Assembly (NCBI RefSeq): GCF_000576425.1
Contig: NZ_KK069993.1
Coordinates: 62,001 to 126,000, forward strand
Length of the DNA stretch: 64,000 bases
Direction of reading: 5' to 3'
From: Brachybacterium phenoliresistens
Lineage (GTDB): Bacteria > Actinomycetota > Actinomycetes > Actinomycetales > Dermabacteraceae
How positions within the stretch are numbered: position 1 is the first letter of the stretch; every line of letters begins with the position of its first letter. The notes under the pieces were generated by a model. The model was not told the origin of the DNA and did no database searches. It saw nothing but the letters and a program-made list of their open reading frames with translations. Position numbers and translations under genes: made by a program. Of this stretch, positions 1-64,000 are shown in pieces.

Positions 1-549
1 GAAGTTCGCGGGGTCGAGGGTCCTCTGGAGCACGGCCTCGTGGACGGCGCGCAGCTCGGCGAGGGTGAAGGTCTCGCCGAGGAAGGCGGCGGCGATGCGG
101 GAGTACTCGACCTTGTTGCGCAGGCGCCACAGGGCGTACTCGACGATCAGCGCGTGGTCGAAGGCCAGCTCGGGCAGCTCGTCGGCGACGACCCAGCGCA
201 CGTTGAGGGTCTCCACGCCGGCCTCGGCTTCGTCGGCCCGCACCAGCGCCCAGTACACGACCGAGACGGTGCGCTCGGCGGCGGTCGGCGCGCGGTCCAG
301 GCTGCCGAAGGCGTAGAGCTGCTCGAGGTAGCTCGGGGCGAGCTTCGTGGTCTCGCGCAGGTTCCGTGCGGCCGATGCGGCGAGCCCCTCGTCCGGTGCC
401 AGCGGGCCGCCCGGCAGAGCCCATGTCCCCTGGTGAGGGGCGCGGATGCGGCGCACCAGCGGGATCCACAGGACGGGCCGGCGCGTGCGGGGGTGGGGGC
501 GCAGCGCGAAGATCACCGTCGAGACGGCGAGCGAGACCTCATCGGCCAT
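1..549 (-). CDS. NUDIX-domain transcriptional regulator, NrtR-like (partial, runs off the left edge)
   Basis: 183 codons are visible and the frame is still open at base 1. The N-terminal half is a NUDIX fold: a box around residues 47-69 begins GGPLAPDEG, but the usual REUXEEXGU reads NLRETTKL, so two of the metal-binding glutamates are threonines. The C-terminal part (about residues 115-183) looks like the winged helix found after NUDIX in NrtR regulators. Known NrtR proteins sense ADP-ribose or NAD metabolites and repress NAD-biosynthesis genes. That role here is inferred, since no nad gene is in view. The start at 549 has a GGAGG about 10 nt upstream. TAAGGT at 581-586 (minus strand) fits a -10 box. 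Confidence 0.75.
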   Translation of the reverse strand, partial: MADEVSLAVSTVIFALRPHPRTRRPVLWIPLVRRIRAPHQGTWALPGGPLAPDEGLAASAARNLRETTKLAPSYLEQLYAFGSLDRAPTAAERTVSVVYWALVRADEAEAGVETLNVRWVVADELPELAFDHALIVEYALWRLRNKVEYSRIAAAFLGETFTLAELRAVHEAVLQRTLDPANF

Positions 550-664
550 GTCCGGGACACCTCCACTTAAAGTCGTCGGGACCTTATGAGTTGCGTCGAC
601 CTTAGGGTCACTGCGACCAGAAGTGGAGGGATGCCCGGGATGCTATGACGGCGGTCACAGGGTC

Positions 665-686
665 GGTGACCTTAACTCCGGTCACC
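665..686. promoter_or_regulatory. Inverted repeat between the NUDIX regulator and the DUF1801 gene
   Basis: GGTGACC at 665-671 and GGTCACC at 680-686 are perfect inverted arms separated by 8 nt. The site lies in the divergent intergenic region between the NUDIX regulator and the DUF1801 gene. It could be that regulator's operator. I do not recognise it as an established NrtR box. Confidence 0.3.
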
Positions 687-746
687 TCGGGGCCGACGAG
701 CGGCCGGAGGCCGCCGCCGACACGCCGCGATCGAGCCCCGCGGGAC

Positions 747-752
747 TACGCT
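747..752 (+). promoter_or_regulatory. -10 box of a leaderless transcript (DUF1801 gene)
   Basis: TACGCT ends 6 nt before the ATG at 759, so transcription would start at or very near the A of the start codon. No Shine-Dalgarno sequence precedes the ATG. Confidence 0.55.
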
Positions 753-758
753 CGGGGC

Positions 759-1121
759 ATGAGCGAGAAGCCGACGAGCATCGACGACTACCTCGCACCG
801 CTCGCACCGGAGGTCCGCGCGGAGCTGGAGCGGATCCGCGCCCTCGTGACGGGCCTCGTGCCCGAGGTGGAGGAGTCGATCAGCTACGGGATGCCCACGC
901 TGAGCTACCGCGGCCGCGCCCTGGTGTATTTCACGGCCTCGAAGAAGCACATGAGCTTCTATCCCTCCAGCTGGGCGATCGAGGAGCTGGGCGACCGCCT
1001 GGCGGACTACCCGACCACCCAGCACGCGATCCGGTTCACCCTGGAGAACCCGCTGCCGGACGACCTGATCGAGGACCTCGTCCGCGCGCACCGGCGCGAC
1101 ATCGACGCCGACCGCCGCTGA
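759..1121 (+). CDS. DUF1801 (YdhG-like) protein
   Basis: This 120-aa single-domain protein matches the DUF1801 / YdhG-like fold. It has an acidic N-terminal helix pair, then VEESISYGMPTLSYRGRALVY, the family's hallmark segment, and a KKHMSFYP strand. Some members are described as frataxin-like iron chaperones, but the biochemical role is not settled and I do not assign one. An upstream in-frame start at 645 exists, but it would add a low-quality extension. The ATG at 759 has a TACGCT -10 box just ahead and starts the conserved region. Confidence 0.8.
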   Translation: MSEKPTSIDDYLAPLAPEVRAELERIRALVTGLVPEVEESISYGMPTLSYRGRALVYFTASKKHMSFYPSSWAIEELGDRLADYPTTQHAIRFTLENPLPDDLIEDLVRAHRRDIDADRR

Positions 1122-1178
1122 GCGGAGGTCGGGCCGCGACCGACGCACCCGGAGAGCCCCCGCCTCCCTGCACTCACG

Positions 1179-1194
1179 TATACATCGATGGAAA
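1179..1194. promoter_or_regulatory. Degenerate LacI-type operator upstream of the GH43 gene
   Basis: TATACATCGATGGAAA contains the same CATCGATG core as the perfect palindrome 44 bp downstream. Centre-to-centre spacing is about four helical turns, which suits cooperative binding or looping by a LacI-family repressor. Confidence 0.45.
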
Positions 1195-1222
1195 TTCTGC
1201 CCTCCGAGCCTCTTGCGCGCCG

Positions 1223-1238
1223 TTTGCATCGATGCAAA
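1223..1238. promoter_or_regulatory. Perfect 16-bp LacI-family operator palindrome
   Basis: TTTGCATCGATGCAAA is perfectly self-complementary with a central CG, the layout of LacI/GalR-family operators. It lies 49 bp before the arabinanase start codon. Arabinan and arabinose genes in actinobacteria are commonly controlled by LacI-family repressors, but no such regulator is in this window. Confidence 0.6.
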
Positions 1239-1286
1239 GCTTGCGTCCGCGCGGAGTGACCGCGCTCACCTCGACGAGGAGGAACC

Positions 1287-2381
1287 ATGGAATCACGCCC
1301 CCACGCCACCCCCGGTCGGGCACCGGTGCCCCGCACCGGACCTGCCCGCGCTTCGTCCCGCGCATCGGCCGGAAGCTCGGCTGCGGCCGATGCAGCCGGC
1401 GGCCTCCGCCCCGGACGGCGCACCCTCATGGCGGGGATGGCCGCCGCCGTGCTCGGCGGCCACGCCGCACTGACCGCGCAGTCCGCCAGCGCCGCCTACC
1501 CCGGCCCCGGGATCGTCACCGGCGACATCACCGAGGTGCACGATCCGGAGATCATCCGCACGTCCAGCGGCACCTACCTGCTCCCCAGCACCGGCGACGG
1601 GATCTCGCTGCGCACCTCCACCGACCGCACGCACTGGACCGCGGCCGGCGCCGCGTTCCCCGGCGGCACGCCCTGGGCCGATCCCTACACCGGCGGCAGC
1701 CGGCACCTGTGGGCGCCCGAGATCCACTTCGCGAACGGGCAGTTCTACCTGTGGTACTCCGCCTCGACCTTCGGGTCGAGGCGATCGGCGATCTTCGTGG
1801 CCACCAGCCCCAGCGGCGCGGCCGGGACCTGGACCCACCGCGGCCTGGTCGTCGAGACGTTCGAGAACAGCGACCACAATGCGATCGACCCGGCGCTCGT
1901 GGTGGACTCCGCCGGCACCTGGTGGCTGGCCTACGGCTCCTTCGGGGACGGGATCCGGATGATCCGCCTGAGCTCCTCGACCGGGCTGCGCTCGGGTACC
2001 GAGATGCACCGGCTGGCCAGTCGGGGCGGCGGGCCCATCGAGGCGCCGACCATCCACCGCGCCAAGAACGGCTACTACTACCTGTTCGTGTCCTTCGACT
2101 ACTGCTGCCGCGGGGCGGACAGCACCTACCGCGTCATGGTGGGCCGCTCGACCTCGGTCACCGGCCCCTACCGCGACCGCGCCGGGAACTACATGACTGC
2201 GGGCGGCGGCACCGAGATCCTCGCCGGGCAGGGCTCGATCCACGGGCCGGGCCACCAGGCCGTGCTCGCCGATGCCGACTCCGACGTGCTCTTCTACCAC
2301 TACTACGACGACGCCGGCACGCCGCGCCTGGGCATCAACCTGCTGGCCTACGACTCCTCCGGCTGGCCGTACGTGCACTGA
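1287..2381 (+). CDS. Secreted GH43 endo-1,5-alpha-L-arabinanase-like glycosidase (Tat signal)
   Basis: This 364-aa enzyme is predicted to cut alpha-1,5-arabinan outside the cell. The N-terminus carries a long twin-arginine signal (RRTLMAG at 44-50, hydrophobic stretch to about 68, cleavage near ASAA). The five-bladed beta-propeller signatures of GH43 follow: catalytic base Asp86 in HDPEI, pKa-modulating Asp201 in IDPAL, and general acid Glu252 in IEAPT. The length of the mature part (about 295 aa) is usual for a single-domain arabinanase, with no carbohydrate-binding module. The start is supported by GAGGAGG 5-11 nt upstream. Two CATCGATG palindromes upstream suggest repression by an unseen LacI-family protein. 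Confidence 0.88.
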   Translation: MESRPHATPGRAPVPRTGPARASSRASAGSSAAADAAGGLRPGRRTLMAGMAAAVLGGHAALTAQSASAAYPGPGIVTGDITEVHDPEIIRTSSGTYLLPSTGDGISLRTSTDRTHWTAAGAAFPGGTPWADPYTGGSRHLWAPEIHFANGQFYLWYSASTFGSRRSAIFVATSPSGAAGTWTHRGLVVETFENSDHNAIDPALVVDSAGTWWLAYGSFGDGIRMIRLSSSTGLRSGTEMHRLASRGGGPIEAPTIHRAKNGYYYLFVSFDYCCRGADSTYRVMVGRSTSVTGPYRDRAGNYMTAGGGTEILAGQGSIHGPGHQAVLADADSDVLFYHYYDDAGTPRLGINLLAYDSSGWPYVH

Positions 2382-2393
2382 GGTGGCCAGTGG

Positions 2394-2429
2394 CCGTGGG
2401 GCGCAGGGCGGGCGCCCTGCACCCCACGG
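2394..2429. terminator. Bidirectional hairpin between the convergent GH43 and DUF1177 genes
   Basis: Arms 2394-2410 and 2413-2429 pair at 16 of 17 positions around a 2-nt centre. There is no T-run. The hairpin sits just after the arabinanase stop and just before the convergent DUF1177 stop, so it can serve both strands. Confidence 0.65.
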
Positions 2430-2460
2430 CTCGACCACAGGGATCGCGGGGCCAGTCAGT

Positions 2461-3402
2461 TCACGCCACGACGCCCTGGGTGCGCAGGACGCCCATGGAG
2501 CCGTACAGCTCCTGCAGCCGGGCCAGTTCGTCCGAGGCGTGGAAGGAGACGATGCCACGGCCGTAGTCCTTGGCGACCTCGAGGGCGAAGCGAACGGCCT
2601 GGTCGACGTCGTGCAAGTCAGTCGCACCTGTCGCGGAGCCGGGGACGGCGGACTCGGTCACGATCGCGACGCCGACCACCGGCGCAGCGGTCGCGGTGCA
2701 CGGCTGGACGATCGAGTTCACGTGGTAGACGTCGTTCCCGTAGGGGGTGATGTCCTGCATCGTGATCGGCATGACGGCGGGCGCGCGCCCGGTGGTGCGG
2801 CTCAGCACGTCCAGCAGAGACTCGGACACACGCAGGATCCAGCCGTCGGCGATGGTGGGCGTGATGGCGATGCCCTTGTGGTTCAGGACCCGGTTGCCCT
2901 TGGTGGTGTCGATCGAGAGGATCGCGTCCATCTCGTCGCTGACCTCGTGTTCATTGCTGACGTCCTGCTCGACGACGGAGCCCATGAAGGGGACCGGCTC
3001 GTGCGGCTGGGTCGGGGCGTCCGGATCGATGTGCGTGGCGACGATGACGTCCCCGGGCAGGCGGTCGCCGCGCTCGACCATCGACAGCAGCTTCGCCGCG
3101 ATCGTCACGGCGGAGAGCGCGCCGTCCCCATCGCTGACGAAGCCGATCTGCTCGGGCCGTGCGCCGAGCCCGCCGAGGCGGCCGAGGATCCCGAGGGTCG
3201 GGGCGGGGCCTCCGGCGCGCTTTCCCTGGCCGCCGGGGACCACCACCCGCAGGAAGTCCGTGGTGCCGATCTCCGTGGTGACCGCCTGGACCTCGATATC
3301 GGCCTCCGGTGCGATGGCCCGGAGGAAGGCGACGACGTCTGCGCCGCGCACGGCCGGGTCGTCGAGGAGGTCGTAGGCGGCGATCAGATGACTGAAGGAC
3401 AT
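2461..3402 (-). CDS. DUF1177 family protein
   Basis: This 313-aa protein is recognised as DUF1177 by the N-terminal LIAAYDLLDDP segment, the GGLGARPEQIGFVSDGDGA loop and a conserved HIDPDAPTQPHEPVPFMGS stretch. The rows of His and Asp residues suggest a metal site and hydrolase-type chemistry, but no activity is established for the family. It is the last gene of a minus-strand set with an OPT transporter and an AroM protein, opposite an IclR regulator and peptidase E. That context points to peptide or D/L-amino-acid utilisation. The frame continues 12 codons further upstream, but the ATG at 3402 has AGGAGAG at the right distance and matches the family's N-terminus. Confidence 0.82.
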   Translation of the reverse strand: MSFSHLIAAYDLLDDPAVRGADVVAFLRAIAPEADIEVQAVTTEIGTTDFLRVVVPGGQGKRAGGPAPTLGILGRLGGLGARPEQIGFVSDGDGALSAVTIAAKLLSMVERGDRLPGDVIVATHIDPDAPTQPHEPVPFMGSVVEQDVSNEHEVSDEMDAILSIDTTKGNRVLNHKGIAITPTIADGWILRVSESLLDVLSRTTGRAPAVMPITMQDITPYGNDVYHVNSIVQPCTATAAPVVGVAIVTESAVPGSATGATDLHDVDQAVRFALEVAKDYGRGIVSFHASDELARLQELYGSMGVLRTQGVVA

Positions 3403-3438
3403 GAGGGGTTCTCTCCTGTGGATGGGTCGGACAGGCAT

Positions 3439-4176
3439 TCAGGATGTGAGGGCCGCGAGACCGAGCGCCTCGGCGGCGAGCCGGGCGGCGATCGAACGGG
3501 CGACGATGACGGGCAGCCCGGTCTCCTCTGCGACGACCGCGCGCATGGCGGTGGTGTAGCCGAAGCAGTCCAGGGCTAGCAGGGCGGCCCCCTGCTCGGC
3601 GAGGCTCCGGGCGGCGTAACGCAGCTCGGCCGCGGTGCCCGTGTAAGGGGAGCTGCTCGCGACCAGCACCGGCCGGTCCTCGCCGAGCACCGCCGCGAAC
3701 TTCTCGACGGTGTCGTCCGTCTGCTCCGGCAGGGGGGCGATGATGCCGACGGGCGCCCCGGCCGGCGCCGCGGCGGCGACGGCGTGGGCGATGATCCGAT
3801 CCGGCACGAAGAACGGCCGGCGGTGCGTGATGCGCGGGAACGGGCCGGTGCAGGCGAGCATGACGGCGTCGACCTCCTCCTCGAGGGAGCGCACCAGGCC
3901 CGGGAGCCGGTCCGTCACGACCCGCTCGCCGATGACGGCGGAGCCGCCGTCGGCCAGGCGCGTCGTGAGGGCGTGATCCCCGGCGTCGGGGGCGAGCTGG
4001 GCGATCTGGGCGCCGGTGAGGCGGTCCAGGACGCCGCGCTCGACGAGCTCGACGCCGGGCAGGAGCTGCTCCAGCTCGGGGGTGAGGTCTGTGCGGGGAG
4101 TCTGCCCGATGGTGACGACGCCCAGGCGCATCGGGCGGGCGGCACGGGCGGTCGCGGGTGCGGAGGTGCTGGTCAT
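3439..4176 (-). CDS. AroM family protein (Asp/Glu-racemase-like fold)
   Basis: The 245-aa product has the AroM signature VTIGQTPR near residues 21-28. It also has two cysteines in the spacing of the aspartate/glutamate racemase superfamily: Cys109 in ACTGPFP and Cys204 in LDCFGYT. E. coli AroM lies next to shikimate kinase L but its function is unknown. In other genomes, relatives sit with DUF1177 and OPT transporters, as here. A racemase-type acid-base role on an amino acid released from imported peptides is an inference. The gene starts 20 nt after the OPT transporter stop and ends 36 nt before DUF1177, so the three look co-transcribed. Confidence 0.8.
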   Translation of the reverse strand: MTSTSAPATARAARPMRLGVVTIGQTPRTDLTPELEQLLPGVELVERGVLDRLTGAQIAQLAPDAGDHALTTRLADGGSAVIGERVVTDRLPGLVRSLEEEVDAVMLACTGPFPRITHRRPFFVPDRIIAHAVAAAAPAGAPVGIIAPLPEQTDDTVEKFAAVLGEDRPVLVASSSPYTGTAAELRYAARSLAEQGAALLALDCFGYTTAMRAVVAEETGLPVIVARSIAARLAAEALGLAALTS

Positions 4177-4195
4177 GGTGGTCCGCGCTCCCCGC

Positions 4196-5833
4196 TCAGT
4201 GCTTCCAGATCATGGTGCCGACGGAGTGCACGGAGTCTCCGGCGATGAGACCGGCGCCCACCAGCGAGATTTCCTGCTCGCCCGCGGCACCGCGCCAGCG
4301 CTGCCAGAGCATGCGGCCCAGCAGGGCGACGAGGACCAGCCAGCCGGCGTTCGGCGTGGCGACCAGGAGGCCGGTGGCCAGGAGGATGCCCATCTGCCGG
4401 CTGGGGCCACCGATGATCTGCACGAGCGCTCCAGGGATCGCCCAGACGAGCAGGTTGACCAGCGCGGAGGGGTCGGAGAGGCCCGCGGAGATGGTGTCGG
4501 CATAGACCTGCGAGGTCGGCGGGACTTTCCCGTCGGCGAAGAGGGTCGGCCACACCAGCGCCACGAGGCCGATGGCCATGACGAAGCCGAGGACCGAGGC
4601 CTTGAGCTGCTCACGGCGGCCCTCGAGCTCGAAGGGCGTATAGGGGCGGCGGTCGCGGCGCAGGATCCATCCGGCCTTGAAGTCGTATCCCATGTCGGCG
4701 AAAGCAGGTCCGGTGGAGGCGCAGTAGCCGATCAGGAGCGCGAGGGGGACGGGCGGGAACTGCAGCAGCAGTCCCAAGTTCAGGAAGATCAAGGTGACGG
4801 CGAATGCTGGGAACCAGCCCGCGTGCATCGCGGCGAGGCCGACGATCAGCTCGTGCACGATCGCGGCGAAGGCGGCGAACAGGGCGAAGCAGAGAATGCC
4901 CCACCACGGCAGCTCGGCCCAGATGCCGCCCACGACGGCCAGGAGCAGCCCGCCGAGCAGGAACATGCCGAACCCGGATGTCAGCGCGCGGCGGAGCGCG
5001 GCGTCGGTGACGGTCGGGGCGAGCGCCGGGTCGTTGCGAGCCGCGCTCTCGAGGTCCCGCGCCCGCGCCGCCTGCCGAGCGGTCTGCTTCCCGGCCATGA
5101 TGAGGACGATCTGGACGAGGGCGACCACGCCCGCGCCCACCATGACCCCGTGGGGGACGTACATCGCCCCCAAGTCCACGTCGAACAGACCCGGGACGTA
5201 CTGAGCGACGAGCAGCCCACCGGCGAACATCAGCAGGGCCCACATGTTGCCGATCATGGCGATGCCCGCGGCGGACATCGGCAGCCCCAGAAACGAGGCG
5301 ACGAAGCCGACCACGCCGCCCCCGATGAGCACCGCCGCCTGCTTGCCGCCCTGGTCTCCGGCCTTGATCGTCTCCGCGGCGGCGACGCCGGGCGGCCAGG
5401 CGGCGGAGGCCGGGAAGAACCGGGAGCCGTAGGCGCGGTAGAGGACGTACACGTCGATCGCGAGGCCCAGGCTGGCGCCGAGCAGCATCGGCCAGACGAG
5501 GTCGGGGCGCCCGAAGAGGAACGGGATCGCGATCGGCGTCAGCAGGGAGTTCGCGGCGGCGAAGGTCGCTCCGGAGATGGAGGACTGCACGAGGTTCTGA
5601 CGGTTCACGTCCCGCATGCGGTGCAGACCCGCGAAGCCGATGCGGCCGATCAGCATGGCGATGACGGCCCCGATCACGCTCGTGTTCGGGGAGACGCCGA
5701 GCGTGGTGATCATGTGGATGCCGATCGCCGCACCCAGCAGGGAGACGACAAGGGTGATGAGCGCGGTCAGCGGGTCGAAAGCGCGCGGGTGCACTGCGGC
5801 CGCTGTCTCGGACGCGGCGGGGGCTGTGGGCAT
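4196..5833 (-). CDS. OPT family oligopeptide transporter
   Basis: A 545-aa integral membrane protein with about 14 hydrophobic segments, matching the OPT superfamily, which imports small peptides (or metal chelates) with protons. The family's hallmarks visible here are a SISGATFAAANSLLTP segment near the N-terminus and a GQGGKQAAVLIGGG-like loop (GDQGGKQAAVLIGGG). The reading frame runs much further upstream, but the ATG at 5833 begins the first membrane region and has AGGGAGG 10 nt before it. It heads a minus-strand operon with AroM and DUF1177 and is divergent from the IclR gene, which probably controls it. Confidence 0.85.
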   Translation of the reverse strand: MPTAPAASETAAAVHPRAFDPLTALITLVVSLLGAAIGIHMITTLGVSPNTSVIGAVIAMLIGRIGFAGLHRMRDVNRQNLVQSSISGATFAAANSLLTPIAIPFLFGRPDLVWPMLLGASLGLAIDVYVLYRAYGSRFFPASAAWPPGVAAAETIKAGDQGGKQAAVLIGGGVVGFVASFLGLPMSAAGIAMIGNMWALLMFAGGLLVAQYVPGLFDVDLGAMYVPHGVMVGAGVVALVQIVLIMAGKQTARQAARARDLESAARNDPALAPTVTDAALRRALTSGFGMFLLGGLLLAVVGGIWAELPWWGILCFALFAAFAAIVHELIVGLAAMHAGWFPAFAVTLIFLNLGLLLQFPPVPLALLIGYCASTGPAFADMGYDFKAGWILRRDRRPYTPFELEGRREQLKASVLGFVMAIGLVALVWPTLFADGKVPPTSQVYADTISAGLSDPSALVNLLVWAIPGALVQIIGGPSRQMGILLATGLLVATPNAGWLVLVALLGRMLWQRWRGAAGEQEISLVGAGLIAGDSVHSVGTMIWKH

Positions 5834-5907
5834 GTCGTGCCTCCCTGGGACGAGTGATCGCTGCTCCTGCGGCGATCGCACAAGAGTGGGGGCCGCACTC
5901 CCGTGGT

Positions 5908-5937
5908 GCAACAACTTCCCGTTATATGGGTTGCTGC
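5908..5937. promoter_or_regulatory. Candidate IclR operator in the divergent OPT / IclR promoter region
   Basis: GCAACAAC (5908-5915) and GTTGCTGC (5930-5937) are inverted arms matching at 7 of 8 positions with a 14-nt spacer. The spacer contains TTATAT, which can act as a -10 box on either strand. The position suits autoregulation plus control of the OPT operon. Confidence 0.45.
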
Positions 5938-6028
5938 GACAGAATGTGGACACTGGGGTCACCGATGCGTCACCGTGGAGGTCGACTCCGATACTGGGAC
6001 GCACACGATCCCCCGATGAAGGACCTCG

Positions 6029-6832
6029 ATGGACCACGCATCCTCCGACGCTCGCGCCCCGCTCCAGACCGTCGACCGCGCATTGCAGATCCTGCTGTCC
6101 TTCAGCGAAGGGCGCCGGGACTGGGGCGTCACCGAGCTGGCCGAGGAGTTCGGCTTCAACCGCTCCACGAGCCAGCGCCTCCTGGCCGCTCTCGCGTCCC
6201 GGGGCTTCCTCTTCGTGGACCCGCACACGCGGCGCTACAGCCTGGGCCCGGCGATGTGGCACATGGCTGCTCTCTGGGAGCGCGGCGGAGGTTTGGCCCG
6301 GCTCGCGGAGACGGTCCTCACCGACCTCGCCGCCTCCACCGGCCGCACAGCGTCCTTCACCGTGCCGGACGGCTATCACGTGCGCTGCGTCGCCGCCGTG
6401 GATGGGGACTCCGGGCCCGTGCGGACTCACCCCCTCGTCGGAGACCTCTACCCCGCCCATGCGGGGGCGACCTCCCGCGCGTACTTCGCCTTCCTGGACC
6501 CGCTGGTGCGTCGAAACATGCTCAGCGGCCGGCCGTTCGCCCGGTACACGGAGCTCACGCAGGTGGACGAGGCCGCTCTGGAGAGCCTGTTGGACGAGAC
6601 CTACCGGCTGGGCTGGGCGAGCTCCGAGGGCGAGTTCGACCAGACCACGCGGGCGATCGCCGCTCCCGTGCGGATCGGCAGCACTCCCGTCGGCTCGATC
6701 TCCGTCATCGAGCCGAAGGTCTACATGTACGAGGACGAGCTCACCAGCCACGTTCCCGAGCTCCTCGAATCGGCCGTGCGCCTGGGGAACCTGCTGGCGA
6801 ACCAGAGCGCCATGACCCGACGCCGCCCCTGA
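6029..6832 (+). CDS. IclR family transcriptional regulator
   Basis: 267 aa with the standard IclR layout. An N-terminal winged helix (about residues 12-75) contains VTELAEEFGFNRSTSQRLLAAL and LGPAMWHMA. The C-terminal effector-binding GAF-like domain (about 85-260) includes the HAGATSRAYFAF loop and IAAPVRIGSTPVGSISV. It lies between the divergent OPT-AroM-DUF1177 operon and the co-oriented peptidase E gene (36 nt downstream), so a peptide or a product of peptide breakdown is the likely effector. The ATG at 6029 is preceded by AAGGA. Confidence 0.87.
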   Translation: MDHASSDARAPLQTVDRALQILLSFSEGRRDWGVTELAEEFGFNRSTSQRLLAALASRGFLFVDPHTRRYSLGPAMWHMAALWERGGGLARLAETVLTDLAASTGRTASFTVPDGYHVRCVAAVDGDSGPVRTHPLVGDLYPAHAGATSRAYFAFLDPLVRRNMLSGRPFARYTELTQVDEAALESLLDETYRLGWASSEGEFDQTTRAIAAPVRIGSTPVGSISVIEPKVYMYEDELTSHVPELLESAVRLGNLLANQSAMTRRRP

Positions 6833-6868
6833 CCCCACTCCGTCCCCGATCACACGTGGAGAAGACCC

Positions 6869-7609
6869 ATGCAGGCTCTGCTGCTCTCGAACTCGACCAA
6901 CCACGGCGCCGGCTACCTCGCCCATGCCCGGGAGACAGTGCTGTCCTTCCTGGACGGCGCCGAGCTCACCTTCGTCCCCTACGCCCTCGCCGATCATGAC
7001 GCCTACACCGCCAAGGTCGCCGATGCTCTGTCCCCCCACGGCATCCGCGTCACCGGCGTCCACACCGCCGCTGACCCCCGCGATGCCCTGCGGAGGGCCG
7101 AGGCCGTGTTCGTCGGCGGAGGGAACACCTTCCGCCTCCTTGCCGCGCTCGAACGCCGGGGCCTGCTCGACCTGCTGCGGGAGCGCGCCCGCGCCGGAAT
7201 GCCATACATGGGTGCGAGCGCCGGGACGAACATCGCGGGTGCATCGATCCGCACCACGAACGACATGCCGATCGTCCAGCCGACCTCCTTCGCGGCGCTC
7301 GGCCTGGTCCCGTTCCAGATCAACCCCCACTACCTCGATGCCGACCCGAGCAGCACGCACAACGGGGAGACGCGGGAGCAGCGCCTCGCCGAGTTCCTCG
7401 AGGAAAACGACGCCGCGGTGCTGGGCCTTCGCGAAGGGACCTGGCTGCGCCTCGACGGGGAGACCGCGAGCGTCAGCGGCCAGGCGGTGCAGCCTTCGGC
7501 ACCCGGCCCCGCCCTGGTGTTCACGCGCGATGCGGCACCGCGCGAGGTCTCCGGCGACGTCTCCGACCTCCTGGCCCAACCTGCACGGCTCGACGTCGGG
7601 ACGCACTGA
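6869..7609 (+). CDS. pepE: Peptidase E (alpha-aspartyl dipeptidase, family S51)
   Basis: A 246-aa cytoplasmic serine peptidase specific for dipeptides with N-terminal aspartate. The S51 triad can be placed directly: nucleophile Ser117 in GASAGTN, Asp132 in NDMPIV and His154 in INPHYLD. These are offset by three from the Salmonella PepE triad (120/135/157). FVGGGNTFRLL, another family hallmark, is at 81-91. The gene follows the IclR regulator in the same direction and probably digests peptides brought in by the OPT transporter, feeding aspartate to the AroM/DUF1177 pair. Start is the ATG at 6869 with GGAGAAGA upstream. Confidence 0.9.
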   Translation: MQALLLSNSTNHGAGYLAHARETVLSFLDGAELTFVPYALADHDAYTAKVADALSPHGIRVTGVHTAADPRDALRRAEAVFVGGGNTFRLLAALERRGLLDLLRERARAGMPYMGASAGTNIAGASIRTTNDMPIVQPTSFAALGLVPFQINPHYLDADPSSTHNGETREQRLAEFLEENDAAVLGLREGTWLRLDGETASVSGQAVQPSAPGPALVFTRDAAPREVSGDVSDLLAQPARLDVGTH

Positions 7610-7639
7610 CGCGTTCACCGTCCGCCCTCCCGCCGCCGC

Positions 7640-7668
7640 GGGGTGTGAGGCCCATCGCCTCGCACCCC
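7640..7668 (+). terminator. Hairpin after pepE
   Basis: Arms 7640-7651 and 7657-7668 pair at 11 of 12 positions around a 5-nt loop. No T-run follows, as is common in high-GC actinobacteria. It separates pepE from the transporter gene. Confidence 0.55.
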
Positions 7669-7763
7669 ACCGGCATCGGGCGCTGAATAGGCTGGCCAGC
7701 ACCGTGCGGACGAGCATCCCGGAACCCTCCCGGGCGCCTCGCGCGGCAGGAGGCGCAGCACGC

Positions 7764-9056
7764 ATGACCACCCTCGCTCCCCCGGCGCCCACCGCGCGCC
7801 GCGCCCCGTGGCGGATCGCCTGGGCGTCGATGATCGGGACCTCGCTGGAGCAGTTCGACTTCTACCTCTACGCGTACTTCTCGGCGTTCTTCGTGGGGCC
7901 GCTGTTCTTCGAGCCGCTGGGCCCGGCCGGCGCCGCCCTCGCCTCCTTCTCGACCATCGCGGTGTCCTTCGTGATCCGGCCCGTGGGGGCGCTCGTGTTC
8001 GGGCACATGGGCGATCGCCGGGGACGCCGGGCGACGCTGCTGTGGACGGTCTCGCTGATGGGCGTCGCGACCGGACTCATCGGCCTGCTGCCCACCTATG
8101 CGCAGGCCGGCTGGCTGGGCGCGATCGGCCTGGTGCTGCTGCGCCTGGTGCAGGGCGTGAGCCTCGGCGGCGAATGGGGCGGATCGGTGCTGCTGGCGAC
8201 CGAGCACGCCCGCCCCGTGCGGCGCGCCTTCTACGCCGCGATCCCCCAGCTGGGATCACCGATCGGCTCCATCCTCTCCGCGGCGGTGTTCATCGTCCTG
8301 TCGCTGACCCTGCCGGAGGCGGCCATGGCCTCCTGGGGCTGGCGCCTGCCGTTCTTCCTCGCGATCCCGCTGCTGCTGGTCTCGCTGTACCTGCGCCGCA
8401 GCATCGAGGAGACCCCGGAGTTCCTGCGGATGGCCCGCGAGGGGAGGCGGGACCGCACGCCGGTGCTGGACATGCTGCGCACCCGGCCGATGGCCCTGCT
8501 GGTGGCGATCGCCGCCGCGCAGCTGGGCATCGGCTCCTACGCGCTGATGAACACGTACACGATGAACTACGGCGCGGAGGTGCTGGGCTTCCCGTACATG
8601 CAGCTGCTGACGGCCGCGACCATCGGCGCGCTGCTGCAGCTGGTGACGGTGCCGCTGTTCGGGGCGCTCGCCGCGCGCACCGGCTCCGCGCTCGTGGTCG
8701 GGGTCGGCGCGGCCGGGACGGCGCTGATCGCCCTGCCGATGTATGCGCTGCTGGGCTCGGCGACCTTCTCCGTGCTGGTGGCGATGATGGTGATCGGCGG
8801 GATCCTGCCGACCATGTCCTGGGCCGCGCTCGGCGGCCTCATGAGCGACCTGTTCCCCGGCAGCTTCCGCACCTCGGCGCTGTCCTTCGCCTATGCGGTC
8901 GCGGCGACGGTGAGCGGCTTCGTGCCGCTGCTGACCGGAGTCCTCGGCACCGCCACCGGCCAGGCCTGGTGGCACCCGGCGGCGGTGCTCATCGCCCTGT
9001 CCCTGGTCACGCTCGCTGCGGCGATCGCGGCGGGGCGGCGCGATGCGCGGCGGTGA
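7764..9056 (+). CDS. MFS transporter, metabolite:H+ symporter (MHS) type
   Basis: A 430-aa protein with 12 predicted membrane helices. The N-terminus (SMIGTSLEQFDFYLYAYFS), the intracellular GHMGDRRGRRATL motif and the LRLVQGVSLGGEWGG segment are characteristic of the MHS branch (ShiA/KgtP/ProP-like), which imports organic acids or zwitterions with protons. The substrate cannot be read from sequence. The frame is open far upstream, but the ATG at 7764 has AGGAGG 11-16 nt before it and begins the normal N-terminus. TAGGCT at 7687-7692 may be the -10 box. It stands alone between pepE and a small reverse-strand gene. Confidence 0.83.
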   Translation: MTTLAPPAPTARRAPWRIAWASMIGTSLEQFDFYLYAYFSAFFVGPLFFEPLGPAGAALASFSTIAVSFVIRPVGALVFGHMGDRRGRRATLLWTVSLMGVATGLIGLLPTYAQAGWLGAIGLVLLRLVQGVSLGGEWGGSVLLATEHARPVRRAFYAAIPQLGSPIGSILSAAVFIVLSLTLPEAAMASWGWRLPFFLAIPLLLVSLYLRRSIEETPEFLRMAREGRRDRTPVLDMLRTRPMALLVAIAAAQLGIGSYALMNTYTMNYGAEVLGFPYMQLLTAATIGALLQLVTVPLFGALAARTGSALVVGVGAAGTALIALPMYALLGSATFSVLVAMMVIGGILPTMSWAALGGLMSDLFPGSFRTSALSFAYAVAATVSGFVPLLTGVLGTATGQAWWHPAAVLIALSLVTLAAAIAAGRRDARR

Positions 9057-9140
9057 CGCGGACGCGACGCGCTTCCCTCTCCTGACGCCAGGGGCGCCGG
9101 AGATCGCCGCCGTACCCGAGGCTCCGCCGACTGCGAGCGC

Positions 9141-9416
9141 TCAGTCCTCGATATAGCCGGTGACGGGGTCGACGAGTGAGATGAACTCCCGGATGTGCTC
9201 GCGGTGCCCGCTCGGCGTCATCGCGCCGCCCCCGGACACAGCGACGGAGAAGCCGTACTGGGGATCCCGGTGCGAGACCCACCGGTACGCGTAGTTCCCG
9301 GGCGACCGTTCCTCCACCTCGAATCGCTCGCCGTCCACCTCGTACAGCACGTCGGTCCCCCTGTCCTCGATGTCCCCGCAGCGCTCGGAGAAGTATTCCA
9401 GGCACCCCGACATCAC
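9141..9416 (-). CDS. Small hypothetical protein
   Basis: 91 aa, acidic, with many aromatic residues and alternating polar/hydrophobic stretches (for example FEVEERSPGNYAYRW) that suggest a small beta-rich domain. Codons end mostly in G or C, as in real genes of this genome, which is the main evidence that it is translated. No signal peptide, membrane segment or family motif is recognised. It faces the MFS gene tail-to-tail and is divergent from the PhyH gene. A GTG directly before the ATG is an alternative start, and no clear ribosome-binding site is seen. Confidence 0.5.
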   Translation of the reverse strand: MMSGCLEYFSERCGDIEDRGTDVLYEVDGERFEVEERSPGNYAYRWVSHRDPQYGFSVAVSGGGAMTPSGHREHIREFISLVDPVTGYIED

Positions 9417-9550
9417 GGCCGGAGCCCGTGCATGGCCCTCCGGTGCCCGCGACGACGGCCGGAACCCGTGGGACCACGGGGACGAAAAGGCGTGTCCGTC
9501 CGGCGAACATCGGCGTCCGGTCCTCGCCTATCGGGCACGCAGGGTGTTCC

Positions 9551-9556
9551 CTAGAT
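9551..9556 (+). promoter_or_regulatory. -10 box upstream of the PhyH-AraC pair
   Basis: TAGATT is a good extended -10 match about 50 nt before the PhyH start codon. A GGAAGAG ribosome-binding site lies 8-14 nt before the ATG. Confidence 0.4.
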
Positions 9557-9606
9557 TCGTGGTCGGACGGAGAACCGTTCGCCCACCGATCACGGAAGAG
9601 TCGACG

Positions 9607-10383
9607 ATGACCACTCTCGAAGCCCGATCCCCCGACCTGGACGCTCTGGCCGACACCTACGACGAGCAGGGCTTCGTCCTGGTCAAGGGCCTGCTCACGA
9701 AGGAGGAGGCCGCCGAGTACCGCCGCCGCAGCCACGAGCTGCTGGCGGGCCTGAAGCGCGAGGACGACCCGACCTGGGGCAGCGCCGCCGAGGCCGCCAT
9801 GGGGCAGATGACCAGCCTCCAGCACCTCCACGACGCCCAGTTCTACGACGCCGCCTTCACCCGCCTGCTCACGGACCCGCGGTTCACGGACGTCGCGGCG
9901 GCCGTCCTGCGAACCCCGAACGTGCAGCTGCACCACACCAAGATGTTCGTGAAGCCCCCGGAGAACGGGTCGCCGTTCCCGCCCCACCAGGACCACCCGT
10001 TCTTCCCGCACGAGAACCACAAGGTCGCCGCCGCGATCTTCCACTTCGACGATGCGCCCGATGCGAAGGGCTGCGTGCGCATCGCCCCCGGCAGCCACCG
10101 GGAGGGTCCGCGCGAGCACGACCCCGAGGGCAGTTACCACCTGCCCGACTTCCCGCAGGACCAGCTGGTCCCGCAGGAGGCGGAGGCCGGCGACGTCCTG
10201 TTCTTCACCTACCTCACGGTGCACAGCTCCGGGGTGAACGTCTCCGACGAGGCGCGCACCACCTGGCTGGTCCAGTTCCGCGACCCGGAGGACACGCTCA
10301 TCGGCGACCAGCACACGCATTCGCTGGGCCAGGGCCTGATCCTCGCCGGCACCGACCCGACCGGGCGGGCCCACACCCGGTGA
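9607..10383 (+). CDS. Phytanoyl-CoA dioxygenase (PhyH) family protein
   Basis: A 258-aa Fe(II)/2-oxoglutarate-dependent oxygenase of the PhyH family. The iron-binding facial triad is visible: His127 and Asp129 in PPHQDHPF, and distal His206 in LTVHSSG. An Arg in the C-terminal ARTTWLVQFR segment is placed to bind 2-oxoglutarate. Bacterial members hydroxylate varied small molecules, and the substrate is unknown. The stop codon overlaps the GTG of the AraC regulator (GTGA), so the two are co-transcribed and the regulator probably senses the substrate or product. Confidence 0.85.
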   Translation: MTTLEARSPDLDALADTYDEQGFVLVKGLLTKEEAAEYRRRSHELLAGLKREDDPTWGSAAEAAMGQMTSLQHLHDAQFYDAAFTRLLTDPRFTDVAAAVLRTPNVQLHHTKMFVKPPENGSPFPPHQDHPFFPHENHKVAAAIFHFDDAPDAKGCVRIAPGSHREGPREHDPEGSYHLPDFPQDQLVPQEAEAGDVLFFTYLTVHSSGVNVSDEARTTWLVQFRDPEDTLIGDQHTHSLGQGLILAGTDPTGRAHTR

Positions 10384-11321
10384 GCCTCGCGCAGGTCGCC
10401 CGCGCGGGCGCGATCGTCGACCTCGCCGGACTCCTGGAGACCGGCGAGGTCGACGGCGTGGGCGTGGACTTCCTCAGCTGGGGCTTCTACGCGCCCAAGC
10501 CCTGGCGCAACTGGCTGCACACCCATTCCTTCCACGAGGTGTGCCTGGCCTACGCCGGCGAGGGCACGTTCACCGTGGACGGGACGGCGCATCCGGTCAC
10601 GGCCGGGGACGTGTTCATCGCCCGGCCCGGCGACGTCCACGAGATCATCTCGAGCCGCGAGGCGCCGCTGGGCATCGCCTTCTGGGGCGTGGCGCTGCAG
10701 CGGCCGATGGACCCGGGCGCCGGAGGCAGCGGCATCGGCGAGCGCGGCTGGTGGAGCGGCCTCACCCGGGCCGACGGGCCGCTGGTCTCCCGCAGCCTCG
10801 GCACCCTGCCCGAAGTCGTCGTCGCCCTCGCCGAGGAGGCCGCGACCCCGCGCTCCGGATATCGGGCACGGCTGCAGGCGCTGGGGACGATGCTCGTGCT
10901 GGAGACGGCGCGCGCCTTCGCGAGCGACGCCGATCTCGCCATCGGCGCGGTGCCGGCGGACCGCACCACCCCGGCGGTCGCCGCGATGGACCGCTACCTC
11001 GCCGACAATCTCGAGCGGCCGCTGCGGGTGCGGGACGTGGCCGCCGTCGTGCACCTGTCCGAGCGGCACGCGGCGCGGATGTTCGCCGGCCACACCGGCG
11101 TCCCGATCATGGCCCGCCTGCGCGCCCTGCGCCTGGAGCGGGCCGCGCGCCTGCTGCTGGAGACGCAGGAGCCCATCGGGCAGATCGCCCGGGCCTGCGG
11201 CTACCCGGAGATCCGCGCCTTCATCACCGCATTCCGCCGCGCCCACGGCCAGGCGCCCGGCGCCTTCCGCCGCAACCGCGGGACCTGGCACCTGGATGCG
11301 GAGGAGGACGCGCGCAGGTGA
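10380..11321 (+). CDS. AraC family transcriptional regulator with N-terminal cupin
   Basis: 313 aa. Residues about 35-100 form a cupin-type sensory domain (HTHSFHEVCLAYAGEGTF, then PVTAGDVFIARPGDVHEI). Residues about 200-300 form the double helix-turn-helix of AraC/XylS proteins (RDVAAVVHLSERHAARMFAGHTG, then IGQIARACGYPEIRAFITAF). It starts at a GTG that overlaps the PhyH stop by 4 nt, implying translational coupling. It most likely regulates the PhyH gene and itself. Confidence 0.87.
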   Translation: MSLAQVARAGAIVDLAGLLETGEVDGVGVDFLSWGFYAPKPWRNWLHTHSFHEVCLAYAGEGTFTVDGTAHPVTAGDVFIARPGDVHEIISSREAPLGIAFWGVALQRPMDPGAGGSGIGERGWWSGLTRADGPLVSRSLGTLPEVVVALAEEAATPRSGYRARLQALGTMLVLETARAFASDADLAIGAVPADRTTPAVAAMDRYLADNLERPLRVRDVAAVVHLSERHAARMFAGHTGVPIMARLRALRLERAARLLLETQEPIGQIARACGYPEIRAFITAFRRAHGQAPGAFRRNRGTWHLDAEEDARR

Positions 11322-11432
11322 GGAGGCGTGCCGACGTCCGCATCGTCCCCGAGACCCGTGGCGCCGTGCTCCCTGCGGGAGGACGGCGAGCCGCCGCCCC
11401 GGGGCGCCGGCGAGGAGCACCGGGTCGAGGGC

Positions 11433-12518
11433 TCAGCTCCAGTCGAAGGTGAGCACCGCGGTGCGCGTCCCGGGCTCGACGAACAGGAGGATCGCATCGG
11501 CGCCCGCGCCGCGCCACGGGGTGCCGGCGGTGGCGGCGAGGAAGACGAACGGACGGCCGTCACGCAGACGCAGCACCGGCGTCACGGGATCGCTCTCGTC
11601 CAGGATGTACGCGGGCGGCGGCGGGAAGCCGGCCCAGTTGCCGTACCCGGGCTCCCCGCCCAGCTGATCGACGAGGGCGAAGTCCGTCCCCCAGCCCGCC
11701 CGCTGCTGCGAGGGATCCTCCTCGTCGCCCCAGACCAGGGCGCCCAGCCGATCCCAGCGGGCTCGGGCGCCCGCGATCTCGGCCTCCGCCTCGGCATAGT
11801 GGTGCCGCAGGCCCGGCATCGCCGCCTCGCCCCGGGCCTCGAGTCCCTCGAGCCCCTCGAGCGCGAAGAGCTCGCGGGCGCCGAGGTACCGCCATCGGCC
11901 GTCGGCCTGCTGGCGCAAGGAGATCCAGTTCGTCCCGGCATGGGCATCATGATGCGCGGCGGTCTCCTCGCCCAGCAGTCCGTCGACGGGCTCGACCGGG
12001 CTCAGCAGCGGCGCGCTCCCGCTCCAGGCCGGGTCGGCCAGGCGCAGGTCGACGGACACCAGCGGGTGCAGGAGGCGCGCCAGCCACGGCTGCTCCCGCG
12101 CAAAGACGTCCGCGGGGTCCGGCAGGACGGTGATCCGCGGGTCCGGCGCGGTGACGCGCTCCCCCGGCGCCGGCGCGCGGTCACCCGACGCCGGCGCGCG
12201 ATCCGGCGAGACGGTGCCGGCGGCATCGGGCGCGGCGTCCTCGGGCGCGGGGCGGGGCCGCACATCGGGGCCGGGATCCGCGGCCGAGGCGGGGCCGATG
12301 CCCCAGGCCGCCTCGAACTCCGGGGCCGGGCCGCGCACCTCCGCCTCGGCGCGGTCGAGGAGCGCGCGGGCCTCGGCCTCCGTCGCGGCGGGATGCTCGA
12401 CGACGATCGCGTGGTCGTCCAGGCGCCGGATCACGAGGTGGCCGAGGGGACCATCGGCCGCGCCCCAGGTGGAGCGGTAGGAGACCTCGTAGAGGGCGTC
12501 GGCGGCGATCCTCGTCAT
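11433..12518 (-). CDS. Hypothetical protein with faint YwqG/DUF1963-like C-terminus
   Basis: 361 aa. The N-terminal 70 residues form a small alpha/beta unit. Residues about 75-120 are a Pro/Ala/Asp-rich linker with repeated APxSGDRAPAPGER-like units. The C-terminal 150 residues end in a HQLGG-like motif (VDQLGGEPGYG), a WGTD segment and a final ILLFVEP strand, recalling DUF1963/YwqG proteins; this is a weak resemblance. It is divergent from the SWIM-domain gene with only 39 nt between starts. TACCAT at 12526-12531 (minus strand) lies 7 nt before the ATG, so the transcript is probably leaderless. Confidence 0.65.
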   Translation of the reverse strand: MTRIAADALYEVSYRSTWGAADGPLGHLVIRRLDDHAIVVEHPAATEAEARALLDRAEAEVRGPAPEFEAAWGIGPASAADPGPDVRPRPAPEDAAPDAAGTVSPDRAPASGDRAPAPGERVTAPDPRITVLPDPADVFAREQPWLARLLHPLVSVDLRLADPAWSGSAPLLSPVEPVDGLLGEETAAHHDAHAGTNWISLRQQADGRWRYLGARELFALEGLEGLEARGEAAMPGLRHHYAEAEAEIAGARARWDRLGALVWGDEEDPSQQRAGWGTDFALVDQLGGEPGYGNWAGFPPPPAYILDESDPVTPVLRLRDGRPFVFLAATAGTPWRGAGADAILLFVEPGTRTAVLTFDWS

Positions 12519-12557
12519 GGGGTGGATGGTAGCGGGGAACAGGAGGACACTGGGGGC

Positions 12558-13583
12558 ATGACGTGGGCGGGCATCACGGACGCCGACCTTCGCGCCGTCT
12601 CCGGCGACCTGGTCCTGCACCGGGGCCGGGAGCTCGCGGCGGACGGGGCGATGCGGGTCGAGCACCTCGACGGGTGCTCGGCGCGGGCCGTCGCGGCCGG
12701 CGCCGGCCTGATCGAGGTGGAGCTCGAGATCGGCGAGCACGGCATGCTGCTCGGGGACTGCACCTGTCCCCCGGCGCAGGACGGCAGCTTCTGCGCCCAT
12801 CTGGTCGCCACCGCGATCACCTGCCGCGACCGGGCGCACCGCGGGGACCTGCCCGCCGCGCGCATCGACGGCGCGCCCCCGGCCCCGGACACCGCCCAGC
12901 TGCGCCGGTTCCTGCGGCGCCAGGACCCGGACTGGCTGGTCGACCAGCTGCTGCTGGCCGGCGAGCGCGACCCGCAGCTGCGGGCCCGCCTGCAGCTGGC
13001 CGCCGGCGGCCGTCCCGGCTGCGACCTCGACACCGCGCCGCTGCACGCCCACCTCCAGCATGCGTTCTTCATCGCCGACTTCGTCCCGCACCGGGAGGCC
13101 GGCGACCACTTCGCCCGCATCGACGAGGCCCTCGACCTGGTCGAGGCGCTGATCGAGGAGGGCCACGGCGATGCGGCGGCGCGCCTGGCCCGCGAGGGCC
13201 TGCGGCTGCTCGAGGAGAGCAGCGCCGCCGTCGAGGACCCCGACGGCGGGACCGTCCGCACCCTGCGCCGTCTCGAGGACATCCACCTGCGCGCCTGCCG
13301 CGCCGCCCGCCCCGATCCCCGCGAGCTCGCCGCGACGCTGCTGGACACGGCGCTGCGCTGCGGCCTCGGGCCGTTCCGCGACGCCCCGGCCCGGTACGCC
13401 GAGGTGCTGGGCGCCGAGGGTCTCGCCCGCCTCGATGAGCTGGTGCGGCAGCGCCTCGCGCAGCTGTCCGCGCAGGAGGAGGGGACGCGCGAGGAGCGGA
13501 GCGTGCTCGAGGCGTTCGCCCGCGACCTCGAGCACGGCGCCGCATCGGACGCCGCGCCCTCAGGCCCGCGTCCCCCCGGCTGA
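12558..13583 (+). CDS. SWIM zinc-finger protein
   Basis: 341 aa. The SWIM motif CxCx(n)CxH is explicit: Cys68 and Cys70 in DCTCPP, then Cys79 and His81 in FCAH. The rest is helical, with repeated Leu/Ala-rich segments, and no ATPase or nuclease motif. SWIM domains bind DNA or proteins and often accompany SNF2 helicases, but none is next to this gene. The start has AGGAGG 13-18 nt upstream. The C-terminal 24 nt overlap the convergent TetR gene. Confidence 0.78.
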   Translation: MTWAGITDADLRAVSGDLVLHRGRELAADGAMRVEHLDGCSARAVAAGAGLIEVELEIGEHGMLLGDCTCPPAQDGSFCAHLVATAITCRDRAHRGDLPAARIDGAPPAPDTAQLRRFLRRQDPDWLVDQLLLAGERDPQLRARLQLAAGGRPGCDLDTAPLHAHLQHAFFIADFVPHREAGDHFARIDEALDLVEALIEEGHGDAAARLAREGLRLLEESSAAVEDPDGGTVRTLRRLEDIHLRACRAARPDPRELAATLLDTALRCGLGPFRDAPARYAEVLGAEGLARLDELVRQRLAQLSAQEEGTREERSVLEAFARDLEHGAASDAAPSGPRPPG

Positions 13584-14192
13584 GCGCGAGGGCTGGTCCT
13601 CCATGCCCAGCAGCCGCCGGGCCCCGGTCTCGTAGACCTGCACGATGTCGACCTCCGGGGTGAGGAAGTGCTGCATCTGCAGGGAGTCGAGCAGGGCGAT
13701 CAGCGCCCGGGCCGTGCCGGGGACGTCGGCGAGCGCGGGCAGGTCCCCGCGCGCGATCTCCTCGGCGAGGTGGTGCTCGAACGACGCGGCGGTCTCGCGG
13801 TAGCGCTGGACCATCCGCGCATGGGCGGGGTGGTCCTCCGAGGCGGTCTCCGCGGTGAGGGTGACGCGCAGGCGCATCATGCCGCGGTGCTCGAGGTTCC
13901 GCTGCAGGATCATCCGGCCCCGCTCGAAGGTGGTCTGGACGCCGACGGTCTCCAGCAGCGCCGTCTGGAGCGCCTGCCAGTGGCTGAGCACGGCGAAGAG
14001 GAGCTCGACCTTGCTCGGGTAGTAGTGCAGCAGGCCCGGCACCGTCATGCCCGCGGCCGTCGCCACCTCCTGCAGGGAGCCCTCGCGGAAGCCCGACCTG
14101 CCGAAGACCTCGATCGCGGCGTCGAGGATGCGGGCCTGCCGGACCTCCCGGGAGAGGCGCTCGCGGCGGGGGCGGGGGGTCGGCTCGTCCAT
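13560..14192 (-). CDS. TetR family transcriptional regulator
   Basis: 210 aa with an N-terminal TetR helix-turn-helix (residues about 18-65: ILDAAIEVFGRSGF, then LQEVATAAGMTVPGLLHYYPSKVEL) and a helical ligand-binding C-terminus. It is divergent from the MFS-sulfatase operon, and a perfect 22-bp palindrome lies 26 nt before its start. That palindrome is almost certainly its operator. The ligand is probably the sulfated compound handled by the operon. Confidence 0.88.
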   Translation of the reverse strand: MDEPTPRPRRERLSREVRQARILDAAIEVFGRSGFREGSLQEVATAAGMTVPGLLHYYPSKVELLFAVLSHWQALQTALLETVGVQTTFERGRMILQRNLEHRGMMRLRVTLTAETASEDHPAHARMVQRYRETAASFEHHLAEEIARGDLPALADVPGTARALIALLDSLQMQHFLTPEVDIVQVYETGARRLLGMEDQPSRSAGGTRA

Positions 14193-14217
14193 CCCGACAG
14201 TGTGCCATCCCTTGCTT

Positions 14218-14239
14218 ATCTACCGAGTACTCGGTAGAT
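14218..14239. promoter_or_regulatory. Perfect 22-bp palindromic TetR operator
   Basis: The half-site ATCTACCGAGT is followed directly by its reverse complement. It lies between the TetR start (14192) and the MFS start (14279), so binding would block both promoters. The TCTACCGAGTA core resembles operators of TetR regulators that contain an ACCGAGT half-site. Confidence 0.8.
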
Positions 14240-14278
14240 TGCGGCGACCGATCCCGCCCACGACGACGTGAGGACCTC

Positions 14279-15634
14279 ATGACCGCTCAGCATTCCCCGA
14301 TGGCACCGGCCGCCATCGGCCCCGATCCCCAGGGCGCACCGCACCGCAAGCGGAACGTCACCCTGATCTCCGCCGCGATGATCACCGACTCCGCCGAGAG
14401 CGGGCTTCTCAGCGCCCTGTTCCCGGTGATCGCGGCCTCCCTGGGACTGGCCACCAGCGCCCTCGGCGTCCTGATCGCCGCCGGGCGGCTGGTCAGCGTC
14501 GTCTCCGGGCCGCTGTGGGTGTTCCTGACCCGCTACCTGGCCCGCCGCACCGTGCTCGCGATCGCCAGCGGGCTCTGGGGCGTCTGGGCGATCGTCGCCG
14601 CCTTCTCCCAGGACTTCGTGCAGCTGCTGATCCTCAACACGATCGCCGCCGCCGGCTTCACGGCCGCGCACGTGTTCCTGCCCGCGATCGTCGGCGACTC
14701 CTTCCCCGATGCCAAGCGCGGCCGCGTGATCGGCTGGGTGTACGGGGCGCTGGTGATCAGCAGCTCCCTGCTCGGCCCCCTCTTCGGCCAGCTGGCCGAT
14801 GTCCCCCAGGGCTGGCGCTACGGCTATGTCGCCATCGGCGTCATCAACATCCTCGCCGGCCTGGCGATCCTGCTGTTCCTCCGCGACCCGGGCATCGGCT
14901 ACATGGACGGCCGCGCCGACCAGCACCGCGCCGGCACCACCACCGCCACCGACGACGGCGTGAGCTGGCGGACTGTGGCATCCCTGTTCCGCCTGCCCAG
15001 CTACGTCGTGCTCATCATCAGCCGCCTGCTGTCCCCGCACCCCGTCCTCGGCGCCTTCGCCGTGGTGCTCCTGGTCGAGGCGCACGGGCTGTCCATCCAG
15101 GTGGCGACGGCGGCCTTCGCGCCCTTCGGCATCGGCTACCTGGTCGGCAACATCGTCATCGGCTACCTGGGGGACATCGCGAACCGCTTCAGCGCCGACC
15201 ACGGCCGCGTCACCCTGCTGCAGCTGTCCCAGTTCGCCTTCGGCGGCCTCGCCTTCCTCGCCACCCAGGTCACCTACGACGGCGTGTGGATGTACAGCCT
15301 GTTCTTCGCGCTCATGGGTGCGTTCCAGGGCTGGAACCCGATCCTGAACCGGCCGATCGTCATGGCCATCGTCCCGCCCGAGCAGCGCGGCACCGCCTTC
15401 GGGTTCATGATCTCGATCGTGGAGTCCATCAGCTACTCGGTCCTCGCGCTGATCACCGGCTTCGTCGCCGGGGCGATCGGCACCCAGGGCGCGGTGCTGT
15501 GGACCATCGTGGCCGTGGTGCTGGTCAACGGCGTCGTCCTGACCGGCCTGCAGGTCACCTTCCGCCGGGACCGTCGCGCCCTGCTGGCGCGCACCGAGAC
15601 CGCCCCCGCCGCCCAGCCCGCCCTCGCCGAGTGA
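14279..15634 (+). CDS. MFS transporter of the sulfatase operon
   Basis: 451 aa with 12 predicted membrane helices and a central cytoplasmic loop (about residues 205-225, rich in Thr/Asp). The N-terminal half carries the AKRGRVIGWVYGALVI pattern common in MFS uptake carriers. It lies 11 nt before a sulfatase gene and downstream of the TetR operator, so it may import the sulfate ester or export the product. The start at 14279 follows GTGAGG by 5 nt. Confidence 0.82.
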   Translation: MTAQHSPMAPAAIGPDPQGAPHRKRNVTLISAAMITDSAESGLLSALFPVIAASLGLATSALGVLIAAGRLVSVVSGPLWVFLTRYLARRTVLAIASGLWGVWAIVAAFSQDFVQLLILNTIAAAGFTAAHVFLPAIVGDSFPDAKRGRVIGWVYGALVISSSLLGPLFGQLADVPQGWRYGYVAIGVINILAGLAILLFLRDPGIGYMDGRADQHRAGTTTATDDGVSWRTVASLFRLPSYVVLIISRLLSPHPVLGAFAVVLLVEAHGLSIQVATAAFAPFGIGYLVGNIVIGYLGDIANRFSADHGRVTLLQLSQFAFGGLAFLATQVTYDGVWMYSLFFALMGAFQGWNPILNRPIVMAIVPPEQRGTAFGFMISIVESISYSVLALITGFVAGAIGTQGAVLWTIVAVVLVNGVVLTGLQVTFRRDRRALLARTETAPAAQPALAE

Positions 15635-15645
15635 GGTCCTCCGCC

Positions 15646-17292
15646 GTGACCCGACCCAACATCCTGTGGATCAGCACCCACGACATCAACCCGCACCTGG
15701 GCACCTACGCCGGCATCTGGCCGGGAGCCGAGCAGGCCCGCACCCCGCGCCTGGACGCCCTCGCGGCGCAGGGCGCCCGCTACGACCGCGCCTACGCGGC
15801 CGCGCCGGTGTGCGCGCCCTCCCGCTCGGCGATCATGACCGGCTGCCACCCCACCTCCATCGGCACCATGCACATGCGCTCCAACGCCGTGCTGCCCGAC
15901 GAGGTGCGGCTGCTGCCGGAGATCCTGCGCGAGGCCGGGTACTACACGACCAACAACTGGTTCCGCGACTTCCAGACCGAGGCGCCGGGCACCGCCTTCG
16001 ACGACGACTCCCCCGCCGCGCACTGGCGCGGCCGCCCCGAGGGCGCGCCGTTCTTCGCCGCCTTCCACGGGATGATCACCCACGAGTCCCAGGTCCACCT
16101 CGACCCGGAGGCCCTGCGGGAGGCCACGCCGCACGTGGCCGAGGCCGACCGCTGCGACCCCGCCGCCGTGCAGCTGCCCCCGTACCACCCCGACACCCCC
16201 ACGTTCCGCCGCGCCTGGGCGACCTACCTCGACCTCATCGCCGAGATGGACCACCAGGTCGGCGCGATCCTCGACCAGCTCGAGGAGGACGGCCTGGCCG
16301 AGAGCACCATCGTGGTGTTCTGGAGCGACCACGGCGCCGGCTTCCCCGGCCACAAGCGGTGGGCCGGCGAGGCGGGCCTGCGGGTGCCGATGATCATCCG
16401 ATGGCCGGGCCGCCTGGCCCCCGGCCCGGTCACCGAGCCGGTGGGCACCTACGCCCTCGCCCCCACCATGCTGGAGATGTGCGGCCTCGACGTGCCCGCG
16501 TGGATGCAGGCCGCTCCCCTGCTGGACCGCACCGGCGCGCACCGCCCCGCACCGGCGTGCGTGCCCGGGGCCCGCGACCGCATGGACGAGCAGGAGGACA
16601 CCGTGCGCACGGTGCGCGCGGGCCGCTTCCGCTACGTCCGCAACCTGCACCCGGATCGGCCGCCGATGCAGCACTGCCGGTACCCCGATGCGCTGCCCAC
16701 CTGGGCCGAGCTGCGCGAGCTCGCCTTCGCCGAGGCCACCCAGCGCGGGGCCGGCGACGCGCCCGACCGGCTCACCCCCGCCCAGCGCACCCTGGTCGCC
16801 CCGCGCAAGCCCGCCGAGCTGCTCTTCGACTCCGACGCCGATCCGCACGAGATGCACGACCTCGCCGCGGACCCCCGTCACGCCGAGGACCTGCAGCGCC
16901 TGCGCGACCTGCTGGACGCGCACCTGGCCGAGCACGGCGACCTCGGCGCCGGCGAGGAGGCGGAGCTGCTGGAGGCCTGGCGGCCCGGCGGCCGGATCCG
17001 GCAGGTCAGCACCCCGCGGATCGACGCGGACGGCAACCTCGTCTGCGACACCCCGCACGCGCGCGTCGGCTGGACGACCGCCCCGCCGGCGGCCGATCCG
17101 GCCCCGCGGCAGTCCCGGCTGATGGGCATCGCCAGCGCCGGCGCCTGGCAGCTCGCGGCGGCCTACCGGGGGGAGCGGCCCGTCTGGGTGCGGGCCTGGC
17201 GGCCCGGCTACGACCCCAGCGAGATCCTGCAGCTGCCCGATCCCGCAGCGGAGCAGGACGCCGCGCAGCCCGCGCACGCCGCGCAGGCGTGA
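15646..17292 (+). CDS. Sulfatase (formylglycine-dependent, cysteine type)
   Basis: A 548-aa hydrolase of sulfate esters. The maturation motif C-A-P-S-R is at residues 56-60, so Cys56 would be oxidised to formylglycine by a separate enzyme that is not in this window. Metal ligands can be seen at Asp13 (STHDIN) and Asp228-His229 (WSDHGAG). The N-terminus lacks a signal peptide, so the enzyme is probably cytoplasmic and acts on an imported substrate, consistent with the MFS gene 11 nt upstream. I choose the GTG at 15646 because it starts the canonical TRPNILWIS strand and has GAGG upstream. Confidence 0.87.
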   Translation: MTRPNILWISTHDINPHLGTYAGIWPGAEQARTPRLDALAAQGARYDRAYAAAPVCAPSRSAIMTGCHPTSIGTMHMRSNAVLPDEVRLLPEILREAGYYTTNNWFRDFQTEAPGTAFDDDSPAAHWRGRPEGAPFFAAFHGMITHESQVHLDPEALREATPHVAEADRCDPAAVQLPPYHPDTPTFRRAWATYLDLIAEMDHQVGAILDQLEEDGLAESTIVVFWSDHGAGFPGHKRWAGEAGLRVPMIIRWPGRLAPGPVTEPVGTYALAPTMLEMCGLDVPAWMQAAPLLDRTGAHRPAPACVPGARDRMDEQEDTVRTVRAGRFRYVRNLHPDRPPMQHCRYPDALPTWAELRELAFAEATQRGAGDAPDRLTPAQRTLVAPRKPAELLFDSDADPHEMHDLAADPRHAEDLQRLRDLLDAHLAEHGDLGAGEEAELLEAWRPGGRIRQVSTPRIDADGNLVCDTPHARVGWTTAPPAADPAPRQSRLMGIASAGAWQLAAAYRGERPVWVRAWRPGYDPSEILQLPDPAAEQDAAQPAHAAQA

Positions 17293-17344
17293 CGGACCCC
17301 GGGGCCCGGGCCGCCGCGCAGGCGTGACGGGCCCCGGGGCCGGG
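17278..17344 (+). repeat. 35-bp tandem near-duplication over the sulfatase stop
   Basis: A unit starting GCCGCGCAGGCGTGACGG recurs at 17278 and 17313 (period 35) with two or three differences. The first copy encodes the last residues and stop of the sulfatase, and the second lies in the spacer before the methyltransferase. Each contains a GGCCCCGGGGCC-like self-complementary block that may form a terminator hairpin. Confidence 0.6.
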
Positions 17345-17346
17345 GC

Positions 17347-17352
17347 TACGGT
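17347..17352 (+). promoter_or_regulatory. -10 box of a leaderless transcript (methyltransferase)
   Basis: TACGGT ends 6 nt before the ATG at 17359 with no Shine-Dalgarno sequence between them. Confidence 0.55.
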
Positions 17353-17358
17353 GGGGCG

Positions 17359-18030
17359 ATGACCGTCCCGCTGAGCGTCCTGCCCCACCACGAGGTCGTG
17401 ATCGACCACGGGCGGATGACGCCGCTCGGCGCCCGGCTGCTGGACCACGGGATCCGCGCCATGAACCACTGCACCGGCCCCCACAAGGATCACGCCTTCA
17501 CCGGCCTCGCGGCCGGGAACGTGGTGGAGCTGGGCGCCGGCGGCGGCTCCAACCTCGGCTGGCTGCCGCAGGGCACGCGGCTGTACGCCGTCGAGCCGAA
17601 CCGGACGATGCACGATCCCTTGCGCGAGCGCTGCGCCCGGGCCGGGATCGAGGCCGTGGTGCTGCCCGTCTCCGCCGAGGCGCTGCCCCTGCCCGATGCC
17701 TGCGTCGACGAGGTGATCTGCTCGCTGGTGCTGTGCACGGTCCCCGACGCCGAGGCCGCCCTCGCCGAGGTGGTGCGGGTGCTGCGCCCCGGCGGGAGGT
17801 TCCGCTTCGTCGAGCACGTGGCCGCGCCTGCGGGCAGCCTGCGCGGCCGGGTGCAGACGGCGGTGCAGCGGCCGTGGGGCGCACTCGCCGGCGGCTGCGA
17901 CCCCCACCGCGACACGCTCGCCCGGATCGACGCGGCCGGGTTCACGACCGTCCGCGCCCGCCGCGGCCTGCTGCGCCACTCGCCGGTCTGGCCGGTGAAT
18001 ACGGTGGTGTGGGGGCAGGCCGTGCGGTGA
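17359..18030 (+). CDS. Class I SAM-dependent methyltransferase
   Basis: 223 aa with a Rossmann-type methyltransferase core: motif I VVELGAGGGSN (about residues 55-65), motif II acidic end in LYAVEPN, and VLRPGGRFRFVEHV after motif IV. It resembles methyltransferase type 11 / METTL7-like proteins. The substrate is unknown. The transcript is probably leaderless (TACGGT box). It stands between the sulfatase and the Wadjet operon with its own promoter, so no functional link to either is implied. Confidence 0.82.
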   Translation: MTVPLSVLPHHEVVIDHGRMTPLGARLLDHGIRAMNHCTGPHKDHAFTGLAAGNVVELGAGGGSNLGWLPQGTRLYAVEPNRTMHDPLRERCARAGIEAVVLPVSAEALPLPDACVDEVICSLVLCTVPDAEAALAEVVRVLRPGGRFRFVEHVAAPAGSLRGRVQTAVQRPWGALAGGCDPHRDTLARIDAAGFTTVRARRGLLRHSPVWPVNTVVWGQAVR

Positions 18031-18139
18031 GAGCGATCGGGCGCCTGTTCGTCGGTCACTGCCCCTACGCTGGCCGTGTCAGTCGGAATCCCGGAGCGCA
18101 TTCCCATCGGTCCACCCGGACGACGAAGAGAGGCGACCT

Positions 18140-19612
18140 ATGACAGGCCTCAGCCGCGCACTGCAGAACCGCGAGCTCATGGAGGACTCCGGCCCGCTGA
18201 GGCTGCTGCGCACGGAGCACGCGCCGTACACCTTGGGCCTCCTCGCGGAGCACCTCGGCGGGGAGCGGCGCGTCCGGACCGCCGCAGAGCTCTACGACCT
18301 CCTGGACGCCGATCTCGAGGAGCTGCGGCTGCACGGCGTGGACCTTCCGCGCACCGCCCAGCAGTACTGCGCGACCTGGGTCGCGCAGGGGTTCCTCACC
18401 CGCCGAGCCGCCCGGACCGAGCGCACGGAGGAGTTCTCCCTGACCGAGCACGCCCATGCGGCGCTGCGGATCCTGGACCAGGTGCACGCCCCACGAGACG
18501 CCGTGACGCGCTCCCGCCTGGCCCTGCTCACGGACCGACTGCGTGCTCTCGCCCAGGAGACCGATCCGGACACCGCCCGCCGCATCGCTGCGCTCGAGGC
18601 GGAACGGCAGCGCATCGACCAGCTGATCGACTCCATCCGGGAGCGCGGGGCTGAGCCCCTGCCGCAGGCCCAGGCCGTCGAGGCCGCCGAGGAGCTGTAC
18701 TCGCTCGCTCTTGACGTCCCCTCGGACTTCACGCGCGTGCGCGGCGAGCTGGAGCGCCTGCACCGGAAGCTGCGCCTGGACCTCGTCGAGCACGACGGCC
18801 CGCAGGGAGAGATCCTCGACCAGCTGTTCCTGGGCGTGGACGCGATCGAGGACTCCGACGCCGGGCGATCCTTCGCCGCGTTCCACGCCCTGCTCATCGA
18901 CCCCGTGCAGGAGGCGCGCTTCCACGAGGCGGTCGACGCGCTCGCCTCCCGGCCCTTCGCCGCCACCCTGGGCCCTGAGCGCGTGCTGTTCCTGCAGTCC
19001 TACCTCACTCGCCTCCAGCGGGACTCCCACCAGGTCCGACAGGCGATGATCGACCTCTCGCGCTCGCTGCGGGAGTTCGTGCGCTCGCGCCAGTTCGAGG
19101 AGTTCCGGGCGCTGGCCGACCGGCTGCGCCGTCCCCAGCGCCTGGGTCTCGCCATCGCCCCGCACGTGCGCCCGCACACCAGGCTCGGGATGGAGCTGAC
19201 GCTGTCCACCTTCACCCCGCGCTCCGTAGGCCAGTTCCGCCTGCTCTCCCCCGGCGAGTCCACGGCGGCCGACCCCCTGGACCTCGCCCCCACCGCGACG
19301 CTCGACCTGGAGGCGCTGCGCGCCACCATCCGCGAGTCCGAGATCGACCTCGCCGAGCTCGAGGCCGCGGTCGATGCCGTGCTGGCGGAGCAGCCCTCGG
19401 CCACGATCGGCGAGGTGCTCGCCGCGCACCCGGCCACTCAGGGCCTCGCCTCCGTGGTCGGCCTGGTCGTCCTCGCCCAGCGGCACGGCGAGCCCGTTCC
19501 CGAGGAGGGAGCGACCGAGCTCGTCACCTGGCAGACCCGCCACGTCACCAGGGCCGCCCGGCTCCCCACCCTGCGCTTCACCCACCCGCTCCGGGAGAAC
19601 GTCCATGACTGA
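18140..19612 (+). CDS. jetA: Wadjet anti-plasmid system protein JetA (DUF3375)
   Basis: 490 aa, mostly helical and charged, matching DUF3375. JetA is the kleisin-like subunit of the MukBEF-related Wadjet complex, which recognises and helps cleave small circular DNA such as plasmids. The N-terminal region (about 1-100) is a winged-helix-like head (LLAEHLGGERRVRTAAELYDLL), followed by a long coiled-coil stretch. The gene starts the operon. TACGCT at 18066-18071 is a likely -10 box, and AGAGAGG precedes the ATG. Its last 8 nt overlap jetB (ATGACTGA). Confidence 0.93.
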   Translation: MTGLSRALQNRELMEDSGPLRLLRTEHAPYTLGLLAEHLGGERRVRTAAELYDLLDADLEELRLHGVDLPRTAQQYCATWVAQGFLTRRAARTERTEEFSLTEHAHAALRILDQVHAPRDAVTRSRLALLTDRLRALAQETDPDTARRIAALEAERQRIDQLIDSIRERGAEPLPQAQAVEAAEELYSLALDVPSDFTRVRGELERLHRKLRLDLVEHDGPQGEILDQLFLGVDAIEDSDAGRSFAAFHALLIDPVQEARFHEAVDALASRPFAATLGPERVLFLQSYLTRLQRDSHQVRQAMIDLSRSLREFVRSRQFEEFRALADRLRRPQRLGLAIAPHVRPHTRLGMELTLSTFTPRSVGQFRLLSPGESTAADPLDLAPTATLDLEALRATIRESEIDLAELEAAVDAVLAEQPSATIGEVLAAHPATQGLASVVGLVVLAQRHGEPVPEEGATELVTWQTRHVTRAARLPTLRFTHPLRENVHD

Positions 19613-20378
19613 GAACAGCGCCGCGCCAGGCGACGGGACCCTCCCCGACGGCTTCCCTCCGGAAGGACCGGTGACCGATGCCGAAGCGGGCTCGGCCGAC
19701 GGCCGGGTGCAGCTGTGGCCGGGGGACCCCGGCACCCTCCCGCTGGACGTGCGGCGCGTGCTGGTGGCCCTGCTGAAGGGCCCGTACGTGTCCCATCAGA
19801 AGGACCCCCTTCTGTGGTCCGCCCTGCTCGCCCACGAGGGGGTGGTGCGCCGCCGCCTGGGCGACCTGCTGCTGGACCTCGCCATCGACGCCGACGCGGA
19901 GGTCGCCTTCTCCCGCAACCTCGTTCCCGATCCGGACTTCGACTCCCCCGTGCCCAGCGTGCTGCGCACGGCGCCGCTCAGCTTCATCGACTCGGCCCTG
20001 CTGCTGCACCTGCGCCACCTGCTCCTGCAGGGGGCGGCCCGCCAGGAGCGGGTGGTCATCGGCCGCGACGAGATCGACGCGCACATGCAGGCCTACGTCG
20101 CCTCCAGCGGCAACGACGAGGCGCAGTTCCGCAAGCGCCTGGACGCGTCCGTCAAGCGCATGTCTGAGTACTCGATCCTGCTGCGCACCGAGACCGAGGA
20201 CCGCTGGGAGATCTCCTCGATCCTGGCGCTCATCCTCACCGCCGAGGAGATCGGCGGGATCGAGGAGGAGTACGAGCGCCTGCGCGAGGCCGCCGGCCGG
20301 GATCCGGACGACCGCGACGACGCGCCCGATCCGGACCGGACCGAGGGCGAGGACCACGACGAGGAGGAGCTGCGATGA
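19605..20378 (+). CDS. jetB: Wadjet protein JetB (DUF4194)
   Basis: 257 aa, matching DUF4194, the MukE/KITE-like subunit that bridges JetA and the JetC heads. A disordered N-terminus (about 1-45) precedes winged-helix segments (VRRVLVALLKGPYVSH, then VVIGRDEIDAHMQAYV), and a strongly acidic tail ends the protein. It overlaps jetA by 8 nt and jetC by 4 nt, so translation is coupled. Confidence 0.92.
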   Translation: MTENSAAPGDGTLPDGFPPEGPVTDAEAGSADGRVQLWPGDPGTLPLDVRRVLVALLKGPYVSHQKDPLLWSALLAHEGVVRRRLGDLLLDLAIDADAEVAFSRNLVPDPDFDSPVPSVLRTAPLSFIDSALLLHLRHLLLQGAARQERVVIGRDEIDAHMQAYVASSGNDEAQFRKRLDASVKRMSEYSILLRTETEDRWEISSILALILTAEEIGGIEEEYERLREAAGRDPDDRDDAPDPDRTEGEDHDEEELR

Positions 20379-23300
20379 GCCAGCCGGAGTTCGACCTCGA
20401 CCTGCCCGCTCCTGTCACGGGGCCCGAGGCCACGGAGCCGTCCCCGGCCTCGGGCGACGGGGAACGGCCCGTGGCTCACGGACGATCCGCAGCAGCAGTG
20501 TCCGCGGATCCTCTGCGCCCTGGGCAGATGCGCCTGTCCCACGTGCAGCTGCACAACTGGGGCACCTTCCACGGCGGGCACGACCTGCCCGTCCCTCGCG
20601 GCGGCCTGCTGCTCACCGGCGAGTCGGGATCCGGGAAGTCCTCGATCCTGGACGCTCTCAGCGCCGTCCTCATGCGCCCCGGCGAGACCCGCTTCAACGC
20701 CGCGGCGCAGGACGGCCCCGCGGGCGACCGCGACCGCACCCCTATGAGCTATGTGCGCGGCGCGTACCGCAAGCAGGCGGACGACGACACCGGCGAGGTC
20801 ACCTCCGGATACCTGCGTCCCGCCACCACTGTCTCGGGCATCGCCCTGACCTTCGAGGACGGCCGGGACCGCACCGTCACCGCGGTCCGCGTTCTGCACG
20901 TGAGCGGACGCTCGGCCGCCGCTGCGGACCTGCGCACCGCCTTCGTCCTGTTCGACCGCCCGATCGAACTGGCCGACGTGCTGGCCCCCTGCCGCTCCGG
21001 GATCGACCGGCGCAGGCTCAAGCGGACTCTCTCGCCGCTGCTCGCCGAGGAGTCGTACACGAAGTTCGGCGTGCAGCTGCGACGGCTCACCGGGATCGGC
21101 AGCGAAGGGGCCCAGAAGCTGCTGCACCGCACGCAGTCGGCGAAGTCCCTCACGTCGCTGGACGAGCTGCTGCGGGATTTCATGCTCGAGGAACCCGAGA
21201 CGTTCTCCCTGGCCCAGCAGGCCGTCGAGCAGTTCCAGGCCCTGCAGGACGCCCACGCGACCGTCCTGGACGCGCGCACCCAGGTGGACGTGCTGCTGCC
21301 CCAGCGCGAGCACTGGCAGGTGCACCGGCGGGCGAGCGAGGAGCGCGATCGCCTCCAGCAGCTGCTGGACGCCGTCACCCCCTACCAGCACACGGTGCTC
21401 GCCGAGCTCGCCTCCGCCGACCTCGCCTCCCTCCGCGCGAGGGTCAAGGTCGCGACCGTCGACCAGGAGAACGCCGAGACCGCCCGGTCCGATGCCGCGC
21501 AGCGCGAACGGGAGCTGCAGGCCCAGCGGGACGCGCGCGGAGGCGCCGCGCTCCAGCTCATCGACCGCGACCTCGCGGACGCCCGCGCGCAGGCCGAGGG
21601 GATCGCCGCTGCCGTCGAGCGGCTCCGGCCGGTGCTCGAGCGGCTCGGCGCACCGCAGCCCACGGGCCCTGAGGAGCTCGCCGCCGCGCATGCCCTCGCC
21701 GAGCGGGAGCAGGAGAGGATCGCCACGGTCACCGCGGAGCTCGCGCAGGGGGCGCGCCCCCACTACGCCGCCCTCGAGGACGCGGACCAGCGGCGGAAGA
21801 CGGCCGAGAAGGAGATCCTCTCCCTGCGCTCGCGCCGTTCGAACCTGTCTGCTGATCTGGTGGCCGTGCGCGACCAGCTCGCCGAGGCCGCCGGGGAGGC
21901 GCCCGGCTCCCTGCCCTTCGTCGCCGAACTGATGGACGTGCGCGATCCCGCCTGGCAGGGCGCCGTGGAGCGGCTGCTGGGTTCGCTGTCCGTGACCATC
22001 CTCGTCCCGGAGCGGCTGTACGCGCGGGTGTCCCGGTCCGTCGAGGGACGGCACTGGGGCCAGCGGATCGCCTACGAGCGGGTGCGCGAGGCCGCGCGGC
22101 GGGACACCGGAGGGATCCCGCCGGGTGGCGAGCGCACCGTGCTGTCCGTCCTGCAGCTGGCCGACTCCCCGTTCCGCGACTGGCTGCGCGCCCGCATCGG
22201 CCGCAGCTACCCGCACGTGCTGGTCGACGACATCAGCGATCTCCATCGCCACGATCGGGCCCTCACCATCGCTGGTCAGATCAAGAACCGCGACCATCAC
22301 GTCAAGGACGACCGCCACCGGATCGAGGACCGCTCCCGGTGGATCATCGGCACCGACAACTCTGCTCTGCTCGAGCTGCGCCGGCAGCAGCTGCAGGAGG
22401 CGCAGCAGGACATCGGTCGGGCGCAGGCGGCGCTCGCGGGGCTGGAGAAGCAACGGCGCGCGCTGCAGGAGCGGCAGCAGGCGCTCGGTCGCCTGCTCGA
22501 GACCGAATGGGCGGACCTCGACCTCGCCGGCGCGCAGGAGCGCACCCGCGCGCTGGAGGCCCGACGTACCGTCCTGCTCGCCGACGCTGATCTGGAGTCC
22601 CTCGATCGTGCCCTCGCCGAGGCCACCGCGGATCACGCCGAGGCCCGTTCCGGGCACGACGACGCACGGCTGACCCTGCAGACCCTGAAGAGGGAGGCCG
22701 GGCAGGCGCAGGCCGACCTCGAGCGGGCCCGTGCCGAGCTGGAAGGCATCGACCCGGACCCGGAGCTGCGGCAGGAGCTGGACCGTAGGATCCGTGCGCG
22801 CCGCCGCGCCGCCCTGGACCGGGCCGCCCTTCCCGACGCCGTACTGCACCTCGAGCGCGGGATCCGCGAGGACCTCGAGGCGCGGCGCGAGACGATCCGC
22901 AGGGCCGAGTCCGCCCTCGGGACGGCCCGCGGCACCTACCTGCGACGCTGGCCCGACCGATCGGCGAACCTGGTCGACGACATCGACGCCACGGAGGACT
23001 TCCTGCGGATCCTCGCCCAGCTGGAGACCGATCGCCTGCCCGAGTTCGAGCACCGCTTCCGGGATCTGCTGCGCAGCCAGTCGCAGAACAACATCGGCCA
23101 GCTGCGGGCCGTGATCAGCCAGGCCATCCGCGACGTGCACCAGCGTCTGGCGCCCGTCAACCGGTCCCTGGCCGCGACCGCCTTCGACACCGAGCGCCGC
23201 ACCTGGCTGACCCTCGTGGCCCAGCAGAAGCACACCGAGGAGGTGCGGGACTTTCTGACCGCCCTGCTGGAGATCACCCAGGGCGCCTTCGGACAGGGCG

Positions 23301-23812
23301 AGGAGAACATCGATCAGGCGGAGGCCCGGTACGCCCGCATGGACGCCCTGATGCGCCGGCTGGGCAGCGCGGAGGCCGCCGATGTCTCCTGGCGCCGCCG
23401 GGTGCTGGACACCCGGCGGCACGTCGAGTTCGTGGCCCGGGAGCTCGACGAGTCCGGGGAGGTGGTGGACATCTACCGCGGCGCCGGCGGTCGCTCCGGC
23501 GGGCAGCGGCAGCGTCTGGTCACGTTCTGCCTGGCCGCGGCGCTGCGCTACCAGCTGACCGACTCCGCCGATGGGGATCCGCCCTACGGCCTGGTGGTGC
23601 TCGACGAGGCGTTCGGCAACTCCGACATGCATTACACGCGGGCCGGGCTGGAGGTGTTCCGCTCCTTCGGGTTCCAGATGCTGCTGGCCACCCCCCTGAA
23701 GATGCTGCAGACCATCGAGGAGTACGTCGGCGGGGCGGTCGTGGTGGCGAAGGGGACCGACAGCCGGTCCTCTCTGGCGGCTGTCACCTTCACCGCGCAG
23801 GACGCGCGATGA
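20375..23812 (+). CDS. jetC: Wadjet SMC-like ATPase JetC
   Basis: 1145 aa, the MukB-like SMC motor of Wadjet. The Walker A is at residues about 81-89 (TGESGSGKS). Long coiled-coil arms (about 290-470 and 660-900) flank a hinge-like middle. The C-terminal lobe has the ABC signature RSGGQRQRLVTF and Walker B VVLDEAFGNSD. It extrudes DNA loops on plasmids until JetD cuts. The start overlaps jetB (ATGA). Confidence 0.95.
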   Translation: MSQPEFDLDLPAPVTGPEATEPSPASGDGERPVAHGRSAAAVSADPLRPGQMRLSHVQLHNWGTFHGGHDLPVPRGGLLLTGESGSGKSSILDALSAVLMRPGETRFNAAAQDGPAGDRDRTPMSYVRGAYRKQADDDTGEVTSGYLRPATTVSGIALTFEDGRDRTVTAVRVLHVSGRSAAAADLRTAFVLFDRPIELADVLAPCRSGIDRRRLKRTLSPLLAEESYTKFGVQLRRLTGIGSEGAQKLLHRTQSAKSLTSLDELLRDFMLEEPETFSLAQQAVEQFQALQDAHATVLDARTQVDVLLPQREHWQVHRRASEERDRLQQLLDAVTPYQHTVLAELASADLASLRARVKVATVDQENAETARSDAAQRERELQAQRDARGGAALQLIDRDLADARAQAEGIAAAVERLRPVLERLGAPQPTGPEELAAAHALAEREQERIATVTAELAQGARPHYAALEDADQRRKTAEKEILSLRSRRSNLSADLVAVRDQLAEAAGEAPGSLPFVAELMDVRDPAWQGAVERLLGSLSVTILVPERLYARVSRSVEGRHWGQRIAYERVREAARRDTGGIPPGGERTVLSVLQLADSPFRDWLRARIGRSYPHVLVDDISDLHRHDRALTIAGQIKNRDHHVKDDRHRIEDRSRWIIGTDNSALLELRRQQLQEAQQDIGRAQAALAGLEKQRRALQERQQALGRLLETEWADLDLAGAQERTRALEARRTVLLADADLESLDRALAEATADHAEARSGHDDARLTLQTLKREAGQAQADLERARAELEGIDPDPELRQELDRRIRARRRAALDRAALPDAVLHLERGIREDLEARRETIRRAESALGTARGTYLRRWPDRSANLVDDIDATEDFLRILAQLETDRLPEFEHRFRDLLRSQSQNNIGQLRAVISQAIRDVHQRLAPVNRSLAATAFDTERRTWLTLVAQQKHTEEVRDFLTALLEITQGAFGQGEENIDQAEARYARMDALMRRLGSAEAADVSWRRRVLDTRRHVEFVARELDESGEVVDIYRGAGGRSGGQRQRLVTFCLAAALRYQLTDSADGDPPYGLVVLDEAFGNSDMHYTRAGLEVFRSFGFQMLLATPLKMLQTIEEYVGGAVVVAKGTDSRSSLAAVTFTAQDAR

Positions 23813-24990
23813 GAGGCCCCGGGGAGATCCGCGAGCGGCTGCAGCGCGCCTGGTCGCGCAGCACCTCCGCCTGGCTGGCCGATCCGGAGGGGGCATCGGC
23901 CGACGTCCCGCTGCACCCGCCGACCGGGGCCGATGCCCTCTCCGATCCGGCAGCCGTCCATGCGTGGATCACCGGCTGGGCGGACGCCGGGCCGATGGCC
24001 GAGCACGTGGCTTGGGAGGAGCGGCGATGGACGCACCTGGGCGCGCAGCGCGTCCCGGTGCGCTTCCAGGCCCAGGAGGCCGGGCTCCTGTGCCGCCTCG
24101 CCGGGGCCGGCCCTGCCCGCGAGTGGGTGCTGCTCTCCGCGCGATGCCAGGACGCCGTCGCCGCGCTCGCGACGAGCTCCTCCCACGAGCCGTCGGCCCT
24201 GCGGGACAGGACCGCGGCCGCGATCGCCCGCCGCAGGACGCAGTGGCTGCAGATGCCGCCGGTGGACGCCGAGCTGTGCATCCGCGCGGCGGCCTGGCTG
24301 CTCGCGCATCCGGACTCCGGGCTGCGCATCCGCCAGGTGCCGCTGCCCGGCATGCACACGAAGTGGCTGCAGGCCCACCGATCCGCCGTCGAAGGGCTGG
24401 TCGGGGCGGCGAGGACCGACGGGTCCACGGCCCTGGGCCTCCGGCCCTCCCCGGTCTTCCATGATCTCGTGGTGCTCGACCCGGCGCTGCGTGCCGCCGC
24501 TGCGGCGCTCCCCCGCGCCTCGCGCCTGGACGTCCTGGGACTTGGGGAGACGGGCCTGGAACCCTCGGCCGTGATCGTCTGCGAGAACTCCGAGACCGTT
24601 CAGGTGCTGCCGGACCTGCCGGGCGCCGTGGCGGTCAGCGGGGAGGGGTACAACCTCGCCGAGCTGCTCGCCGTCCCCTGGATCCGTGCCGTCCCCGTCC
24701 TGTACTGGGGCGACCTCGATGCGGACGGGCTGCGGATCCTCGACCGGGCGCGTCACCACCACGCCCGTGTGGTCAGCGTGCTCATGAATCGCGAGACCCT
24801 CGAGGCGCACCGGGAGCTGGCGGGGTCGGGCGGCGAGCGCAGCCCGGCCGCGCTCACGCGCCTCACACCCGCGGAGTCCGATCTTCATGTCGAGCTCAGC
24901 GCCACCGGGGAGCGTCTCGAGCAGGAACGGATCGAGCTGGGATACGCCGTCGAGAGGCTGCGCGCGGCCGTGCGGGAGCTCGATGCGTGA
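23809..24990 (+). CDS. jetD: Wadjet nuclease JetD (DUF3322/DUF2220, Toprim)
   Basis: 393 aa, the nuclease of the complex. The N-terminal DUF3322 part mediates dimerisation. The C-terminal DUF2220 Toprim fold has its conserved glutamate in VIVCENSET (about residue 260) and the DxD pair in YWGDLDADG (about 301). The order jetA-B-C-D with all start/stop overlaps identifies type I Wadjet. All catalytic motifs are present, so the system looks functional. Confidence 0.93.
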   Translation: MRGPGEIRERLQRAWSRSTSAWLADPEGASADVPLHPPTGADALSDPAAVHAWITGWADAGPMAEHVAWEERRWTHLGAQRVPVRFQAQEAGLLCRLAGAGPAREWVLLSARCQDAVAALATSSSHEPSALRDRTAAAIARRRTQWLQMPPVDAELCIRAAAWLLAHPDSGLRIRQVPLPGMHTKWLQAHRSAVEGLVGAARTDGSTALGLRPSPVFHDLVVLDPALRAAAAALPRASRLDVLGLGETGLEPSAVIVCENSETVQVLPDLPGAVAVSGEGYNLAELLAVPWIRAVPVLYWGDLDADGLRILDRARHHHARVVSVLMNRETLEAHRELAGSGGERSPAALTRLTPAESDLHVELSATGERLEQERIELGYAVERLRAAVRELDA

Positions 24991-25129
24991 CGGAGCACCA
25001 TCACCCCGGCGAGCGGCCGGTCGCGGCGCCGAGTACCGCGGGAGGTCGGCGGGCCGCTGAGCAGACCACTGGCCAATCGGAGAGGCCCGATCTGCGCGAA
25101 AACCGTGGAATTCGGTGGGCTCCGCATGT

Positions 25130-25135
25130 TAGCGT
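25130..25135 (+). promoter_or_regulatory. -10 box of a leaderless transcript (rloA-like operon)
   Basis: TAGCGT ends 6 nt before the ATG at 25142. The 150-nt spacer from jetD contains no gene, so the RloAB pair has its own promoter. Confidence 0.5.
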
Positions 25136-25141
25136 CGCCCC

Positions 25142-26476
25142 ATGATCCTGCTGAGCTTCACGGTGCGCAACCACGCCAGCATCCGCGACGAGATCACGGT
25201 CGACCTGATGCGCCCCACCCTGCGCACGCTGAAGCCCCGGGACGGCGACTGGCGGGCGGCGGCATACCCCCTGGTCGGCATCTTCGGCGGCAACGCGACG
25301 GGGAAGTCGAGCGTGCTCGACGCCCTGCACTACGTCTTCGGCGCGATCCGCCAGTCCGCGACGTCCTGGCAGGACTCGCGCGCCATGCGCCGGGCGCCGT
25401 TCCAGCTCGATGAAGCCGCGAGGGACGGCTCCAGCTCGTATGAGCTGGACTTCGTCCATGAGGGCCGCCGCCATCTGTACGGGTTCGAGGTCGATGCGGA
25501 GGGAATCCGGCGCGAATGGCTGCGCGATGTGCCCACGTCCCGGTGGCGAACGCTGCTGGAGCGTGACCGCGAGGAGAACACCCTCACGTTCCACGCGAGC
25601 CTGAGGGGCAGGGTCGAGGTGACTCGTCGAGAGCTGGTGCTCAGCCGCGCCCTGCTGCTGCATGACTCTCCCCTGCACCCTGTGGCGTTCGATCTCGCCG
25701 ACAGCTTCGACGTCGTCCTCGTGAAGGACTCGCACCGCGAGGCCCGTCTGTCCAGCATCGCCGATGCGCTCGCGGACGGGGCGATCAGCTTCGCCGATCT
25801 CGAGACGCTGCTGCAGGCCGCCGACATCGGCGTGCTCAAGGTCGACATCGAGGAGACCAACATCTCCGATCGGGCTCGCCGCCTGTTCCAGCGGTTCGTG
25901 CGCGCGGTGGCCAAGGACGGCGGTGCCGAAGATCAGGTGGACGGCGAAGCAGGAGACGACTCCGACGATCTCGACGAGGACGAGCTCGCACAGGTCGTCC
26001 GATCCCTCATCTTCACGCATCGCGGCACGTCCGAGGAGTGCCCTCCGTTCTCGATCCGCAGCGAGAGCGATGGCACCATCGCCTGGCTCGCGACGGCGGT
26101 GCCTGCGCTCGAGGCCCTGAGATCAGGTGGCGTCCTGCTCGTCGATGAGATCGACTCGAGCCTGCATCCCCACCTTCTCGAGCTCCTGCTGGGCGCCTTC
26201 GCCGATCCCGAGGTCAATACGCGGCAGGCACAGCTGATCTTCACCAGTCATGAGTCCTACATCCTGTCTCCGCTGAGCGATGTGACGCTCGAGCCCGAGC
26301 AGGTGTGGTTCACGGACAAGAGCTACGAGGGCGTCACCGAGCTGACCTGCCTGGCCGACTTCCCCAAGCACAAGGACGCCAATGTGGCACGGCGGTACCT
26401 GACGGGTCGCTACGGCGGAACGCCGCGTCTGTCCCCCAGCTCGTTCGCCATACTCGTCGGTGACCGGGAGGGGTGA
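25142..26476 (+). CDS. RloA-like AAA/ABC-type ATPase (AbiL-like defence pair, ATPase subunit)
   Basis: 444 aa. It starts with the typical ILLSFTVRNHASIRDE of AAA_15/RloA proteins. The Walker A is GGNATGKSS (about 46-54), and Walker B with D-loop is LLVDEIDSSLHP (about 330-341), followed by the H-loop TSHES. An acidic insertion (about 262-285) interrupts the domain. Such ATPases work with a Toprim-like RloB partner, and related pairs (AbiL; PARIS is analogous) abort phage infection. It overlaps the partner gene by 4 nt (GTGA) and lies 150 nt after jetD. Confidence 0.85.
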   Translation: MILLSFTVRNHASIRDEITVDLMRPTLRTLKPRDGDWRAAAYPLVGIFGGNATGKSSVLDALHYVFGAIRQSATSWQDSRAMRRAPFQLDEAARDGSSSYELDFVHEGRRHLYGFEVDAEGIRREWLRDVPTSRWRTLLERDREENTLTFHASLRGRVEVTRRELVLSRALLLHDSPLHPVAFDLADSFDVVLVKDSHREARLSSIADALADGAISFADLETLLQAADIGVLKVDIEETNISDRARRLFQRFVRAVAKDGGAEDQVDGEAGDDSDDLDEDELAQVVRSLIFTHRGTSEECPPFSIRSESDGTIAWLATAVPALEALRSGGVLLVDEIDSSLHPHLLELLLGAFADPEVNTRQAQLIFTSHESYILSPLSDVTLEPEQVWFTDKSYEGVTELTCLADFPKHKDANVARRYLTGRYGGTPRLSPSSFAILVGDREG

Positions 26477-27087
26477 GGGTGGCACGCTCGTCAGGCGGCC
26501 GGTCGCGCAGGCCCCGACGGAACCCGTCCGCCAGGATCCTCGTGGTCACCGAGGGCAAGCTCACCGAACCGCGGTACGTCGAGCTGCTCGACGCCTACCT
26601 GCGCAGCAAGGGGTCGACGGCGACCGTCAGGTCGATCGGCGTCGGTCGCGACCCGCTGAGGGTCGTCACGAAGTGCCTCGAGCATCGCGACAGGAACCGC
26701 GGTACGGAGAAGGCCTTCGACCACTGCGTCTGCCTTGTCGATGTCGACCGTCACGACTCCCTTCGCGAAGCCGCTGAGCTCGCCGAACGCGAGGGCGTGC
26801 TCCTGCTGGTCTCGAACCTGAAGTTCGAGGTGTGGCTGCGATGGCACAGAGAGAACAAGAGATCTGTCCTCTCGTCCGCGCAGTTGGACCAGAAGTGCGA
26901 AGAGCTCGGCCTCATCAAGGACAAGGCACTGTCACCGCGGTTCCCGATCGCCGACGTGCATCGGGCCTGCGAGATCGCACGTTCGGCGGATCCGGCGATG
27001 CGCCCGAACCGGGCAGGGCCCGATCCGTCGTCCGCCGTCCCGATCCTCGTGGACCTCCTGCAGACCGGCACCCGGCCGCGTACATGA
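26473..27087 (+). CDS. RloB-like Toprim-fold effector
   Basis: 204 aa. A basic N-terminus is followed by ARILVVTEGKLTEPRYVELL, the RloB signature with its conserved Glu, and by CLVDVDRHD (about residue 88), the DxD of a Toprim-like nuclease. FEVWLRWH, conserved in RloB proteins, follows. In AbiL-type systems this subunit is the presumed effector, kept inactive by the ATPase. The GTG at 26473 overlaps the ATPase stop; a second GTG at 26479 is possible. Confidence 0.83.
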   Translation: MRVARSSGGRSRRPRRNPSARILVVTEGKLTEPRYVELLDAYLRSKGSTATVRSIGVGRDPLRVVTKCLEHRDRNRGTEKAFDHCVCLVDVDRHDSLREAAELAEREGVLLLVSNLKFEVWLRWHRENKRSVLSSAQLDQKCEELGLIKDKALSPRFPIADVHRACEIARSADPAMRPNRAGPDPSSAVPILVDLLQTGTRPRT

Positions 27088-27126
27088 CACGGCGCGCACC
27101 CGGCGGAATCGAGATGTCCCGCGTGC

Positions 27127-28209
27127 CTACGCGTTGGCCTCGACGTCGGTCCCGGCGCCGCGGCGGCGCGGGCTCGGGGCTGCGGCCGATGGGGAGGCGC
27201 TGCCGGCCTCTCCGCAGGCGCCCGGCTGCTCCCCCGTCGGCCGTTCGATCGTGAAGCCGGCGTCGCGGATCATGTCGAGATCCGCGCTCGCGGCCTGGCC
27301 CTCCGAGGTGAGGTAGTCGCCCAGGAAGATCGAGTTGGCCAGGTGCAGGGCGAGGCCCTGGAGGCCGCGCAGGTGCAGCTCGCGCCCGCCGGCCAGGCGG
27401 ATCTCCGTGCGCGGGTGGATCAGGCGGGCCAGCGCCACGACCCGCAGGCACTGCAGGGGCGTGAGATCCCATCGGCCCTGCATCGGCGTGCCGTCGAAGG
27501 GGATGAGGAAGTTGAGGGGCAGGGACTCGACCTCGAGGTCGCGCAGGGCGAACAGGGCCTCGACGATCTGCGCGTCGCTCTCGCCCATGCCGATGATCAG
27601 GCCGCTGCACGGGGAGACGCCGGCCTGCGCGACCTTCTCCAGGGTGGCGAGGCGGTCGGCGTAGGTGTGGGTGCGCACGATCTGCTCGTGATGGGACGCG
27701 GCGGTGTTGACGTTGTGGTTGTAGGCGTCCACGCCCGCGCTGCGCAGCGCCTCGGCCTGGCCGTCCTTCAACAGACCGAGGCAGGCGCACACCTCGACGC
27801 CGGGATGCTCCTGCTTGAGCGCGGAGGCGATGCCCGCGACGCGGTCGACGTCGCGGTCCATCGGCCCGCGGCCGCTGGCGACCAGGCACACGCGGGCGGC
27901 GCCGCCGTCGATGCCGGCACGGGCCTGGCGCACGGCCTCGGCCGGGTCCAGCCAGCTGTACTTCAGGATCGGCGCGGCGGAGCCGAGGGCCTGGGAGCAG
28001 TAGCCGCAGTCCTCGGGGCACAGCCCCGTCTTGAGGCTGACGAGGTAGTTCAGCTTCACCCGCATGCCGAAGGCGTCGCGGCGCAGGCGGGAGGCCGCGG
28101 CGACCAGGTCCAGGGTCTCCTCCTCGGGGCAGGCGAGGACGGCGAGCGCCTCCTCGGCCTCCAGGCGGTGCCCCGCGCGGATTCGGGCGACGAGGTCGTC
28201 CCAGCGCAT
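27127..28209 (-). CDS. bioB: Biotin synthase
   Basis: A 360-aa radical-SAM enzyme that inserts sulfur into dethiobiotin, the last step of biotin synthesis. The [4Fe-4S] motif is Cys64-x3-Cys68-x2-Cys71 in CPEDCGYC. Downstream conserved stretches YNHNVNTA and [11 protein letters not shown] are present. The last 35 residues are a Pro/Ser/Arg-rich tail not needed for activity. The ATG shares one base with the bioY stop (TGATG), so the pair is co-transcribed. No bioA, bioD or bioF is nearby, so this organism may salvage precursors or carry those genes elsewhere. Confidence 0.95.
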
Positions 28210-28829
28210 CAGCGCCGCTCCGGCGCGGTCTCGGGGCGGAGGGCGCCGACGAGCTTCCAGGCCGTGGGCAGCAGGCCCGCGAGCGCGAGCACCTTCAGCG
28301 CGTCACCGAGGAGGAAGGGAACGACGCCGAGCATGATCGCCTCGCGCAGGCCGATGCCCAGGCTCACTGCCAGCCACGGCACCCCGCACGCGTACATCGC
28401 CAGGGTGCCCAGGGCGCCGAGCGCGAGGGTGCCGGGCACGTGGCGATCCGCCCGGTGGGAGGCGAGGCGCCCCACCACGGCCGCGGCGATCACGAAGCCG
28501 ATGATGTACCCGAAGGTCGGGATCCCGACGCCGCTCTGCCCGCCGGAGAACACCGGCGCCCCGGCGACGCCGATCGCCAGGTAGAGCGCCGCGCTGAGCA
28601 CGCCGCGCAGCGGGCCGAGCGAGGCGCCGACGGCGAAGACGGCGAAGGTCGACAGCGCGATCGGCACCGGGGTGAACGGCAGCGGGATGGTCAGCGGCGC
28701 GGCGAGGACGATCAGCGCGGTGCCGGCGAGGACCAGCAGGACGTCCCGGGTCAGGCCTCCGGGGAGGGCATCGGCGAGGTGGGCGCCGGGCCGCGCGAGG
28801 GCGGGACGGGCGAGGGCGTGCTGGGACAT
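28209..28829 (-). CDS. bioY: Biotin transporter BioY
   Basis: 206 aa, the membrane-embedded S-component of the biotin ECF transporter, with about six hydrophobic helices. Recognisable segments are [18 protein letters not shown] and [16 protein letters not shown]. The energising bioM/bioN genes are not here, so it may work alone or with a shared ECF module. The ATG at 28829 has AGGAGA 5 nt upstream. That site lies within the double BioQ-type operator. Confidence 0.92.
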
Positions 28830-28838
28830 GACATCTCC

Positions 28839-28865
28839 TGAACGTTGTTCACTGAACGGCGTTCA
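28839..28865. promoter_or_regulatory. Double BioQ-type operator over the bioYB promoter
   Basis: Two adjacent palindromes, TGAAC-GTT-GTTCA at 28839-28851 and TGAAC-GGC-GTTCA at 28853-28865, share the TGAAC-N3-GTT(A/C) layout described for the actinobacterial biotin repressor BioQ. The outer arms also form a larger inverted repeat (about 28834-28870). The region overlaps a minus-strand -10 box (TAATCT, about 28868-28873) and reaches the ribosome-binding site, so occupancy would switch bioYB off. Confidence 0.75.
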
Positions 28866-28905
28866 GGAGATTAGCAGAGCGGTCCCGCCCCGCGCCGCAC
28901 CGACC

Positions 28906-28934
28906 TTGACGACCAGCCGCAGCCTGCCTAGGTT
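28906..28934 (+). promoter_or_regulatory. Sigma-70-type promoter of the VOC gene
   Basis: TTGACG at 28906-28911 and TAGGTT at 28929-28934 are separated by exactly 17 nt. The transcript would have a leader of about 100 nt before the ATG at 29043. Confidence 0.6.
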
Positions 28935-29042
28935 CGCAGAGAGCGCCGTACCCGGGAGCCGGGCCGCCCCGCCCCGACCCGGGCGCGACGAGGACGCGCG
29001 CCGCGCAGGCCGCTCCTCGTGGCCCACGTCGAAGGAGACGTC

Positions 29043-29374
29043 ATGATCGACCGCCTGCTGGCCCACTGCACCGTCACCGACCTCGACCGCGCCGAGGACT
29101 GGTACACCCGCCTGCTGGGGCGCGGGCCCGACGCGCGCCCCATGCCGGGCCTGCTCGAATGGCACCTCGGCGTCACCTTCGGGCTGCAGGTGTGGTCCGA
29201 GCCCGAGCGCGCCGGGAGGTCCACCGTCGTGCTCGGCGAGACCGACATCGACGCCGCGGCCTCGCACGCGACCGACATCGGCATCCCGCACGAGGGGCCC
29301 AGCCCGGCGGCGGGGCGCGGATCCTGCCGCTGACCGATCCGGACGACAACCGCGTCATCTTCATGGGCCCCTGA
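29043..29374 (+). pseudogene. VOC (glyoxalase/bleomycin-resistance) family protein, frameshifted
   Basis: The first frame (29043-29333) encodes a VOC beta-alpha-beta-beta-beta module starting MIDRLLAHCTVTDLDRAEDW. It loses register after GIPHEGP and stops. The expected ending ARILPLTDPDDNRVIFMGP is found in the +1 frame up to 29374. Adding one C to the CCC run at 29298-29300 restores a normal 111-aa protein. The ribosome-binding site (AAGGAG) and promoter are intact. Either a recent inactivation or a homopolymer miscall in the assembly. Confidence 0.75.
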
Positions 29375-29416
29375 GCCACAGGCCCTTGAGCACCGGGAGC
29401 GCCGCGCCGCAGCCCC

Positions 29417-29422
29417 TAGACT
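29417..29422 (+). promoter_or_regulatory. -10 box of a leaderless transcript (TetR, possible BioQ)
   Basis: TAGACT ends 7 nt before the GTG at 29430. No Shine-Dalgarno sequence is present. Confidence 0.5.
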
Positions 29423-29429
29423 CGTGCGG

Positions 29430-30029
29430 GTGCACCCCCGCAAGCTCACCCCGGACGACGTCGCCCGCACGGCCCTGCGCGTCCTGGACGAGCTGGGCCT
29501 GCCGGATCTCACCATGCGCCGCCTGGCCACCGAGCTCGGCGTCCAGCCCAGCGCCCTGTACTGGCATTTCCCCGACAAGCAGACGCTGCTGGCCGCGGTC
29601 GCGGACCGCATCCTCCCCCTCGACCCGGCCGAGGGCGATGAGCCCGCCGCCGGCGAGGACTGGGCCGCCCGACTGCATGCGGAGGCCGATGCGCTGCGCG
29701 CGGCGCTGCTGGCCCATCGCGACAGCGCCGAGGTCGTCTCCAGCACCATCGCCCTGGGACTGGGCGCGAACCCCGCGCTCGCGCGGCTGCGCCGGGCCCT
29801 CGCCGACGGACCGTTCGACGAGCTCACGGCCGATCGCGCGGCCTCGACGATGCTGCACCTGGTGCTGGGGCAGGTGTCGCTCGAGCAGCAACGGGTGCAG
29901 TACGAGCGCCTGGGCGTGCGGGCGGCGCAGGGCGAGCAGCCGGCGGCAGCACGGCCGGAGGGCTCGGATGCGGAGGACTTCCGCTTCGGGGTGGCGGCGC
30001 TGATCGCCGGGTTGCGCACAGGAGAGTGA
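29430..30029 (+). CDS. TetR family transcriptional regulator (candidate BioQ)
   Basis: 199 aa. The TetR helix-turn-helix is at about residues 5-50 (ALRVLDELGLPDLTMRRLATELGVQPSALYWHFPDK). The C-terminus belongs to the tetracycline-repressor-like class. It is the only TetR gene near the bioYB operator (570 nt away, other strand). BioQ proteins are TetR regulators with the same ALYWH motif that bind TGAAC-N3-GTT(A/C) boxes, so this is a reasonable BioQ candidate; direct proof is lacking. I take the GTG at 29430, immediately after a leaderless -10 box; a GTG at 29424 is also in frame. Confidence 0.8.
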   Translation: MHPRKLTPDDVARTALRVLDELGLPDLTMRRLATELGVQPSALYWHFPDKQTLLAAVADRILPLDPAEGDEPAAGEDWAARLHAEADALRAALLAHRDSAEVVSSTIALGLGANPALARLRRALADGPFDELTADRAASTMLHLVLGQVSLEQQRVQYERLGVRAAQGEQPAAARPEGSDAEDFRFGVAALIAGLRTGE

Positions 30030-30032
30030 GTC

Positions 30033-30057
30033 GCCCCGGGAGCACGTGCACCGGGGC
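30033..30057. terminator. Hairpin between the convergent TetR and PIN genes
   Basis: GCCCCGG (30033-30039) pairs with CCGGGGC (30051-30057). The loop contains the self-complementary GCACGTGC. There is no T-run. Confidence 0.45.
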
Positions 30058-30082
30058 CGGCACGTCCCGCGTCTGCCCGCGA

Positions 30083-30628
30083 TCACTCGAGACTGCGGAC
30101 GAACGCGTCTCGCGTGGCGATCTCACGGGGTGGCGTCCCTCCCGCGCTGACGAACGATTCCCAGAGCCGCGCCGCCTGGCTCGGCGTGACGAGGTCTCGC
30201 CGCCGTGCGAGTCGGATGAGCTTCCACGTGCCGACGCAGTCGATGGGATCGGCCCACCGCATCGCCGTCCGGTCATCGGTCAGGAACACGGCGCGGAGCA
30301 TGCGCCTCTGGATGAGAGTGATCGTCTCCGCCTCACCGAGATGCTGTTCAGCATGGTCGCCCGGGGACGCCATCTGGCCGCGAAGCTGCCGAATTGCGAG
30401 CTGCTCGCCATCTTCTGGCCGAAGCGGATCACCGAGCAGCTCCTCTGCGGCGTCCACCAGACCGGGCAGATCGAGGCGTCGCTGCTGTCGCGCGCACTCG
30501 GTGCGGATCGTTGCCGTCCATCGCGCGTTGTCGCGGAGAAGCGGCTTCAGCACAGGGATCACCCCGGGCCGATGGAAGTTCACGAGGACCTACGTGTCGT
30601 GGAAGAACAGCAGAGGTGCGTCGGTCAT
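30083..30628 (-). pseudogene. PIN-domain ribonuclease (toxin-like), interrupted by an in-frame TAG
   Basis: Reading from the ATG at 30628 gives MTDAPLLFFHDT, then TAG at 30590-30592, then VLVNFHRPG and a further 166 codons to 30083. PIN domains begin with a D-T-x-V/I-L-V/I-N motif carrying the first catalytic Asp, so the stop replaces the residue right after this Asp-Thr. The distal acidic cluster (FLTDDRTAMRWAD) of the PIN fold is intact. The gene starts 6 nt after the XRE-ImmA/IrrE gene with a GGAG site, the arrangement of a toxin-antitoxin operon. Unless the stop is read through, the toxin is dead or reduced to an internal-start fragment lacking the first Asp. Confidence 0.7.
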
Positions 30629-30634
30629 CTCCGA

Positions 30635-31711
30635 TCACCCGAGAAGTGCGTCGAGGGCGTCGTCGGAGAGCTCCGCGCCGCGTCCCGGTTCGTCGACTTC
30701 GAGAGACTCCGAGGGAACTCCGAGCATCCATGCGAGAGTGCCCTTGCCGACGGCCCCGTCGGCAATCCTCTCGAGGTGCGCCTCCTGGAGCCAGTCCGGG
30801 AAGCGACGCTCCCCGGCCTCCCGCATGCGTCCCGAGATCGGGTCGCCGATCCTCGCGCCCGTCCAGTGCCGCCGCAGCAGCTTCTGCGTCGTCCCTGCCA
30901 GCGCGTCCGCGACCTCGGCACAGGGCGCCAGGGCCAACGCGTTCAGCCGGCGACGCAGCGCATCCGTCGAGACACCCCAGGTCCACACGAGCTCGGCGAC
31001 CGCAGCGAGATCCATCCCCGGCCACGCCTGTGCTCGCATGACCGTCTCCGGAAGGAGGAGCTCGGCGGCGAAGGCGTTCGCCGCGCGTTCCTTCGCGTCG
31101 TAGGCCTCCGAACCGGCGATCACACCTTCATGCCCCAGAACCAGATGACCGAGCTCGTGGGCGAGAGACCAGTTCTCGTAGAACCAGTTTCCGCTCTCGG
31201 GAAGAACGATGACAGGGCGACCTTCGACGGTGAACGAGTACGCCGTGCTCACCCCGTCGATACGCACGACATCGACGTCGAGCTCTGCGAGATGGTCGAT
31301 GAACTTCCGCACGAATGCGGGATGGAGAAGGCGCCGCATCTGCTCGACATCCGAGGGCAGAGCGACCCCTGGCGGCGGCGGCCCGGCCTGAGCGTAAGCG
31401 AGGCGGATGTCCTCGAGGATCGCACGATCGCCGTCCAGGCCGTCGACGCTCCGAGATCGGGTCTCCTGGTCGTACGAGTGGCGCGCGGAGAGCACAAGTC
31501 GATGCGGATCAGGCTCTCCCGTGATCAGGAAATGCACGTCCACCCGGAGCACAGAGGCGATGTCGGCGAGCTCCAGTGCGGCGAAGCCTCGCTGGCCGTT
31601 GAGCGCGCGGGAGAGCGCGTCGGGAGTCATCCCCACGCGCTCCGCGAGCTGCTTCTGCTGCATCCCGGCTCCCTGCATCGCGGAGCGGACGCGGCTGCCG
31701 ATGGTGGTCAT
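30635..31711 (-). CDS. XRE helix-turn-helix plus ImmA/IrrE metallopeptidase protein
   Basis: 358 aa. The N-terminus (about 1-60) is an XRE DNA-binding domain (QQKQLAERVGMTPDALSRALNG). The C-terminal half is a zinc peptidase of the ImmA/IrrE (COG2856) type with HELGH at about 185-189 and a following ERAANAFAAELLLP, where the Glu completes the metal site. Such proteins act as antitoxin or protease regulators in toxin-antitoxin modules and mobile elements. The partner is the PIN gene 6 nt downstream. The long open frame continues upstream, but TACCGT 6 nt before the ATG at 31711 marks a leaderless start. Confidence 0.85.
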   Translation of the reverse strand: MTTIGSRVRSAMQGAGMQQKQLAERVGMTPDALSRALNGQRGFAALELADIASVLRVDVHFLITGEPDPHRLVLSARHSYDQETRSRSVDGLDGDRAILEDIRLAYAQAGPPPPGVALPSDVEQMRRLLHPAFVRKFIDHLAELDVDVVRIDGVSTAYSFTVEGRPVIVLPESGNWFYENWSLAHELGHLVLGHEGVIAGSEAYDAKERAANAFAAELLLPETVMRAQAWPGMDLAAVAELVWTWGVSTDALRRRLNALALAPCAEVADALAGTTQKLLRRHWTGARIGDPISGRMREAGERRFPDWLQEAHLERIADGAVGKGTLAWMLGVPSESLEVDEPGRGAELSDDALDALLG

Positions 31712-31717
31712 GCCTCG

Positions 31718-31723
31718 ACGGTA
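31718..31723 (-). promoter_or_regulatory. -10 box of the XRE-ImmA/IrrE leaderless transcript
   Basis: TACCGT on the minus strand, 6 nt before the ATG at 31711. Confidence 0.5.
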
Positions 31724-31731
31724 CGCCGAGG

Positions 31732-31746
31732 TTGGGATTTTCCCAA
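31732..31746. promoter_or_regulatory. Palindromic operator of the XRE-ImmA/IrrE-PIN operon
   Basis: TTGGGA-TTT-TCCCAA is perfectly inverted. It lies between about -21 and -35 relative to the leaderless start, where binding of the XRE protein would repress its own operon. Confidence 0.6.
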
Positions 31747-31838
31747 GCACCTGTGGACAGCGCCACCCCACGGCGCCGCGGTGTGGAGGACCAGCACGTG
31801 TCGCTGGTGGGCCTTGACCGCGACATCCGCCACGCCTC

Positions 31839-32672
31839 TCAGTGAATCGCACTCGGGGGATCTTCTCCTTCCCGATCGAGGACGTCGCGACGATGCCCCG
31901 GGCCCTCTGCAGGGATCGACCGCCGGTCGCGGAGGATCGCCGCGGGGACGAGGATCCCCGCCGCGACGAGGGAGATCGCGGCGAAGACGGTCATGTCGAC
32001 CACGTCCTCGCCGGTGAACGCCAGGGCGAGGTTCGCACCCAGGTGGATCACGCTGCAGATCGCGATCCGCTGCCAGAACGACCCCGTCATCACGAAGACC
32101 ATCGTGACGGTGAGGGCGATCGCCGCGAGGACGAACGCCGCGTGCTGCAGCGGCGGGAGCGAGAAGTACTGGACGTGCCAGAGCGCGAAGAGCGCACCGT
32201 CGACGACAGCGGCGATCGGACGGCTCACCCTCCGGAGCAGCTGATGGAGCAGCACCCCGCGGAAGCCGACCTCCTCGCACACGGCACCCAGCAGCTGTGC
32301 GACGAGGATCAGCGCGAGAGGCGTATCCACCAGCGCCTCGGGCACCGCCGGCGACTCTCCGCGGGCGAGGCGGACGCCGAGGACGAAGACCCCGACGGCG
32401 ATCGACGCCAGCATCAGGGAGAACAGGAACCGTGCGGTCGACGCCGCGGGCAGGCCGGCATGCCGAGCACGGGGGACGAGGAGCCAGGTCGCCCCGGCCC
32501 CGATCGCCGGTGCGAGCATGACCAGCGACAGCACGCCGGAGGGAACGCCGAGGGGCTCCTGCAGGGACAGCATGCCCACGGCGGCCGCACTGGACACGAG
32601 CAGCCACACGACGATCACCGCCCATGGCGATGTCGAGGCGCGCGTCGGGCCATCAGGAGTCGTCTCGAGCAC
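31839..32672 (-). CDS. CPBP family intramembrane metalloprotease
   Basis: 277 aa with about eight hydrophobic segments. The CPBP (Abi/CAAX protease) motifs are visible in order: EEVGFRG (about 133-139), FALWHVQYF (about 160) and HLGANLA (about 205). The two Glu and two His residues bind the catalytic zinc. Bacterial members process prenylated-type substrates, bacteriocins or anti-sigma factors; the substrate here is unknown. The GTG at 32672 has GGAGG upstream. The frame extends further, but without good coding character. Not linked in an operon to either neighbour. Confidence 0.8.
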   Translation of the reverse strand: MLETTPDGPTRASTSPWAVIVVWLLVSSAAAVGMLSLQEPLGVPSGVLSLVMLAPAIGAGATWLLVPRARHAGLPAASTARFLFSLMLASIAVGVFVLGVRLARGESPAVPEALVDTPLALILVAQLLGAVCEEVGFRGVLLHQLLRRVSRPIAAVVDGALFALWHVQYFSLPPLQHAAFVLAAIALTVTMVFVMTGSFWQRIAICSVIHLGANLALAFTGEDVVDMTVFAAISLVAAGILVPAAILRDRRSIPAEGPGHRRDVLDREGEDPPSAIH

Positions 32673-32861
32673 GGGGTCGCCCTCCGGTCGTTCCGCCGGC
32701 CAGGATGCCGGGTCATCCCATGCTCGGCCGTGCCCTCGGGCTCCGCGAGCCCCGACGGGATCCACGAGACCTTCCGCCGCGACACCGAGACCTTCGTCCA
32801 CCAGGCAGCCTGCGTGAGTCGAGGTCGGCGCGAGCGGAGCGGTGCTACCCTCGGTGCGATC

Positions 32862-32939
32862 GTGACCACGACGCAGGAGGTGAGACCCATGACCGCAGCA
32901 CCCATGGGCGCTCCCCGACGTCCACGATCGCGCGGCTGA
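32862..32939 (+). other. Short reading frame with a strong ribosome-binding site ahead of the patatin gene
   Basis: AGGAGGTGA precedes the ATG at 32889, which opens a 16-codon frame ending at TGA 32937-32939. A GTG at 32862 in the same frame follows TACCCT by 10 nt. The frame is the same one used by the patatin gene beyond the TGA. It is either a leader peptide or the true start of the patatin with a nonsense mutation. Confidence 0.35.
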
Positions 32940-32990
32940 CGCAGCCGCCGCCGGGAGCCCCGTCCACGCATCGCGCGAAAGGCGACTCCC

Positions 32991-34013
32991 CTGCACACGA
33001 ACTCCCTCACCCCCTCCCTCCCCGATCCTGCGCCTGCACCGTCGCCGCAGAACCTCCCGGGAGGGCGCCCAGACCCTGACCGCCGCGCCCTGGTCCTCGG
33101 CGGAGGCGGCTCCACCGGCAACGCGTGGCTGATCGGCGTCCTCGCCGGCCTCGCGGAGGCGGGCGCCGATGTGACCGGCGCGGATCTGACCATCGGCACC
33201 TCCGCCGGAGCGACCGCCGCGGCGCAGTGCGCCGGGGCGACTCCCGCAGAGCTGTACCCGGGGGCGCTGCAGGTGCCGGCCGCACCCCCATCGGCCGCTC
33301 CCCCGGCGGCCGCTCCCCCGGCGGCCGCTCCCCCGGCGGCCGCTCCCCCGTCGGCCGCTCCCCCGGTCTCCGCCCCGGCGCCCGGCAGTGCCCCCTCCGC
33401 CCTGGACCGCATCCTCGCCGTCGTCGAGGCCTCCACCGACCTCCCGGACATGCGCCGCCGGATGTCCGCGGCGGCGATGGAGCACGACGCGGAGCTCGGC
33501 GCCGAGCACTCCGCCCGATGGCGCAGCATCGTCGCCCGCAGGCTGCCCTGTATCCAGTGGCCGCAGCGGCGCATCGTCCTCACCGCGATCGATGCCCGCA
33601 CCGGCGAGGAGGCGCTGCTGGACCGGGACAGCGGACTCGACCTCGTCGACGCGGTCGCCGCGAGCTGTTCCAGCGGCCCGGCGTACCAGGTCGGCGAGAA
33701 GCGGTTCCTCGACGGCGGCTTCCGCTGCGGCGCGGAGAACGCCGACCTCGCCGCCGGGCACGGGCGCGTCCTGGTCCTCGCGCCCTTGGGCGGGAGGTCC
33801 CTCCAAGCGCGCGCCTGGGGCACGCACCTCGAGGACCAGGTCGTGCAGCTGCGAGCCCAGGGCTCGGCGGTCCGCGTCGTCGTCCCGCGACCGGAGGCCC
33901 AGCACCTCTTCGGCGCCGCCGCGATGACCGCGGCGCTGCGCCCGGACGCCGCCCGGGAGGGGCACCGGCAGGGGACGCTGCTCGCCGAGGAGATCGCGGC
34001 CTTCTGGGGCTGA
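32991..34013 (+). CDS. Patatin-like phospholipase with a repeat-expanded linker (start uncertain)
   Basis: Patatin-fold lipid hydrolase. The oxyanion-hole loop GGGGSTGNAW is encoded from about 33096, the nucleophile elbow is GTSAG (from about 33198), and the catalytic Asp is in FLDGGF (from about 33708). The first GTG in frame, at 33171, would remove the oxyanion loop, and no ATG/GTG/TTG exists between the TGA at 32937 and 33171. I place the start at a CTG (32991) with AAAGG upstream, with low certainty; a broken N-terminus starting at 32889 is the alternative. Five 15-bp repeats encode a Pro/Ala-rich insert right after the nucleophile region, unusual inside a catalytic domain. Confidence 0.65.
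   Translation: MHTNSLTPSLPDPAPAPSPQNLPGGRPDPDRRALVLGGGGSTGNAWLIGVLAGLAEAGADVTGADLTIGTSAGATAAAQCAGATPAELYPGALQVPAAPPSAAPPAAAPPAAAPPAAAPPSAAPPVSAPAPGSAPSALDRILAVVEASTDLPDMRRRMSAAAMEHDAELGAEHSARWRSIVARRLPCIQWPQRRIVLTAIDARTGEEALLDRDSGLDLVDAVAASCSSGPAYQVGEKRFLDGGFRCGAENADLAAGHGRVLVLAPLGGRSLQARAWGTHLEDQVVQLRAQGSAVRVVVPRPEAQHLFGAAAMTAALRPDAAREGHRQGTLLAEEIAAFWG
33286..33360 (+). repeat. Five tandem 15-bp repeats inside the patatin gene
   Basis: Units of CCCC(A/G/T)..CGGCCGCTC run at 33286, 33301, 33316, 33331 and 33346. The three central copies are identical. Each adds five residues (PP-A/S-A-A). Copy number could change by slippage without shifting the frame. Confidence 0.85.
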
Positions 34014-34166
34014 CCGCCGTGGTCGGCGCTCTCTCGGGGACGGCCGATCAGCCGGAAAGCCCTCCCCCGGTCGTCGCCTCTGAGTAGAGTGCCCGCACGA
34101 GGACCGTCGGCCGCGGACGTGCGGTCCGGCCTCGGGACCCAGTGCACGAGGACGTGTGGAGGACCC

Positions 34167-36476
<2,310 letters not shown>

Positions 36477-36489
36477 GGCGGGTGGGGCG

Positions 36490-36520
36490 GACGCCTCTCG
36501 GCATCGGGCCGAGAGGTGTC
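36490..36520 (+). terminator. Terminator hairpin after hppA
   Basis: Arms 36490-36502 and 36508-36520 pair at 12 of 13 positions (the exception is a G-T) around the loop ATCGG. It begins 13 nt after the hppA stop. Confidence 0.7.
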
Positions 36521-36623
36521 AGCCCGGTACGTCGGGAGACTCCTGCGCGCGCTCTGCATGCTGGTTCTGACGCATTCCCGCATCGTGCACGGCACGGAGT
36601 AGGCGACTGCCGGTGGTCGTCAT
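36519..36623 (-). pseudogene. Decayed copy of the XRE-ImmA/IrrE gene start
   Basis: A 34-codon frame beginning MTTTGSRLLRAVHDAGMRQNQ is clearly related to the start MTTIGSRVRSAMQGAGMQQKQ of the gene at 31711. The promoter-proximal bases (CTGTCGAGGTATG here, CCGTCGAGGCATG there) are also alike. Similarity is lost after AERA and the frame stops. It is a truncated duplicate or a remnant of a related toxin-antitoxin operon. Confidence 0.65.
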
Positions 36624-36756
36624 ACCTCGACAGAATGCGCGGGTTGAGATGTCTCCGAGTGTCGGTGGAAAGCGGCACGTACGCTCTACCTGTCCATTCG
36701 TAGCGCCCGGGCCGGAGCGCGGGTTCAAGGCTGTTGACGGGCAGTTCGCGAGCCGA

Positions 36757-38385
36757 CTATCCCCGCACCCCACTCTCCGCCGCCGCCTCGCGCCACGACC
36801 CGAGACGCTTGATCACTGTGGCGAGCGAGGGCCGAGCGCACTCGCGCGCCCACCGGGCGTACGCCTCGGATCCGCCGCCAGGCTGTGCGGCGCGGAACTC
36901 CCGCACGGCCTCGCGGCAGTGCGCGTCGGTCCACTCGGGCTTCGCCCCACCGGCGATCCCGCCGGCCTCGCGGACCAGGGCGCCCCAGGTCAGGCCGCTG
37001 CGGCGCAGGAGCGTCTGCACGGTGGGCCGGTGCCGGGCGCTCGCCCAGGTGCGGTAGGCGGCCATGGTGAGGTTGTCGCCGAGGCCCGCCATCGCATCGC
37101 GCAGGTGCTGGGCGGGCGAGGGCTCGGGCGCCGCCGTGTTCCAGTCCCGCGGCGCGGTGACGCGGGCGCGCCACGCCTCGTTGAACTCCTCCCCCAGGTC
37201 CAGGGGCTCGCCGCGCAGCACGGCGAGGGTGATCTCCGCGATCTCGGACCAGCGGTACGGCAGGCGCTGGCGGACCAGGGCGAGGGACGGCGCGCCGTCG
37301 TGCCGCTGCAGCCAGGCGTCGACCTTGGTGTTGGAGGTGCCGCCATCCGGAGCGGCGACCGCGGCGATCACCGCGGCCCACAGGTCGTCGTCGCTCAGGG
37401 CGGAGCGGGGCCGGCCGCGCTCGGCGGTGAGCCCCGCAGCGCGCAGGGCCTCGTTCCAGGTGCCGAAGCGGATGGCGGCGGTCTGGTTCCCGGGCACGCC
37501 GTGCTGCTTCGCCCAGGCAGAGAAGCCGCTGGCGGTGCTCTTCCCGGTCTCCCGGTGGTAGGCGCGCAGGTCCTCGAGGATCTGCTCGTCGCTGCGCCGC
37601 GCCACGGAGGCGGGGCGGACCTTCGGGGCGAGGTGGTTATTGCGCCGGGCGCCCAGCAGGTCCCGCACCTGCTCCTCGGTCATGCCGAGGGTGCGCGCCC
37701 CGCTCTCCAAGGTGTCGCCGGGGCTGGTCAGGGACCAGGCCCGCACGGCCTCGCGGTGCTCCTGCTCCCGCGCCTCGCGCAGGCCGCGCAGGGTGCGGGA
37801 GATGTCCTTCGTGCTCCACGGCGTGTGCTTCGTGATGATCTGGCGGATCCGCTCGCGGGTCACTCCGAAGCGGTCCCCCAGCTCCTGCAGGGTCGCGCCC
37901 ATCGCGTAGCAGCGCACGCAGGTGCGAGCACGCTCATCCTCGAGCGCGGTGCCGTACAGGGCGGAGTCCAGGTAGCCCGGCCGATCGGCCTCGGGCCCCT
38001 CCCCCGCAGCGAGGGCCATGTCCTGCTCCGGGGAGCGGACCAGGCGGGTGATGTTCGCGTGCGGGATCCCGAAGGCGCCCTCCGCCGCCTGCCAGCCGTC
38101 GTCGGCGGTGCGCGCGGCCCAGGCCCGCAGCCGGCCGCGGAGTGCGACGCGGACGCTCGCCGCTCCGCCCGGGATCGCGGCATCGAGCGCCGCCTCGACC
38201 TGGGCGGGCGTGACGCCGAAGAATTCGGCGATCTCCCCGGTGGTGTAGCCCTGCTGGGCGAGGTCGACGGCGGCGTCGACGTCGAGAGCCGTGGCGCCTG
38301 CGGTCGCGTCGATGAGTTTGTGGTGCAGGGCGTCCTCGTCCTGCCGCCGGCCGATGCTGCGCCGGCCGATGTCGGTGATCGTCAT
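36757..38385 (-). CDS. DNA-binding protein with sigma-70 region 4-like HTH and HNH-associated repeats
   Basis: 542 aa. An N-terminal helix-turn-helix (about 40-70: QQGYTTGEIAEFFGVTPAQV) precedes a region very like sigma-70 region 4 (about 161-188: MGATLQELGDRFGVTRERIRQI). The C-terminal half contains repeats of the form FGTWNEALRAAG, SGLTWGALVREAGG and LGSWREAAAESG, the homing-endonuclease-associated repeat. No HNH catalytic centre or sigma region 2 is seen. It may be a large modular DNA-binding protein of mobile-element origin. The start at 38385 follows AAGG at some distance; the open frame extends to 38646 without support. Confidence 0.68.
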   Translation of the reverse strand: MTITDIGRRSIGRRQDEDALHHKLIDATAGATALDVDAAVDLAQQGYTTGEIAEFFGVTPAQVEAALDAAIPGGAASVRVALRGRLRAWAARTADDGWQAAEGAFGIPHANITRLVRSPEQDMALAAGEGPEADRPGYLDSALYGTALEDERARTCVRCYAMGATLQELGDRFGVTRERIRQIITKHTPWSTKDISRTLRGLREAREQEHREAVRAWSLTSPGDTLESGARTLGMTEEQVRDLLGARRNNHLAPKVRPASVARRSDEQILEDLRAYHRETGKSTASGFSAWAKQHGVPGNQTAAIRFGTWNEALRAAGLTAERGRPRSALSDDDLWAAVIAAVAAPDGGTSNTKVDAWLQRHDGAPSLALVRQRLPYRWSEIAEITLAVLRGEPLDLGEEFNEAWRARVTAPRDWNTAAPEPSPAQHLRDAMAGLGDNLTMAAYRTWASARHRPTVQTLLRRSGLTWGALVREAGGIAGGAKPEWTDAHCREAVREFRAAQPGGGSEAYARWARECARPSLATVIKRLGSWREAAAESGVRG

Positions 38386-38483
38386 CGTGCTCGCACCTTC
38401 CCTTCCCCTGATGGATGCGGTACACCGAGTGTGCAAAGGGGGTGGGACAGACGACGCGGCACGGGTCGTTCCACGCGTGGCCC

Positions 38484-39888
38484 TCAGCGCAGGAGCGCCT
38501 CGCGGGCGATCGTCGTCGCCTCCGGGGAGAAGGTCCCGAAGCGATCGCGCCAGTCTCCGGGGCGGCGGCCGATGTTGGTCAGCAGAACCCAGAGCGGCAT
38601 GTCGCGGATCGCCTCCGCCGGGACCGGGCCGTGGTCGACTCTCCACCCGAGCTCCGTCGCCGCGGCCGCGACGGCATCGATGGGCACCTTGGCTCCCGGC
38701 TCGGTGGTCGCGATATAGGCGAGCAGCAGCACTCCGGCGGCGTGGTCGAAGCTTCCGGTCGCGGGCAGCAGCGCCTCGACGACCAGCTCGTGCACCGCAT
38801 CGGCGTGCAGCGCCGCCCGGGCCCGCCGGGAGGGCAGCAGGCTGCCCTTGTACTTGCGCAGGAACCCGAGCCGCTGCAGGGACTCCCGGAACTCCAGCAG
38901 GGGGATGCTCTGCAGCTCGCGATTGTTCGCGCCGAGCCAGCCCTCAATAGCGGGCACCACGGCGCAGGCCGCCTCGACCGCGGCGGGGCGCATGTATCCG
39001 GCGCCGGTGAGCGGGATGCCGCCCTCGGCATCGGCCTGCTCGAGGAACCAGGTGATTGCCCGCAGGGCATCGGGGCCGGGGGCATCATCGGGCTCCTCCG
39101 CTCCAGGACAAGCTGGGCGGCGCGGATCTGCAGCTCCACTCCCGCGCCGCTGCGCCCCAGGGTCCGCATCGGCTCGACGAGGAGAGCAGGCGGCGTGAAC
39201 TCGGAGGGGTCCCGCAGGATGGGGAGCCCGGTGCGCAGCTGCTCGTCCAGCGCGGCGAGGTCGAAAGCCGCGGGATCCTCGAGCAGCTCGCCGAGGCCCT
39301 GCGCGTCGCGCACGCCGCCGCAGTCCTCCGGCGGACCGGCACGCCGGCCACCGGTCGCCCGGGCCGGCGGGGCATCTGCCGGGGCGGGCCGCACGGATTC
39401 GACGACGATCTTCAGATCCCAGCCGTCCCCGTAGTCATAGACGTACTCCAGGCGATCTCCGTGCTCCTGCAGCAGCTCGCCGACCTGCACCTCCCCCACG
39501 GGATGCCGTCGTCCTCGCCCTCCTCGACATCGAACGGGCACAGGAACAGCTTGGAATCGCCCCCGAAGGGGCTCCCACCCGCGGCGAAGCGCCACAGGTG
39601 GTACCCGGCCCAGCCGTATGCGAGCTGCAGCACCTCGTGGACATCGGCGAGGGTGAGGTCCGAGCGCAGCTCGAGACGCCGCCAGATCGGCGGAGTCGCG
39701 TGGTTCAGATCGACGCGGACCGTGATGACCTGCGGGTCCTCCGGTTCGGGGCGGCGCAGGTCGGGACGGGCGGGCCGGGCCGAAGTCCAGCTCCAGGGGC
39801 CCGCCTGCGCCAGCTCCTCCGGGGTGAGCCCGAGGAGGCGGGCGAGATCGGGCTGTTCGTCGTCGGAGGCGCGAGGCGTGTGGAAATC
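38484..39888 (-). pseudogene. Plasmid pRiA4b ORF3-like protein, broken by two frameshifts and lacking a start
   Basis: Three consecutive frame segments rebuild one protein. The first begins after TAA 39889-39891 and includes the family hallmark VDLNHATPPIWRRLELRSD. The second has EYVYDYGDGWDLKIVVE and PPEDCGG. The third runs to 38484 with a helical C-terminal domain. Register is lost at the CCCCC run 39493-39497 and near 39100; each is repaired by adding one G/C. No ATG or GTG is available at the 5' end, so the N-terminus is also missing or miscalled. Function of the family is unknown; it is often on plasmids and in mobile regions. Confidence 0.7.
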
Positions 39889-39938
39889 TTACGGAGATCA
39901 GAAAGTGGCCAGTGGTCGGCCGGTCGCCTTTGATCGAC

Positions 39939-39951
39939 GACGAAGTTCGTC
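39939..39951. promoter_or_regulatory. Small palindrome upstream of the GntR gene
   Basis: GACGAA-G-TTCGTC is a perfect 13-bp palindrome about 145 nt before the GntR start, in an otherwise empty 200-nt stretch. Possible operator; no direct support. Confidence 0.25.
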
Positions 39952-40095
39952 CTGTGCTCACCCGGTCCGTTGTCTCGATGGACGACATGTGCGGAGCACA
40001 CAGCACTCCAGATCTTCACTTCACGTCGGACTGCTTCCCTGCCTCACGGGCAAGGCCGCGCGTAACGCCCGTCGCACCCACTGCGGGCCAGCTCG

Positions 40096-40806
40096 ATGAC
40101 CAAGCAGGTCTACGAGGATCTGCGCCGACAGATCCTCCACGGGGACCTGCCCGACGGCGCGAAGCTGACTTCGGAGCCGGAGAGCTGCGGCACGTACAAC
40201 GTCTCCCGCACCACCGTGCGCGAGGCGTACTCGATGCTCCAGCAGGAAGGGATTGTCGAGGTCCGGCGCGGTTCGGGGCGATACATCGTCCCGGGCGCCT
40301 CGACGATCATGAAAGGTTCCGCGAACCTGATCCGCAGCATGCGTGGCTACCTCAAAGTACGCGGCCACCAGCCGCAAGTCGAGATCCTCGCTGCCGTGAC
40401 GCGGCCGGCGGAGCCGGAAAAGTCCTCGTTCTTCCACCAAGACGGCGACGTCCACGAGGTCCAGCGCGCATATGTCGACGGCAACGACCTGTTGACCTAC
40501 GCGATCAACTTGCTGAACCCCTCCGATGTGCCGGATTGGCAGGCCGTCGACTGGCACACCTCGATGCGCGAGATCGCCGATCGCCACGGCCGCTCGGTGC
40601 GGAACTCGGTGGTCGACGTCTCGGCCGCGAACCTGCCCCCTGAGATCCAGGAGCGGTTCGCCACCGATCCGACGCAGCCCTGGCTGCGCACCTCCGGCCC
40701 CTCGTACGACCAGCGAGGCAGACCTCTGTGGTGGTCCTACGAATACACGCGAGGCGACGTGCGGACCGTCCGCATCGTCAATCGGGAGTCCCTGAACCCC
40801 GAGTGA
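40096..40806 (+). CDS. GntR family (HutC/UTRA) transcriptional regulator
   Basis: 236 aa. The N-terminal winged helix (about 1-65) shows NVSRTTVREAYSMLQQEGIVEVRRGSG, the GntR recognition region, although the preceding helix (SEPESCGTY) departs from the usual SERELA. Residues about 85-230 form a UTRA sugar-phosphate-sensing domain (DVHEVQRAYVDG, then RPLWWSYEYTRGD). It precedes the PTS genes in the same direction and probably regulated them. Confidence 0.83.
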   Translation: MTKQVYEDLRRQILHGDLPDGAKLTSEPESCGTYNVSRTTVREAYSMLQQEGIVEVRRGSGRYIVPGASTIMKGSANLIRSMRGYLKVRGHQPQVEILAAVTRPAEPEKSSFFHQDGDVHEVQRAYVDGNDLLTYAINLLNPSDVPDWQAVDWHTSMREIADRHGRSVRNSVVDVSAANLPPEIQERFATDPTQPWLRTSGPSYDQRGRPLWWSYEYTRGDVRTVRIVNRESLNPE

Positions 40807-40950
40807 CCCGGGGCGCCGACCCGGGGCTGCACAGTGCCGGCCCTGTTCTGAACCACCCTGACATCGGGGCGCCTCGTCGCACCCGAAAACTCTGCGCCAC
40901 CGTCACGCCCTCAACCCTGCCCGAAAACGCCCAGGAGGCGAGGCCCAGCC

Positions 40951-41361
40951 ATGCCCAACATCCTCATCGCCGCCCACGGAGACCCCTCCACCGCCCTCAT
41001 CCGGAGCGCGCGGCTCATCGTCGGCGCCACCGACGGGATTCGCAGCTTCGAGATGACCGCCGGCCTTCACCACGCCGATGCCGAGCAGCAGCTCACCGAG
41101 CTCGTGGTCACCGGACGGGCACAGCAGGAGCGCCTGCTCGTCCTGGTCGACATCCAGGGCGGCAGCCCCTTCAACATCTGTAGCCGACTGCTCATCGCGC
41201 ACGGCGATTTCGCCCTCGTCGCCGGCCTGAACTTCCCAATGGTCCTCGAGTCCCTCACCTCGCTCACACCCTCGACCGGAACTCACGTCGTCACTGCGGG
41301 AAAGGACTCGGTCATCGACATCTCCGCCCTCATCCAGAACACGGAGAACAACGATGACTGA
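40951..41361 (+). CDS. PTS mannose/fructose/sorbose family EIIA component
   Basis: 136 aa. The phosphorylated histidine is His9 in IAAHGD, and the VDIQGGSPFNI loop typical of mannose-family EIIA domains is at about 69-79. It would take phosphate from HPr and pass it to EIIB. The ATG is preceded by AGGAGGCGAGG. It overlaps the EIIB start by 8 nt. EIIB and EIIC downstream are damaged, so this component probably no longer serves its own transporter. Confidence 0.87.
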   Translation: MPNILIAAHGDPSTALIRSARLIVGATDGIRSFEMTAGLHHADAEQQLTELVVTGRAQQERLLVLVDIQGGSPFNICSRLLIAHGDFALVAGLNFPMVLESLTSLTPSTGTHVVTAGKDSVIDISALIQNTENNDD

Positions 41362-41793
41362 CCACGTCAGAGTCGACGACCGCCTCATCCACGGCCAGGT
41401 GGCGATCGGCTGGACCGCAGTCGTCGGCGCCACCACAATCCTCGTCGTCAACGATGCAGCCCAGTCCGACAAGACCCAGACCATGGCCCTGAATATGGCC
41501 GCCCCGTCCGGCGTCGACCTCTACATCCGAACTGTCGCCGAGTCCGGCGAGATCGTCCGGAAGTTCGCGACGGCCCAGAAGTCCTGTGTCATGGTCCTAC
41601 TGGAGACCGTGGCCGTTGCCGGCGCCCTCATCGAGACCAGCGGCGAGGTCATCACCCGTCTGAACATCGGCGGCCAGCGCGCCGGTGAGGGACGGATCAA
41701 GCTCACCGACCATACCGCGGTCACCATCGAGGAGCTCGACCAGTTGGAGGCGCTGCATGCGCGGGGCGTCGAGATCGACTGGCGTCATCGGCA
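41354..41793 (+). pseudogene. PTS mannose-family EIIB, C-terminally truncated by deletion
   Basis: The first 138 codons are a normal EIIB: RVDDRLIHGQVAIGW with the phospho-accepting His14-region, and continuous homology to HARGVEI. After about 41785 the sequence passes directly into EIIC coding sequence in another frame. The frame stays open to 42223 but encodes only shadow residues. The last 20 or so residues of EIIB and its stop are missing. Confidence 0.75.
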
Positions 41794-42059
41794 CCACCCT
41801 CGCCATCCTCTCCGGGGAGGGCGTGGGCGTGGCCCTCGCGATCGCCATGCTCGTTGCCGTGCTCGCCCAGTCCCTCGGCGTCCTGGGGCAGATCATCAAC
41901 CTGCACTTCGACAATCGCGCGGACCATTTCGCACCGCGCGGGGACTTACGCGGCGTCACGCTCATGATGTGGATCCCTCCGATCCTGTTCTTCCTCTCCA
42001 CCTTCATCCCTGCGTTCCTCGCGGCCCTGCTGGCACGGGCCGTATCGAAGGATCCATGA
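41788..42059 (+). pseudogene. PTS mannose-family EIIC fragment
   Basis: About 90 codons correspond to the middle of EIIC: a VIGTTLAILSGEGVGVALAIAM membrane helix, the ADHFAPRGDLRGVT loop and the following membrane helix, ending ARAVSKDP. The first 80 or so and the last 90 or so residues of a normal EIIC (about 260 aa) are absent. With the EIIB truncation this implies one internal deletion of several hundred bases, plus loss of the 3' end at about 42.06 kb, where lower-G+C sequence starts. Confidence 0.72.
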
Positions 42060-42097
42060 ACGCCACCCCCAGCTCTCCGCCAAGCGATCAAAGTGAA

Positions 42098-43819
42098 CTA
42101 CCGCGACCTCGCATTGTGGGCCGGCTTCAAGCATTCAAAAGACCACAGACCCGACCTCGAATCACCTTTTACCTCAAGGCCACCCTTCTTCATGATTCGG
42201 CCGCAGGTCGCGCAGTACATTGAGGCGGCTATAACTTCGACCGCCTCGGCGACCTGCTGCGCTTCCTCCGGGCTTATTGAATCGGCCTCCGGATGATAGT
42301 GAGCCCCAAACAAGTTTCTTCTTTGTTGAAGGTCGCTGAGTCGACCTGCCGCGTCGCGAACTCTTTCGTCTGAGTTGGCCCGCAGAACATCGACAACGGG
42401 CACCAGCAGATCGCCTATGGTGTACTTATCATCAACGGCGCGACTTACCCTGCACCGGAAGATCATCGACAAATGCTCAAGAATCGCCTCAAGGACGCGC
42501 CCTGCAGTGGCCACCATCAGCACCGGACTACCGTGGTGCTCCTTAACGAACTGTAAATCGCTCAACATTCCTGGATTCAATGTCTTCGCGTGTGGCGTCA
42601 CCGCCCCCGGTTCTCGACGCAATTCCAGCAAGTGTGGCTTGACGCCGAGTTCTGCAGAAAGCGACTTGACCAAAATTTCGGACCATAAACGGTCATGCAT
42701 CGTTATTATCAGCTGCCAATCAGGCAGATCCCGAACGATAGCATGCATCGCGCCCTGACGCAATGGTGCATCTACTGATTGAAAAACATCATCAAGTATA
42801 ACCACCTTCGCTTGGCCCAGATTTGCCGAAGCGGTATGCACCTTCACCAGGATGAGCAACGCCAGCAGATCGAGATACGCTTCACTCAGCACGCCATCAG
42901 GACTGACTTTCGTTCCATTCGACAACTCAAGCATGGCACGCAAGCCCGACTTGCCGACTATTTCAAGTTCAACTTTTTCAATCCAAGGAATGTTTGCAAT
43001 TTCTCGGAACTGAGACGCAATCCCGTTCCCGGCAGGCTCGATGACCGACCGCAGTTTCTCGTAATCAATCTCCGGCTTTTCTTCAATTTGCTTCGCCAGG
43101 GAGCGGCCTTCGATTATTCGGAGAAACGAGTATTCGAAGTCTCGCCATATATCTTCAAGTTCGAACCGTTCTTTCTGCGACATGCGGACGCTTGCGGCCC
43201 TCTGAAATAGATCAGTCCGCAACGATTCAAGAGTCTTCACCGTTCGGGGTTCACGCACGGCTTTTAATTGAAGTTTCCGCCTTGCAAGGTTTCTGAGGTC
43301 CTGCAGGTCCCGTTTTCCAAACTTCACATATTCGCAATAGGAATCCAAAATCTGCTGCTCGCTCGGCGTGCGCCATCCGGCAACATTCGGCTTGAAGTAG
43401 TCCCAGAATACTTCAAGGCGATACTTTTCTGGCGCACCCCAAAATGTTTCAACAGATTTACGCCGGATGATTAGCGGAGCAATCGAGAATGCGTCATGCG
43501 GCTGTCGGTTTTTTGCTCCTTTTCCTCGCGCCAAAACCTCTCCGTTCGAGAGCTCTACAGTCACGGCGGGGGCGCGATTGGTTACCAAGTTCGCGAGCTC
43601 ACGACGATCTTTCTCGCCGCCGATATATCTACGGCTCACCGACCCTCGTACACCGAACTCAATCGCTTCGCAGATACTGGACTTTCCGCTGCCATTCGAT
43701 CCGAGTATGAGAAGTGGTGGCGTAAGAGATCCCGGCGGCGGCGGCGCTTCCGGAAAGTCAATGGTGAATGGGCCTTGAATGCCGCGGAAGCACTGAATAG
43801 ATACCGATCTAACATACAT
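42098..43819 (-). CDS. ABC/SMC-type ATPase with C-terminal HEPN domain (candidate abortive-infection effector)
   Basis: 573 aa. The RecF/SMC-like head has Walker A GSNGSGKS (40-47), a degenerate signature LSEAYLDLLALL, Walker B with D-loop VVILDDVFQSVD and H-loop TMHDRLW. The C-terminal 120 residues are helical and contain Arg501-Asn502-x4-His507 (RNLFGAH) between a long helix and SPEEAQQVAEAVEVI, the R-N-x4-H pattern of HEPN ribonucleases. A CxxC...C...H zinc site ends the protein. Base composition is clearly lower in G+C than the surroundings, and A/T-ending codons are common, so it is a recent arrival. AGGAGG lies 8 nt before the ATG at 43819. Tentatively a one-gene defence system. Confidence 0.75.
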   Translation of the reverse strand: MYVRSVSIQCFRGIQGPFTIDFPEAPPPPGSLTPPLLILGSNGSGKSSICEAIEFGVRGSVSRRYIGGEKDRRELANLVTNRAPAVTVELSNGEVLARGKGAKNRQPHDAFSIAPLIIRRKSVETFWGAPEKYRLEVFWDYFKPNVAGWRTPSEQQILDSYCEYVKFGKRDLQDLRNLARRKLQLKAVREPRTVKTLESLRTDLFQRAASVRMSQKERFELEDIWRDFEYSFLRIIEGRSLAKQIEEKPEIDYEKLRSVIEPAGNGIASQFREIANIPWIEKVELEIVGKSGLRAMLELSNGTKVSPDGVLSEAYLDLLALLILVKVHTASANLGQAKVVILDDVFQSVDAPLRQGAMHAIVRDLPDWQLIITMHDRLWSEILVKSLSAELGVKPHLLELRREPGAVTPHAKTLNPGMLSDLQFVKEHHGSPVLMVATAGRVLEAILEHLSMIFRCRVSRAVDDKYTIGDLLVPVVDVLRANSDERVRDAAGRLSDLQQRRNLFGAHYHPEADSISPEEAQQVAEAVEVIAASMYCATCGRIMKKGGLEVKGDSRSGLWSFECLKPAHNARSR

Positions 43820-43876
43820 TAGACTTGCCTCCTGGGCTTGAAGTCCTCCCCCACTCAACGTCTTAGCGGGGTTACG

Positions 43877-43884
43877 TATATATT
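43877..43884 (-). promoter_or_regulatory. AT-rich -10 region of the ATPase-HEPN gene
   Basis: ATATATAC on the minus strand about 60 nt before the start codon, in a locally AT-rich stretch. Confidence 0.35.
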
Positions 43885-43915
43885 CGAGAGCATTGTGTGG
43901 ATCTGGATGGATTCT

Positions 43916-43954
43916 TTGCCCCCAGGATCAACACATCAGTCACTCTGGGGACAA
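43916..43954. promoter_or_regulatory. Inverted repeat between the UvrD gene and the ATPase-HEPN gene
   Basis: TTGcCCCCAG (43916-43925) and CTGGGGaCAA (43945-43954) are inverted arms with a 19-nt spacer. It lies 20 nt past the UvrD stop and could be an operon terminator or an operator for the ATPase gene. Confidence 0.4.
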
Positions 43955-43973
43955 TAGTTGATAGCATATTGAC

Positions 43974-46505
43974 CTACACGGTGGAGCCGTTCAACATTTC
44001 GCTCACCTCCCCACTCCACGCCACCGCCAACCGATCTCTCGCCCGCGACGCCCCCACATACAACAGCGACCGTTCCTGCAGTTCCGCCGCCTCATGAGTC
44101 TGCTCGTCATAGCTGCGGCCCGGACGGTCGTCGAGCGAGTCGGCATCTATGCCGAACAGGACCACTCGGGTGAACTCCATGCCCTTGGCCCGGTGGAAGG
44201 TCATCGCCAGCGGCGCGCCCTTGCGATATGCGACGTTCCGGTCCACCGAGGCGACAGGGATGCCGCGGTCGTCGAGGCCCCGCACCAGCAGGTCACGGGT
44301 CGAGGCCCACCGGGTCAACAGGCCGATGGTGGAGAGATCCTCCTCCGGGCCCATCTCCTCGGCCCATTCGCGCAATAGCGCGGCGACCTGCTCGAGCTCG
44401 TCGGCGAGGTCACGAGCCGGCAGCAGCAGCACCTCGGGGCCGCTGCGGGCGGACCGGTAGACGCCGTGATCCCCGCCGTGCTCGAGCGGGGTGCCGGTCT
44501 CGTCCACGTCGTCCTCCATGGCGGCGATGTCGAAGTCGCCGCCCTTCAGTACGTTCACCGCGAAGGCCAGGTTCTGCGCGGTGGTGCGGTAATTGAGCTT
44601 GAGGCGCCGTGAGCGCCCGCGGATCCCGATGCCGTACCGGCCCAGCTTCACAGGATTGGAGTAGATGCGCTGGTGCGAATCTTCGGCGATGAACATGTCG
44701 TCGTCGCCCTCGGCGACCAACGCTCGCAGTAGTTGCCACTGCGTAGGCCGCAGGTCCTGCCCCTCGTCCACGAGGACGTGATCGGCGGGCCTCTCCCCCG
44801 TCGCCTCGGCCTGCGCATCGAGCACCGCAGCGGCGATGGCCGAGGTCTCGTCCCAGTCGATGCTCGCGGAGCGTCGGCCGCCCTCCCGGTACACGGCGAC
44901 GATCGCCCACACCTCGCGGCGCTGGTTGCGACCCAGGCGCGTCCCGCGACCACCGCGCGGAACCCGGAGGTACCCGGTCTCGTCGAGGATCCGGTGCGGG
45001 AGGATCACCTCGCGGTACTCGTCCGCGAGGAACGCGGCGCTTGTGTGCGCCTGGGTGCGGTCGCGCACCGCGCCGGAGGCGACGGCCGCAGCGATCGCGA
45101 TCTCCCAGTCGTGGGCGCTGCGCGAGTACTTGGGACTGCGCGTGTCCCAGCCGACGACCGCGCGCATCGGCGCGGCGAGGGCGCGGGAACCGGAGATCAC
45201 CCCATGTGCGATGCGGTCCACGCCGGTGACGTGGATCCCGGGACGGCCCAGCACGTCCGTGCGTGGCGCCCCGGGCTCAAGGGTGCGTACCTGCTCCTCG
45301 AGCGCGTCGGCGAGGTTGCGCGTGTAGGTAGTCAGAACGATCCGGGCCTCGCGTCCTTCCGCCTGCGCCTCCTGGGCCAGGCGCACCGCTCGGTGCACGA
45401 GGACCACCGTCTTGCCGGTCCCGGCGCCGCCGGTGAGCCGGTAGGGACCGCGGGTGCGAACATAGACGTAGGTGCGCTGCTCAGGGTGCAGGAAGATGCG
45501 CCACTGGGCGAAGCTCCCGGAGGCGAGCACCTTGGCGAGAGCGTCGTCGTCCTCGATGAGGTGGTAGCTGGCCTGGGACTTCTCCGCGGTCAGCGACTCG
45601 ACGATGTCGTCGGTCGAGGACGGGGTCCCGACATCGCTACCGCCATTGACTCCGGTGAAGTACGCCTCGCGTACCTCGTCGAGGGTCTTGCCGGTCGCGA
45701 GGTCGAGCAGCGCGGAGCCCTGCCAGGAGCGGGCGCCCTCCGCGAGGTCCAGCAGGGCGGCCTCATCGGCCTCGACCGCTGCGGCCGCAAGGACGGGGTC
45801 GATGCCGAGGACGTCGATGAGTTCTTGCGCGGTCACGCTGAGGACGGGGCCGGACCGGCCGACACTCCCGGTCCCGCCGTCCACGGCCGGCTCCGTTGTC
45901 CCGCCGTCTTCGTCCGATGACTGGTCGATCGGTCCCGCTTGGGCGCTCGACGCCTGTTCCGCAGGGGCCAGTGATGACCCCGGCTGCTGCTCCCCCGCGT
46001 CAGGGGCCCCCGACGGCTTCTCGTCAGGTTCTGCCATCTCGGCGGCTCGACGCTCCTGCTCGAGACGCTCAGCTTCCTGCCGCTGGAACTCGGCGAGCTG
46101 CTCGGCGGCGAGCGCGGCGGCACGCGCCTGGACCTCGGACTCGGACAAGCCTCCGGCGCGCAGCGCGTCCTCGTCGGTACGGATCTCCGTGGTGCCGGAG
46201 ACCGGGTTCATGCGCAGGTACAGCTTCCGGGCCCGGCGGTAGGCGTCGTCGTGGTCGTAGACGCCCTCAGCGAGCCACAGGTCCTGGCCCGAAGAGTTCA
46301 GCCGGAACGCAAGGATCCGGTACTGCTTGTTGACGCGGATCGAGCGGATCCGGTCATCGGCCGCCTGGTAAATGGGCTCGACATGCAAGCCCGGGGACTC
46401 CGGAGTGGTGCGCAGCAGGTTGAGGGTCGAGGTGACCTGCCCCAGGAGAGAGCGCGGTATCGATTCGAGGAAAGTATCGGAGATGGAGATGATGCCGTCG
46501 CTCAT
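43974..46505 (-). CDS. UvrD-like SF1 helicase with RelE-like N-terminal domain (last gene of the DISARM-like operon)
   Basis: 843 aa. Residues about 8-105 resemble the RelE/ParE mRNA-interferase fold (RSIRVNKQYRILAFRLN, then LWLAEGVYDHDDAYRRARK). A charged linker with a Pro/Ser/Glu-rich stretch (about 130-220) follows. The SF1 helicase then begins: Walker A GGAGTGKT (about 360), DEGQD Walker B (about 580), QRIYSNPVKLGRYG, and a UvrD C-terminal SLLYVGASRARDRLAV. No nuclease motif is seen. Whether the RelE-like part still binds RNA is unknown. The ATG overlaps the upstream helicase stop by 4 nt, so it is the fourth cistron of the operon. Confidence 0.8.
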   Translation of the reverse strand: MSDGIISISDTFLESIPRSLLGQVTSTLNLLRTTPESPGLHVEPIYQAADDRIRSIRVNKQYRILAFRLNSSGQDLWLAEGVYDHDDAYRRARKLYLRMNPVSGTTEIRTDEDALRAGGLSESEVQARAAALAAEQLAEFQRQEAERLEQERRAAEMAEPDEKPSGAPDAGEQQPGSSLAPAEQASSAQAGPIDQSSDEDGGTTEPAVDGGTGSVGRSGPVLSVTAQELIDVLGIDPVLAAAAVEADEAALLDLAEGARSWQGSALLDLATGKTLDEVREAYFTGVNGGSDVGTPSSTDDIVESLTAEKSQASYHLIEDDDALAKVLASGSFAQWRIFLHPEQRTYVYVRTRGPYRLTGGAGTGKTVVLVHRAVRLAQEAQAEGREARIVLTTYTRNLADALEEQVRTLEPGAPRTDVLGRPGIHVTGVDRIAHGVISGSRALAAPMRAVVGWDTRSPKYSRSAHDWEIAIAAAVASGAVRDRTQAHTSAAFLADEYREVILPHRILDETGYLRVPRGGRGTRLGRNQRREVWAIVAVYREGGRRSASIDWDETSAIAAAVLDAQAEATGERPADHVLVDEGQDLRPTQWQLLRALVAEGDDDMFIAEDSHQRIYSNPVKLGRYGIGIRGRSRRLKLNYRTTAQNLAFAVNVLKGGDFDIAAMEDDVDETGTPLEHGGDHGVYRSARSGPEVLLLPARDLADELEQVAALLREWAEEMGPEEDLSTIGLLTRWASTRDLLVRGLDDRGIPVASVDRNVAYRKGAPLAMTFHRAKGMEFTRVVLFGIDADSLDDRPGRSYDEQTHEAAELQERSLLYVGASRARDRLAVAWSGEVSEMLNGSTV

Positions 46506-49500
46506 CGGGCAGTTCCTTCCGTCAGTCCCAAGGCCTCGAGGACATTGTCGGCACCGGGTCCGACGATCCTCCAGCCGTCTCTCTCGAGGGCGGCAAGATC
46601 CCGCTGCGGGAGTGCTTCCACCACGTAGGCTCGCCGCAGGTCCGGCCAGGCGATGTCCAGGGGGATGCCCGGCCCGAACTCTTCGCCGATCACCGGTACG
46701 TCCATGCCGAGCCGGGCGGCAGCCACGATGATCGCGCGCTCGGTACCGGTGAGGACCTCCTCGTACGGCTCCTGCCACTGGGGCGGAAGGCCGCTGGCAT
46801 CGACTTCCGTGGGCTCGGCGAGGACCATGTAGTCGGCCTGCTGCTTGTGCCGGGTGTGCTCGGCGTCCGCGACCGGAGCACCATCCGCGAGTGCATCGGC
46901 AACGCCAGGAGCAGACGATGCGACGGACGGCTTGCGTGACGCGTCCGCGCCCTGTCTCGAGGGCTCCTGTGCGGGGACGTTCGGCGCAGCTGCGGGGAGC
47001 TGCGCATCGACGGTGACGTCGATGCCGGACTCGATGAGGCTCATCGTGGTCAAGCGCAGCGTGCCGCCGTGCGGGTCCCCCTGGGCGAGGTTCGCCATCT
47101 GCGCCCAGGTGCGCCAGGAATCCTCGAAGGTGGGCCGATGCATCGCCGCCTCGCGGTCGTCGAGGACCAACGTGAGGTTCCGGACGCCCACGCCCAGGAG
47201 GGCGATGGCGGCGAGCTCGTCACTGCGGCGCGCGATCGCCATCCGAGTCGGGTCAGTGAACGGCTCCGGGGTCTTTCCGTTCAGGAGATGGCTCGCGAGG
47301 TCCTGGACCTCGTCCGGATCCGCGCTGGTCAGCGTGCTGCGATTCCGCGCGGAGACGAGGAGCTGGGGCAGCTCGTAGGCGAGCTGCTGGAGCCGGTCGG
47401 TGCGACCGGTTCGCAGCACATCGAGGAGGAGCTCCATCGGCGTCGCGCGCAGGAGCGGAGCGAGCTGGCGCGTGGTGACGGTCCCCTCCGACCATGCCAG
47501 GACGGTCTCCTCGACCAGCGGACTCGGCAGGGGCGCGGTGTAGGCCCGCTTCGGGGCCCTGCGCCGGGCCGAATCTTCTTCGAGGTCGGCGTGAGTGACG
47601 GTGAGGACGACGTAGCCGGCGCGGCGCAGGCGCATGCGCTTGACGGCGTCGTCGCCCACCCGGTTGTTTCCGCTGGTGGCGTGGAAGGCGCGGCCGTCGG
47701 TGTAGATCGCGATGCCCTCCACATCGGCCCCGGACCAGGTGAGCACGAAATCGGGTCGCGTCCCGACGATATCGACCTGCGCGCTGAGCGTGTAGGTGCG
47801 GCTGGCGGTGCGCACGCTCACGGAGCTGCCGTGGGTGCTCACGCTGGCCCCCTCGATCTCGCCGGCGGCGGCCATGAACGCACGCCGGAAGCGCGCTTCG
47901 AGCGCCGACTCGGACGGGGAGACGGACTCGGGCTGCTTCTCCTCCACGGCCCAGGTCATCTCGCCCTTCTGCGGCCGATCGGCGCGCAGGACGATCTGCA
48001 GCGCCTCGATCGCATCCAGACGACGCATCTGCGGGTACTCGTCCGGACGGACGTAGGGCAGCAGGCATCGGTGGCAGGCCGCGAGGCCCTCGTCCTGGCA
48101 GGGGCACGCCTCGAGAGCGTCGAGGGCCTCGACGAGGATGTCCCAGGCGCTGCGCGGGGAGGCGAGCTCCATGAGGTAGCCGGTGCCACCGGGGATGGAG
48201 TCGGACAGCAGCACCGCGGAGCTCCCGCTGTGCTGGGGGTGTGCGATGACGTCGAGCTCGACGTTGCCGATGCTGCCGCCGAAGCGGGTCTCGATGCCCA
48301 GCTGGAGGGCCGCGCTGAGGTTGAGCAGCAGCGCACCGGAGGGGTCCTCGAGGATCTCGCCCGGAAGCGTGATGAGCACGGTCTCCGTCTGCACGGTGCG
48401 GGACAGGAGCACGGGGACGTTCCGCCCCTCGCGCTCGTAGCGCAGCGAGCACCAGACCTGATGGTCCTGGGGCTTGTTGCCGTCGGTGTCGGTGTCGTGG
48501 TGCCCGCACTCCTGACAGATGAGGAAGCCGGGGGCGGTGCGGTCCTGCCCGGAGATGCGGATCGTCTCGGCGACCTGGTGGGGGCGGCCGAGGTTCAGGC
48601 GGGTCAGGGTGGTGCCGCGGTCCAGGGCCATCCCGAACCCGGTGCCGGGCACGCTCCACCGCTGCAGGGGCGTCGCCTCGTGGAAGGAAGCGGACAGGGC
48701 CGTCTCGAAGCGGACGCGTTCGCGGTCGTCGCGGGAGTCGCCGATTCGCGTGCGGCTGCGGTTCATGGTCGAGTAGACGCGGGTCAGGTCGATGACGTCG
48801 CGGTGCTGGCCGGCATCGGCGATCTCCTGAGACCGGCACTTCGGGCAGGAACGGGGCGGGGTATCGCGCTCGAACCGGTGGGCGAAGCCGCAGCGGGGGC
48901 AGAAGGCGGTGCGGTGCAGTCCGCTGCCGCCCACGCCGATGTCCACGGCGTCGATCACGAGCTCGCGGCCGTGGGCGTAGAAGTGCGCCCCGGGAGCGAG
49001 CTCCGTCAGGGCCGCCATGCCGGAGCGGCCGTAGCTGGCGGCGACGTGCTGCCAGGTGCCGTCGTCGTCCTGCCAGATGACGGTGGCCTCGAGGGCGACG
49101 GCGTCGTCGACGAGGGTGAAGTTGGGCAGCAGGCCGTGCATCTCGAGCACGCCGATCCAGTGGGCGGAGTCCGCGGCGGCGGCCTCGGCGCTGAGGCGCC
49201 CGGCAGTGCCGCGCAGGCGACGGCGCTCCGCTTCGCGCTCCTCCTCGGTCATGACGGTCTCGTCTCCGAGGATCTCCTGCTCGGCGGAGATCAGGAAGTT
49301 CTCCGCCTCGAGCACGCGGCGGGTCTCCTCGCGTGCTTCCGGGTCGGGCACGGTTTCGAGCTCGTCGAGGTTCGCCTGGATCCGGGCGCGCCGGCGGCGC
49401 AGCTCGTCCCGCTTGTCCCGCCAGGCGCCGGCGGCGCGCTCGATGGTCATGACGAGGCCGCTGCGGCCCTCCGCGTCGGGCAGCGCCCAGGCACGCAGCG

Positions 49501-52500
49501 TGTCGCGCGCCTGCTCGGTCAGGCCGTCCCAGGCGTGGGCACCGATCGTGAACTGCGCGAGGAACCGGTCAACGTACGCGGGGCCGCGCTGTTGCATCTC
49601 CTCGATGACATGTCCCAGGTAGGTGCCGGGGCCGATGTCGGCGAGGATCGGTGTGGTGCGGGCGGGCGGACTGATGCGCTCATCCCCGGAGAGGGCATCT
49701 ATCACGGACGCCAGGAACTGGCGACGGAGGATCTCCTCGGCCGAGAGGTACGCGCCCGGGGCGCGGACGGTGCCGTTGAGCAGGTCGAGCGGGTCGTAGA
49801 AGAGGCCCGCGGTGCGGCCGCGGCCCGCGACCAGCGTGACGTCCAGGGAGTTGCCGGTGAGGCGACCCGCGCGGCCCACGCGCTGCAGGTAGCTGGCGAC
49901 GGTCTTCGGGACCGAGGCGAGCAGCACGGTGGACAGGCCGCCGATGTCGATGCCCATCTCGAGGGTGGGGGTGGCGACCAGGACGTTGGGGGCGCCCGGG
50001 TCCTCGGAGCTGTTCTTGAACTGGGTCTCGTGGGCGAGGCGGTCCTCGGTGGTAAGCAGGGAGGTGTGCTCGCGGGCGACGACGCGCCGCATGTCCCCCT
50101 GGTAGAGGGATCGGTAGTAGGTGGAACGGATCCCGTGCGGGCGCAGACGTCCTGGGCAGCGGAAGCGCAGGCAAGGACCGTCGGCAAGCTGCGTGAGACT
50201 GTGCGTGGTGCCGGTGACGGTCTCGCGGCACTCGGAGCAGCTGAGGGAGGGCGTGGGAGCCTCGGCATCGGCCGTGGCGGTGCTGGGCAGGCAGCCTTCG
50301 AGGCGATCGGGACGCACGGCGAAGCTGCGCAGCTGCCCGCCGGGGCCGGCCGGGACCGCGTCGAGGATCCCCAGCTCGACGAGCTCGTCCAGCAGAGGGC
50401 GCAGGAACGTCGCGGCAGTGCTGCGGTCCCGACCCAGGGCACGGGCCGTCCAGTCGGCGTACCAGCTGCCACGAGAGGCGGCATCCTCGAACTCGCAGGT
50501 CTTGCCCCGGGGGCCGATGCTGGGCAGCTGCGGGATGGCCCGCCCGGGCGGGAAGGCGGGCATGACGTCCCGTTCAGGGCGGCCGCCCCACAGCCGGTAC
50601 AGCGGCCCGCCGTCCTCACGGAACTTCTTCAGCCAGGGGTGGCTGATCGCGCCGTGGGTGCGCAGGCGCTCCAGGATCCCGCGGCCCCAGCGGCGCCGCT
50701 GGGCGGCGCTGTCCCCGTCCAGCAGAGGTGCGCTCGCGCCGAGGGCGCGCTCGGCGGCCTGGTCGAGTTCGTGATCAGCGGCGCGGACCTGGGCCTGGGC
50801 CGATCCGGTGAGCAGGAGCGTCCGGCCCACCTGACCTGTCAGGCCCAGTTCGAGGCCCACGTCGAAGCGGAGGCGGGAGCGGACCAGCTCCTCGGCGCGG
50901 TGCCGCTTCTCGGAGCGGAAGCCGCGGCGACGAGGGGGATCCTGGTGCCAGAAGGGGGCGAGCCGTTCGGAGTCGGTGATGGTGGGGTGCAGCAGCCGGT
51001 AGCGCTGCTCGTCGTCCTGGGCGGCGGCGATCATGCGGTCGACGATCTGGTCGAGCGTGGCGGGTTCAGCCCGCAAGGCGCTGTGGATCGCCGAGCGCAG
51101 GGTGAGGCTGTGGGAGCGGGCCTCGACGAAGCCTGCCCGGTGCGCCGCGTCCTGCACAGAGTCGGTGAAGACCAGCGCCTTCTTCTCGCGCATGTCGAGT
51201 CCGGGTGTGCCGAACAGGCTGGTCAGCGCGACCGAGAGGAGCGTGGCGAGGCTGGTGCCGAGGAAGCGGATGCCATCCTTCTCCCCACAGGCGGGGCAGG
51301 TGTCCTCCAGCGCCTTCTCCCCCGCGTCGAGGCCGGCGAAGACCAGGACCTGGATGACGTTCGGGTCCGGGTCGTCCTCGAGGGGGCCGTGCACGTCGAG
51401 GGTGGCGGAGTCGAGGTTGAGATAACGGCGGCGGGAGGATTCCTCGGTGGTACGGTCCGCGGCCTCCTCGCGGGTGGTGATGTCGAGGATCAGTGCGCGG
51501 AACCGCTGCTTGTTGTGGAAGGCGTCCTGGCGGATCTTGTCCGGGGTGAGCTCGAGGTCGTCCCCGACGGCCCTCGTGGTCGCGCCCCAGCCGGAGCGGC
51601 CGCAGTGACGGCAGTAGATGGCAGGCAGGGCCTTGCCGCTCTCCTCGCCGGCGGCGTCCGACCACTGGAACGCGGGCGCGCCGGCGACGAGACGGTCCAC
51701 GCGGGTGATCTCCCGCAGCCACAAGTGCGCTTCGAGGGAGGGGAAGGAGTTGCGCGGCGCTCCCTCGCGGGCGCGCTCGTGGGAGAGCGCGGCGAGCAGC
51801 ACCGTGGTGAACCCGCGGGCGACGGCGTCGTCGGTGATGTTCGAGAAGACGGCGCGGGCGAGATCCTCGAGCGCCGTGGCCGTGGTGGTCAGGGCGAGGA
51901 GCGTGCCGGTGGTCTCGTGCGCGAGCAGAAGGTCACGCACGGCGAAGCCGTGGGCGGCGGCGGTCCGGGTCGCGGGGACGTCGGGGTCGTCGCTGCGCCA
52001 CAGCACGTCCAGGAGGTCGCGGGTGAGGGCGTCTGCGTCGACCGCGGTGCCGGGTTCGAGGTGCCGGGCGCTCACGGCGCGCAAGTCCTCAGCCGTCGGT
52101 GCGGTGGGCGTGAGGGGCGCGCGGGCCCCGTGGACCGTGGTGGTCGCGGCGGTCGCGGGGGCGAGGAAGTCGTCCAGCGCGACGCGGGTCTCGGTGATGA
52201 CCGCGTCCGGGCCGATGGGACTGCCGAACACCGTCTGCGCGAATTCGAGCATGTCCGCGGCGGCGTCGTCGCCGTCGCCCAGGGTGGCGCTGGTGGCGAC
52301 CGGAGTGATGTGCACGCGGCCGGGGGCGACGGTGTCCAGCACCAGGCGCAGGCGCCGCAGCAGCATGCCGACGTCGGTGCCCTGGGCGCCGTCGTAGGTG
52401 TGGAACTCGTCGAGGATCAGGTAACGCAGCGAGGCCGCGGATGCCTCCCACAGGGGGCGGTCGGCGCGGCGCAGCAGCAGCTGGTCCAGCATCTTGTAGT

Positions 52501-53152
52501 TCGTCAGCAGGATGTCCGGGACGCTGCCGCGGATCATCTCTCGGTCGGTGATCAGGCTCTTCTCGGTGACGACCGTGGAGGACTGCGCGGAGGCCTCGCC
52601 GGTGTACAGGGCGGCGGCGATGCCCCGGTAGGCGGGGGTGCCCGTGATGGCCTGGGCGAGTCGCCCGGCCTGGTCGTTGGCCAGCGCGTTCATCGGGTAG
52701 AGGATCAGCGCCTTGATCCCCCCGATCCCGGCGCTGCGCGCCCTCGCCACGTGATCCAGCACGGGGTACAGGAAGGACTCGGTCTTCCCGGAGCCGGTGC
52801 CGGTGGTGACGATGGTGGGCAGCGGCAGGCGCAGCCCGTGCTCGTCCTGCTCCCCCGGCACGGCCGGGTTCGTGGTCAAGCGGGAGAACGCGGTCGCTTG
52901 ATGAGCGTAGGGCGCGAACCATTCCGGCAGGCTCGGGACAAGAGCACGAGCCTCCTTCGTGTTGACCCCGGCGGCGAAGGGCAGGCGGGTGCGGATGTAG
53001 GGCCCCTGGAAGATGCCCGCATCCTCGTGCTCGAGGAAGGCGTCCAGGGCCGTGCCCACGGAAGGGTCGGCGAGGGAGATCGCCGTGGTCACGTAGTCGA
53101 GCACGGCCCGCCGCAGGTCGGCGGCCTGCCGGGTGGGCAGCAGCTCCGTCAT
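46502..53152 (-). CDS. Very large DEAD/DEAH helicase with DUF1998 and Vsr-like nuclease-fold region (DrmA/DrmB-like)
   Basis: 2216 aa. The N-terminal helicase lobe has TGTGSGKT (117-124) and DEFH (248-251). A large insertion separates it from the second lobe, with TPTLEMGIDIGG (about 1064) and QRVGRAGR (about 1094). Cys clusters at about 985 and 1425-1440 and a CPCQ...CHRC DUF1998-type site (about 1687) follow. At about 1757-1853 a VDIVGTRPDFVLTW...AIYTDGRAFHA...RLRRAGYVVLTVTHADL pattern matches the Vsr/DUF559 endonuclease fold, but Tyr replaces the usual Glu of I-E-V-D-G. A 360-aa tail completes it. DISARM splits helicase (DrmA) and DUF1998 (DrmB); here they look fused. Start overlaps the methylase stop by 4 nt. 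Confidence 0.85.
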   Translation of the reverse strand: MTELLPTRQAADLRRAVLDYVTTAISLADPSVGTALDAFLEHEDAGIFQGPYIRTRLPFAAGVNTKEARALVPSLPEWFAPYAHQATAFSRLTTNPAVPGEQDEHGLRLPLPTIVTTGTGSGKTESFLYPVLDHVARARSAGIGGIKALILYPMNALANDQAGRLAQAITGTPAYRGIAAALYTGEASAQSSTVVTEKSLITDREMIRGSVPDILLTNYKMLDQLLLRRADRPLWEASAASLRYLILDEFHTYDGAQGTDVGMLLRRLRLVLDTVAPGRVHITPVATSATLGDGDDAAADMLEFAQTVFGSPIGPDAVITETRVALDDFLAPATAATTTVHGARAPLTPTAPTAEDLRAVSARHLEPGTAVDADALTRDLLDVLWRSDDPDVPATRTAAAHGFAVRDLLLAHETTGTLLALTTTATALEDLARAVFSNITDDAVARGFTTVLLAALSHERAREGAPRNSFPSLEAHLWLREITRVDRLVAGAPAFQWSDAAGEESGKALPAIYCRHCGRSGWGATTRAVGDDLELTPDKIRQDAFHNKQRFRALILDITTREEAADRTTEESSRRRYLNLDSATLDVHGPLEDDPDPNVIQVLVFAGLDAGEKALEDTCPACGEKDGIRFLGTSLATLLSVALTSLFGTPGLDMREKKALVFTDSVQDAAHRAGFVEARSHSLTLRSAIHSALRAEPATLDQIVDRMIAAAQDDEQRYRLLHPTITDSERLAPFWHQDPPRRRGFRSEKRHRAEELVRSRLRFDVGLELGLTGQVGRTLLLTGSAQAQVRAADHELDQAAERALGASAPLLDGDSAAQRRRWGRGILERLRTHGAISHPWLKKFREDGGPLYRLWGGRPERDVMPAFPPGRAIPQLPSIGPRGKTCEFEDAASRGSWYADWTARALGRDRSTAATFLRPLLDELVELGILDAVPAGPGGQLRSFAVRPDRLEGCLPSTATADAEAPTPSLSCSECRETVTGTTHSLTQLADGPCLRFRCPGRLRPHGIRSTYYRSLYQGDMRRVVAREHTSLLTTEDRLAHETQFKNSSEDPGAPNVLVATPTLEMGIDIGGLSTVLLASVPKTVASYLQRVGRAGRLTGNSLDVTLVAGRGRTAGLFYDPLDLLNGTVRAPGAYLSAEEILRRQFLASVIDALSGDERISPPARTTPILADIGPGTYLGHVIEEMQQRGPAYVDRFLAQFTIGAHAWDGLTEQARDTLRAWALPDAEGRSGLVMTIERAAGAWRDKRDELRRRRARIQANLDELETVPDPEAREETRRVLEAENFLISAEQEILGDETVMTEEEREAERRRLRGTAGRLSAEAAAADSAHWIGVLEMHGLLPNFTLVDDAVALEATVIWQDDDGTWQHVAASYGRSGMAALTELAPGAHFYAHGRELVIDAVDIGVGGSGLHRTAFCPRCGFAHRFERDTPPRSCPKCRSQEIADAGQHRDVIDLTRVYSTMNRSRTRIGDSRDDRERVRFETALSASFHEATPLQRWSVPGTGFGMALDRGTTLTRLNLGRPHQVAETIRISGQDRTAPGFLICQECGHHDTDTDGNKPQDHQVWCSLRYEREGRNVPVLLSRTVQTETVLITLPGEILEDPSGALLLNLSAALQLGIETRFGGSIGNVELDVIAHPQHSGSSAVLLSDSIPGGTGYLMELASPRSAWDILVEALDALEACPCQDEGLAACHRCLLPYVRPDEYPQMRRLDAIEALQIVLRADRPQKGEMTWAVEEKQPESVSPSESALEARFRRAFMAAAGEIEGASVSTHGSSVSVRTASRTYTLSAQVDIVGTRPDFVLTWSGADVEGIAIYTDGRAFHATSGNNRVGDDAVKRMRLRRAGYVVLTVTHADLEEDSARRRAPKRAYTAPLPSPLVEETVLAWSEGTVTTRQLAPLLRATPMELLLDVLRTGRTDRLQQLAYELPQLLVSARNRSTLTSADPDEVQDLASHLLNGKTPEPFTDPTRMAIARRSDELAAIALLGVGVRNLTLVLDDREAAMHRPTFEDSWRTWAQMANLAQGDPHGGTLRLTTMSLIESGIDVTVDAQLPAAAPNVPAQEPSRQGADASRKPSVASSAPGVADALADGAPVADAEHTRHKQQADYMVLAEPTEVDASGLPPQWQEPYEEVLTGTERAIIVAAARLGMDVPVIGEEFGPGIPLDIAWPDLRRAYVVEALPQRDLAALERDGWRIVGPGADNVLEALGLTEGTAR

Positions 53153-56100
53153 GAACTCTCCTCCATGCGTCGCCGGAACTCGGCGTAGGCGGTGCGCATG
53201 TCCGCCTCGCGGTCGAGGATCCGGAACGGCTGCTCGTGTACAACGGTGCGGCCCGTGCCGGTGGCGCTGGGGTGCACGGCAGTGCGGTCCTCGAGCGGCA
53301 GGCCCGTCTCGGGGCGGCCCGCCTTGTTCCAGGCGGTGCGCACCGAGCTGGGGATCTGCCGACCGTTCGCGTCGAAGATGTACGCCTTCTTGCCCTCGCC
53401 GCGGTCGTAGTCGTTGAGGACCCCGAACTGGGTGCGGTAGATCGTCACCAGGTCGTCGATGGAAATCCCGGTGACGATCGCCATGATCGCGTCGATCTCC
53501 ACCAGCGCCTGGCGGCGGTCCTCGTCGATGCGCAGCGGCGTCGCGGCGGTCCACTCGGGGCCGACGTCGCCGAGGGCCGGGCGGTTTGGTCGAGTCAGGC
53601 CGCAGGTCCAGGAGTCGGCGGCGAAAGACGGATCGAAACAGTCACGCCAGAGGTCCGCGTAGGCGGTGGTGAGGCAGTTCAGACGGAGGGTGCGGAGGAT
53701 TGCGGTGGGGGCCAGGGGGTGGCTGGAGAGGATGCGCGGAAGACGATCTACAGCATCCTTGTGAATATCTCCCGACACCGTAGAACGAATCTCAAAATCG
53801 GCAACAAGACTGGACATAGACGCTGCCGCGAGAACCAATTCCGCGATCGAGCCAGAAAAACACCCTATTGCATGGACAGGGTGCACATGCCCAGCTCCAG
53901 GCGGGAAAATAGCAGGAATCAACGTTCGTTCACCCGTGGTGGCCGCCATCCGGCGCCACATAACCCGGTAGTGATCTCGCACAGGCGTCGTCTTGTCGGG
54001 CTTTCCCACTGGGTCATAGGAGAGCACCCATTTGCCGTAGTCCGCGTCGTAGCGGCGCGTGTCCGCGACCTCGGAGCCCGTCTCGTCGATGCGCGTGCCG
54101 TAGATCGGCTTGTACTCCGTGATCGGCAGGGCGTCCGGCGCGAGCCGCTCGAGATCAACGGCCGAGTAGTCTCGATTACTGGACATCGTCTTATTTCGAG
54201 CACTCGCGAACGGATTACCCACAGCGAAATACGGCCCTTGAAGGATCACGTCGCGCCACGACTCCGGGGCACCCCAGCGGCTCTCGAAGTGCCCGGCCCG
54301 ACGGCCTCCAGATTCGTGCCACCCGGAGGAGAACTTCGGCGTCATACCACCGATCGACGCGACCTTAGCGAGCTGCGCGAGTGTCCCCGCGGACGCCCCA
54401 TTAACGCTAGAGAGCATCCGACTCCGAATGAATGGCACTTCCGGGTCGCCGGATTCCATGAGTGCGTGCCACAGTTCGAGCTGCCGCCGCCCGTTCCGCT
54501 GTATGCGAGCTCGATGCGGACTTAGGTCCCAGTTTCCCTCCACATCCTTAAAGCCAGGCTGCGGCCCGTGACCGTCATGTCGCAAAGATCCTTCAATGAC
54601 TGCCGGATGATATACGCTCACCGCACTCAGGAAATCAACGTCCGACGCATTCACGTAGACGTTGATCGAATATTCGACCAGATTGTGAACTTCGCGAAAC
54701 AACTTTAGATCGTTGATGAACCGCCAGTGCCGCCGCAGCCGCGAGAAGGTCGCTCCACGCAGCGAGTAGCCGCGCGCGTCCGTAAGGTGTGATGCCGGGT
54801 GGATGAGCGTGACCACCCCACCGTCCCGCAAATGGGCCCACGTGCGCGCCATGAAATTGCGGTAGAGATCCGGCTGCGTCCCCACCAGCTCGGGATACAT
54901 CGATTTGGCTCCCGCGAACTCGGCTGTCGCCGAAATATCTCTAGTGCCGAGCAGCAGCGACTGTGCAGGGCCCCCACGCGCGAGCGTGGATTCTCGACGC
55001 TCCATCTTCTCCACTTCGCTCGGCTTGTTCGCAAGCACCCACCACGGGTCAAAGTCCGCCAGCAGCGCGGGTACGTCTAGGGTCGGCCGTACCCACGGTG
55101 GGTTCCCCACCTGCAAGTTGAAGCCGCCACGATCGAACGCAGCGGCGAAGTCCAGTTCCCAATGGAAGAAGCGCTGTTCCCGGGCGACGTCCCGCGCGCG
55201 CTGCAGCCACGGGGTCTCGGCCGTGAACACGTCGATGTTCGCCGCGCCGCTCACCGAGAACATCGACTCGATGGCGTCCAGTCCCTGCCAGGTGCGGACA
55301 TCATCCACGGCGATCTGCGCGGGACCTGGGCCCTTGCTCTTGCCCTTGTGCGCGACGACCTCGAGACTGCGGCCCAGGATCTTCTGGAGCGTGTCCAGCC
55401 ACTCCTCGAAGGTCGGGGGCGAGACCTCATCATCGGGAAGGACGGGCCAGAACCACAGGGCGCACCAGGCGTCCATCACCAGACGCAGCCGCTGGTAGGA
55501 GGAGTTCGAGTCGTTCAGGCTCTGCTCGATCTGGGCGCGGGTCACCTCCCCGCCCTCGGTGGTCTCCGCTCCCCACACGGGGATGGCGCGGCGGGCATTG
55601 GCCTCCGCCGCGACCACGCGGCGCAGCGCCAGGTTCCACAGCTCCTCCACCCGCTGCGACAGCTCCTCCAGGATTTCCAGCTGGGTCTTCGTGAGCTTCT
55701 TTCCCCAGCCCTTCGCGTGGTCCCGCAGGGCCTTGGCCTGCGCCGGGGCGAGCTTCTTGATCTCCGTGTCGGAAGCGGCTGCGAGCCACCCCTCCCCCGG
55801 CAGCAGGAAGTGGAAGATCCCGCCGGAGACGCTGGGCCGCTTGCCGTCCCCGGCCGGGTCGTCCCGCACCGTCGTCACCGGCAGCGGCCGCGGCGATGTC
55901 TGGACGACGTCCTTCAGGCGCTGCGTGTCCAGCGCGGCGCGCGAATAGATGCTGTGCCGGGCACCGATCAGGGAGTTGCCGGCGCGCAGCCGCAGGCCGA
56001 ACCACGGTGCCTTCAGCCCGGGGGCCATGGTGTCCAGCCAGAGCGACACCTCCGCCAGCTCCACCGCGGTCGGATTCAGGTCCACCCCGTACACGTTGTG

Positions 56101-58100
56101 CAGGCGATGTAGGCCTTGACGCGCTGCAGCTCCTGCGCGTATTCGTCCGGGTCGATGCGAGTGTCCAGCTCGGCCTGGCGGCGGGTCAGGTACTCTTCCG
56201 CCAGCTGCCGGACGGCCTCGATGGCGAACGCGCCGGAACCGAGCGCCGGCTCGCAGATCGACATCTCGAGGATCTCCGCGGCGGTGGTGCGGCGCCGGCG
56301 GATCGGGTGCCTGTCGAAGTCCTGATCCTTGAAGACCTCGGCGCCCTCTGGCAGCACCGTCTCCTCGTTGACCACGGGGTCCAGCAGTTCCGCGAGCCCC
56401 TGGGAGACGGTGAACTTCGTGATCACCTCCGGCGAGTAGTAGGAGGCGGACTGCTGGCGGGCGCGACCGGAGAGGCGGAAGACGAACTCGCCGTGGCGGT
56501 AGGTGCGCGGCGTCTTCTCGCCGTACTCGTCCTCGACCATCACCAGATGGGGGCGCATGGACTCGTCCACGCGATCCACCGGCACCACCCAGGAGCCGTT
56601 CTTCGGGTCGCCGTTGCGCGCGACCTCCACTAGGTCCTGGTCCGCGAAGGAACCGGTGTAGCTCATGAGCGACTCGTACACGGCTCCCAACTGGTTGATG
56701 CCCAGCGCCACGTAGCTGATGAAGCCGCGGGCCTTGCCCTTCTTCTCCTTGGACAGCAGGAGGTTCTCGAGCACCTTCTGCAGGGCGGCGTTGCCGAGCT
56801 GCACCTCGTCGATGAGCCGGGTGCGCTCCGGGGCGAAGAGGTCCGCCTCGAGGTTCTCGAAGACGAGGGTTCCGCTGCCGTGCTGGGCGGCTTTCCCTTC
56901 CTCGAGCTCCTCTGGCGGGGCTCCGTGGCCTGTGTTGACCAGGCGGAACAGCAGGTCGAGGGACTCGTACAGGTAGGTGCCGTCCGCTGCGGAGAGGGGG
57001 ACCTCCCGCTGGGTGAGGTCGCGCAGCCGGTCCACCGAGTAGCCGGCCTGGTACTCCTGCGTGCCCACGGGGAGGATGCCCAGCTCCGGGCTCGCCTCCG
57101 CGTACAGCAAGAACAGGATCCGGTACAGGTACCGCAGCGCCTGCAGGGCCAGGACCTGTGCCTGCTCGTTCGGCAGCGGCTCGAGCCTCTGGGCGCGGCG
57201 CCGCTCGAGCACCTCGTTGGCGATGATCTCGATGCTCTCGCGGACCCCGTCGCGCAGGTCCGCGGAGACGCCCACGGCGTTGCTGATCGACTCGGCGACG
57301 GTCTCGCTCCACCAGATCTGCGAGTTCGCATCCGGTGCCAGGGAGTCGGCGCTGAGGGCGGCGAGCATCCGCTCGACCTCTCCCCCGCGCTTGAGGTCGT
57401 TCCGCTCGGCGATGGTCTGGATGTCCGCCACCAGGTATCGGCCCTGCGGCCACAGCCGGGAGGAGGTCAGCACCGCGTAGCGGCCGGCCAGGACCAGCAG
57501 GAACTCGGGGGCATCGCGGTCCACGGACAGAGCGGAGAGCACCTGCGGGACGGTGGTGAGGACCTGTTCCTGCTCCGTGCCCTCGTGCAGGACCACATCG
57601 GCCGGGAGGTGGCCGGCGTGCTTGGACAGCACGTCCTCGACGTCCTCGGCGGCGAGGGCGTCGAGCATCGCCAGCGGGGCCTCGCCCACGCCACGAGTCG
57701 CGTATCGACGCAGCGGACCGGTGACGTGCACCTCCCAACGCTCGGGGACCGGGGCGGTGCCGTCGGTCGGGTCGTCGGTGTAGCAGAGGATCGCGCGGAG
57801 GGCATCGGCCACGTCGATCGAGCGCTCGGCGAGCCGCTCACGGCGCTCGGCGCTCGCGGCCTGCTCGGGCAGCGCGGCGGCATCGGCCTGCAGGTCCAGC
57901 AGGCGGGAGAGCAGGGCGGTGCGGGAGCTGGTGAAGCGCTCACGGGGGCTGCGCCACGAGGGGGTCTCCTCGGACGTCTCGCGCCACCTGTCCATCAGGG
58001 CGCGAGTGCGGGCGGCGAAGGAGCCGGCCCGGTCCTCGGAGACGAAGTAGTGCTCGCTGATCCAGTCCTCGACGATGTACAGGGCATCGCTGATGGCCAC
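53149..58100 (-). pseudogene. Large N6-adenine DNA methylase (DrmMI/PglX-like), split by a one-base frameshift
   Basis: Frame 1 runs from GTG 58100 to 56076 and holds the N-terminal region and motif I (CEPALGSGAFAIEA, about residue 620). Frame 2 resumes at HNVYGVDLNPTAVELAEVSLW and contains the catalytic NPPW (about residue 1000) and the target-recognition region, ending at 53149. Adding one C (G on the plus strand at 56103-56104) joins them into about 1650 aa, the size of DISARM class 1 or PglX methylases. As sequenced, motif I and NPPW are on separate polypeptides. GAGGAGGA precedes the GTG, 11 nt after the SNF2 gene. The recognition region (about 53.75-55.1 kb) is less G+C-rich than the rest. 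Confidence 0.8.
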
Positions 58101-58111
58101 AGGGGTCCTCC

Positions 58112-61021
58112 TCAGGCTTCCGTGCGGGGGACGACGACGAGCAGCGGGCGCACGAAGGTGCGTTTCGGTTCCATCCCGGTGACGAGCTTCTTCTCCACCT
58201 CGATGGCATCACGGGTGGCCAGCCGCAGGGACGACTGGCCGCGAGTGCGGTCGGCATCGGCCTTCCAGCGCAGCTGCTCCTGCTCCCAACGGTCGACGCG
58301 GGCCCGGGCGCGGGCCTTCAGCTCCGGGGAGATCTGCTCCTCCATGAACGTGCGGGCGACAGGGACGGCGGCGCGCAGCAGCGCCTGGTACCGGCCGGGG
58401 TCCTCGACTGCGGTGCCGACGGACTCCGGTCCCAGCCCGATCTCCTCGAACAGGGCCGAGGGCGTCGTATGCGGCACCGCGCGCGGAGTGCCCTGATAAT
58501 CGGCGATACCCAGGACGGACGCGGACACGATCTGGCCTCGCTCGGTGGTGAGCGTGCCTTGGAAGATCACCCAGGGGCGGTCCACCTCACCGTGTATGGC
58601 GAGCACCTGACCGCTGGGCAGGCCCGCCAGGGTGCGGTCGCTGATCCAGTCGAGGACGGGGTGCAGCGGGCCCAGGTAGTGCACGTCGGGCCAGTTGGTG
58701 CCGGTGTCGTCGGTGAGGGCGGCGCGCAGGCGCTGGGAGGCGACGTCCCGCCGGGAGGTGAGCCGCACGGTCTCCAGCACGCGCCGGTCCTTCAGGTAGG
58801 ACTGCGGCAGGTGCTCCAGGCGGCGGATCAGGTCCTCCCGCGGGGTGAACTGGATGAGCCCGGTCGCCTGGTCAAGCTCGAGGCCCACGCCGCCCTGGGC
58901 GACGGGCCGGCCGGGTTCGGGGTGCAGCTCCGTCAGGCCGTTCAGCAGGAAGTCCGCGTCGCTGTGGAACAGGCCCGTGGTGAAGGACTCCTCGCGCTGG
59001 GCGCGGTGCCCGTCGCGGCGGCGCGGTGCGGGCTGGTCCTCCGCGAGCAGGGCCGCGAGGAAGTCGCCGAGGGGGTTCACGGAGGAGACGTCCGGGAGGA
59101 CCTCGTCGACGGGGACGGCGCTGCGCAGCACGTCGATGAGGGCGCGCTCCTCCGCGGCGGCGTCGTACTTCTGCATGAGGGAGGCGGCATCACCCAGCTG
59201 TTCGTGCGCCTCCTTCTCCCGCTGCAGCAGGCGGCGCAGCACGTAGATGTCGCCATCGAAGCCGTCGATCCGGGAGAGGTCCAGCAACAGCGCGGTGATC
59301 TGCGGAGGCGTGCGCTGGCCGTAGCGATCGATGCGGCCGTTGCGCTGCTCGATGCGGATCAGCGACCACGGCACGTCGAAGTGGACCAGCTCGTGGCACT
59401 GGGCGTGGAGGTTCACGCCCTCGGAGGCGATGTCCCCGGTGATCAGCACGCGGATGGGCGAGGACGACTGCTTGAAGGACTCCACCACCCGCTGCTGATC
59501 CACATCGGTGAGGCCGCCGTGGAGGACGGCGATCCGCTCGTCCCGCATGCCCAGGTCCTCGAGCAGGTGGGTGCGCAGCCACTTGAGGGTCGCCACTCGC
59601 TCGGCGAAGACCACCACGCGCTCCGGCGAGGTGCGGGAGACGCCTTTGTCGCGCAGCAGGTCCACGAGGGCCCGGTACTTGCCCGAGCGTGGCGCGGTCC
59701 CCTCGGGGATGCAGGCCTCGTTCAGGGTGGCCAGGCGGCCCAGGGCGGCGGCCTCCGCGGCGTAGGCGCTGGTGGGCAGGATCTGGTCGAGGGAGTCCGC
59801 CTGCGCCTTGGCGAGCAGCTCGCGAGTGCGGTTGCTGAGGGTCTCGGCGAGGGCGACCGGGGAGGACAGGAACGCCTTGGCGAGGGTCCACGGGAACAGC
59901 TGGCTCCCGCGGCCGGACATCGGCCCCGAGCCGGAGGCAGGATGGGTCCAGGTCGCCGCGATCTCCTGGGCGACGGCGAGCTCCTGCGGGGACGGCTCGA
60001 TGGGCAACAGCTCCGGCGGGCGGCGCTCGGCCCAGTTCTCGCCCACCACGTCCTTGACGGACTCGGAGTAACGGTGCCGTCGGATCATGAGGCGCTGCGT
60101 GGCGCCCTCGGCGATCTCCCGTTTCGGGGAGACCGCGGTGGGCTCGAGCAGGCTGATCAGCTGCGCGAAGGAGTCGTTGCTGCCGTTGTGCGGGGTGGCC
60201 GAGGCCAGGATCAGCGCGTCCGTGTTCGGGGCGAGGACATGGGCGAGCTGGTTGTTTTGCGTGGACTGGTTGGTGACGTTGTGGGACTCGTCGATCACCA
60301 CCGCGTCCCAGCGGTGGTGGCGCAGGTCGTGGACGAAGCGGTCCTGCTTCAGGGTGTCCATCGAGATGATCACCTTCTCGAAGAAGGTGAACGGGTTCCG
60401 TGAGACCGGCAGCTTCTGCTTGACCTGCTGCACGCCCTCGGAGTCCAAGCGGACGAACGGAATCGCGAAACGGGTCCACAGCTCGTGCTGCATCTGCTCA
60501 AGCACGTGGCGCGGGCACACGATGAGGATGCGACGGCCCTTCCCGCGGCGGATCAGCTCCGCCAGGATCATGCCGATCTCGAGGGTCTTGCCAAGGCCCA
60601 CCGCATCGGCGATCAGTACGCGGGGGCGCGCGCGCTCGGGGTCCAGTGCCAGCTCCACGGCTTCGCGCTGGTACGGGAGCTCGTCGGCGAGCATGTCGGC
60701 GGCGACCGTCAGACCCGGGTGGTCCACCGGGACGGGGCTCTTGCGCAACGTCGCCTCGATCCACAGGCGGGTGCGGCGGTAGCGCGGGGAGGTGTCGGCG
60801 ACCACGCGGGCGTCCTCCGGGTTCAGCGCACGAACCGTGTCGATGCTGGCGTAGAACGCGGACGACTGATCCTTCACGAAGTCGCTGACGCCGCGGACGG
60901 AGTACAGGGGACCATCCGCCGTGTCCTCCACGGCGGTGACCAACCAGGTCTCGTCGCGCACCACGACCAGCGAGCCGGGCGAGATCACGCTCGCCTCCCC
61001 CTCGACCACCTGTGCGTCCAC
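58112..61021 (-). CDS. SNF2-family helicase (DrmD-like), first gene of the DISARM-like operon
   Basis: 969 aa. An N-terminal beta-rich module (about 10-60) precedes an SNF2 ATPase: Walker A DAVGLGKT (about 138-146), DESH (about 240), ASATPHNG, then the C-terminal lobe with FAERVATLKWL and the arginine-finger motif QRNGRIDRYGQ (about 560). The tail (about 750-969) is all helical. It has the length and layout of DrmD, the DISARM class 1 translocase. It heads a four-gene operon with 11-nt, -4 and -4 spacing. The GTG at 61021 has AAGGGG upstream. Confidence 0.83.
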   Translation of the reverse strand: MDAQVVEGEASVISPGSLVVVRDETWLVTAVEDTADGPLYSVRGVSDFVKDQSSAFYASIDTVRALNPEDARVVADTSPRYRRTRLWIEATLRKSPVPVDHPGLTVAADMLADELPYQREAVELALDPERARPRVLIADAVGLGKTLEIGMILAELIRRGKGRRILIVCPRHVLEQMQHELWTRFAIPFVRLDSEGVQQVKQKLPVSRNPFTFFEKVIISMDTLKQDRFVHDLRHHRWDAVVIDESHNVTNQSTQNNQLAHVLAPNTDALILASATPHNGSNDSFAQLISLLEPTAVSPKREIAEGATQRLMIRRHRYSESVKDVVGENWAERRPPELLPIEPSPQELAVAQEIAATWTHPASGSGPMSGRGSQLFPWTLAKAFLSSPVALAETLSNRTRELLAKAQADSLDQILPTSAYAAEAAALGRLATLNEACIPEGTAPRSGKYRALVDLLRDKGVSRTSPERVVVFAERVATLKWLRTHLLEDLGMRDERIAVLHGGLTDVDQQRVVESFKQSSSPIRVLITGDIASEGVNLHAQCHELVHFDVPWSLIRIEQRNGRIDRYGQRTPPQITALLLDLSRIDGFDGDIYVLRRLLQREKEAHEQLGDAASLMQKYDAAAEERALIDVLRSAVPVDEVLPDVSSVNPLGDFLAALLAEDQPAPRRRDGHRAQREESFTTGLFHSDADFLLNGLTELHPEPGRPVAQGGVGLELDQATGLIQFTPREDLIRRLEHLPQSYLKDRRVLETVRLTSRRDVASQRLRAALTDDTGTNWPDVHYLGPLHPVLDWISDRTLAGLPSGQVLAIHGEVDRPWVIFQGTLTTERGQIVSASVLGIADYQGTPRAVPHTTPSALFEEIGLGPESVGTAVEDPGRYQALLRAAVPVARTFMEEQISPELKARARARVDRWEQEQLRWKADADRTRGQSSLRLATRDAIEVEKKLVTGMEPKRTFVRPLLVVVPRTEA

Positions 61022-61168
61022 TGCGCCCCTTCCCCTGGCTACGTCGTCCTTCTGACCTTAAGGCACGGAGGGGACAGGTGCTGGTCAGGGCAAGGGACGG
61101 ACACAGCGAGACGCCGGCGATACGGCTGACAGCTGCGTAGCTCAGGGGTATCTTCCAAGGACTGCGGC

Positions 61169-61196
61169 GGCACGGACCTGGGGATCCGTCCGTGCC
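61169..61196. promoter_or_regulatory. Perfect 9-bp inverted repeat before the membrane-protein gene
   Basis: GGCACGGAC (61169-61177) and GTCCGTGCC (61188-61196) flank a 10-nt loop. It lies 56 nt before the ATG at 61253, in the divergent region shared with the SNF2 gene, so it could be an operator or an RNA hairpin in the leader. Confidence 0.45.
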
Positions 61197-61252
61197 ATCC
61201 CGCCCGTTGCCTCACCAGACCGGGTCGCGGCGCGACCAAGAAGGAAGTGGCC

Positions 61253-62521
61253 ATGTCGAGCGCGATTATCGGATTCGTTGCCGCCCTTGCGGTCGTGGGA
61301 CTGTACCAGCTGATTCGAACTTCGTGGCCACGACTATACTTCGGACCCGAAGACGCCTTCGGCGCCCTCATCTCAAGCTCGATCTGGTTCTATGTCACGT
61401 TCAGGGCGATACCCGTCATCGTGACGACCGTCTTCTTCGGAACCTATGCGTCCCGCTGGCCGGGATCGAATATCTGGACATTTGCAGTCGTACTGACCCT
61501 CAGTTACATTGCAATATCTTCAGCACTCAAGATCGGCAACCGACGAACATATAACCGCAAGCTCTCACCGTCTGATCTCGGATGGCTCACAGCCTCTGCC
61601 CTCATCGTGACACTATCGGTGCCCGCGGGAGTACTGCTGATTCCACTCGCCGACAAGGTCCTCCCCGACGCGTCGAGCATCTCTGAAGCGATCATCACTG
61701 CACTCTTCGTCGCCGCCCTGACACTTATCGGACGCTCACTGGAGCTCAACAGCAACCAGATGGACGAGGTGGTGAAGAAGGCGTTGCGACGTTCGCGGGA
61801 AGACCTGTCCAGGATCGAGGCCCAATGCCTCGAGCTGAGCATCCCACCGGAACCGCTCATCGCCATCTATCTCGCAGAATCCATCCAGCGCCCACCGTGG
61901 TTCCGCCGACTCGAATCCGGGATGAGCCGACTCGGCCTCGCTCGGACCATCGGCCCCTTCCAACTGCCTCGCACCCCTGCAGGAGCTTCGACGGTGCACC
62001 CGATCGGAGTCTCGAACTACCTGGAGCGAAATCCCGCGATCCATTTGATTCTCACCGAGAGACGTTCTGCGGCAGTCGAGCGCGACTCGAGCGAGTGGGA
62101 TGCCGCATATGCGCTCCACAATCCATCCAACCGATTTGTGGACTTCTGCAAGTTTATTGCCTCGACACTGGAGCCTGACTACCTCGAGCACATATACCGG
62201 CCGAACGGGACCAACCTATGGGTCGATTTCAGCTCACTATTGATATCTGGCGGGAGCGTTTCCGTGTGGCTGCAGGCAATGGACTGGCCGGGCGATGGCC
62301 CGCTTCGCATTACCCCCGCAGGATCCGGAACCCCAATGATCTGGGAGCACGACGAGAGAGACGCTCGAAGGTACTCGGCGCCACCCGAAGAATTTTTCAA
62401 ACCTTGGCTCATCTCCTACGACGAGAGCACGGAAGAGGATCGTGAGGGTCCAGGGAAGATCGAAGTTCGTTGGACGTTCAACGTTCAAGAGCACGTCGCT
62501 TCTCGGCCACGATGGGACTGA
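61253..62521 (+). CDS. Multi-pass membrane protein of unknown function inside the defence island
   Basis: 422 aa. About five hydrophobic helices lie in the first 155 residues (IIGFVAALAVVGLYQLI, SSSIWFYVTFRAIPVIVTTVF, WTFAVVLTLSYIAI, WLTASALIVTLSVPAGVLLI, AIITALFVAALTLI). The remaining 265 residues are soluble and probably cytoplasmic, with no motif I recognise. G+C is a little lower than the genome's. It is divergent from the DISARM-like operon and upstream of a DUF262 gene with its own leaderless promoter. A membrane effector role is possible from context only. AAGGAAG lies 6 nt before the ATG at 61253. Confidence 0.6.
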   Translation: MSSAIIGFVAALAVVGLYQLIRTSWPRLYFGPEDAFGALISSSIWFYVTFRAIPVIVTTVFFGTYASRWPGSNIWTFAVVLTLSYIAISSALKIGNRRTYNRKLSPSDLGWLTASALIVTLSVPAGVLLIPLADKVLPDASSISEAIITALFVAALTLIGRSLELNSNQMDEVVKKALRRSREDLSRIEAQCLELSIPPEPLIAIYLAESIQRPPWFRRLESGMSRLGLARTIGPFQLPRTPAGASTVHPIGVSNYLERNPAIHLILTERRSAAVERDSSEWDAAYALHNPSNRFVDFCKFIASTLEPDYLEHIYRPNGTNLWVDFSSLLISGGSVSVWLQAMDWPGDGPLRITPAGSGTPMIWEHDERDARRYSAPPEEFFKPWLISYDESTEEDREGPGKIEVRWTFNVQEHVASRPRWD

Positions 62522-62680
62522 ACGTTCCAAGCGAGCGTTCTGCAGCTCCGGCCGAACGGCATCCGATCAGCACCGTTGCGACGCACGATCGCTCTTCTTA
62601 GACGGTGTCGAGCACGTCCCGCCTGCGAGCACGACGGGTGCCGGCTCTCGGGACTCGCCCCTGAATGTCGCCGCTCTGCA

Positions 62681-62686
62681 TAGAGT
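62681..62686 (+). promoter_or_regulatory. -10 box of a leaderless transcript (DUF262 gene)
   Basis: TAGAGT ends 6 nt before the ATG at 62693, without a Shine-Dalgarno sequence. Confidence 0.5.
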
Positions 62687-62692
62687 CGGACC

Positions 62693-64000
62693 ATGGAGAC
62701 GCACGTACAGGATCCGGGCAAGCTGTTCCATCTGCCGCAGACGCTCGTCATCCCCCTCTTCCAGCGCCCGTACGTGTGGACCGAGGAGCGGCAGTGGACA
62801 CCGCTGGAGGAGGACGTCGAGCGCCTCGTCGACCTGAGAATGACTCAGGCTCCCTCGGCAACTCACTTCCTGGGTGCCGTAGTGATGCAAAGGCACCTCC
62901 GAGCGATGGGTTTCGTCAGCGAGTACGCCCTTATCGACGGGCAGCAGCGCTTGACGACTCTCCAGCTTTTGCTGAACGCGTGCAGCGCCGCGATGCGCGA
63001 CCTGGGGCACGCCGCGCCCGCGAACAACCTCCGCAAGCTGACGCTCCACGACGAGGGCCTCGGCATCGAGGGCGTGGACCGGCTCAAGGTGCGCCACACC
63101 AACAGCGATGGGACGCCCTTCCAAGAGGTCATGGTCGCCAGCTCCCCGACCGAGATCGGCACCTCCGATTCGCCGCACCTGATCACGTCGGCCTACCTGT
63201 TCTTCTACGGCAGAGCCTCCGCGTGGCTGGCGGAGGGCACCCCGGAGGACTCCATTCAGCGCTCCTGGGCACTCGCCACCTCTCTCATGCAGGGCTTGGA
63301 GATCGTCGTCATCAGCCTCGACGCGACGGAGGACTCCCAGTCCATCTTCGAGACCCTCAACGCGCGGGGCACGCCCCTCACGCAGGCCGACCTCGCCAAG
63401 AACCTGGTCTTCCAGAGGCTCGAGGCGGAAGGTTCCGACATCGGCCGAGCCTATGAGCAGAACTGGAGCCTGTTCGACGAGACCTTCTGGACCTCGGAGG
63501 TCCGCCTCGGCCGGTTCACCATCCCGCACGTCTCCCTGTTCCTCAACCACTGGCTCGTCGCCCGCACCGGCGAGGAGGTGCGCACCCCGGCGACCTTCGC
63601 CCGATTCAAGCACTGGCTGACGTACGAGAACACGGGAACGGTCCTCGACATCGTCCAGGACCTTCACGATCGCGCGGTCGAATATCAGCAGTGGATCCGC
63701 GCGGCGCAGGCGAAAGAGCGGCCCGTCAGTACGGTCGAACTCTTCTTCTACCGCACCCTTGCGGCCGATATGCGCACGGTCGCCCCTTTCGCTCTGTGGC
63801 TGTTCGATCCGGCCAACAACGTTCCCCCTCGCGAGGCCGAAGCAGCGCTCACCTGGTTCGAGAGCTGGGTGATCCGACGCGCCATCCTCGGGCTCCCCTC
63901 CGCAGACGTCTCCCGCACCGTCGCGCACCTGATCACGGAGCTCAAGCGTTCGGCCCCGGACGCCGTCGCGCTGACAGTGAGAGACCATCTGCAGCGTCTG
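62693..64000 (+). CDS. DUF262 (GmrS/GmrD-like) restriction protein, partial at the right edge
   Basis: 436 codons are visible and the frame is open at the window end. The DUF262 signature is at the start: PLFQRPYVW (21-29) and the nucleotide-binding/catalytic IDGQQRLTTLQ (81-91). FETLNARGTPLTQADLAKN, another family motif, is at about 222-240. DUF262 is the ParB-like NTPase domain of GmrSD and related type IV enzymes that cut modified phage DNA. The DUF1524 (HNH) partner domain would be beyond base 64000. It adds a modification-dependent arm to this island. Confidence 0.83.
   Translation, partial: METHVQDPGKLFHLPQTLVIPLFQRPYVWTEERQWTPLEEDVERLVDLRMTQAPSATHFLGAVVMQRHLRAMGFVSEYALIDGQQRLTTLQLLLNACSAAMRDLGHAAPANNLRKLTLHDEGLGIEGVDRLKVRHTNSDGTPFQEVMVASSPTEIGTSDSPHLITSAYLFFYGRASAWLAEGTPEDSIQRSWALATSLMQGLEIVVISLDATEDSQSIFETLNARGTPLTQADLAKNLVFQRLEAEGSDIGRAYEQNWSLFDETFWTSEVRLGRFTIPHVSLFLNHWLVARTGEEVRTPATFARFKHWLTYENTGTVLDIVQDLHDRAVEYQQWIRAAQAKERPVSTVELFFYRTLAADMRTVAPFALWLFDPANNVPPREAEAALTWFESWVIRRAILGLPSADVSRTVAHLITELKRSAPDAVALTVRDHLQRL

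Follow-up and report, generated by a model that had tools for sequence, protein, structure and literature searches.

The closest described system is ARMADA Type II, reported in a preprint by Bell et al. 2025 (15 September 2025; PMC12458937) from E. coli NCTC 12900 and ATCC 8739. There, a strict gene order is described, with a BrxHII/RapA-like ArmA, a PglX-like ArmB and a YprA-like ArmC that has a C-terminal Vsr-type nuclease. This last gene is almost always followed by ArmD, a GajB-like helicase with a RelE-like N-terminus. According to the preprint, the NCTC 12900 system protects against 13 of 80 phages and requires all four genes, and the defence in E. coli is direct and non-abortive, with no cell death. 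Most of the tested helicase and methylase motifs are required. The mutated residues are ArmA K136 and D236, ArmB G605 and N971, ArmC K110 and D234, and ArmD K266 and D454, with activity lost only partly in the ArmD D454 (Walker B) and ArmB G605 (GxG) mutants. Deletion of armB abolishes protection, and the passages describing it do not mention toxicity. In ARMADA Type I, the array usually starts with YprA, and the corresponding passages describe no RelE-GajB gene for this type (PMC12458937).

The four-gene operon and ARMADA Type II

We analysed a window of 64,000 nucleotides from Brachybacterium phenoliresistens (contig NZ_KK069993.1, positions 62,001 to 126,000). It contains the following genes, given in operon order:

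58112..61021, minus strand: armA, 969 aa with a GTG start, a BrxHII/RapA/DrmD-like Swi2/Snf2 (SF2) helicase
53149..58100, minus strand: armB as a whole, a methylase in two open frames
56076..58100, minus strand: armB upstream piece, a 674-aa open frame with the SAM-binding motif PALGSG
53149..56106 (5' limit approximate), minus strand: armB downstream piece, in the other frame, with the catalytic NPPW and the remainder of the protein
46502..53152, minus strand: armC, 2216 aa, a YprA-family DEAD/DEAH helicase with a Zn-binding MZB and a candidate Vsr-like PD-(D/E)xK nuclease at about 1745-1860
43974..46505, minus strand: armD, 843 aa, a RelE-like N-terminal domain (about 1-110) fused to a GajB/UvrD-type SF1 helicase

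From these coordinates, an 11-nt gap is followed by two 4-nt overlaps (11, -4, -4), and the operon is probably a single transcript. As written, it does not encode the full set of four proteins, since armB is broken.

Pfam assigns SNF2-rel_dom and Helicase_C to the first gene, Eco57I to the downstream piece of the second, DEAD, Helicase_C and MZB to the third, all in one protein, and UvrD-helicase and UvrD_C to the fourth. The upstream piece of armB alone has no Pfam match. In PADLOC, used here as the 2023 model set, ArmA matches DrmD with 313 bits and BrxHI/BrxHII with 180. REase_MTase_IIG gives 443 bits with the upstream and 760 bits with the downstream piece of armB, and DrmMI gives 97 bits with the upstream piece. 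The best model for ArmC is DruE3 (280 bits), and ArmD matches NERD+UvrD (81 bits) and GajB (67 bits). Given that all four genes match known families in PADLOC and Pfam, they are not chance ORFs. The operon is thereby spread over DISARM, type IIG, Druantia and Gabija parts, and none of the matches in this release bears the ARMADA name.

As reference we used E. coli ATCC 8739, whose ARMADA II operon lies at L034:4558-20799. Both operons carry, on one strand, BrxHII/RapA-like, PglX-like, YprA-like and RelE-GajB genes in the same order. ArmA has 35% identity to its counterpart (416 bits) and ArmC 30% over 7-1859 (661 bits). The upstream piece of armB matches ArmB residues 189-656 (262 bits) and the downstream piece residues 652-1642 (432 bits). 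ArmD matches with 221 bits, and its N-terminus gives a further match of its own (54 bits).

All eight Type II residues mutated in PMC12458937, which carry the same numbers in the ATCC 8739 proteins, align to an identical residue in the window proteins. These are the Walker A K145 and DExH D244 in ArmA (E. coli K136 and D236), G621 of GxG in the upstream and N335 of NPPW in the downstream piece of ArmB (G605 and N971, here in separate frames), K123 and D248 in ArmC (K110 and D234), and K365 and D580 in ArmD (K266 and D454).

The locus is almost certainly an ARMADA Type II anti-phage operon (ArmA-ArmB-ArmC-ArmD) with a frameshifted armB in this assembly. It shares with the described system the order, strand, small spacings, domains (the Vsr-like one of ArmC as a candidate) and the eight mutated residues. 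On the other hand, the aligned stretches are just about 30-37% identical to the E. coli proteins tested, armB is frameshifted, and the flank has three GmrSD-type genes and an AAA ATPase gene. The BrxHII-like, PglX-like and YprA-like genes are also common to ARMADA Type I, whereas the window has the order A-B-C-D with ArmD. This is a known system in a divergent actinobacterial copy, and not a new kind of system. The locus adds such a case to ARMADA II, and shows how the 2023 defence models divide an operon of this type among DISARM, type IIG, Druantia and Gabija labels.

A sequence-only reading of this DNA had described the four-gene minus-strand operon, and its coordinates and spacings were reproduced, with the spacing also making its single transcript probable. 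It rightly took the first gene as DrmD-like (DrmD/BrxHII-like) and the second as a DrmMI-like methylase (DrmMI/PglX-like). It was also right in counting the UvrD/RelE gene as part of the system, as ArmD is part of ARMADA Type II (PMC12458937). Its statement that the architecture matches no named subtype does not hold, since ARMADA Type II, as described in the preprint, has the same order and domains. The HMM searches that it proposed were run, with the four proteins matching several different PADLOC models and not one.

DISARM, Druantia and the roles of ArmC and ArmD

The earlier reading placed the operon near DISARM class 1, with drmA and drmB fused and drmC replaced by the UvrD/RelE gene. 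This is very improbable. ArmA and ArmB do match the DrmD and DrmMI models, and the YprA family is common to DrmA/DrmB and the window helicase. However, this helicase reaches only 60 bits with the best DrmA model, against 280 bits with DruE3, and ArmA scores 334 bits against the NCBIfam DISARM DrmD model, below its cut-off of 610. Pfam scans of the operon proteins and of flanking genes turned up no drmC PLD nuclease. Compared with DISARM class 1, the window has the helicase and a DUF1998-type module in one protein, and an extra RelE-UvrD gene. With no drmC, no separate drmA and drmB, and the DrmD cut-off missed, membership of DISARM class 1 was rejected. Furthermore, of the 80 loci kept as the best of 559 candidates, 41 have A-B-C-D together, which points to a settled system of its own. 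The proposed drmA-drmB fusion is better described as a 2216-aa DEAD/Helicase_C/MZB protein nearer to ArmC/DruE than to DrmA, while the absence of drmC and the relation to DISARM, through the DrmD and DrmMI homologues, were seen correctly. Of the wording "variant or sister of DISARM", the sister is near the published view, and the variant gives way to ARMADA Type II.

That the operon is a type III-like relative of Druantia carrying additional genes is less probable still, and close to excluded. DruE3 is the best PADLOC model for the large helicase, and both systems have such a helicase of the YprA family that includes a Zn-binding MZB/DUF1998-type module. As no ARMADA name occurs among the PADLOC 2023 matches, DruE may be just the nearest available name. 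The comparison with ATCC 8739 gives 661 bits to ArmC against 127 bits for the best segment of DruE, in this one strain. In contrast to Druantia III, the window has a methylase and an SNF2 helicase, and DruH is matched neither by any operon protein nor by the AAA ATPase (six window proteins compared with DruH of ATCC 8739 at E 1e-5). In the right-hand flanking genes, no Druantia name appears among the PADLOC matches listed. Without a DruH match and with the helicase apart from DruE in the tree, membership of Druantia III was rejected.

That tree is a quick ML tree of 25 rows, where the window ArmC falls with E. coli ArmC in a clade of 19 rows with a support of 100. The clade leaves out DruE and the helicases of two loci with Type I order (L056, L062). 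Its closest neighbours among the rows come from Brachybacterium tyrofermentans (L096) and from two genomes marked as belonging to the same genus (L035, L036). The sampling is small, with long-branch warnings that include DruE; Type I is represented by gene order only, and the rows leave out the reference proteins of the preprint and the housekeeping YprA of the window's own genome (L072).

The C-terminus of ArmC is a candidate Vsr-like nuclease, as judged from sequence. Nine residues do not vary in any of 10 ArmC rows (E1752, Q1792, P1800, D1801, D1819, G1820, H1824, D1835, R1839), and five of these, E1752, D1801, G1820, H1824 and R1839, are also constant across 41 ArmC C-termini (numbering offset 1734). 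Among these 41, Pfam reports MTES_1575 in 13 and Vsr in one at E <= 0.1; the window C-terminus has no Pfam family match. When 10 ArmC relatives were scanned singly, MTES_1575 was found in two, with 20.3 and 18.3 bits against a Pfam cut-off of 38.2. The two located MTES_1575 matches fall in the candidate Vsr-like domain. A model of the C-terminus (482 aa, 41-row alignment of the window and 40 of 76 eligible relatives, pLDDT 81.4) has no Foldseek match at E <= 0.001, with TnsA at E 0.34-0.77 as a mere hint. A profile of this region against PDB sequences gave 10 matches, the best being engineered/armadillo-repeat proteins; these were judged to be chance matches of a helical stretch.

For the ArmD N-terminus, an AlphaFold2 model of 120 aa was built from a 40-row alignment (the window and 39 of 68 eligible relatives), with a pLDDT of 87.8. 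Foldseek returns 8 PDB matches at E <= 0.001, the best at 9.2e-5, and all 8 are described as YafQ, YoeB, YoeB/ParE or RelE. This region is therefore predicted to fold like the RelE/YoeB/YafQ toxins.

In the most likely mechanism, recognition and self-marking would be the task of ArmA (a dsDNA translocase/remodeller) and ArmB (an N6-adenine methylase), by analogy with BREX and DISARM. ArmC would unwind invading or replicating phage DNA, and its candidate Vsr-like C-terminal nuclease may then cut it. ArmD, a UvrD-type helicase with a RelE-like RNase domain, could act as a second effector or as a processor. We infer this division of labour, together with the nuclease activity, the self-marking of DNA by ArmB and the role of the RelE-UvrD protein. 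A similar effector role for ArmC is suggested by its kinship with the system described in a related preprint (PMC13192584).

The frame break in armB

The break lies near 56.1 kb, between the SAM-binding motif and the NPPW motif. It was already hinted at in the earlier reading, which spoke of a repaired operon, and the methylase was indeed found as two frames. The two pieces abut at residues 651/652 of ATCC 8739 ArmB, and the upstream piece loses homology near its residue 667-672, at the break. Among close relatives, armB is one open frame and intact at this site in all three compared, namely the same-genus L035 and L036 and the Brachybacterium L096. The downstream piece matches a single place in its own genome, where the search found no second copy of armB. 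As regards programmed frameshifting, the three close relatives are intact there and a long homopolymer is absent.

The frameshift may be a sequencing or assembly error, with the system intact and active in the cell. We regard this as quite possible, if somewhat short of probable. The assembly is in 35 contigs, and armA, armC and armD are intact, with the residues tested in E. coli. Furthermore, the window differs from the three close relatives at the site by a single small length difference only. Against an error, the longest homopolymer run near the site is 3, and armB is split or truncated within the locus in other genomes (L048, L085, L092, L100). Real loss thus seems to occur, unless those are errors too.

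We counted a gene as intact when 80% of its profile was found in one frame, over loci that are partly redundant. By this rule, 72 loci have an intact armB and 6 have a short one that does not lie at an edge. These six are split (L048, L100), rearranged (L085), truncated (L092), a relic (L066), and L146, where armB begins 94 nt from the contig end and may be cut. For armA, 62 loci are intact and 3 short (L056, L062, L064, all divergent homologues), with L133 in two frames yet counted as intact. The corresponding numbers are 113 and 2 (L056, L062) for armC, and 111 and 5 (L066-L070, a relic and distant homologues) for armD. On these plain counts over few loci, armB tends to be the gene most prone to break.

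Since E. coli ARMADA needs ArmB, a broken armB in the window, if real, predicts a copy that does not defend. As written, the window copy is thus predicted to be inactive, provided that the break is not an assembly error. This touches the activity of the copy and not its family membership by descent. The broken allele need not be toxic, as deletion of armB in the preprint abolishes protection and toxicity is not mentioned in that account. A broken armB beside intact close relatives is a natural test of whether ARMADA can persist without its methylase.

Gene order among relatives and flanking genes

Among 297 genomes of the order, 37 have relatives of ArmD at E <= 1e-30, including that of the window (40 match rows). 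One stretch was fetched for each of the 36 other genomes and the loci were counted by eye. A-B-C-D in order was found in 20 (with A cut in L042 and B split in L048), B-C-D in 2, and C-D with the rest at or past the stretch edge in 5. The other 9 do not have the ARMADA Type II arrangement.

A second set comes from a scan of genome contigs, with the best 80 of 559 confirmed candidates kept. It overlaps the set of 36, so that the counts are not independent, and L044 and L098 share an identical ArmC. ArmC followed by ArmD was found in 76 of these best 80 loci, which is the gene-order check that the sequence-only reading had asked for. The four exceptions are L079, where the ArmD frame starts inside armC, and L095, L127 and L129, which end at a contig or locus edge. 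The script counted A-B-C-D in 41 of the 80; L096 also has it, failing the script's overlap rule. In the remaining loci at least one of the two upstream genes did not appear; among the visible causes are contig ends, insertions, a broken armB and the limit of the 10-kb flank. In viral contigs, C then D occurs in 6 of 8 loci.

Some loci have other arrangements. In L056, L062 and perhaps L064, an ArmD-like gene goes with an array that is partial or starts with YprA. In L056 and L062 the genes are YprA, ArmA-like, ArmB-like and then ArmD-like, which is the Type I order; an ArmA-like gene and ArmD are all that was seen in L064. ARMADA I with ArmD would be a mixed type. In L059 the ArmA-like and ArmB-like matches lie on the strand opposite to ArmD, and L067-L070 are distant UvrD-type relatives. 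L066 (G174, same family) is a relic, with an armB piece and the armD end side by side and nothing else seen. A tandem armD pair follows armC in L050 (G283) and L073 (Nocardia), and the latter has a third ArmD-like gene ahead of armC.

More than 300 nt, and up to 8.6 kb, separates armB and armC in 18 of the 55 loci that have both of these genes (best 80 of 559). These are L077, L083, L085, L089, L090, L097, L100, L105, L113, L120, L125, L129, L130, L141, L143, L147, L150 and L151, with armB itself broken in L085 and L100. We scanned 10 inserted proteins from 10 of these loci with Pfam, and 8 have a match: Schlafen AlbA_2/HATPase (L125, L141), GmrSD (L090), caspase-helicase (L113), NERD-kinase-helicase (L151), DEAD/ResIII helicase (L097), DprA (L105) and HSP70 (L130). 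The inserts of L143 and L083 have no Pfam match. A term search of the main text of PMC12458937 found no description of such inserts. The junction might be a cargo slot for differing defence-like genes. The operon would then be a modular platform in which the methylase half can come apart from the nuclease half, or be lost while the latter stays. The broken armB of the window would be one step in that direction, perhaps towards an ArmC-ArmD pair independent of the methylase. We consider this unlikely.

Lastly, the flanks of the window operon contain the following genes, with three GmrSD-type restriction genes beside it, at window 62693-64000 and beyond:

L071:4694-6844, 8276-10165 and 10167-12170: GmrSD-type genes, one with a RAMA domain
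L071:6864-7970, opposite strand to the GmrSD-type genes: PDC-S30-like gene
window 42098-43858: AAA/RecF-SMC-like ATPase gene (Pfam), downstream of armD

The GmrSD-type and PDC-S30-like genes form a defence island with the ARMADA operon. Neither Druantia III nor Zorya II was found among the flanking genes scanned. The stretch with the AAA ATPase gene has 53% G+C, against about 70% in the rest of the region. With its protein (42098-43816) as query, tblastn at E 1e-8 found nothing in the 36 loci of relatives, and the gene was therefore not counted as a fifth gene of the operon. At the left edge of the island (window 40951-42059) lies a sorbose-type PTS operon, apparently damaged, with EIIA, EIIB and then an EIIC piece that matches profile positions 72-162 of 233 only.
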